DNA of 30,444 bases from a virus (IMGVR_UViG_3300027800_000300:1-30444); one strand, 5' to 3'; positions 1 through 30,444 are shown, numbered from the stretch's first letter. The notes: generated by a model from the sequence alone, not told the origin. Translations and numbers: made by a program.

Positions 1-1
1 C

Positions 2-943
2 GCCGATTGCGCGCTGCTGGCTGCCTTCGAGGCGAGCTACGGCGTGCTTCCGGCCGACGGCTACACCCGGCTTTCATTCAAGGAATGCGCGTTGGGGGCC
101 GAGCGTCCGCTGGGTTACGACCCGCTGCTGGGCCAGGGCCGCGATGCCCAGGATCCCTATTACGAAGCGGTCAAGGACGAAGGCGATGTCGGCGTGCCGC
201 TCGATGTGCGGGCGCTGGGGTTCTGGCTGAAGGGCCTGTTTGGCGCGCCCGCCACCAGCGGCGATGCCGATACTGCCTTCACCCATGTCTTCACCTCGGG
301 CGGCACATTGCCCAGCCTGGCGCTGGAGATCGGACACGCCAAATTGGCGACGCCGAAGTTCTTCCGCCATGGCGGGGCCAAGCTCGACAAGTTGGGCTTC
401 GACATGGCTCGGTCAGGCGCGGCCAACGCCAGCATAGCCGTCATCGCCCAGGGCGAGGTGGAGACCACCAGCACCATCGACGCAACCCCGGCCAGCTTCC
501 CGCTCAAGCGGTTCAGCCAGGGCAGCGGTACCATTCGTGTCGGCGGCGGCCAGCTCGCCAACGTCACCGGCGGCAAGCTGTCGTTCTCCAACAACCTGGA
601 GCGGGTCGAGACCATCCGCGCCGACGGCCTGATCGACGGCGTGGACGAGACCGAGGCCACCGCCGAAGGCTCGGTGGACATCCGCTTCGGCACCGACACC
701 ACCCTGACCGCCGCCATCGCCGCCGAAAGCCCGGTGGAGATGGAATACGGCTTCACCATCCCAGGTTCGGACTTTGCCCTGACCTTCCATCTGCCCCGCG
801 TCTTCCTGCCCAAGAAGAAGCAGGAAATCAAAGGCCCCGGCGGCATCCAGGCCAGCTACGACTGGCGGGCCGCCCGCGATCCGGTGGCCGGCTATCTGCT
901 GCGCGTCACTTTGGTCAACGACGTGGCGGGGTACGGATCATGA
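2..943 (+). CDS. Phage tail tube protein (5' end cut by window edge)
   Basis: The reading frame is open from the first bases, so the true start lies to the left; 313 residues are visible. The sequence has the features of the Phage_tube_2-type major tail proteins: an N-terminal stretch with GYTRLSF and LGAERPL, a DVGVPLDVRALGFWLKG segment, and a later beta-rich region with many Thr, Val and Gly residues. In this family the protein polymerises into the inner tube of a long non-contractile tail. Its position just before the chaperone and tape measure genes supports the call. A GTG at 44 could be taken for a start, but the upstream residues (AALLAAFEASYG-like) fit the family and argue against it. 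The stop overlaps the next ATG (ATGA). Confidence 0.85.
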   Translation, partial: ADCALLAAFEASYGVLPADGYTRLSFKECALGAERPLGYDPLLGQGRDAQDPYYEAVKDEGDVGVPLDVRALGFWLKGLFGAPATSGDADTAFTHVFTSGGTLPSLALEIGHAKLATPKFFRHGGAKLDKLGFDMARSGAANASIAVIAQGEVETTSTIDATPASFPLKRFSQGSGTIRVGGGQLANVTGGKLSFSNNLERVETIRADGLIDGVDETEATAEGSVDIRFGTDTTLTAAIAAESPVEMEYGFTIPGSDFALTFHLPRVFLPKKKQEIKGPGGIQASYDWRAARDPVAGYLLRVTLVNDVAGYGS

Positions 944-1455
944 TCCGTCTGAGCATCCCCAAGGAACCCTACTGGATCGATCTGCCCCACGGCGTGCGGG
1001 TGTTCGTCCGTCCCCTGACCACGGCGGTGTACGAGGCTGCCCGGGCGCGGGGTTGGCGCATGGCCCGTGCCATCGCCGCAGAACATGCCGATCTGAAGGC
1101 GGCCGGGGCCGATATCACCGGCCTGCCGGATCTGTCCGACGAAGACGCCCTGGCCGGTCTATCACAGATGCTGTTCGCCCAAGGTCTGGCCCGTTCCGCC
1201 ATCACCAAGTGGGAGGGTGTTCTGGGGGAAACCGACGAGCCCGCTGAGGTCTCCGACACAAGCATCGCCGAGTTGATGCAGTTGCCCCGCATGGCGGAGG
1301 GCTTCGTCGTCCAATACACCGAAACCCACGAAGCGGTCATCGCCGAGGGAAACGTCTCCAGGCCCGCGCCGAATGGCACTTCGGCGGCGGGCCGGAATAT
1401 TGCCGAGGATGCGGCGGAAGCTGCGACTGCCCCTATGACCGCAACGCCCCCCTGA
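940..1455 (+). CDS. Tail assembly chaperone, short (G-like) form
   Basis: A 171-residue protein beginning MIRLSIPKEPYWIDLP, its ATG overlapping the stop of the tail tube gene. Acidic, soluble and mostly helical, it lies between tail tube and tape measure genes, where lambda has G and GT. Such chaperones bind the tape measure protein and recruit tail tube subunits; they are absent from the mature virion. The last part of the frame (after about residue 138) is low-complexity Ala/Thr/Pro, and it overlaps a better-looking frame one base back. That is expected if much of the functional C-terminus is made by a -1 frameshift (see the 1347-1393 entry). Function is inferred mainly from position and the frameshift signal. 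Confidence 0.7.
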   Translation: MIRLSIPKEPYWIDLPHGVRVFVRPLTTAVYEAARARGWRMARAIAAEHADLKAAGADITGLPDLSDEDALAGLSQMLFAQGLARSAITKWEGVLGETDEPAEVSDTSIAELMQLPRMAEGFVVQYTETHEAVIAEGNVSRPAPNGTSAAGRNIAEDAAEAATAPMTATPP

Positions 1456-1667
1456 CCGAAGCAGGTTGGCAAGCCTGGGAATTGCTGACCGGCAATTTCG
1501 GCGCCATCCGGCTTGGCCCCCGTGGCGGCATCACCGGCCTCGACCTTCCCGCCCTGCTGATTCACGCCCAAGCACTCGGTTACGACGATCCCCTGTTGGC
1601 GCGGCTGCTGCCTTTCGCCGAACGGGGGATGGTGACGGGGGCGGCGAAGACGCAAACCGAGACCTGA
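940..1667 (+). CDS. Tail assembly chaperone, frameshifted (GT-like) form with DUF1799-like C-terminus
   Basis: Predicted fusion: codons from 940 to 1353, then a slip of -1 and continuation from base 1353 to the stop at 1665-1667, giving about 242 residues. The downstream frame has no ATG or GTG of its own upstream of its conserved part; the only local start is a TTG at 1482, inside the domain. Its translation looks like real protein: a Cys cluster (C-x2-C-x3-C-x-C, about 1401-1430), then an EAGWQAWELLTGNF region and a GITGLDLPALL motif resembling DUF1799 phage proteins, which follow tail chaperones in many prophages. By analogy with lambda GT, the extension would contact tail tube subunits while the N-terminal part binds the tape measure. 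Translation of the fusion needs experimental proof. Confidence 0.7.
1347..1393 (+). promoter_or_regulatory. Programmed -1 ribosomal frameshift signal
   Basis: Bases 1347-1353 read G GGA AAC in the chaperone frame, a canonical X_XXY_YYZ slippery heptamer close to lambda's G GGA AAG. After a 7-base spacer, bases 1361-1367 (GGCCCGC) can pair with 1387-1393 (GCGGGCC). After a single-base bulge, 1368-1370 pair with 1383-1385, leaving a 12-base loop. Slippery site, spacer and stem are in the order expected for stimulated -1 frameshifting, and the shift leads into the open frame ending at 1667. Confidence 0.75.
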
Positions 1668-1671
1668 CCCC

Positions 1672-4662
1672 GTGGCCACCAAGTCCGTCTCCATCCGCCT
1701 GTCCTTGCAGGACGGCGAAACCGTCCGCCGTGCCCTGCTGAAACTGGGCGAAGATGGCCAGAAGGCGTTGGCGCGGATCGAAGGGGCTGCGCAGCCGGCT
1801 TCCCGGTCGCTGCTGGCCATCAATGCCGCCAGCCAGGACATCCAGGGCGGCATGGCGGCCTTCGCCTCGCGCCTCGGCCCCATCGGTTCGGTGATGATGG
1901 CGCTGGGACCGGCCGGGCTGGCGGCGGGTGCGGCCATCGGCCTGTTCGGCAAGGCCATGGTTGAGTCCACCATCAAGGTGGAAAGCCTGGAGGCCCGGCT
2001 GAAGGGGCTGGTGGGCGCTGCGGCCCTGACCGAAACCACCTCGTATCTCTATGCCCAGGCCCAGAAGACCGGCACCGCCCTGGAAACGGTGATCGGGGCC
2101 TATTCCCGGCTGGCGGCGCTGCAGAAGGCCGGGATCATCACCACCGGCGAAAGCCGGGCGCTGCTGGAGGGCTTTCAGTCCACCGCCATCGCACTGGGCG
2201 CCTCGTCCGAGCAGTTGGAGCAGTCGCTGTTCGGTCTGGCCCAGGGGCTATCCTCGGGAATGTTGCGCGCCGAGGAACTGAACCAGATCGTCGAGCCGAT
2301 GCCGGGCCTGCTGCAGGCCCTGGATCGTGCCGCCGGGCTGCCCTCGGGCGGCTTCCGGCAGATGGTGACCCAGGGCAAGGTCACGGCGGATTTCTTCCGC
2401 GACACCCTGATCACGGCGTTGAAAGGCTTTGACGCCGCCGCTCTGGAAAGCGCCGACACCGCCGAGCGATCCTTCACCCGCATGGCCAACGCTTGGCAGG
2501 GCTTCACCAACGCGCCCTGGCTGCGCGGCATCCTGTCGGGTGGCGCCAATGCCGGTGCGGCGGCGCTGGAAAGTCTGACGCCCGGCACGTCGTCGCTTCA
2601 GTCCCGACTTGCCGCCCTGGACAAGCGCATCGCCGAACTGGGCGGCGCGCAGGCGCTGGACAAGCCGCTGCCCGCCGGCACCCATTCCGTGGTGGTGATG
2701 GCAGTCAGGGAAGAGAACGAGGAACTGCGCCGCCTGCTGGCCGAGCGCCAGGTCATTTCCGACGATCTCGACGAGATCACCCGCAAGCGTGCGGGCATGG
2801 AAGCCCAGGCCAAGATGCTGCGCGACCAGATTCGCGCCGAACAACGCGAACCCACCTATGTGGAGAAGCTGGCCGATCTGAAGTTCGAGGTGGAATGGCA
2901 GGAGAAGCTCAACGCGGCCCGCGCCGCCGGCAATGCCGAGTTCACCCGCACCAAGGCCCAGTACGACGCGGCCAAAGGATTCAAACAGCTTGAAAAGGAA
3001 CTGTTCCAGCAAGGTGGCGTCTACCGCACCCCGGCCAAGGAACAGGAAATCCGCGACATGCTGGCCCGTGAGGCCCAGGCCAAGGGGACCGGCGAAATGT
3101 CGGCCCAGGCCCAGGCAGAGGTTCTGGGCCTCGACATCCAGGCCCGTGGCCAGGAGCACCTCGCCATTGCCGCCCGTGAAGGTGGCCGTGCTCAGATCGA
3201 TGCCGCCCGCGCCGTCAAGGTGCTGGAATTCGCCTTCAAGAACGGCGGCATTGCCGTCGGAGCCTATGATCAGGCGCTCCGCCGCATCGACGACGCCAAG
3301 CTGCTGGAACAGAAGAACGGCCTGATCCGCTCGCTGGAGCAGGAAAGTGCCGCCAATGATCGCCTTGCGGATACTGCCCGTGGCTCGGTGGCCGACACCA
3401 TCCTGGCCGAACGCACCAATTGGCTGGCCGAACAGGCGGCCAAGGGGCTGACCGACGCCAATGGCGAATTGGCGGCCTCCTATGCCCAAGTGCAGAAGTC
3501 CCGCGCCAACAGCGATGCCGCCCGGGCCATCGCCGATCTGGAACGCGAGATCGACGCCCAAATCCGTCTGGCCGAGGCTTTGCGCAGCGGAGACCGCTCG
3601 CGGGTCCGCGACGTCACCATCGACAATGACGCGGTCAAGTTCGCCCGCAGCCGCAAGCTGGCCGAGGACGATCCCCAGGTCGACGAATACCGGGCGGCCC
3701 GGTCGCGCCAGTATGCCGAGGCGGTCAAGGACGAGGCCCAGCAGACCAATCTGGCCTACGACGCCACCCTGCGGTTCAAGGATGAACTGGCCAAGCTGAA
3801 CGAGCAACGGGCCTCGGGCATGCTGACCGAGGAAGCCTACGCCCGCCGTTACCAGGAGCTGGAGCAGGACAAGCTGGCAGCCAGCCGGGAATGGCAGGAT
3901 GGCGCCATCCGGGCCGTCCGCGCCTATGCCGACGAAGCCACCAATGCCGCCACATCCGCCGAGCGGGTGATGAACGGCATGCTGAAATCGTCCGAGGACG
4001 CCTTCGTGCAATGGGCCACCACCGGCAAGCTGGCGGCGGGCGATCTGTTCAATACATTGGCCGAAGAAGCCCTGCGTGCTGCTTGGCGCATGGCGGTGAT
4101 CACCCCGCTGTTCGGCGGGGCCTCCGGTGGGCTGTTCGGTGGCTTGATCGCCGGGATCGGCAGTCTGTTTCCCGGCACCGCTTCGGCGGGAAGCACCGGC
4201 GGGTCAGTCCCGGTGCCCGACACCGGCAACTTCGCCATCGCCCATACCGGTGGCTTGGTCGGCCTCGACCGGCTACAGACTCGCTCGTATAACCCCGCCG
4301 TCTTCGCCGGGGCGCCCAAGTATCACGGTGGCGGGTTGGTGGCAGGCGAACGCCCCATCATCGCCAAGGTCGGCGAGGGAGTGTTCACGCCCCGGCAGAT
4401 GGATAACGCCGACCGCCTGCTGGGAGCAGCGCTGTCCCGCCCGGCTGCCGCAGCCAACGTACAGATCACTGTCCACAACAATGCGGGCGGCACCGAGGCC
4501 AAGGCCCAGTGGTCGCAGGGGGCGGATGGCAGCGTCCAGATCGATATCTTCGTCGAGGAGATCGAAGGCCGCATGAACCGCCGTATTGCTCGCGGTGAAG
4601 GCATGGCCCCGATGCTGGAACAGCGTTATGGCCTCAACCCGGTGGCGGGAAGCTACCGGTGA
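1672..4662 (+). CDS. Phage tail tape measure protein
   Basis: A 996-residue protein starting at a GTG four bases after the preceding stop. Tape measure proteins set tail length and help DNA pass into the cell. Seen here: an N-terminal region (about residues 65-250) with a Gly/Ala-rich hydrophobic segment followed by a helical block (VESLEARLKGL, then a TALETVIGAYSRLAALQKAG stretch) typical of the tape-measure N-terminal domain. Next is a long central coiled-coil-rich part rich in Ala, Glu, Lys and Arg, then a C-terminal block (about 780-840) with WATTGKLAAGDLF and a Gly-rich hydrophobic segment as in the lambda-type TMP C-terminal domain. The tail end carries a HGGGLVAGERPIIAKVGEG motif common in these proteins. 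It is the longest gene of the module, as expected. It ends 3 bases before the convergent toxin gene. Confidence 0.92.
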   Translation: MATKSVSIRLSLQDGETVRRALLKLGEDGQKALARIEGAAQPASRSLLAINAASQDIQGGMAAFASRLGPIGSVMMALGPAGLAAGAAIGLFGKAMVESTIKVESLEARLKGLVGAAALTETTSYLYAQAQKTGTALETVIGAYSRLAALQKAGIITTGESRALLEGFQSTAIALGASSEQLEQSLFGLAQGLSSGMLRAEELNQIVEPMPGLLQALDRAAGLPSGGFRQMVTQGKVTADFFRDTLITALKGFDAAALESADTAERSFTRMANAWQGFTNAPWLRGILSGGANAGAAALESLTPGTSSLQSRLAALDKRIAELGGAQALDKPLPAGTHSVVVMAVREENEELRRLLAERQVISDDLDEITRKRAGMEAQAKMLRDQIRAEQREPTYVEKLADLKFEVEWQEKLNAARAAGNAEFTRTKAQYDAAKGFKQLEKELFQQGGVYRTPAKEQEIRDMLAREAQAKGTGEMSAQAQAEVLGLDIQARGQEHLAIAAREGGRAQIDAARAVKVLEFAFKNGGIAVGAYDQALRRIDDAKLLEQKNGLIRSLEQESAANDRLADTARGSVADTILAERTNWLAEQAAKGLTDANGELAASYAQVQKSRANSDAARAIADLEREIDAQIRLAEALRSGDRSRVRDVTIDNDAVKFARSRKLAEDDPQVDEYRAARSRQYAEAVKDEAQQTNLAYDATLRFKDELAKLNEQRASGMLTEEAYARRYQELEQDKLAASREWQDGAIRAVRAYADEATNAATSAERVMNGMLKSSEDAFVQWATTGKLAAGDLFNTLAEEALRAAWRMAVITPLFGGASGGLFGGLIAGIGSLFPGTASAGSTGGSVPVPDTGNFAIAHTGGLVGLDRLQTRSYNPAVFAGAPKYHGGGLVAGERPIIAKVGEGVFTPRQMDNADRLLGAALSRPAAAANVQITVHNNAGGTEAKAQWSQGADGSVQIDIFVEEIEGRMNRRIARGEGMAPMLEQRYGLNPVAGSYR

Positions 4663-4665
4663 CGG

Positions 4666-5016
4666 TCAGTGTTCGGTCTCGTCATCCGCCGTCACATGCC
4701 GGGCCAAATCCATGCTGTCGTGCAGAATGCGTATGACTTGGATACGACCCGTTATTGAACCATCGAATACGATGAAGTGTCGTGCTCGTCTTCCCGAACG
4801 CGCCACATGGAGAACCCTGAAATTGTCCTCTAACAGGAGATGTTTCCTGGTTCCAAAAGCGTCCGGGCCATCTTCAAGGATTTGCAGCGCATTCAGAATT
4901 GCGTCTCGATAATGACGTGCCTGATCGATCCCGAAATGCTCTTCCGTCCACAGATAGATGTCGTCGAAATCCTTCCGAGCCGCGTCGGACAGGCGGACTT
5001 TCCAGCGTGGCGGCAT
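4666..5016 (-). CDS. parE: ParE/RelE-family toxin
   Basis: A 116-residue basic protein. The N-terminus (KVRLSDAARKDFDDIYLW) and the later FRVLHVARSGRRARHFIVF and IQVIRILHDSMD stretches are characteristic of the RelE/ParE fold, with the final I-x-V-I-R-I-L-H-D strand typical of ParE. ParE toxins usually poison DNA gyrase; RelE relatives cut mRNA on ribosomes. The sequence favours ParE but the target is not proven. The gene follows its antitoxin with a 3-base gap, so the two are co-transcribed. It lies antisense to the tail operon, its stop facing the tape measure stop. It probably stabilises the prophage or acts as an accessory defence gene. Confidence 0.88.
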   Translation of the reverse strand: MPPRWKVRLSDAARKDFDDIYLWTEEHFGIDQARHYRDAILNALQILEDGPDAFGTRKHLLLEDNFRVLHVARSGRRARHFIVFDGSITGRIQVIRILHDSMDLARHVTADDETEH

Positions 5017-5019
5017 GGC

Positions 5020-5307
5020 TCAGGCTTTGCGCTTGTTTAGGGCCGCGTCGCTTTCCGTGATCAGGAAACTCCTCATTTCCTCGAAGCTGTCGAAGTCCCG
5101 GTACCGCCCGGCTTCGATATCATCGATCCCCACCTGCACGGCGGCACGGAGCGCCTTCAGCCGGGCCTCGTCCTCGGCGTCCCGGCGTTCGATCAGGCGT
5201 AGCCCCTCGCGCAGAACCTCGCTGGCGTTCTGGTAACGGCCCGAGGCCACCAGTCGCTCGATCAGTTCGGATTGATGATCGGTCAGAACCACATTGCGGG
5301 TCGGCAT
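5020..5307 (-). CDS. parD: ParD-family antitoxin
   Basis: A 95-residue protein starting at the ATG at 5307 (MPTRNVVLTDHQ). The frame is open further upstream to 5421, but that extension runs through the predicted promoter and does not look like protein. The N-terminal part has the ribbon-helix-helix pattern of ParD/CC2985 antitoxins (NVVLTDHQSELIERLVASGRYQNASEVLREGLRLIE). The acidic C-terminal part would wrap the toxin. ParD binds and neutralises ParE, and the complex represses its own promoter. A matching inverted repeat lies just upstream at 5332-5346. The toxin gene follows immediately. Confidence 0.9.
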   Translation of the reverse strand: MPTRNVVLTDHQSELIERLVASGRYQNASEVLREGLRLIERRDAEDEARLKALRAAVQVGIDDIEAGRYRDFDSFEEMRSFLITESDAALNKRKA

Positions 5308-5331
5308 GTCTAAACTCCCGGATAATCGCCT

Positions 5332-5365
5332 TGGCATAATATGCCATTGAGGGGCCGGGAGACAA
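5332..5365 (-). promoter_or_regulatory. Predicted parDE promoter and autoregulatory operator
   Basis: TGGCAT-N3-ATGCCA (5332-5346) is a perfect 6-base inverted repeat about 25 bases upstream of the antitoxin ATG. On the - strand it covers a possible -10 (TATTAT, 5336-5341). A possible -35 (TTGTCT, 5360-5365) lies 18 bases away. A ribbon-helix-helix antitoxin binding here would block its own promoter, as known for ParD proteins. The promoter boxes are by eye only. Confidence 0.5.
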
Positions 5366-5395
5366 GTTGGCTGACCGGAATCCTTGGACACCATC

Positions 5396-5893
5396 ATGAC
5401 CACGCTCGTCTCCTGGCCCACCCGGTTGCCGTTGCCGACCTATGACGGCTACGCCTTGGAACCCGAATCCGCCACCGCCCGCACCGATATGGAGGCGGGA
5501 CCGGCCCGGCAGCGGCGGCGCTATAGCGGCACGCCCACCCGCATTCCGGTGCGCTGGCGTTTGTCGGCATTGGAGTTCGCCACCTTCGAGGCGTGGTTCT
5601 GCCTCAAGCTGGCCGATGGCGCCGACTGGTTCTCTATCGACCTGCTGGGTGGGATCGGGATCGCTGGTCACGAAGCCCGCTTCGTCGCCCAGAGCGACAC
5701 GCCCTATCGCGCGGTGCCGGGTCGTGGCGGTGTCTGGGTCGTCACCTCGGTCTTGGAAGTCCGCCAGCGCCCCATGCTCGACGAAGCCATGTTGGACATT
5801 CTGCTGGCCGAGGATCTGGCCGGTCTGCTCGCCGCCATCGACGGCCTGCATACAGCCATTCATCACACGCTTCCCCGTCTCACGCTCTGGTGA
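5396..5893 (+). CDS. Putative phage minor tail protein
   Basis: A 165-residue protein, start taken at the ATG at 5396; a TTG at 5384 is an alternative, and neither has a clear ribosome binding site. It resembles short minor tail proteins found after the tape measure gene in siphophages. There is an RRRYSGTPTRIPVRWRL strand region, an aromatic FATFEAWFCLKL helix, a DWFSIDLLGG turn, and a GVWVVTSVLEVRQRPML strand near the C-terminus. This pattern (basic stretch, then F-x2-F-x2-W-F, then a late LEV strand) is what I associate with lambda M or distal-tail-type proteins, but I cannot assign it firmly. Together with the following genes it resumes the tail operon after the antisense toxin-antitoxin pair. 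Confidence 0.6.
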   Translation: MTTLVSWPTRLPLPTYDGYALEPESATARTDMEAGPARQRRRYSGTPTRIPVRWRLSALEFATFEAWFCLKLADGADWFSIDLLGGIGIAGHEARFVAQSDTPYRAVPGRGGVWVVTSVLEVRQRPMLDEAMLDILLAEDLAGLLAAIDGLHTAIHHTLPRLTLW

Positions 5894-5898
5894 TCGCC

Positions 5899-6543
5899 AT
5901 GACCCTGCAATCGGAGTTGTCTGCCGCCGTCGCCAAGGTGACGGCGGACGGGGCGTTGCTGCATCAGATCGTCCATGGCTCCGCCGATGGCACGGTTGTC
6001 ACCGAAGGCGGGATTGTCAAAACCATGGCCGCCGTGCTGGCGGACATCGCCGCAACCCTTGCCCAGGAAAAGGCCAAGGCGGCGGCCGCCACCGACATCC
6101 TCGACCGCATGGCCAACGGCCCGGCGACCGGTGCTGACAGTCTGGTCGAAACCGCCTCCGGGCCGGTGAAGACGCTGCACCGGGCCATCGCCGATCTGGA
6201 GTCCCTGTATGCCGCCACGCCCGTCGGCGAGAGCCTGGACCAAATCCAGGCGGCTTTGGCCGAGGCCCGCACCGTGCTCGGTCAGGTGCAGGCCGAGGCG
6301 GCGCAGCTCTCCGGGGCGGCGGATCAGACCGCTCATGTCGTCGACACCGCCCTGGCGGCGCAAAGCGCCTGCGAACAGGCCGCCGCATCCGCCGAAGCCG
6401 CCGCCCAACTGGCTGGCGACCAGGCGGAGCAGGCCCGCTCGATCATGACCTCGTTGTCCGACCTCGGCCTGGATGGCGGCGACATCGCCGAAATCCACGC
6501 CCTTTGGGAAGAGGCCACCCTGCTCGGCCTCGATCTGCTGTAG
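5899..6543 (+). CDS. Ala-rich coiled-coil phage structural protein
   Basis: A 214-residue protein beginning MTLQSELSAAVAKVTADG. The ATG at 5899 is preferred; a GTG at 5890 overlapping the upstream stop is possible. Much of it is Ala/Glu/Gln-rich heptad-like helix (for example a QAALAEARTVLGQVQAEAAQL stretch and a SAEAAAQLAGDQAEQARS stretch). No enzyme motif is visible. Lying just before the large RCC1-repeat protein and after a minor tail protein, it may be a fibre stalk or a connector holding the receptor-binding protein. I do not recognise a named family, so the function is inferred only from context. Confidence 0.55.
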   Translation: MTLQSELSAAVAKVTADGALLHQIVHGSADGTVVTEGGIVKTMAAVLADIAATLAQEKAKAAAATDILDRMANGPATGADSLVETASGPVKTLHRAIADLESLYAATPVGESLDQIQAALAEARTVLGQVQAEAAQLSGAADQTAHVVDTALAAQSACEQAAASAEAAAQLAGDQAEQARSIMTSLSDLGLDGGDIAEIHALWEEATLLGLDLL

Positions 6544-6554
6544 GAGACATCCCC

Positions 6555-8768
6555 TTGTCCATGTCGTCCCTTCACTCGCTCCTTGAGGCTATCAAGGGGC
6601 GGGGTCAGACGCTTGCGTCCGTCGAGGGCACCGGAGCCGCTTCCGCCCGCGACCTCGTCTATCTCGCCAAGGCCGTGGAGGCCATGGTCGGCGCCGACGC
6701 CCTGCTGGACCTGCTCGACACCGCCGGTCGCCCTGCCGAGATTGTCGTGGTGCCGTCCCCCGGCACCGCAATCATCACCCTGACCACCGATCAGGTCAGC
6801 CGCGACGTGGTGGTGCTGCGCCCCGATCAGGGCGCCTATACCGCCACCGCCGCAATCCTGGTGGCACCGTCGCGGGGCTGGGCCGCCGTGTTCGACAACG
6901 AGCTGGCGATCCCGCTGCGGGTCAAGACTGCCACCCAGACTGATCCGGTGGAGATCGCCCCCGGCCGCAAGGGCTGGCTGTTCTGCGACGGCACGGTCGT
7001 CGATCATGTGTTCGATGTCGCGGCGGCGGTGGCCGCCGCCACTTCGCCGCTGGCCATGCACGGCGACCTTTATGTACGGGACGGCACCGGCAATGCCCGT
7101 CTGCCGTTGGGGGCTGCCTCCCGCTTCCTCGGTTCGGACGGCACCGATCCCAAATGGTTGCTGCCGCCGGGACGGCCCAACGTGCGGGCCAAATACCTTG
7201 CCAACGATTTCATCGCCCGCGACGGCGACGACAATCCGATCCCCGGCGGCACGGCGGTTTCGCTGACGGCGACGCCCAGGCTGGGCAATTTGATCACCAA
7301 CGCGACCGTGTTTCCCGATCACGCCAATATCGGCATCTGGGATGCCGACAGCCAGTCCTGCATGACCTCCATCTATCGCGGCATGGCGGCGGTTTTCCAG
7401 GATGGCGGCCTCTCGGTGTGGGGCAATTCCAACTCGGGGCGCAACGGCGACCCCAACGGCTCGCACTGGCCGCACTTCCAGCCCGCGCTGTACCGCACCA
7501 CCAACGAGGGCCATCTGCTCGGCGAGACGCTCACCGATTCCGCCATCAAACAGATCTACGGCAACTACGGCACCACCATGCTCCTGCTGGAGAATGGCGA
7601 GCTGTACGCCACCGGTTACGGCGGGCATGGCCAGCAGGGCGACGGCACCACGTCGAGCAAGTCGTTCTTCCAGCGCATCGTCTTTCCCGGCGATGCCGGT
7701 CCCGTGCGCTATGTGGTGTCCACCTGCATGACCGGACCGGACAGCAGCGCCGCCTTCTACGCCCTGATGGAGGACGGCGACATCTATTCCTGGGGCTACA
7801 ACGGCTATGGCCAGCTCGGGCTGGGTGACGGCACCAACCGGACCATGCCCACCAAGATCGCCGCCTTCGATCGCAACGTCCAATGCATCGTCGCAGCGGG
7901 CGGCTCCTACGGCTTCGCCCATTTCGTCACCACCGATAACCGGCTGTTCGCCTGCGGCTATAACGGCTACGGCAATTTGGGCGACGGCACCACCGCCAAC
8001 AAGGCCGCGCCGGTGCTGATCGATGCCGGGCCGGTGGTGAAATGCGCCAATACCGGCTACGGCTCGTTCAACTTCGCCTTCTACATCAAGGCGGACGGCA
8101 AGCTCTATGCCATGGGCTTCAACGAAAGCGGCCAGTTGGGGGACAATTCCAGCACCAACCGCGCCAGCCCGGTCCTGGTCAGCACTCTCGGACAGACCGA
8201 TCCCACCAAGGTGATCGACATTTGGGCCTATGGTGCCCGCTATGGTGCCGGGGCCTTCGCGCTGACCAAGAACGGACAGTTCTGGGCCTGGGGCAGCAAC
8301 GTCAACGGTCAGTTGGGGCTGGGCGATACCACCAGCCGCCAAGCGCCCGCTCTGGTGCCAGGGGTCGAACACGTCTCGCAGGTGGTCTCGCCCACCACCG
8401 GCATCAACCAGTCGACCCAGTACCACTACAACAACGTGATGATCCTACGGCACGCCAACGCCGCCGACCGCATCGCGCGGCGCAACGGCTACCCGATGAC
8501 GGCGGGTTGGGGCGGGGCATTCGTGGGCACCCCCAACGCCTCCAACCCGACCACGGCGTTCAAGTATGTGGGCTTCCCGCCGAAATACCACGGCCGCATC
8601 CGCCGTATCGGCTGCTCGGGCTACCACGACGGCACCGGCAACGCCGAACAGGACGCCTACGCCCTGGCCATGGACGGCACAGTCTTCGCCTGGGGACCGT
8701 CCAGCAATTACTCGCTCGGCGACTGGATGAACACCGGCAGCATCTGCCCCCAGTCCCTGAAATTCTGA
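6555..8768 (+). CDS. Phage tail protein with seven RCC1-type repeats (probable receptor-binding protein)
   Basis: About 737 residues. An AGGAGA at 6542-6547 lies 7 bases before a TTG at 6555 and 13 before the ATG at 6561, so the TTG start is slightly favoured. The N-terminal 270 residues look like a virion-anchoring part. The rest holds seven repeats of the RCC1 type (aromatic-x-W/A/C-G-x-N-x-x-G-x-L/N-G-D-G-T), beginning near bases 7411, 7603, 7783, 7945, 8104, 8281 and 8683. Seven such blades make a complete beta-propeller in RCC1 proteins. In a phage tail operon this most likely serves surface binding. The repeats vary, as expected for an evolving adhesin. Confidence 0.8.
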   Translation: MSMSSLHSLLEAIKGRGQTLASVEGTGAASARDLVYLAKAVEAMVGADALLDLLDTAGRPAEIVVVPSPGTAIITLTTDQVSRDVVVLRPDQGAYTATAAILVAPSRGWAAVFDNELAIPLRVKTATQTDPVEIAPGRKGWLFCDGTVVDHVFDVAAAVAAATSPLAMHGDLYVRDGTGNARLPLGAASRFLGSDGTDPKWLLPPGRPNVRAKYLANDFIARDGDDNPIPGGTAVSLTATPRLGNLITNATVFPDHANIGIWDADSQSCMTSIYRGMAAVFQDGGLSVWGNSNSGRNGDPNGSHWPHFQPALYRTTNEGHLLGETLTDSAIKQIYGNYGTTMLLLENGELYATGYGGHGQQGDGTTSSKSFFQRIVFPGDAGPVRYVVSTCMTGPDSSAAFYALMEDGDIYSWGYNGYGQLGLGDGTNRTMPTKIAAFDRNVQCIVAAGGSYGFAHFVTTDNRLFACGYNGYGNLGDGTTANKAAPVLIDAGPVVKCANTGYGSFNFAFYIKADGKLYAMGFNESGQLGDNSSTNRASPVLVSTLGQTDPTKVIDIWAYGARYGAGAFALTKNGQFWAWGSNVNGQLGLGDTTSRQAPALVPGVEHVSQVVSPTTGINQSTQYHYNNVMILRHANAADRIARRNGYPMTAGWGGAFVGTPNASNPTTAFKYVGFPPKYHGRIRRIGCSGYHDGTGNAEQDAYALAMDGTVFAWGPSSNYSLGDWMNTGSICPQSLKF

Positions 8769-8784
8769 CCGGAGGAAACAGGCC

Positions 8785-9054
8785 ATGAAGGTCTACGCCT
8801 ATACCCCTGTCGATGGCCACCACTGGCTGCCGACCACCCATTACGAATCCCTTGGCCAGTGCGGCGGCAAGCATTACTTCGCCATCCCCGATGACGAGGA
8901 AATCCCCGAGCAGCCCGAGGAGATCGGTTTCTCCCAGATCGCCGACGCCGACGAATTGCGCCGGGTGGTCGAGACCGCTCCCTATTTCTTCCGCTGGCGC
9001 GGCAGCGCCGATCTGACCGCCGAGGCGGCCAAGGTCGGCATCGTGCTGGAGTGA
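8785..9054 (+). CDS. Small hypothetical phage protein
   Basis: An 89-residue acidic protein with a good ribosome binding site (GGAGGA, 8771-8776) 8 bases before its ATG. It begins MKVYAYTPVDGHHWLPTTHY and contains a proline-rich acidic stretch (IPDDEEIPEQPEEIGF). No membrane segment, signal peptide or catalytic motif is seen. It directly follows the RCC1-repeat protein, so it could be a tail-fibre assembly factor or part of the tip. That is only positional inference; I do not recognise the family. Confidence 0.6.
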   Translation: MKVYAYTPVDGHHWLPTTHYESLGQCGGKHYFAIPDDEEIPEQPEEIGFSQIADADELRRVVETAPYFFRWRGSADLTAEAAKVGIVLE

Positions 9055-9059
9055 TCCCC

Positions 9060-9410
9060 ATGGCTGCGGAACAAGCTCCCGATATCTGGGCAGGCGTCGC
9101 CACCCAGTATGTCGGCGCCTGGGGCAGTGCCGCCCCCGTCGTCCAGATCGCCGCCATCATCGCCGTGGTGATCGTGGTGGCGATCCTGGCCTGGGCGTGG
9201 TCGAGAAAGAAGGGGCAGGAAACCACGGGCATTCCCGTCGAAGCCTTCGCCCATGTGGTCGAGGAGCAAGCCCGCCAGACCGAGGCACTGCGCTCGGCGG
9301 TCGAAGGTCTGTCCGAGATCGTCCACGAGATGCGCAAGCTGCTGGAGGCCCGGACCTTCTGCCCGTTCCCGTCGCCCATGTGCGCCTCGGCCAAAGACGC
9401 CGATGCCTGA
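9060..9410 (+). CDS. Single-pass membrane protein of phage tail operon
   Basis: A 116-residue protein; a GTG at 9051 overlapping the previous stop is an alternative start. One strong hydrophobic segment (about residues 28-48, rich in Val, Ile and Ala, ending in WAWS) is followed by basic residues (RKK). A helical region of about 45 residues, predicted coiled coil (VEEQARQTEALRSAVEGL), comes next. The topology suggests an inner-membrane anchor with a soluble coiled-coil tail. It could be a small lysis-related or superinfection protein. No specific family is recognised. Its stop overlaps the start of the next gene. Confidence 0.5.
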   Translation: MAAEQAPDIWAGVATQYVGAWGSAAPVVQIAAIIAVVIVVAILAWAWSRKKGQETTGIPVEAFAHVVEEQARQTEALRSAVEGLSEIVHEMRKLLEARTFCPFPSPMCASAKDADA

Positions 9411-9927
9411 TCCGTCTCTCAGCCAGGCGCTGAGAGAAGCCTTCGCCTCCGCCCCGTCCGACACGGTGATCCTGGACACGCTGGAAATCTGGCACCCCAG
9501 CTTCACCGAGCCGATCCGGGTGGTGCGCGACCATGCCGATCTTACCGCCCGGTTGGAGGCCGGCGCCCCCCGTGATGGTGGCCGCAAGGTCACCTTCACC
9601 GCCCTGGCCTTCGACTTTTCGCCGCCGCCGGTGGATACCGGCCCGGTCCCCGAAATCACCCTATCGCTGGACAACGTCGGACAAGAACTGGCTGACGCCC
9701 TGGAAGCCGCCGCCATCAGCCAGGATGTGATCGAGGTCACCTGGCGGCCCTATCTCTCCACCGATCTGGAGGGGCCGCACATGGACCCTCCAATCACCCT
9801 CACGCTGACCGAGGTCGAGGCCGACACCCTGCGTGTCACCGGCCGCGCCCGCATGCTCGACATCGGCAACAAGGCCTTTCCCTCCATCACTTATACCGCC
9901 CGGCGCTTTCCCGGACTGGCGCGGTGA
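9403..9927 (+). CDS. DUF1833-type phage tail protein
   Basis: A 174-residue protein whose ATG lies inside the end of the preceding gene (8-base overlap). It has the DUF1833 pattern: an early LDTLEIWHPSFTEPIRVVRD segment, a hydrophobic FTALAFDFSPPP strand, and ITLSLDNVGQELADAL. Members sit just before the NlpC/P60 gene in many siphophage tail operons and are treated as minor tail or tip components. The following NlpC/P60 and J-like genes agree with this. No enzyme motif is seen. Confidence 0.75.
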   Translation: MPDPSLSQALREAFASAPSDTVILDTLEIWHPSFTEPIRVVRDHADLTARLEAGAPRDGGRKVTFTALAFDFSPPPVDTGPVPEITLSLDNVGQELADALEAAAISQDVIEVTWRPYLSTDLEGPHMDPPITLTLTEVEADTLRVTGRARMLDIGNKAFPSITYTARRFPGLAR

Positions 9928-9973
9928 TGTTTGCAGGGCGCGGCCCTGCACCCCATTCCTGAAGAGGCATTCG

Positions 9974-10369
9974 ATGCATTGGGCCGCCGCTTATATCGGC
10001 CTGCCGTGGTCACCCCATGGCCGGGGGCCGGACCTGTTCAATTGCTGGGAATTCGTCCAGGCGGTTCAGGCCCGCCATTTCGGCCGGGTCCTGCCCGACA
10101 TCGCCAATCCCGAGGACATGCTGGCCATGGGCCGCACCTTTCGCGACCACCCGGAGCGTCGGCGCTGGACCAAGGTCGAGATTCCCGCCGAGGGCGATTG
10201 CGTCCTGCTGCGCCGGTCTCGCCATCCCATCCATGTCGGAATCTGGCTTGAGGTGGATGGTGGCGGTGTTCTGCACTGCGCCGAGGATTCCGGTGTGGTG
10301 TTCCAGCGTCCCGACGCCCTTGGCCTAAATGGCTGGGCGATCGAGGGCTTCTACCGGTTCTCGCCATGA
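9974..10369 (+). CDS. NlpC/P60-family tail peptidase (K-like)
   Basis: A 131-residue protein; the ATG at 9974 has GAAGAGG six bases upstream. It fits a minimal NlpC/P60 cysteine peptidase: a putative nucleophile Cys24 in GPDLFNCWEF, His87 in the HPIHVGIWL strand, and a further polar residue His101 in HCAED. In lambda the K protein with this domain is part of the tail tip and is thought to cut peptidoglycan peptides during DNA entry. Position between a DUF1833 protein and the J-like protein matches the usual order. It lacks the N-terminal JAB domain found in lambda K, so only the peptidase part is present. Its stop overlaps the next ATG. Confidence 0.85.
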   Translation: MHWAAAYIGLPWSPHGRGPDLFNCWEFVQAVQARHFGRVLPDIANPEDMLAMGRTFRDHPERRRWTKVEIPAEGDCVLLRRSRHPIHVGIWLEVDGGGVLHCAEDSGVVFQRPDALGLNGWAIEGFYRFSP

Positions 10370-12663
10370 ATGCTTCCGTCATCATCGTCACCAATCCGTT
10401 CGAGCCGGTGGCCAGCCGCTCGGTCCACGCCATCGCAGCGGGGCTAACCGTTGGGGCCTTGCTGCTCGATTGCGGCATCGCCGAGGAAAGCTGGGCCATC
10501 GGGCCGGAAATCCGTATCGGCACCGACATGGTGCCGGCGGATGTCTACGCCCTGCGGGTCATCGGCGACGGCGACATCGTCACCGTGATTCGCTGGCCCA
10601 TGGGTGGCGGAGGCGGTGGGGGCGGCGGCAAGAATCCGCTGCGCACGGTGCTGACCATCGCCGTTCTGGTCGCCTCCATCTATCTCGGGCCGATGGCGGC
10701 GGTCGCCATGGGCTATACCGCCACCGGTACCGCCGCCGCCATGGCCACCGCCGCCATCGCCATGGTCGGCTCCGTGCTGGTCAACACCGTGGTTCCGGCG
10801 CCCAAGCCCTCCATTCCTTCCATGAATTGGGGCGGCAGCGGCGCCATCCCGGCGGCTAGCCCCACCTACAGCTTGCAGGCCCAGGGCAACCAGGCCCGCC
10901 TCGGCCAGCCCATTCCAGTCATCTATGGCCGCCACCTGATCTATCCCGATCTGGCATGCGAGCCGTACCAGGATTACGTCAACGGCGAGCAGTTCCTCTA
11001 TCAGCTCCACGTCATCGGCCAGGGCGAGTACGCGGTCGAGCAGATCCGCATCGAGGACACGCCCATCTCCTCCTTCGAGGAGGTACAGACCGAGATCGTG
11101 CCGCCCGGTAGCGAGGTGACACTGTTCGACCCGGACGTGATCACCGCCGCCGAGGTCGCCGGTCAGGAACTGGTCGCCCCCAATCTGGTGACTTCCGGCG
11201 ACGACGGTTTCGTCGGCCCGTTCACCGCCAATCCGGTGGACACCTCGACGGGGGCGTTGGGCATCGACGTGGTCATGCCCCGCGGCCTCTATTACGCCAA
11301 TGACGGCGGTAGCCTCGATAGCCGCACCGTTCAATGGCGGGTGGACGCCCGCCCGGTCGACGAGAACGGCGATCCCCTAGCCGAGTGGTCGGTGCTGGGC
11401 AGTGAAAGCCGAACCGCAGCCACCAACAGCGCGATCCGTCTGTCCTACCGCTACGCGGTCACTCCCGGCCGCTACGAGGTGCGCCTCCTGCGCTTGGACA
11501 ATAAGGATACCGCCGAGCGGGCCGGGCACGAAATCCGCTGGGCGGCGCTGCGGTCCTACCTTGTCGGCCAGCCCGATTTCGGTGCCGTTACCCTGCTGGC
11601 AGTGAAGATGCGGGCCACCGACAACCTGACCCAGCGCTCCAGCCGCATGATCAATGTCATCGCCACCCGTAAGCTGCCGGTGTGGACGGCCGATGGCTGG
11701 TCGGCTCCCCAGCCGACCCGCTCCATCGCCTGGGCCTTTGCCGATGCCTGCGAGGCGCAATATGGCGGCAAGCTGGCCGATGCCCGCATCGATCTGAAGG
11801 CGCTGCTGACCCTGGATGAGGTCTGGACCGCCCGCGGCGATAGCTTCGACGCGGTGTTCGACACCAGCATGACGGTGTGGGAGGCGTTGACCCGTATCGC
11901 CCGCTGTGGCCGGGCCGTGCCCATTCAGCAGGGCGGCATCGTGCGGATCATCCGCGACCAGCCCCAGACCATTCCCGTGGCGCTGTTCGGGCCGCGCAAC
12001 ATCGTCAAAGGCTCATTCAAGATCAAATACGTCATGCCGGGCGAGGACACCGCCGACGCGGTGACGGTAGAGTATTTCTCGTCGCGCACATGGAAGCCCG
12101 ACGAGACCACGGCAAAGCTGCCCGACAGCCATGGCGACAACCCCGCCAAGGTCAATTTGTTCGGCTGCACCGGCAAGGACCACGCCCAGCGGGAAGGTCT
12201 CTATATCGCCGCCAACAACCGTTACCGCCGCCGTCTGGTCACCTTTCGCACCGAGTTGGAGGGCATGATCCCGACCTACGGCGATCTGGTCGCCATCACC
12301 CACGACATGCCCCGCTGGGGCCAGGGCGGCGAGGTGGTCGGCTTCCAGGGCGACGTGCTGGCGTTGTCGGAGCCGGTGGAGTGGACCGAGGGTGCCACCC
12401 ATTACCTGGCGCTACGCCGCCGCGACGGTGGACTGGCCGGGCCGTTCCGGGTCCAGGCGGTGCCCGGTGATCCTACTCTGGTCCGCGTCCTCGATCCCCT
12501 GACCGTCACCCCGTATGTCGGCGGTTCCGAAGAGCGGACGTATTTCAGCTTCGGCCCCGGCCAGGCCTGGGCGCAATCCGGTCGCGTCCTGGGCATCCGT
12601 CCGCGTGGCGAGCAGGTGGAGATCGCCGCCGTCGCCGAGGATGCCCGCGTCCACGTCAATTGA
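10366..12663 (+). CDS. Phage tail tip attachment protein J-like
   Basis: A 765-residue protein starting at an ATG overlapping the preceding stop. It fits the TipJ/host-specificity family: an N-terminal ubiquitin-like region, a run of nine Gly (residues 80-88), a hydrophobic stretch (about 91-135), then a NQARLGQPIPVIYGRHLIYPD motif and repeated beta domains, including a Phage-tail_3-like block around residues 480-620. J proteins form the tail hub/tip and contact the host receptor. Lambda J is about 1130 residues, so this is a shorter form without long C-terminal fibre repeats. Here receptor contact may be shared with the RCC1-repeat protein. Confidence 0.87.
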   Translation: MNASVIIVTNPFEPVASRSVHAIAAGLTVGALLLDCGIAEESWAIGPEIRIGTDMVPADVYALRVIGDGDIVTVIRWPMGGGGGGGGGKNPLRTVLTIAVLVASIYLGPMAAVAMGYTATGTAAAMATAAIAMVGSVLVNTVVPAPKPSIPSMNWGGSGAIPAASPTYSLQAQGNQARLGQPIPVIYGRHLIYPDLACEPYQDYVNGEQFLYQLHVIGQGEYAVEQIRIEDTPISSFEEVQTEIVPPGSEVTLFDPDVITAAEVAGQELVAPNLVTSGDDGFVGPFTANPVDTSTGALGIDVVMPRGLYYANDGGSLDSRTVQWRVDARPVDENGDPLAEWSVLGSESRTAATNSAIRLSYRYAVTPGRYEVRLLRLDNKDTAERAGHEIRWAALRSYLVGQPDFGAVTLLAVKMRATDNLTQRSSRMINVIATRKLPVWTADGWSAPQPTRSIAWAFADACEAQYGGKLADARIDLKALLTLDEVWTARGDSFDAVFDTSMTVWEALTRIARCGRAVPIQQGGIVRIIRDQPQTIPVALFGPRNIVKGSFKIKYVMPGEDTADAVTVEYFSSRTWKPDETTAKLPDSHGDNPAKVNLFGCTGKDHAQREGLYIAANNRYRRRLVTFRTELEGMIPTYGDLVAITHDMPRWGQGGEVVGFQGDVLALSEPVEWTEGATHYLALRRRDGGLAGPFRVQAVPGDPTLVRVLDPLTVTPYVGGSEERTYFSFGPGQAWAQSGRVLGIRPRGEQVEIAAVAEDARVHVN

Positions 12664-12686
12664 TCCGTTCCCTATCCACCATCCCC

Positions 12687-12750
12687 AAGCCGCCCCGCCG
12701 GCTTCGCCGGCAAACACATGACTGCATGCGAAGCATACGGGCGGCTTTTC
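12687..12750 (+). terminator. Branched terminator-like RNA structure
   Basis: AAGCCGCCC (12687-12695) is perfectly complementary to GGGCGGCTT (12739-12747), which is followed by two more T. Inside lie two further hairpins: GCCGGC-TTC-GCCGGC (12697-12711) and ATGC-GAA-GCAT (12726-12736). Together they can form a three-way junction closed by a 9-pair stem. It separates the tail tip gene from the lysis genes and may be a partial terminator, an mRNA processing site, or a structured leader. The U-tract is short. Confidence 0.5.
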
Positions 12751-12766
12751 TCGTTGGAGACAGCCC

Positions 12767-13204
12767 ATGACCAAGACCTGCACCTTGCCGCGCGGTATCC
12801 GCCTGAACAATCCCGGCAACATCAAGGAAGCGCCCGGCGACAAGACCCAGTGGCAGGGCGAACGGGCCACCGACGACGACCCGGTGTTCGAGGAATTCGT
12901 CAGCCCAGAGGCCGGTATCCGGGCACTGGCCCGCATCCTGGTCGGCTATCAGCGCCGCTACGGCCTGAACACTGTCGCCGGCATCATCAATCGTTGGGCA
13001 CCGGGCTGCGAGAACGACACCGGGGCCTACATCGCCCATGTTACCTCCCGCCTCGGTGTGACGCCCGATCAGGCCATCGACGTCACCCGGCCGGAGACCA
13101 TGGCCGATCTGGTGGAAGCCATCATCCGCCATGAAAACGGCCAGCAGCCCTATGCCCGCGAGGTGATCCTGGCCGGTGTGGACATGGGCCTGGGGAGGGC
13201 CTGA
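12767..13204 (+). CDS. Putative virion-associated peptidoglycan hydrolase (P5-like structural protein)
   Basis: A 145-residue protein with GGAGA six bases upstream of its ATG. It starts with an RGIRLNNPGNIK motif, then W-x-G, an FEEFVSPEAGIRAL segment, a YGLNTVAGIINRWAP block and an ENDTGAYI motif. This set is seen in phage proteins annotated as structural protein P5 or lysozyme-like virion proteins. The fold is thought to be lysozyme-like, with a Glu as possible catalytic residue; I cannot confirm which. Placed directly before a holin, it may be the endolysin of this phage. No signal peptide is seen, so export would depend on the holin. Confidence 0.65.
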   Translation: MTKTCTLPRGIRLNNPGNIKEAPGDKTQWQGERATDDDPVFEEFVSPEAGIRALARILVGYQRRYGLNTVAGIINRWAPGCENDTGAYIAHVTSRLGVTPDQAIDVTRPETMADLVEAIIRHENGQQPYAREVILAGVDMGLGRA

Positions 13205-13206
13205 CC

Positions 13207-13806
13207 ATGAAGCTGCTCGATCTGCTCGGCGATGCCGCCGCCATCGCCGCCAATCCCGTCGTCGGGCTGGCCAAGGTGGCGCTGGACGTCGCCCCCGACA
13301 TTGCTGGCCTGTTCGGCGATGACGCCGAGAAAGCCGTCGGCAAGCTGGCCGACACTGTCCGCGCCGTCACCGGCACCGATGACCCCGCCCAGGCCCGCGA
13401 GGCTTTGGCCGATCCCAATCTGGTGTTTCAGCTCCGCTCCCAGGCCCAGACCTTCGCTCATGAGGAGCGGATGCAGGAAATGGCCAATGCCGTCACTACG
13501 CTGACCGCTACCCTGGGCGACCGCCAGAACGCCCGTGCCCGCGATACCGAGTTCATCAAGGCCGGGCGCAACAACATCCGCGCCAACGTCCTGCTGGTGA
13601 CAGCGGGGGCGGGTATCGTCGGCGGCATCGCCTTCATGGTGTTCGGCCACGTCGATGGCAATACCGCTGTCGGCGGCTGCATCATCTCGGTCGTGACGCT
13701 GCTGGCTGGCAAGTTCGCCACCGCCTTCGATTTCGAGTTCGGCGGCTCGGCGGATTCCGAGCAGACCCGCACACTGCTGGCGCACGCACCGCCCATTGGT
13801 AAATAG
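13207..13806 (+). CDS. Putative phage holin (3TM-type)
   Basis: A 199-residue protein with GGGGAGG before the ATG, two bases after the preceding stop. The N-terminal half is amphipathic and soluble-looking (Ala, Asp and Lys-rich). Two hydrophobic segments follow: about residues 124-144 (NVLLVTAGAGIVGGIAFMVFG) and about 152-172, ending in a basic/aromatic AFDFEFGG tail. This resembles the Holin_3TM (GTA-type) holins, whose first hydrophobic region can be weak. Holins make inner-membrane lesions that let the endolysin reach peptidoglycan. Being last before a strong terminator and next to a hydrolase gene supports the lysis role. Confidence 0.65.
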   Translation: MKLLDLLGDAAAIAANPVVGLAKVALDVAPDIAGLFGDDAEKAVGKLADTVRAVTGTDDPAQAREALADPNLVFQLRSQAQTFAHEERMQEMANAVTTLTATLGDRQNARARDTEFIKAGRNNIRANVLLVTAGAGIVGGIAFMVFGHVDGNTAVGGCIISVVTLLAGKFATAFDFEFGGSADSEQTRTLLAHAPPIGK

Positions 13807-13828
13807 AACTGATCGGACATCGCACCAT

Positions 13829-13864
13829 GCGGCCGACCGGGGGAAACCCTGGTCGGCCGCTTTT
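13829..13864 (+). terminator. Strong Rho-independent terminator of the tail/lysis operon
   Basis: GCGGCCGACC (13829-13838) pairs perfectly with GGTCGGCCGC (13851-13860), a 10-pair GC-rich stem. A loop containing a small G/C inner pairing lies between, and TTTTC follows directly (13861-13865). It lies 22 bases after the holin stop. On the opposite strand no U-run follows, so it works in the + direction only. Confidence 0.9.
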
Positions 13865-14012
13865 CGTGTTTCTGGCCTGCATATATGGCAGACCGCTGAT
13901 GGGCTCCGAACGGGACCGCCGCCATCCCCACCACCGCTCTCGATCCGTCCCCCGCGACGGCGTCTCCTGCGGTCCCCGCGCTTTCGGGTCCGGGTCCCCG
14001 TATCGCGACTGT

Positions 14013-14921
14013 CTATTCCGTCGGCAGCGACGACATGTCGGCCGCCACGGTCTCGATGACCTTGCGCAGCCCCATCATCAAGTCTCCGTGATGTTTATCC
14101 AGGTGGACGGAAATCTCATCGTTGGCCAGCAGCTTGCCCAGAAAGCCCTTGGCCACCACCAGGGTCAGCATCGTATCGCCGTAATCGTCCTCGATCCGGC
14201 GATAATCCCGCTGGACGTTTTCCATTTCCCGCTCCATGCGGGCGATATCCTCGGGGGACACGCCGATCGATGGCTTTGCCTTGGCGGGCTCAACCAGATC
14301 GTCGGGCTTGGTGGTCGCCAGGATCATCTTCGCGTAATTCTCGGTGCAGTGATTGGCCGAGATCATCATTTCCGCTGCGGCGATCTGGCGGACCGGCTTC
14401 ATCTTGCGCAGATGCTTGAAGATGGCCTGCCCCACCATCCGGTCCTTCAGAATTTCCACCACCTCGGGGGCGATGCCGTCGAGCAGGCGCTGGCGTTCTC
14501 GGATACGGTCCACGTTGACGTTCAGCGCCAGAGCGATCCGTTCCGGCGCCAGCCCTTTCTCGATGGCGCGCAGGATCATCATGTGTTCCTGAACGGCGGA
14601 CAGCCGGCTGATCCGCTTATTGTAGGTGAAGCCTTCGTCGTCGGTGGAGACCAGGCAAACGGCTTCGGTGCCGCCCAGTTCCTTCAGGGCTTCCAGCCTC
14701 AGGTGCCCGTCCAGAAGGACGTAAAGCCCGTTTTCGTCGGAGACGTCCTTTTCCGGGTGAACCGCCAGCGGTTCAATGATTCCGACTTCGCGGATCGAAG
14801 CCAGGATGGTGCGGTATTTCTGGCTTTTCCGGACATCCTTGCTGATCTGGCGGGTCGGCAGGATTCGGTCGAGGGGCAACAGGATGGTGCCCCCCTCAAA
14901 GCCACGATAGATGCCGCTCAT
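14013..14921 (-). CDS. ParB/RepB-like partition protein, divergent copy
   Basis: A 302-residue protein, last gene of a three-gene - strand operon; its start overlaps the upstream ParB stop by 4 bases and has GGAGG upstream. The N-terminal ParB-like domain has the GxxRxxA-type motif as DGHLRLEA (residues 71-78), followed by a helix-turn-helix region (about 115-150) and a RepB-type C-terminal helical domain. The place where canonical ParB proteins have ENxxR is NKRISRLS here (101-108), so the nucleotide-binding motif seems lost. No parA is present, so classical plasmid partition is unlikely. A role as DNA-binding accessory of the serine recombinase is my inference. Confidence 0.75.
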   Translation of the reverse strand: MSGIYRGFEGGTILLPLDRILPTRQISKDVRKSQKYRTILASIREVGIIEPLAVHPEKDVSDENGLYVLLDGHLRLEALKELGGTEAVCLVSTDDEGFTYNKRISRLSAVQEHMMILRAIEKGLAPERIALALNVNVDRIRERQRLLDGIAPEVVEILKDRMVGQAIFKHLRKMKPVRQIAAAEMMISANHCTENYAKMILATTKPDDLVEPAKAKPSIGVSPEDIARMEREMENVQRDYRRIEDDYGDTMLTLVVAKGFLGKLLANDEISVHLDKHHGDLMMGLRKVIETVAADMSSLPTE

Positions 14922-15820
14922 GGCCGGGCCTCCGCAGGCAAACGGTCGGCCAGGGTCTTGGGCATGTCGTTGATCCCCTCCGCCCGCAACAGGGTGCGGA
15001 AATGGTCGTCGGCCAGGAGCTTGCGCAAAGCGCTCAATACGAACACCAGACGCTGTTCGGCCATCTCGGCTTTCTTCACCATCAGGGTTTGCCGCCGTAC
15101 TTCGGCCTGATAGGTCCGCAGCAGGTTCTTGGCGGACAGTTCCTTGGGTGTTTTCTTATCGTTCTTATTGAAGCCCTTACCCAAGGCCCGGCGGCGATCC
15201 ACCAGCTGGCGCACCCGGATAAACTGATCCCCACGCAGGGTGCCGTCCTCGTAGGCCTGCATCAGGGTCGTCTGGACATCCTGCCCTCCCGCCTTGGCGA
15301 TCTCCGTCGCGATGTAGATCGGCAGCCATCCCTGTTCGACGGCATTGATCAGTCGCCCTTCGCCCGCTTTCAGCAAGGTCAGGATGCCGTGGACATAGGC
15401 CCGGTCGACGCCGATCTTTTCGGCGATCCGCGAGGTGTTGTAGCCCCGCTCATCGAGGATACGGACGGCCTGAAGCAGGTCGCTGCTGGAATGCTGGCGG
15501 CGCGCCAGATTTTCCACCAGGCTCATCAGGAAGAGCTCCGCCTCGGGGACCGAGATGATGGCAGCCGGGATTTCCGTTTCGCCCAAAACCTGGAAGGCCT
15601 CGATCCGTCCCTGGCCGCAGACCAGATGATAGATCGGCCCGCAATCGTCATTTCCCGCATGGGTGACGGTGATCGGGCGCTTCAATCCGACGCGCGCGAT
15701 GTTTTCGACAATGCTGGCGAAGACCTTCTTCGAGCGGCTGCGTGGGTTGAGGATACGGATGCGGTCGATGGGAATAGAGCGGATTTCCTCCGGTCCAGCG
15801 ACATGATGGTTTGGTGGCAT
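14918..15820 (-). CDS. ParB/RepB-like partition protein, canonical copy
   Basis: A 300-residue protein whose ATG shares one base with the recombinase stop (TGATG), with GGGAGG upstream; it is therefore translationally coupled. The ParB N-terminal domain (about 12-110) shows CGQGRIEA (68-75) and ENLARR (103-108), matching the GERR-like and ENxxR motifs of CTP-binding ParB proteins. A helix-turn-helix follows (YNTSRIAEKIGVDRAYVHGIL, about 128-150), then a RepB C-terminal helical domain. With the neighbouring divergent copy it could form a heteromeric DNA-binding complex. Linkage to a recombinase rather than ParA suggests a job in recombination or element maintenance; this is inference. Confidence 0.8.
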   Translation of the reverse strand: MPPNHHVAGPEEIRSIPIDRIRILNPRSRSKKVFASIVENIARVGLKRPITVTHAGNDDCGPIYHLVCGQGRIEAFQVLGETEIPAAIISVPEAELFLMSLVENLARRQHSSSDLLQAVRILDERGYNTSRIAEKIGVDRAYVHGILTLLKAGEGRLINAVEQGWLPIYIATEIAKAGGQDVQTTLMQAYEDGTLRGDQFIRVRQLVDRRRALGKGFNKNDKKTPKELSAKNLLRTYQAEVRRQTLMVKKAEMAEQRLVFVLSALRKLLADDHFRTLLRAEGINDMPKTLADRLPAEARP

Positions 15821-17391
15821 CAGGCGACCTCCCTCAGGCTGACGCGCCGGGCCAATCCGTAAAGCGCGTCCAGGGTATCGTGGCGATAGGCGTCAAGACC
15901 GGCGGCGTTGCGTTCGGCCAGACGCATCCGGGATACGGTCATGTCCAGGGCTGGCAGCAGGTAGTAATCCTGCACGGCCTCGTTACCGGCGACCATGCGC
16001 ACCGCGACAGTGATGTCCGGGCACAGGACGGTATCGAAGCGGACTACCCAGCGCCGGGCTCCCGCAGAAGTCTCCTGGCACCGGCTCAGCACCAGGGAGA
16101 TGGTGAATTCGCCGTTGACCGTCAGCAGGTCCGTTGTGGGATCGGTGAACACCTCTCCGCCAATCTCGCGGATACGCTCGACGGTTTCGGCCACTAGGCG
16201 GGGATGCATCGCACGCAGGCCACGGTTGATCTCCAGCATTCGGCAGGCTTGCTCAGGCCGGTAGCCGATCAGGACATAAGCCCTGGTCAGGCTGCCGAAC
16301 CGGCTGCGAAAGGCCCCGCTGGACGGCATGCTTTCGCATTCATCGATGATCAGGCCCGATAGGCACCCCCGCTCATGGAGCAAGCCATTCAGGGCGGACA
16401 GCATTTCCTCGTCGGTCAATCGGACGGAACGATGGCGGATGATGGCCTGGGCGGCATCGAACAGAGCTTGGTCAACGATCGGCGTGAACGCCTTGTCGGC
16501 CCGGATCCAATCATCGGGGGCGTTGATGATCCGCTGTTGCTTCAGCTTGAAGGAACGGCGGTTCCAGACGTTGTTTCCGACGTATTTTTCATTGATCAGC
16601 ACCTGATGGACGGTCCCCCGCGTCCAAGGCCGGCCGAAATCGGTGCGGATGCCTCTGCCGTTGAGCAGGTTGGCGATTTCGCGCTCGTGTCGCCCGTCCT
16701 CGACGAAGGCGCGGAACATCCAGTTGACGGTCTCGATTTCCTCGGGCGGTCCCGGCACCAGAATGACCCGGTCGGTCTGGATGCTTTTCTGCTCGCCGCG
16801 GGCAAGCTCCTCCTTGGGCAGGCCGGTGTGGTCGATCAATTGACGGCGCAGCCCGAACCCGGCGGAGCCTCCCTGACGGTATCCCAGCCCGATCAACCGC
16901 CGCTGGCCGGTGAACACCTTGACCGACAATTCACGGCAGTGCTCACCGGCCATCGAACGTTTCAGCGATTTCAGGACGTGGGAGAGGGGAGTGCGGTCAT
17001 TGCCGAACGGCTCGGCACAGTAATGGACCGCTATTCCGGCCCAGTAGCACCGAAGCTCATGAAAACCGGCTTCATCGGGGTTTTGGAATCGTCCCCACCG
17101 GCTGACATCATAGACCAGTATGGCCGAGAAATCGGCGCGACCGCTTTCCACGTCATCCAGGAGTTGCTGGAATGCATTGCGGCCATTGATGCTCAGCCCG
17201 CTTATGCCTTCGTCGGCATAAGTGCGGACGATCTCGAAGCCATGCGCGTCAGCATACTGGCGGATGGCGTCACGCTGATTTTCTGTCGAATTCTCCTGAT
17301 GCTCGGTGGACATCCGGACATATTGGGCCGCGCGCATCCGCACCTGCGGGGTCGCGCTTATTTCGCCGTTATGTCCGGTTTCGTTGTCCAC
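15820..17391 (-). CDS. Large serine recombinase (ParB-associated type)
   Basis: A 523-residue protein; the GTG at 17391 gives the longest form and an ATG at 17337 (just before AAQYVRMS) is an alternative. The N-terminal resolvase domain (about 20-165) carries catalytic Ser28 in YVRMSTEHQ and an Arg-rich YDVSRWGR motif (94-101). A recombinase domain follows (about 180-290, including RPWTRGTVHQVLINEKYVG). The region where such enzymes usually have a zinc ribbon has only scattered Cys and looks degenerate; the C-terminus is extended instead. Large serine recombinases integrate or excise DNA circles using short att sites. It heads an operon with two ParB-like genes. Confidence 0.88.
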   Translation of the reverse strand: MDNETGHNGEISATPQVRMRAAQYVRMSTEHQENSTENQRDAIRQYADAHGFEIVRTYADEGISGLSINGRNAFQQLLDDVESGRADFSAILVYDVSRWGRFQNPDEAGFHELRCYWAGIAVHYCAEPFGNDRTPLSHVLKSLKRSMAGEHCRELSVKVFTGQRRLIGLGYRQGGSAGFGLRRQLIDHTGLPKEELARGEQKSIQTDRVILVPGPPEEIETVNWMFRAFVEDGRHEREIANLLNGRGIRTDFGRPWTRGTVHQVLINEKYVGNNVWNRRSFKLKQQRIINAPDDWIRADKAFTPIVDQALFDAAQAIIRHRSVRLTDEEMLSALNGLLHERGCLSGLIIDECESMPSSGAFRSRFGSLTRAYVLIGYRPEQACRMLEINRGLRAMHPRLVAETVERIREIGGEVFTDPTTDLLTVNGEFTISLVLSRCQETSAGARRWVVRFDTVLCPDITVAVRMVAGNEAVQDYYLLPALDMTVSRMRLAERNAAGLDAYRHDTLDALYGLARRVSLREVA

Positions 17392-17490
17392 CGATCCGCC
17401 GTACCCCGCGACTCTTCGACTTCCGGCGGTTCGGCCTGATTTGGAACATCCGGATTACTGGTCCGGCGTCACCCCTCTCCGCGTCATCCT

Positions 17491-17507
17491 TCAACCATAA
17501 CGGTTGA
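17491..17507. promoter_or_regulatory. Inverted repeat, possible operator for the adjacent HTH gene
   Basis: TCAACC-ATAAC-GGTTGA is a perfect 6-base inverted repeat. It ends 11 bases before the ATG at 17519 and overlaps the ribosome binding site. It lies in the 127-base gap between the divergent recombinase (17391, - strand) and the HTH gene, a natural place for a regulator to control both promoters. Confidence 0.4.
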
Positions 17508-17518
17508 GGAGCGGAAAA

Positions 17519-17884
17519 ATGTTGCTGAAAAAGGGCAAGACTTTTCCGGGTGGCAATGGACAGCCTCCAGGCGAGACAGATTACGCGGGGATGATCTCTC
17601 TGGCATTGCAAAAGCAGCTCGGGACCAGTCATCAGGCCGTCAAGACCGCGATGCGCTGGACCGGGGCGGGGGAGAGGACGGTGAAGAACTGGTTCTCCGG
17701 CGCCCATGGTCCCAGCGGGGAGCATCTGATCGCGCTGGCGAGGCATTCGGACGAGGTTCTGGACATCTTCCTGATGATGGCGGATCGGCGAACCGCGCTC
17801 GTCGGGATCAAGGTCGCGGAGGTCCGCAGCAAATTGGCTGGTGCCCTGAATCTCGTCGAAATGGTGCTGGGCGATAGCGGGTGA
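17519..17884 (+). CDS. Small helix-turn-helix DNA-binding protein
   Basis: A 121-residue protein; the ATG at 17519 is chosen because GAGGAGC lies 6 bases upstream (a TTG at 17504 extends the frame). The middle of the protein (about 45-85) reads as a helix-turn-helix: AVKTAMRWTGAGERTVKNWFSG followed by a P-x-G-x-HLIALARHSDEVLD helix. This pattern of ERTVKNWF-G and HL-LA is seen in phage-associated regulators related to XRE/Cro proteins. It is divergent from the recombinase-ParB operon and close to an inverted repeat, so it may repress or activate that operon and itself. Confidence 0.65.
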   Translation: MLLKKGKTFPGGNGQPPGETDYAGMISLALQKQLGTSHQAVKTAMRWTGAGERTVKNWFSGAHGPSGEHLIALARHSDEVLDIFLMMADRRTALVGIKVAEVRSKLAGALNLVEMVLGDSG

Positions 17885-18090
17885 ACCAGCCGAAGCCATC
17901 AAGCCGAATCCGCAAAGCCATCGGAGCGGGGATGCATGGCCAGCGTCCTTGGTGCGGCTGATTTTCGCCCGCTCTCTATTCGTTTCCTTTGTCTTTGATC
18001 CAGTGCGAAGGCGGAATGATCTGACTTCCAAGTGACTGTTTTTAATGGCTAACCTTCCGACCAGTCGTTCTCTCAAACTGTCGGTACGCC

Positions 18091-18294
18091 ATGTCCATCG
18101 CCCTGTCCCCCAACCGCATGAACGCCGCCGAGCGGCTCGACGAAATCGCCGAAATTCTGGCAACTGGTGCCATCCGGCTCATGGCCCGGAAGTCCACTCG
18201 TTTATCTGCTGACGGCGGAGACAGTTCCGTCGACTTCATCGCCCACCAGAGCGTGTATGGCGAGGCAACCAACCGCAGGGTTTCCCGCCGATGA
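18091..18294 (+). CDS. Small conserved hypothetical protein of the DUF2924-recombinase cassette
   Basis: A 67-residue protein, possibly starting at the second ATG (18118, MNAAERLDEIAE). No clear ribosome binding site is seen before either. The sequence RLDEIAEILATGAIRLMARKS is a likely helix, followed by a polar SSVDFIAHQS stretch; I have an impression of similar small proteins in front of DUF2924-recombinase pairs. Its stop overlaps the next ATG, so it is coupled to the cassette. Function unknown; perhaps a regulator or recombination directionality factor, which is speculation. Confidence 0.6.
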   Translation: MSIALSPNRMNAAERLDEIAEILATGAIRLMARKSTRLSADGGDSSVDFIAHQSVYGEATNRRVSRR

Positions 18295-18740
18295 CCAACA
18301 CCATCCTCACCCAGGTGGCCGAACTGCCCACCTTGCCGACGCCCAGGCTGAAGGCCATGTGGCGCGAACTGACCGGAACCGAGCCGCCGCCCTACAATCG
18401 CACCTTCCTGGTCAAGCGCCTGGCCTACCGCATCCAGGAACTGGCCTTCGGCGGGCTGTCGGTGAAGGCCGAGCGCCGCCTTGACGATCTGATCGAGGAA
18501 CTGGACGGTAAGAAGAAGCCGAAGCCCAAGGATATGGCCGCCCCGGTCGCGGGCACCAAGCTGATCCGCGAATGGCAGGGCGTCCTGCACGAGGTGACTG
18601 CGCTGGCCAAAGGGTTTGAATGGCAGGGGCGCCGCTACCAGAGTCTGTCGGCGGTCGCCCGCGCCATCACCGGCACCCGCTGGAACGGGCCGCTGTTCTT
18701 CGGCCTGCGCAAGCACGGTGCCTTGGGAGGGAGCCGATGA
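18291..18740 (+). CDS. DUF2924 domain protein
   Basis: A 149-residue basic protein overlapping its neighbours by 4 bases on both sides. It has the DUF2924 pattern: LPTPRLKAMWRELTGTEPP near the N-terminus, NRTFLVKRLAYRIQELAFGGL, then REWQGVLHEVTAL and a C-terminal RRYQSLSAVARAITGTRWNGPLFFGL. That last part resembles RAMA/HARE-like small DNA-binding motifs that end with W-x-G-x-x-F-F-G. DUF2924 genes regularly stand just upstream of large serine recombinases in alphaproteobacterial prophages. The biochemical role is not known to me; a DNA-binding partner of the recombinase is likely. Confidence 0.85.
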   Translation: MTNTILTQVAELPTLPTPRLKAMWRELTGTEPPPYNRTFLVKRLAYRIQELAFGGLSVKAERRLDDLIEELDGKKKPKPKDMAAPVAGTKLIREWQGVLHEVTALAKGFEWQGRRYQSLSAVARAITGTRWNGPLFFGLRKHGALGGSR

Positions 18741-20080
18741 GCACCGCTGTGAAGCCCCTGCGCAAGGTCCGTTGCGCCATCTATACCCGAAAGTCCTCGG
18801 AGGAGGGCTTGGACATGGAATTCAACAGCCTCGATGCCCAGCGGGAGTCCTGCGCCGCCTACATCGCCAGCCAGAAGGCCGAGGGCTGGGTGCCGGTGCC
18901 CGACCATTACGATGACGGCGGATTCTCCGGTGGCAACCTGGAACGCCCGGCGCTGAAACGCCTGCTGGCCGACATCGAGGCCGGTTTGGTCGACGTGGTG
19001 GTGGTCTACAAGATCGACCGCCTCAGCCGCTCGCTGATGGATTTCTCCAAGCTGGTCGAGGTGTTCGACCGCAACGACGTCACCTTCGTCTCGGTCACCC
19101 AGTCGTTCAACACCACCACCTCCATGGGGCGGTTGACGTTGAACATCCTGCTCTCCTTCGCCCAGTTCGAACGCGAGGTGATCGGCGAGCGCATCCGCGA
19201 CAAATTCGCCGCCTCGCGCAAGAAGGGCATGTGGATGGGCGGGGTGCCGCCGCTGGGCTACGATGTGGTCGCCCGCAAACTGGTGGTGAATGCCGCCGAG
19301 GCCGATCTGGTGCGCCACATCTTCCGCCGCTTCCTTCAGGTCGGTTCCGCCACCCTGCTGGTCAAAGAACTGAATGCCGCTGGCCATTGCACCAAGTCCT
19401 GGATCACCCAGGACGGCAAGGAGCGCCAGGGCGTGCCGTTCACCAAGAACTTCCTCTACAAGATGCTGGAGAATCGGGTCTATCTGGGTGAGGCCGTCCA
19501 TAAGGGCGTGGCCCACCCCGGTGAGCACGAAGCCATCATCGACCGCACCACCTGGGAACGGGTCGAGGCGGTGAAGGCCGACAATGCCCCTCGGAAGCGG
19601 GCCGCCGCCGCCCGCGCCACGACCCCGGCGCCGCTCAAGGGGCTGGTGATCTGTGCCCATTGCGGTCGGACCATGACACCGACCCATACGCGCAAGAAGG
19701 GGCGGCTGTACCGCTATTATACCTGCATGAAGGCGATCAACGCTGGCCACGAGTCCTGCCCGGTGCGCAGCATCGCTGCGGGTGAGATTGAGTCGGCGGT
19801 GATCGGACAGGTCCGCGCCCTGCTGCGCGCCCCTGAAATCCGGGCGCGGGCGGAGCGCATGGCGCCCCAGATCGCAGCCACCGACCTGCACGCAGCCCTC
19901 GACCGCTTCGAGGTGGTTTGGGACGAACTGTTCCCCGCCGAACAGGCCCGTCTCCTCCAGTTGCTGGTGGAGCGGGTGAGCATTTCCCCCGACGGGGCGG
20001 ACTTGCGCCTGCGGGCCGAGGGGCTGGCCAGCATCGTCGCCGACATCGCTGCCCAGGTGGGTGAGCGGAGCGCCGCATGA
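18737..20080 (+). CDS. Large serine recombinase (DUF2924-associated type)
   Basis: A 447-residue protein beginning at the ATG that overlaps the DUF2924 stop. The resolvase domain (about 10-155) has catalytic Ser20 in YTRKSSEE and the YKIDRLSRS motif (91-99). The recombinase domain (about 165-270) includes GVPPLGYD and FLYKMLENRVYLGEAVH. A zinc ribbon follows with C306, C309, C330 and C341 (ICAHCGRTM and YYTCMKA...SCPV), intact here. Such enzymes perform directional integration between attP and attB. It is probably the integrase of the prophage or of the region carrying the defence genes. It is not closely related to the recombinase at 15820-17391. Confidence 0.92.
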   Translation: MSTAVKPLRKVRCAIYTRKSSEEGLDMEFNSLDAQRESCAAYIASQKAEGWVPVPDHYDDGGFSGGNLERPALKRLLADIEAGLVDVVVVYKIDRLSRSLMDFSKLVEVFDRNDVTFVSVTQSFNTTTSMGRLTLNILLSFAQFEREVIGERIRDKFAASRKKGMWMGGVPPLGYDVVARKLVVNAAEADLVRHIFRRFLQVGSATLLVKELNAAGHCTKSWITQDGKERQGVPFTKNFLYKMLENRVYLGEAVHKGVAHPGEHEAIIDRTTWERVEAVKADNAPRKRAAAARATTPAPLKGLVICAHCGRTMTPTHTRKKGRLYRYYTCMKAINAGHESCPVRSIAAGEIESAVIGQVRALLRAPEIRARAERMAPQIAATDLHAALDRFEVVWDELFPAEQARLLQLLVERVSISPDGADLRLRAEGLASIVADIAAQVGERSAA

Positions 20081-20496
20081 GCGGCGTAAGTCTTGACACC
20101 TTCACCGTCCGGGTGCCGCTGAAATTGCGGCGGCACGGTGGGCGCAAACTGGTGATCGCGCCCGAGGGTGCGGGTATCCCGGAACATCCGCGCGCAACTC
20201 CCGACGATACCCTGCTGAAGGCGCTGGCTCGGGCGTACCGCTGGAAACGAACACTGGAATCAGGGCAGGTGCGTTCGCTGAACGAATTAGCCGAGGCGGA
20301 GAGGATCAACCCGTCCTATCTCAGCCGCATCTACCGCCTGACCCTGCTGGCTCCCGACATCGTCGAGGCCATCCTCAATGGGCGCCAGCCGCGCACCCTG
20401 CAACTGGCCGATTTGATGGACGACATGCCGGTGGAGTGGGATCGGCAGCGGGAGAGGTTCGGAATTGTGGAAGAGCTCCATCCTCCTGTCTCATAA
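20077..20496 (+). CDS. Recombinase-linked HTH-like protein
   Basis: A 139-residue protein whose ATG overlaps the recombinase stop. The middle (about 64-110) has a helix-turn-helix of ParB/KorB flavour: SLNELAEAERINPSYLSRIYRL followed by LLAPDIVEAILNGRQPRTLQLADLM. The N-terminal 60 residues are basic and beta-like (TFTVRVPLKLRRHGGRKLVI). Such proteins follow large serine recombinases in several alphaproteobacterial elements. It probably binds DNA and could act as a directionality factor or a regulator of integration. That role is inferred only from gene order. Confidence 0.7.
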   Translation: MSGVSLDTFTVRVPLKLRRHGGRKLVIAPEGAGIPEHPRATPDDTLLKALARAYRWKRTLESGQVRSLNELAEAERINPSYLSRIYRLTLLAPDIVEAILNGRQPRTLQLADLMDDMPVEWDRQRERFGIVEELHPPVS

Positions 20497-20593
20497 ATTT
20501 TCGCAAATGGGCGCCTTCAATGCACAGGGCCGTTTTCAGCTATCCGTCTGCAAATCTGATGGCTAAAGTAGCTCCAACTGAGGGGGCGATTTC

Positions 20594-20797
20594 ATGCATC
20601 GTATGTCTGCGCGCGACGCCAAGAACAGCTTCGGAAGGCTGATTGATCTGGCCCGCGCCGAACCGGTTGCGATCGAAAAATATGGCCGATCCGTCGTCGT
20701 CGTTCTCTCGGTAGAGGAATATGAGCGCCTCACCGGCAAGGCCGAAAAGCCGCGCGCGGCGGCAGAATCCGCCAAGCGCCGGGGAGCGGATAAGTGA
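20594..20797 (+). CDS. Phd/YefM-type antitoxin without adjacent toxin
   Basis: A 67-residue protein with GAGGGGG 7 bases before its ATG. The Phd/YefM fold is clear: MSARDAKNSFGRLIDLARAEPVAIEKYGRSVVVVLSVEEYERL, with the typical ARxxF-x-LI and G-R-VVVV-S-EEYE elements. The usual acidic toxin-binding C-terminus is replaced by a short basic tail (KPRAAAESAKRRGADK). No Doc, YoeB or PIN toxin gene follows; hsdM does, 48 bases later. It may act as a transcriptional regulator of the restriction operon through its DNA-binding N-terminus. A trans-acting partner toxin elsewhere cannot be excluded. Confidence 0.82.
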   Translation: MHRMSARDAKNSFGRLIDLARAEPVAIEKYGRSVVVVLSVEEYERLTGKAEKPRAAAESAKRRGADK

Positions 20798-20813
20798 CGG
20801 GCCACATCAACAA

Positions 20814-20828
20814 GCCGGGCAGCCCGGC
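20814..20828. promoter_or_regulatory. 15-base palindrome upstream of hsdM
   Basis: GCCGGGC-A-GCCCGGC is a perfect 7-base inverted repeat around a single A. It lies between the Phd-type gene and hsdM and touches the hsdM ribosome binding site (GGGAG, 20830-20834). It could be a protein-binding operator or, as RNA, a small hairpin damping hsdM translation. Confidence 0.4.
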
Positions 20829-20845
20829 AGGGAGACGAGCGTAAC

Positions 20846-22849
20846 ATGGCGAGCCATTCCGACCTTGCCAATCTGATTTGGCAGATCGCCGACCTGCTGC
20901 GCGGCCCCTACCGGCCGCCGCAATATGAGCGCGTAATGCTGCCGCTTGTCGTGTTGCGCCGCTTTGATTGCGTCCTCGCCGACACCAAGTCGAAAGTGTT
21001 GGCGGAATTTGAGCGTCGTAAGGGCGGAAAGCTGGAAGACGATGCGCTTGACCGCATCCTCAACAAGGCATCAGGCCACCGCTTTCACAACCGGTCACCG
21101 ATGACTTTCGAGACGATGATCGGCGACACCCCAAATCTTGCGGGGCACCTACAGGCTTATATCAGCGGCTTTTCCGCGAACGTTCGGCGAATTTTCGAGT
21201 ATTTCGAATTCACTAACGAAATCGAGAAGATGAATGAAGCAAACATTCTCTACTTGGTTTTGAAGGGCTTCCAGAAGATCAATCTTCATCCAGACGATGT
21301 GAAGAACGATCAGATGGGGCTGCTGTTCGAAAATCTGATCCGGCGCTTCAATGAACTGGCTAATGAGACGGCGGGCGATCACTTCACGCCCCGCGAGGTC
21401 GTCCATCTTATGGTTGATTTATTGTTTATTGACGCGGACGACCTTCTGACTAAAGAAGGCTACGCCGTCAGGATGCTCGACCCCGCCTGCGGCACTGGCG
21501 GCATGCTGGCCGGGGCCCAGTCCTACATGCGCCAGCATAACCTGGCGGCGAAGCTCTACGTCTACGGACAGGACTACAACAAGCGTGCCTTCGCCACGGC
21601 GGCGTCCGACATGCTCATGAAGCAAGTTGATCACAATGGCGGCGGCGAGAACATCCAGTTCGGCGACACCTTCACCGAGGACCGTTTCGAGGGGCAGCAG
21701 TTCGATTACTTCATCGCCAACCCGCCCTTTGGCGTCGATTGGAAGAAGCAGCAGAAAGATATCACGCGCAGGCACGAAAAGGCCGGACGCGACGATCCAT
21801 TCGGCGCTGGGCTTCCCAGGGTCAATGATGGTTCGCTGCTATTCCTTCAGCACATGATCTCCAAGTTCGAGGCCGTCGATCCAAAGGCTCAGAAATACGG
21901 CTCGCGAGCGGCAATCGTATTCTCAGGGTCGCCCCTCTTCACCGGCGGTGCGGGCGGCGGTGAGAGCGAAATCCGTCGATGGATCATCGAACGCGACATG
22001 CTCGAAGCCATCGTCGCCCTCCCGGAGCAGATGTTCTACAACACCGGCATCGGCACCTATATCTGGATCGTCACCAACCGGAAGATGAAGGAGCGCACAG
22101 GTAAAATTCAATTGGTCGATGCGCGTGAGACGTGGATTCCCATGCGCCGTAGCCAGGGGGATAAGCGCCGCAAGATTGGCGAGGGCAAGGCTCAGGAGGG
22201 CGACAACCGCGAGGATGAGCCCGATCAGATTGCCGAAATCGTGCGCCTCTACGGCCGGTTCGAGGTGAACGAAAAGTCAAAGCTCTTCGACAATGAAGAT
22301 TTCGGCTACACCCGCGTCACAGTCGAGCGGCCCTTGCGACTGCGCTACCAGATGACGGTGGAGGACAAGGCGCGCTTCCTTGATGCCGCGCCGCATCTGC
22401 TTGACGACGTCCAGGCAATCGACAAGGCGCTTGGACGCGAGCCGGATCTCGATTGGAACGCGATCTGGGCCAACATCGTGAAGCTGTTGAGGAAGCGCGG
22501 ATCGCGCTGGAAGGCGCCGGAAGAAAAGCTTTTCCGTTCGGTCTTCACGGTGAAGGACCCCGGTGCCGCCCAGGTAAAAAAAGGATCTGGCTTCGAGGTC
22601 GATCCCGATTTGCGCGATTTCGAGAACGTACCACTGAAGCAAGATATCGATGCTTATTTCAAACGGGAGGTTCTGCCACATGTCCCCGATGCCTGGATGG
22701 ACCGGACGAAGGATAAGGTCGGCTATGAGATCAACTTCAACCGCCACTTCTACAGATTTAGTCCGCCGCGCAAGCTGGCCGAGATCGATGCAGACCTGAA
22801 GACGGCGGAAGAAGAAATCCTCCGGCTGCTGCGAGAGGTGACGGAATGA
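20846..22849 (+). CDS. hsdM: Type I restriction-modification N6-adenine methyltransferase subunit
   Basis: A 667-residue HsdM. The N-terminal helical HsdM_N domain (about 1-145) precedes the methyltransferase core. SAM-binding motif I is DPACGTGGM (212-220) and catalytic motif IV is NPPF (292-295), the form used for N6-methyladenine. HsdM pairs with HsdS (M2S1) to methylate the recognition sequence and forms R2M2S1 with HsdR. The C-terminal part (about 420-667) is longer than in classical E. coli HsdM (about 520 residues), as in several large HsdM families. The stop overlaps the hsdS start (ATGA, 22846-22849). All motifs look intact. Confidence 0.95.
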   Translation: MASHSDLANLIWQIADLLRGPYRPPQYERVMLPLVVLRRFDCVLADTKSKVLAEFERRKGGKLEDDALDRILNKASGHRFHNRSPMTFETMIGDTPNLAGHLQAYISGFSANVRRIFEYFEFTNEIEKMNEANILYLVLKGFQKINLHPDDVKNDQMGLLFENLIRRFNELANETAGDHFTPREVVHLMVDLLFIDADDLLTKEGYAVRMLDPACGTGGMLAGAQSYMRQHNLAAKLYVYGQDYNKRAFATAASDMLMKQVDHNGGGENIQFGDTFTEDRFEGQQFDYFIANPPFGVDWKKQQKDITRRHEKAGRDDPFGAGLPRVNDGSLLFLQHMISKFEAVDPKAQKYGSRAAIVFSGSPLFTGGAGGGESEIRRWIIERDMLEAIVALPEQMFYNTGIGTYIWIVTNRKMKERTGKIQLVDARETWIPMRRSQGDKRRKIGEGKAQEGDNREDEPDQIAEIVRLYGRFEVNEKSKLFDNEDFGYTRVTVERPLRLRYQMTVEDKARFLDAAPHLLDDVQAIDKALGREPDLDWNAIWANIVKLLRKRGSRWKAPEEKLFRSVFTVKDPGAAQVKKGSGFEVDPDLRDFENVPLKQDIDAYFKREVLPHVPDAWMDRTKDKVGYEINFNRHFYRFSPPRKLAEIDADLKTAEEEILRLLREVTE

Positions 22850-24048
22850 TACGTGACCTCGGCTTAGTAGGGCTGCCCCGCGATTGGATTTGGAAAAAAT
22901 TGAAATACGTCGCCCGGATGGCTGCTGGTGACGCCATCACGTCCGAGGATATTAGAGAAACTGGCGACTATCCTGTTTACGGTGGAAACGGACTTCGCGG
23001 ATACACCGAGAACTTCAATCGTAAGGGCGATTTCGTTTTGATCGGCCGCCAAGGTGCCCTTTGCGGCAATATCAACTACGCCTCCGGCGAATTCTGGGCG
23101 TCAGAACATGCTATCGTGGCAGACCTGCAAGACAACGCCGAAGTGCGGTGGCTCGGCGAGCTCCTGTCCTTCATGAACCTGAACCAGTACTCGCAATCTG
23201 CTGCACAGCCCGGCATCGCCGTTGATGTAATCGCCAATCTCCCAATTCCCGTGCCTCCACGGAAAACTCAAAAGGCGATCGCCTCTTTCCTCAGTCGCGA
23301 AACCACCGACATCGACGCCCTGATCGCGGCCAAGCAGCGGTTGCTGGAGCTTCTGGCCGAGAAGCGGCGTGTGATTGTCGCCGAGGCGATCATGCGCGGG
23401 CTGAACTCCGCCACCCCGCTCCGCCCCTCCGGCATCGACTGGCTCGGCGATATCCCCGCGCATTGGGAGGTGGAGAGGTCGCGCTGGCTGTTCCAGGAGC
23501 GTGACGAGCGGTCGGAAACGGGCAAAGAGGAAATGCTGACGGTGTCACATTTGACCGGGGTTACGCCTCGCTCCGAGAAGGACGTCAACATGTTCGAAGC
23601 GGAGACGACGGCGGGCTATAAACTCTGCTTCGCTGGCGATTTGGCCATTAACACGCTTTGGGCCTGGATGGGCGCCATGGGCACCGCTCGCGTCGACGGC
23701 ATCGTGAGCCCTGCCTACAATGTCTACACCCCGGGCCCGCGCCTTATTCCCGATTATGTTGACGCTCTTGTTCGCATTCCGGTCTTTGCGCAGGAAGTGA
23801 CGCGCTATTCCAAGGGAGTCTGGTCTTCGCGCCTCCGGCTTTACCCGGAAGGCTTCTTCGAGACCTATTGGCCGATTCCGCCGATTGCCGAACAATGGGA
23901 AATCGTCCATCACATCGCGACCGAAACCGCCAAAATCGACCGCCTACGCACCGCCACCGAGAACTCCATCACGCTGCTGAAGGAACGTCGCGGCGCACTG
24001 ATCGCCGCCGCCGTCACCGGCCAGATCGAAGTCCCGGAGGCGGCATGA
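22846..24048 (+). CDS. hsdS: Type I restriction-modification specificity subunit
   Basis: A 400-residue HsdS with the standard two-half layout. The first target-recognition domain (about 1-145) includes YPVYGGNGLRGY and GRQGALCGNI. The central conserved coiled coil (about 145-190) follows the I-x-x-FL-x-x-ET-x-x-IDALI pattern and ends in VIVAEAIMRGL. The second target-recognition domain (about 195-345) starts GIDWLGDIPAHWEV. A C-terminal coiled coil starts at about 350 and ends LIAAAVTGQIEV. Each domain reads one half of a bipartite DNA site. The recognition sequence cannot be derived from the sequence alone. The stop overlaps the ATPase start. Confidence 0.93.
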   Translation: MIRDLGLVGLPRDWIWKKLKYVARMAAGDAITSEDIRETGDYPVYGGNGLRGYTENFNRKGDFVLIGRQGALCGNINYASGEFWASEHAIVADLQDNAEVRWLGELLSFMNLNQYSQSAAQPGIAVDVIANLPIPVPPRKTQKAIASFLSRETTDIDALIAAKQRLLELLAEKRRVIVAEAIMRGLNSATPLRPSGIDWLGDIPAHWEVERSRWLFQERDERSETGKEEMLTVSHLTGVTPRSEKDVNMFEAETTAGYKLCFAGDLAINTLWAWMGAMGTARVDGIVSPAYNVYTPGPRLIPDYVDALVRIPVFAQEVTRYSKGVWSSRLRLYPEGFFETYWPIPPIAEQWEIVHHIATETAKIDRLRTATENSITLLKERRGALIAAAVTGQIEVPEAA

Positions 24049-25364
24049 AACTCACTAGCCTTTCCCTCGAAAACGTCAGGGCCTTCAAAGAAGCGGAGTT
24101 TAAATTCGATCCCGGCTTCAATCTGATTATCGGCATCAACGGAGCAGGTAAGAGTACTGCGCTGGACACGATACGCTTCTGCGCTTCGCATCTGCTGGCC
24201 GCACTGCAAAAGATGCCCTTCAAGCCATTTGGCCTCAGTACGGATGATATCCACGGCAAAGCTCCGTTTGCAGAAGCTTCCCTGCACATCAACTTTGCAG
24301 ACAAGGGAGACGCATTCGTTCGGCTGCGCGAATGGCGGGAGCAGGTAGCCGTCGAGGATACCTCTAACCTTGAGCGCCTGCGCCGGGAAATTCTCGAAAC
24401 CGCCCGGCCGAGGGAACGGCTTCGCACCCAATTGCGAGAGCTCGTTGAAACAGTTTCGCCGAACGATTCCGTGTTCTTCTACCCGTCCAAAAATGAACTG
24501 AAGGAGCGATCGGGCAGGCAGTCGAGCGCGCCATTGGTCATCCACTATTCCACTGCGCGCTCGATCATGAATGAGCAGGCGGAACGTAAATCCGCGGCGG
24601 GCACCAGTCAGCTTGCCTATGTTAATGCGCTTCAATCAAACGCACTCAGCCTGCGCCAATTCGCCGACTGGATGCGCGCCCAGATCGGGTTGTCGTCGGA
24701 GCGCCCGGCGTCTCGGCATCTTGTAGATGGAATTGCCACCGCCCTTGACCGGTTCCTACCTGGCTATTCAAATCTGAGACCTTCAAGCGAGAATCCGTCG
24801 AAGGTCGAGATCGACATCAAGGGCACGACGCTTGATGTGCGGGCGTTGTCAGACGGTGAGCGAAGCGTACTCGCATTGATCCTCGACATCTCCAAACGGC
24901 TCGCTCAGGCAAATCCTCGTCTGGATGATCCTCTTGCCAGCAGCGAGGCCGTTATTCTCATCGATGAGATCGATTTGCATCTCCATCCGCAATGGCAGCG
25001 CCAGATCGTCAAAAATCTCGAACGCACGTTTCCGAATTGCCAGTTCATCGCAACCACGCACTCTCCGCAGACTATTGGGGAAGTGCCTCACGACAAAATC
25101 CAGATGATCAAGGATGGGCGCATCTATCCCCCAAGCCGCTCATACGGGATCGATTCCAGCCGGGTGCTTGAAGAGGTAATGGACACGGCGTCACGCAACC
25201 CGGCGATAGAACAGGAAATCGGCCGTATCGCCAAACTGATCGGGAATCATAAAAGTGCAGAAGCAAGAGCTGCGATCGAGGCGTTGTCCGATCAGATCGG
25301 CGCCGACGATCCGGAAATAACCCGCGCCCGCACGCTCCTCGACTTCATGGAGGGGGAGGCGTGA
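24045..25364 (+). CDS. SMC/ABC-like ATPase of Septu type (PtuA-like)
   Basis: A 439-residue ATPase starting at the ATG overlapping the hsdS stop. It has an N-terminal LSLENVRAFKEAEF strand, Walker A GINGAGKST (30-38), an ABC-type signature LSDGERS (268-274), Walker B VILIDEID (303-310) and a switch His in TTHSPQ (337-342). The middle is short and partly helical, without a long coiled coil. This is the COG3950/AAA_21 type that pairs with TIGR02646 HNH proteins in Septu systems (PtuA-PtuB). In those, PtuA forms an oligomeric platform for the PtuB nuclease. Here the HNH partner follows with a 4-base overlap. Place between hsdS and hsdR is unusual and suggests functional linkage to restriction. 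Confidence 0.82.
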   Translation: MKLTSLSLENVRAFKEAEFKFDPGFNLIIGINGAGKSTALDTIRFCASHLLAALQKMPFKPFGLSTDDIHGKAPFAEASLHINFADKGDAFVRLREWREQVAVEDTSNLERLRREILETARPRERLRTQLRELVETVSPNDSVFFYPSKNELKERSGRQSSAPLVIHYSTARSIMNEQAERKSAAGTSQLAYVNALQSNALSLRQFADWMRAQIGLSSERPASRHLVDGIATALDRFLPGYSNLRPSSENPSKVEIDIKGTTLDVRALSDGERSVLALILDISKRLAQANPRLDDPLASSEAVILIDEIDLHLHPQWQRQIVKNLERTFPNCQFIATTHSPQTIGEVPHDKIQMIKDGRIYPPSRSYGIDSSRVLEEVMDTASRNPAIEQEIGRIAKLIGNHKSAEARAAIEALSDQIGADDPEITRARTLLDFMEGEA

Positions 25365-25993
25365 GGGCCATCACCAAGGCGGCCGAGCCGCAAAGCTTGG
25401 TGCAGCACCGGGCTCAGGCGCACAGCGACTACAACAACTACGTGCAGAAGGATGAATTGCGAACGGCACTTGTCGGCGAGCAAAAAGGACTATGCTGTTA
25501 TTGCACAGGGCGCATTCGAGCCGATGCCGAGGCAATGAAAATTGAGCATTGGCAATGTCAGGCGAGCTATCCACAGCACCAACTCGCCTACGGCAATCTG
25601 CTCGGCGCTTGTCTCGGGGGGCAAGGCCAGGCGGAGGCTGATCAGCACTGTGATACGAGAAAGGGTAACCGCGAACTCCTGTGGAATCCGGCCACTGCGG
25701 CCCACATGATCGAATCTCGGCTGCGCTATCTTTCTGACGGAACTGTTGAAAGTACAGATGCAGCGTTCAATGATCAGCTAAATTCTGTTTTGGGTCTAAA
25801 TTTGAAGTATTTGAAGAATAACAGAAAGGCCGTTCTAGATGCCATGCTAGTCTGGTGGCGTATGGCGCAACCAGTTTCGAAGCAGAAGCTCCAAATGCAG
25901 ATAGATAGACGCACGAACCATGTCGGCGAGTATCAGCCATTCAGCCCAGTTGCGGTCTGGTTTCTACGGCAAAAATTGGGAGCGGCAGCATGA
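25361..25993 (+). CDS. HNH endonuclease of Septu type (PtuB-like, TIGR02646)
   Basis: A 210-residue protein starting at a GTG inside the end of the ATPase gene (GTGA overlap). Motifs fit the TIGR02646 HNH family: C45-C46-Y-C48, IEHW with His63, Asn79 in GNLLGAC, then Cys84 and His96-Cys97 in HCDTRKGN (96-103). This gives the H-N-H catalytic set plus two Cys pairs for zinc. PtuB proteins are nucleases activated by the ATPase partner, harming phage or host nucleic acid. The gene has some of the lowest GC in the window in its second half (about 25730-25920). It ends overlapping the hsdR start. Confidence 0.82.
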   Translation: MRAITKAAEPQSLVQHRAQAHSDYNNYVQKDELRTALVGEQKGLCCYCTGRIRADAEAMKIEHWQCQASYPQHQLAYGNLLGACLGGQGQAEADQHCDTRKGNRELLWNPATAAHMIESRLRYLSDGTVESTDAAFNDQLNSVLGLNLKYLKNNRKAVLDAMLVWWRMAQPVSKQKLQMQIDRRTNHVGEYQPFSPVAVWFLRQKLGAAA

Positions 25994-28900
25994 GCCACGC
26001 CAGGCATTCGGAAGGCGCATTCGAGACCGTGATCGAGGCCACCATGCTGGCCAATGGCTATGTGCCGGAGCCTGTCGCCGGTTTCGACCGCGAGCGAGCG
26101 ATCTTTCCCGCGACGGTGCTGGATTTCATCCGCGTCACCCAGCCCAAGGAATGGAAGGCGCTTGAAGCGCTGCATGGCGAGAAGACCGGTACCCAGATTC
26201 TAACCGATCTCACCAAATGGATGGACCAGAACGGTTCGCTGGCGACGCTGCGCCACGGCTTCAAATGCTATGGCAAAACCTTGCGCGTCGCCTTCTTCAA
26301 AGCCGCCCACGCGCTGAACCCCGAGCTTGAGGCGCGCTATGCCGCCAACCGCGTCGGTATTACTCGGCAACTGCACTTTTCCAAGACTTCGGAGAAGTCG
26401 CTGGACGTGACGCTGAGCGTCAATGGCATTCCCGTGGCGTCGGTGGAACTCAAGAACCCGCTGACCGGGCAAAATGTTGATCATGCCCTGCACCAGTACC
26501 GGAAGGATCGCGATCCGCGCGAGCCGATCTTCGAGTTCAAGCGGCGCATGCTGGTCCATTTCGCAGCCGACACCGAGGCCGTGTTCATGACCACCCGGCT
26601 TGCCGGAAACGCGACGCACTTTCTGCCCTTCAACCGAGGCAACGACGGCGGCGCGGGCAACCCACCCGATCCCAAAGGGCGCAGCTATCGCACGGCCTAT
26701 CTCTGGGAAGAGGTGTTGCAGCGCGATAGCCTGCTGGATCTGTTGGCCCGGTTCATTCATCTGCAAATTGAGGAAAAGCGTGACGATCAGGGCCGTAAGG
26801 TCAAGAAGGAAACCTTGATCTTCCCGCGCTTCCACCAGCTTGAGGCCGTCCGCTCCCTGGTCGATCAAGCCCAGCGCGAAGGAGTTGGCAACAACTATCT
26901 GATTGAGCACTCGGCCGGCAGCGGCAAGAGCAACACCATCGGCTGGCTCACCCATCGGCTGGCTTCGCTGCATGACGCCAGGAATGAGCGCGTCTTCGAC
27001 AGTGTCATCGTGATCACTGATCGGGTGGTTCTCGACAAGCAGCTTCAGGACACGATCTATCAGTTCGAGCACAAACACGGGGTCGTGCAGAAAATCGACG
27101 AAAGCTCGCGGCAACTCGCCGAAGCGTTGGAAAACGCCGTGCCGGTCATCATCACCACTTTGCAGAAGTTCCCATTTGTGTCGCGCCAGCTCGCCAAAAT
27201 GGCGGAGGAGCGGGGCGAGGTTAATGGCGGTACGTTGAAATCCCGCAAATGCGCCGTAATCATTGACGAGGCTCATAGTTCACAGGGCGGCGAAACCGCG
27301 ACTGATCTTAAAGAAGTCCTCGGCGGCCAGGGTCTGCGCGAGGAGGCCACGAAGTATATGGCCGAAAATGATGAGGATGATGTTGAAGAGCTGTATCGGT
27401 CTATGGCCAAACGTGGTCGGCAGGCAAACCTTAGCTTCTTCGCGTTCACCGCCACTCCCAAGCACAAGACACTTGCCGTCTTCGGTCGCGAGGGAAAGGC
27501 TGCGCACCGATACACGATGCGCCAAGCCATCGAGGAAGGGTTTATTCTCGATGTTCTGAAGCACTACACGACCTATGCAACCTATTTCCGGCTGCTGAAA
27601 GCAAGCGAGGACGACCCGAACGTTGAACGAAAGAAAGCGGCGCGTGCGCTTGCGCGCTTCCTAAAGCTGCATCCCCACAACATTGCGCAGAAAACCGAAG
27701 TGATGATCGAGCACTTCAATGCGGCGACCCAGCACAAGATTGGCGGGCGTGCCAAGGCAATGGTCATCACCGGGTCGCGCCTGGAGGCCGTGCGCTACAA
27801 GCAAAGCTTCGATACTTATATTAAGGAGAGAGGTTACGCGATTAAGTCGCTAGTAGCCTTCTCCGGCACCGTGACCGACGACAAGCTCGACGACGTAACC
27901 TACACCGAAGAGGGCATGAATCTCGGCGTGCGCGAGAAAGAACTGCCTGAAGCCTTTGCGACGCAGGAATATCAGGTGCTGCTCGTCGCGGAAAAGTATC
28001 AGACCGGCTTCGATCAACCGTTGCTGCACACGATGTATGTCGATCGACGCCTTGCGGGCATCCAAGCTGTGCAAACGCTCTCGCGCCTCAATCGCATCCA
28101 TCCTTTGAAGGAGGATACGTTCGTTCTCGACTTCGTCAATGATCGTGACGAAATTCGCGAGGCATTTAAGACCTATTTTGAAGGCGCCGAGATTGGCGAA
28201 GAAGTCGATCCGGCAAGGATGTATCAAATTAAGACGGAGCTCGATGCCGAAGGCGTGTATGAAATTGAGGATGTTCAGCGATTTTCTTCAGTCTATTTTA
28301 AGCCGAAGCAGCGCCAGAGTGCGAACGATCATCAGATGATGAATGCCGCCCTCGATCCAGCCGTTTCACGTTTTGAAGAAATGCAGAGTGCCAATCCAGA
28401 CGAGGCAGAATTGTGGCGCGGCAAGGTTCTCGCGTTCGGCAGCCTATATGGCTTTCTGAGCCAGATAATCCCGTATCAAGATTCTGATCTGGAGCGTCTC
28501 TACGTATTCCTGCGCCATTTGGCTGCGAAGCTGCCGAGGCGGGCTAGTGGTCCATCCTATCAGTTCGATGATGAAGTGCGACTTGAATATTATCGTCTCC
28601 AGAAAATAAGCGAAGGTTCAATCAGCCTGAATGAAGGACAGGCCAACCGCCTCGATGGCCCTTCCGAAGTTGGAACTGGCGTTCTTCACGAAGAGGCGGT
28701 GCCTCTCTCGCGCCTGATTGATGTCGTCAACGAACGGTTCGGAACAGACTTCAATCAAGCCGACCAACTGTTCTTCGATCAGATCGTTGAAGCGGCCATC
28801 TCTGACAATGCACTGAAGCAAGCTGCTGCGGTCAATCCCGGCGACAAGTTCGAGTTGGTGTTCCGGAATCTCCTCGAGGCGCTGTTCGTTGAACGAATGG

Positions 28901-29073
28901 ATCAGAACGAGGAAATTTTCGCCCGTTTCATGAACGACAAATCGTTCCAGAAGGTCGTCACCGGCTGGCTGTCCTCCGAGGCGTATCGGAAGCTCAAATT
29001 GGTGGACCAGGTTCATACTGCCAGGGAAACGGATAATGCAGGAAATGGCCGGGATATCGGCCAAAGTCCATAA
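25990..29073 (+). CDS. hsdR: Type I restriction enzyme, restriction/translocation subunit
   Basis: A 1027-residue HsdR. The N-terminal nuclease domain has the PD-(D/E)xK pattern with Asp139 and E153-L-K155. The helicase/translocase has Walker A in EHSAGSGKSN (306-315), DEAH box at 426-429 (IIDEAHSSQGG), then FFAFTATPK and, later, VAEKYQTGFDQP and QTLSRLNR (motif VI-like). The C-terminal helical part binds the M2S1 core. HsdR translocates unmodified DNA and cuts at a distance. The ATG overlaps the HNH gene. The last 20-25 residues (after AYRKLK) are polar and look unlike the family end, perhaps read-through into other DNA. Otherwise intact. Confidence 0.95.
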   Translation: MSHARHSEGAFETVIEATMLANGYVPEPVAGFDRERAIFPATVLDFIRVTQPKEWKALEALHGEKTGTQILTDLTKWMDQNGSLATLRHGFKCYGKTLRVAFFKAAHALNPELEARYAANRVGITRQLHFSKTSEKSLDVTLSVNGIPVASVELKNPLTGQNVDHALHQYRKDRDPREPIFEFKRRMLVHFAADTEAVFMTTRLAGNATHFLPFNRGNDGGAGNPPDPKGRSYRTAYLWEEVLQRDSLLDLLARFIHLQIEEKRDDQGRKVKKETLIFPRFHQLEAVRSLVDQAQREGVGNNYLIEHSAGSGKSNTIGWLTHRLASLHDARNERVFDSVIVITDRVVLDKQLQDTIYQFEHKHGVVQKIDESSRQLAEALENAVPVIITTLQKFPFVSRQLAKMAEERGEVNGGTLKSRKCAVIIDEAHSSQGGETATDLKEVLGGQGLREEATKYMAENDEDDVEELYRSMAKRGRQANLSFFAFTATPKHKTLAVFGREGKAAHRYTMRQAIEEGFILDVLKHYTTYATYFRLLKASEDDPNVERKKAARALARFLKLHPHNIAQKTEVMIEHFNAATQHKIGGRAKAMVITGSRLEAVRYKQSFDTYIKERGYAIKSLVAFSGTVTDDKLDDVTYTEEGMNLGVREKELPEAFATQEYQVLLVAEKYQTGFDQPLLHTMYVDRRLAGIQAVQTLSRLNRIHPLKEDTFVLDFVNDRDEIREAFKTYFEGAEIGEEVDPARMYQIKTELDAEGVYEIEDVQRFSSVYFKPKQRQSANDHQMMNAALDPAVSRFEEMQSANPDEAELWRGKVLAFGSLYGFLSQIIPYQDSDLERLYVFLRHLAAKLPRRASGPSYQFDDEVRLEYYRLQKISEGSISLNEGQANRLDGPSEVGTGVLHEEAVPLSRLIDVVNERFGTDFNQADQLFFDQIVEAAISDNALKQAAAVNPGDKFELVFRNLLEALFVERMDQNEEIFARFMNDKSFQKVVTGWLSSEAYRKLKLVDQVHTARETDNAGNGRDIGQSP

Positions 29074-29168
29074 TAGCGACAGCGGGTGACCGCCGGTCAT
29101 TCGACACGGAGTACGCCATCACCGCTTTGCGGTTCATCGATCTTTGCCATCTCAACGAGACATCGTGG

Positions 29169-30444
29169 TTACCCGATATCGTCTCGCTGCCCAATCCAGG
29201 AATTCGGAACCAGCTTGATGCCATCGCGCCATCGCTGCGATATCGACTCGCGGAACCAACCGTCCAGCAATTCGACGTGATCCAAGACGATGATCTGCAT
29301 GGGCGAGGCTGTTCTGGTGCAATGGTCAAAAAGCAGTCTGTAAAGGCGGGCGACGGCGAGTTGATCCTCGTCTCGGCCATCGACCTCGCCGATATCCTTT
29401 TCTGGCGGATAGTAGGCCTGGGACGGCTGATCCAGCATCAAAAAGGCGGGAACCGGTCGGTTGCGGGCGCGGAAGAGCTTGTGAAGAGCCAGATGGGCGG
29501 CGACATGATAGCCGACCCAATTCTCTCCGCTGCCGATGTTTGGCAGCATGAGCGGGCCATTTACGGTGTCCGCGACAACGGTCAATCTGCGCCGATCAAG
29601 GCGCAGTGGATTGTTGCCATGTTCGAGCGCCAGCGCGCCCGCAATCTCGGTGAGATCGCGTCCGACGAACCCCAGTGCGGTGGTGAGTCGCTCCTCCAGC
29701 AAATCCAAATCCAGGGCCTGCTCAAGGGCTTGCACCTCGGCACGGAGCTGGGCAATTTCAAGTTTCAGCCCGTCATCAGATGAAACGATGCGGGCGTTTT
29801 CGAGGTAGTACCCGATACGGCCGGCGACGCGCGCCTGTTCGGTGAACTGATCCTGCTGGATGCGCAGACGCTCGTTGTCGGCAATACGCGAGGCCATGTC
29901 TTGCTGAACTGTCTTCAGGCGGTCTTCGATATCGAAGCGCTTTGTCTCGAGCTCAGCCACACGCTCCTGTAGCCGCGGATTGTCGCGTCGGACCGAACTC
30001 AGTTGTCGCTCTAGACCGATCAGCGAGCGCGTGATTTCGGTCACCGATGGCACCGGGTTGGGTAGGTGGCTTTCGCAGAGAGGGCACCGATCCGCAGCCC
30101 CGCCATCGCTGGAGACAAGGCCGATGGCGCTCAGGCGGGCCTGCTGCTCTCGTGCCTCGGATTCGAATTCTGAAACCTCGTGTTCCAGCCTACGAAGGTC
30201 CGCGATTTCCTCCCGCACGTCCTGAAGCTCGGACCGCAGACGGCGACGGCGTTCTTCCAGGTCGTTGAGGTCGGCGGCGGGATCGTCCAATGTCGCATAG
30301 GTCAGCGGGCGCGGGGTGGCCGCGCTCGCCAGCGCAGCACGCAGTCGCTCAGGTGAGTCCATGATGGTGTCGGCCGGCACCAATCCCACCCGCTTGGCTT
30401 CCTTGATTAGGGTTTCAGCCGTTACCGTTGCCTTGCTGGAAAGG
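29169..30444 (-). CDS. DUF3732 coiled-coil ATPase (5' end cut by window edge)
   Basis: The frame is open to the window end, so only the last 424 residues are visible; the Walker A part would lie outside. Seen here: long coiled coils on both sides of a CPLCESH motif (CxxC, Rad50-like zinc hook), then an ABC-type signature region GSGENWVGYH and a Walker B-like FLMLDQPSQAYYP. These are hallmarks of DUF3732 proteins. As I recall, DUF3732 ATPases are discussed with the ABC-three-component conflict systems, usually with small middle and effector components beside them. Those would be upstream, beyond the right edge. The gene is convergent with hsdR, with 95 bases between their stops. It suggests a wider defence island. 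Confidence 0.82.
   Translation of the reverse strand, partial: LSSKATVTAETLIKEAKRVGLVPADTIMDSPERLRAALASAATPRPLTYATLDDPAADLNDLEERRRRLRSELQDVREEIADLRRLEHEVSEFESEAREQQARLSAIGLVSSDGGAADRCPLCESHLPNPVPSVTEITRSLIGLERQLSSVRRDNPRLQERVAELETKRFDIEDRLKTVQQDMASRIADNERLRIQQDQFTEQARVAGRIGYYLENARIVSSDDGLKLEIAQLRAEVQALEQALDLDLLEERLTTALGFVGRDLTEIAGALALEHGNNPLRLDRRRLTVVADTVNGPLMLPNIGSGENWVGYHVAAHLALHKLFRARNRPVPAFLMLDQPSQAYYPPEKDIGEVDGRDEDQLAVARLYRLLFDHCTRTASPMQIIVLDHVELLDGWFRESISQRWRDGIKLVPNSWIGQRDDIG

Follow-up and report, generated by a model that had tools for sequence, protein, structure and literature searches.

Is an effector encoded inside a type I restriction-modification (R-M) operon held in reserve by the R-M enzyme, or does it only share its transcript? 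The question is raised by a viral record from IMG/VR, IMGVR_UViG_3300027800_000300 (30,444 bases; "the window" below means this whole stretch), in which genes for an ATPase and an HNH endonuclease lie between hsdS and hsdR.

PrrC, another occupant of this slot, cleaves tRNA-Lys. In its type I operon PrrC is held by EcoprrI and is activated by the phage anti-restriction protein Stp, and in Ronin the M/S subunits are coupled to the toxin RonA without HsdR (PMC12409349, PMC12707154). DarTG2 lies between hsdS and hsdR in the RRDM island of E. coli EPEC (PMC12255303), and embedded Septu has been described in Hma systems (cited in PMC12255303). As for PtuAB itself, that of retron-Eco7 degrades tRNA-Tyr (PMC11555353), Septu EcB88 cleaves the variable loop of tRNA-Tyr (PMC13096335), and for Septu of E. 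coli ATCC 25922 an activity on nicked DNA has been reported (cited in PMC11555353). Both the components and the placing of effectors in the hsdS–hsdR slot (PrrC, DarTG2, Septu in Hma) are already known. The literature searched yielded no account of the exact hsdMS–ptuAB–hsdR system, of its descent as a single lineage or of its two-cassette mosaicism, in agreement with an earlier note on this DNA that knew of no described system of this make-up; a prior mention is possible, since the embedding survey of Payne et al. 2024, a preprint, lay outside the search.

Anatomy of the operon

Five genes, hsdM–hsdS–ptuA–ptuB–hsdR, form a single operon on the + strand at 20846–29073 of the window. Every ORF is full length, and all four junctions are 4-base overlaps, ATGA or GTGA.

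20846..22849, + strand: hsdM, type I methyltransferase subunit, 667 aa (Pfam N6_Mtase 1e-52, HsdM_N 1e-22; PADLOC MTase_I 5.5e-255)
22846..24048, + strand: hsdS, specificity subunit, 400 aa, with two variable target-recognition regions (Pfam Methylase_S 1e-21; PADLOC Specificity_I 1.5e-70; variable/conserved pattern)
24045..24048, + strand: hsdS/ptuA overlap, ATGA
24045..25364, + strand: ptuA-like ATPase, 439 aa (PADLOC PtuA 3.2e-118; predicted model)
25361..25364, + strand: ptuA/ptuB overlap, GTGA
25361..25993, + strand: ptuB-like HNH endonuclease, 210 aa, GTG start (PADLOC PtuB 4.5e-71; TIGR02646; model; conservation)
25990..25993, + strand: ptuB/hsdR overlap, ATGA
25990..29073, + strand: hsdR, type I restriction/translocase subunit, 1027 aa (Pfam HSDR_N, SWI2_SNF2, T1R_D3-like; TIGR00348 1.5e-58, below its cut-off)

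The hsdM, hsdS and hsdR genes carry the methylase, specificity and nuclease/translocase domains of a type I R-M system. This ORF map agrees with the earlier note, which had described an ATPase-HNH pair joined to a type I R-M operon by 4-base overlaps and lying between hsdS and hsdR, in the position of prrC. The hsdS/ptuA overlap is kept in 41 of 43 embedded loci and the ptuB/hsdR overlap in 27, with extra genes at that junction in others.

Identity of the ATPase-HNH pair

The HNH protein scored 60 bits against NCBIfam TIGR02646, above the 52-bit cut-off, and the best structural matches of both predicted models were PtuA and PtuB of Septu and retrons (fold matches include 8eea and 9e90). The PtuA model (pLDDT 84.8) gave TM 0.76-0.81 to PtuA of retron Ec83, retron-Eco7 and the E. 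coli Septu, and the PtuB model (pLDDT 95) matched PtuB of Ec83, Ec78/retron-Eco7 and Septu with E 4e-8 to 2e-5. Together with the PADLOC assignments, these matches bear out the proposal that the genes encode a PtuA-PtuB-like pair.

Among 39 embedded homologues, PtuA G30, G35, K36, S269, G271, E272, D307, E308 and H339 and PtuB H63, N79 and K101 are invariant. None of the 39 has lost a Walker A/B or H-N-H residue (PtuA K36, D307, E308; PtuB H63, N79), and the residues equivalent to these five are essential in Septu EcB88 (PMC13096335). The motifs read earlier from the sequence stood with the exception of PtuB H96, which is Y or F in 7 of the 39, the invariant third position being K101; the cysteine pairs are missing from a second PtuB type, present in five loci, which keeps H63, N79 and K101.

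As in Septu, a PtuA-family ABC ATPase is encoded next to a PtuB-family HNH protein, with the same order, fold and catalytic residues. Stand-alone Septu differs in lying outside R-M operons, the embedded PtuAs being a separate clade with two-cassette mosaicism. Compared with stand-alone PtuAs, the embedded ones show no additional domain (median length 435 against 422 aa), and no surface beyond the ATPase core is conserved. Retrons Ec78/Eco7 and Ec83/Eco4 use a homologous PtuAB effector, and their solved complexes are the best fold matches, but we rejected a retron reading: no reverse transcriptase ORF occurs in the operon or its flanks, no Rfam RNA matched in 18000-30444, and the retron Ec78-specific models NF041760 and NF041761 matched the window pair below their cut-offs. 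Furthermore, in the solved retron PtuAs the ATPase domain is preceded by ~60 residues that have no counterpart in the window PtuA.

Recurrence of the arrangement

The earlier note had proposed that the link would be accidental if the setting were unique to one genome. Scanning GTDB genome contigs with a PtuB alignment yielded 75 loci, 35 of which have the same five-gene order, as does L002 from the viral contigs; after HMM annotation and the addition of loci found via HsdR, PtuAB precedes hsdR in 45 loci (two of these, L013 and L014, share an identical HsdR). PtuA identity among the recurring five-gene loci is 30-77%. Since the order recurs in dozens of independent loci, the arrangement is not chance, and an accident of one genome was rejected. 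Hosts include Alpha- and Gammaproteobacteria (including beta lineages), Thermodesulfobacteriota, Acidobacteriota, Verrucomicrobiota and Krumholzibacteriota. Ketogulonicigenium vulgare WSH-001, which can be cultured, has the exact operon on a conjugative plasmid (L187; plasmid 1, NC_017386, 55966-64147), and Xanthobacter tagetidis carries the operon as well. Viral-contig carriers are the window, L002, L003 and L166, and scans of viral contigs with PtuA or with the alignment of PtuB gave no further loci; most embedded loci are on bacterial genome contigs that are not obviously mobile.

A single embedded lineage

In the HsdR tree every PtuAB-bearing operon falls in one 54-row clade (support 100). 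The PtuA tree places 47 embedded proteins on one side of a single branch and 42 stand-alone proteins, including a retron Ec78 PtuA, on the other (SH-aLRT 98), and a smaller tree splits the same number of embedded PtuAs from 31 stand-alone ones (support 97). The embedded or stand-alone state changes once, against about 24–30 times in shuffles (29.9 for the tree with 42 stand-alone proteins), and reversion of an embedded PtuA to the stand-alone state was found in none of the 89 PtuAs, a pattern that dependence of PtuAB on its hsd partners would predict. Distances in HsdR correlate with those in PtuA (Mantel 0.80) and, at a lower level, with those in PtuB (0.48). The simplest reading of these trees is that PtuAB entered an ancestral type I operon once, and that the operon would then have been inherited whole and moved horizontally.

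Contents of the hsdS–hsdR gap

To view the slot free of PtuAB bias, we searched with the window's HsdR as sole query in four genome sets centred on genomes carrying found loci: Alphaproteobacteria (385 genomes), Gammaproteobacteria (369), the order of Xanthobacter (398) and Acidobacteriota (247), with centre genomes and contig-edge cases excluded from the counts. Among close relatives (>=67% HsdR identity) the gap holds PtuAB in 6/15, other gene(s) in 9/15 and is empty in 0/15; among distant HsdRs it is empty in 24/46, occupied in 22/46 and contains PtuAB in 0/46. The two groups differ in occupancy (Fisher p = 1.6e-4) and in PtuAB content (p = 9e-5), both values being uncorrected for phylogeny. 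In those nine the occupants are an ImmA/IrrE-like M78 peptidase with DUF4411, a HEC-01-type AAA with DUF4276, an OLD-like ATPase, or a D12 methylase with a Schlafen-like gene. The first three of these kinds, and a TIR gene also recorded in the slot, are effector- or toxin-like, as PtuAB is. When PtuA was the query, the embedded share was 3 of 7 among alphaproteobacterial PtuAs and 1 of 9 among gammaproteobacterial ones (embedded copies of centre genomes excluded), and no hsd genes surrounded the remaining matches, save one adjoining HsdS-like fragment.

One locus, L026, bears a scar of cassette stacking, in which a 5' fragment of hsdR fused to an hsdS tail is followed by a zeta-toxin-like gene and then by hsdR. 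We rejected its interpretation as a broken HsdR beside an intact PtuAB, which would have borne on the restraint of PtuAB, given a gap of Ns and the duplicated hsdR start around the zeta-toxin-like insert.

Random cargo at a hotspot is insufficient as the sole explanation, because PtuA forms one clade and the gap is never empty in the window's HsdR clade; yet the gap does accept other genes. The RRDM island, with a toxin pair in the identical slot, has another effector and was described as a recombination hotspot, not as one inherited lineage.

A quite conceivable alternative, short of an even chance, is that an ordinary Septu entered the R-M operon once, senses phage on its own and has nothing in common with the hsd genes but transcription and transfer. 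Stand-alone PtuAB is common and functional (PMC13096335), embedded PtuA lacks an extra docking domain, the slot takes many unrelated defence genes, and both cassettes described below vary independently of HsdS. The 0 reversions among 89 PtuAs and the 0/15 empty slots speak against such independence, as does the position of the pair strictly inside the coupled genes, not beside them, which is hard to explain by co-transfer alone.

Two-cassette mosaicism

Median identities among embedded loci are 71% for HsdR, 60% for HsdM, 48% for PtuB and 37% for PtuA, and PtuAB is mosaic within a near-constant hsd chassis, with two exchangeable parts:

24048..25022, + strand: first exchangeable cassette, PtuA residues ~2-326 (L008/L009; protein profile; residues ~60-265 most variable)
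25023..25990, + strand: second exchangeable cassette, the C-terminal ~100 residues of PtuA and the whole of ptuB, ending at the hsdR start codon (L004/L187, L170/L027; partial Mantel)

The pair L004/L187 shares 86–90% DNA identity over hsdM, over the end of hsdS with the first ~320 ptuA codons, and over the whole of hsdR, whereas the ptuA tail and ptuB have no DNA match (protein identity 27% for PtuB and 78% for whole PtuA); L170/L027 repeats this pattern. L008/L009 is the mirror image: PtuA residues 2–325 are replaced, with no DNA match, the flanks are 87-92% identical, and identity returns at about residue 326 and continues through ptuB (PtuB 93%) into hsdR. These sharp DNA breakpoints led us to reject relaxed constraint alone as the source of PtuA divergence. 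Among stand-alone PtuAs, where close pairs are few, only one borderline mid-domain swap was seen.

With HsdR controlled, the PtuA tail (345-437), a four-helix segment in the predicted model, tracks PtuB (partial Mantel 0.80, 0/300 permutations), and the PtuA middle tracks neither (0.01, 0.00); the tail probably docks PtuB. Neither cassette tracks the HsdS specificity domains: partial Mantel values of the variable cassettes against the HsdS target-recognition regions are -0.13 to 0.03, the sole exception being the PtuA core, which correlates weakly (0.19) with the first HsdS variable region.

These values bear on the idea that HsdMS, or products of HsdR translocation and breakage, bring PtuAB to unmodified phage DNA, which the HNH protein then cuts or nicks. 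Such guidance appears unlikely to us. It would fit the reported activity of ATCC 25922 Septu on nicked DNA (cited in PMC11555353), the ends that type I enzymes produce and the frequent role of HNH nucleases as DNA cutters; but the variable cassettes do not follow HsdS, the first PtuA cassette is swapped while HsdM and HsdR stay ~93% identical, and two PtuABs of determined target cut tRNA (PMC11555353, PMC13096335). PtuAB variants guided by HsdS were rejected for the lack of covariation, and "guided by HsdRMS", one of two options in the earlier note, is disfavoured on the same ground.

Highly improbable, as a main function, is an addiction module in which the Hsd proteins neutralise a PtuAB toxin and so stabilise the R-M operon on prophages and plasmids. 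Its carriers do include viral contigs (the window, L002, L003, L166) and a conjugative plasmid (L187), and toxin-antitoxin genes use the same slot (M78 with DUF4411; DarTG2 in the literature). Most loci, however, are on bacterial contigs that are not obviously mobile, and mosaic change in both cassettes resembles an arms race more than addiction; this reading is compatible with, not exclusive of, a PtuAB restrained as a fallback.

A model of PtuAB as a guarded fallback

The reading we prefer, to which we give a probability close to even, is that PtuAB is a fallback effector coupled to the R-M enzyme, by analogy with PrrC and Ronin. HsdM, HsdS and HsdR would form a type I enzyme, which modifies the DNA of the host and cuts DNA that lacks the mark. 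PtuA and PtuB, translated from a transcript shared with the hsd genes through translational coupling, would form a latent ATPase-HNH nuclease. In the uninfected cell PtuAB would be inactive, restrained by or balanced with the modification/restriction complex, most likely M.S. A phage that blocks or evades the R-M enzyme would release PtuAB or switch it on, and active PtuAB would cleave a shared target, most likely a tRNA, and stop phage production as PrrC does. In this model the restraining role of M.S, the nature of trigger and target and the choice of sensing cassette are inferred. Trigger sensing may lie in the ATPase head and variable lobe (PtuA residues 1 to about 325), and the C-terminal tail, docking PtuB, would form with it an effector cassette, recombination exchanging both cassettes within the conserved hsd chassis.

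The invariant order with translational coupling, the one lineage never found stand-alone, the filled slot, the catalytic residues intact in 39/39 and the effector-like co-occupants suggest such guarding. One metagenome-assembled genome (L021) carries a fused HsdM-half-HsdS with PtuA and PtuB and no cognate hsdR, and suggests M.S as the PtuAB partner, because M-S and PtuAB are kept together there without cognate HsdR, as M/S subunits and toxin are in Ronin. Ronin itself differs in having a short single toxin and no HsdR, whereas the window operon keeps a full hsdR.

Several observations argue against guarding. The parts of PtuA and PtuB that vary most have near-constant HsdM and HsdR as neighbours, an unusual pattern for proteins that dock tightly; embedded PtuA has neither an extra domain nor a conserved docking surface beyond the ATPase core; and Septu is functional on its own, in the absence of R-M. 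A mechanical cause might also keep PtuAB within the operon and mimic dependence, if the cassettes recombine only through hsd flanks, and the target may be DNA instead of tRNA, as for Septu of ATCC 25922.

PrrC/EcoprrI and the window operon both have an ABC-type ATPase effector in the same slot of a type I hsd operon, and the parallel is closer than the earlier note stated, because published PtuABs cleave tRNA-Tyr, which makes tRNA a target common to them and PrrC. PrrC, encoded in a type IC hsd operon, is one polypeptide that includes an anticodon nuclease, whereas the window has a Septu-family ATPase with a separate HNH protein; an effector between hsdS and hsdR is present, and a PrrC protein with an anticodon-nuclease domain is absent. 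Control by the R-M enzyme has been demonstrated for PrrC; for the window PtuAB we infer it from analogy and linkage. The window pair may thus work like PrrC without being a PrrC.

Implications

Combining this model with the mosaicism, we tentatively propose, at somewhat less than even probability, a lineage of type I R-M systems with a guarded PtuAB tRNase as fallback and an operon of four exchangeable cassettes separated by conserved islands (two HsdS target-recognition regions, the PtuA sensor, and the PtuA tail with PtuB as effector), in which recognition and shutdown would be reshuffled independently. The cassette map offers natural swaps, a constant sensor with two nucleases (L004/L187) and a constant nuclease with two sensors (L008/L009), which are useful for finding the PtuA trigger and the PtuB target. 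Should PtuAB prove to be answerable to the R-M enzyme, one could test the long-standing question of whether the many genes in the hsdS–hsdR gap are guarded fallbacks, and the PrrC trick, by which a phage is punished for disarming restriction, would be a general design with swappable effectors.

Effector genes between hsdS and hsdR

The slot between hsdS and hsdR, which holds PtuAB in the window, also takes other genes in the loci compared with it (L-numbers). An M78 (ImmA/IrrE-like) peptidase, either alone or in tandem with PtuAB, occupies it in L175, L176, L177, L178, L180, L181 and L185, and also in L007, L029 and L030, the content of the last two being read from ORF order and sizes. Where the neighbour of this peptidase was tested it has a DUF4411 partner, and the two are a second common effector pair of the slot. 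Slot proteins of about 200 aa, without a Pfam match, are candidate unknown effectors in two related HsdR operons:

L084, 895-1482
L124, 881-1492

Two further loci are organized differently:

L021, 6064-11914: fusion of HsdM with half of HsdS (907 aa), then PtuA, PtuB and M78 peptidase
L026, 10620-11813: hsdR 5' fragment joined to an hsdS 3' tail, then a zeta-toxin-like ORF and a 61-aa ORF, then a second hsdR start

A cognate hsdR is absent at L021, and the only HsdR elsewhere in the same genome is broken and 47% identical; this make-up resembles Ronin, in which R-M M and S subunits are coupled to a toxin without HsdR. The L026 segment is a scar left by cassette stacking between hsdS and hsdR.

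Variation in PtuB and HsdR

L169, L170, L171, L172 and L187, which fall within the embedded PtuA clade, have a second type of PtuB that lacks the cysteine pairs. In one HsdR branch (L007, L019, L020, L022, L038, L166, L167, L168 and L175-L181) open frames reach about 1180-1400 aa, and these proteins carry a C-terminal extension that is absent from the window HsdR.

Surroundings of the operon and prophage carriage

The window operon is flanked by the following genes:

10366-12663: phage tail-tip (GpJ-like) gene
14013-17391 (-): a serine recombinase and a pair of ParB-like genes, one of which matches RepB/ParB in Pfam
18291-20496 (+): DUF2924 gene and a second serine recombinase
29169-30443 (-): LmuB-like DUF3732 protein, cut by the window end so that only its C-terminal part is included

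The last, 3' of hsdR and convergent with it, is possibly a Lamassu-type defence gene. The ParB-like, DUF2924 and recombinase genes have the defence operon on one side and phage tail genes on the other. A tail-tip gene related to that of the window also lies near the operon in the viral contig L002 (13826-16147); since both viral contigs share this neighbour, the R-M-PtuAB system travels on prophages.
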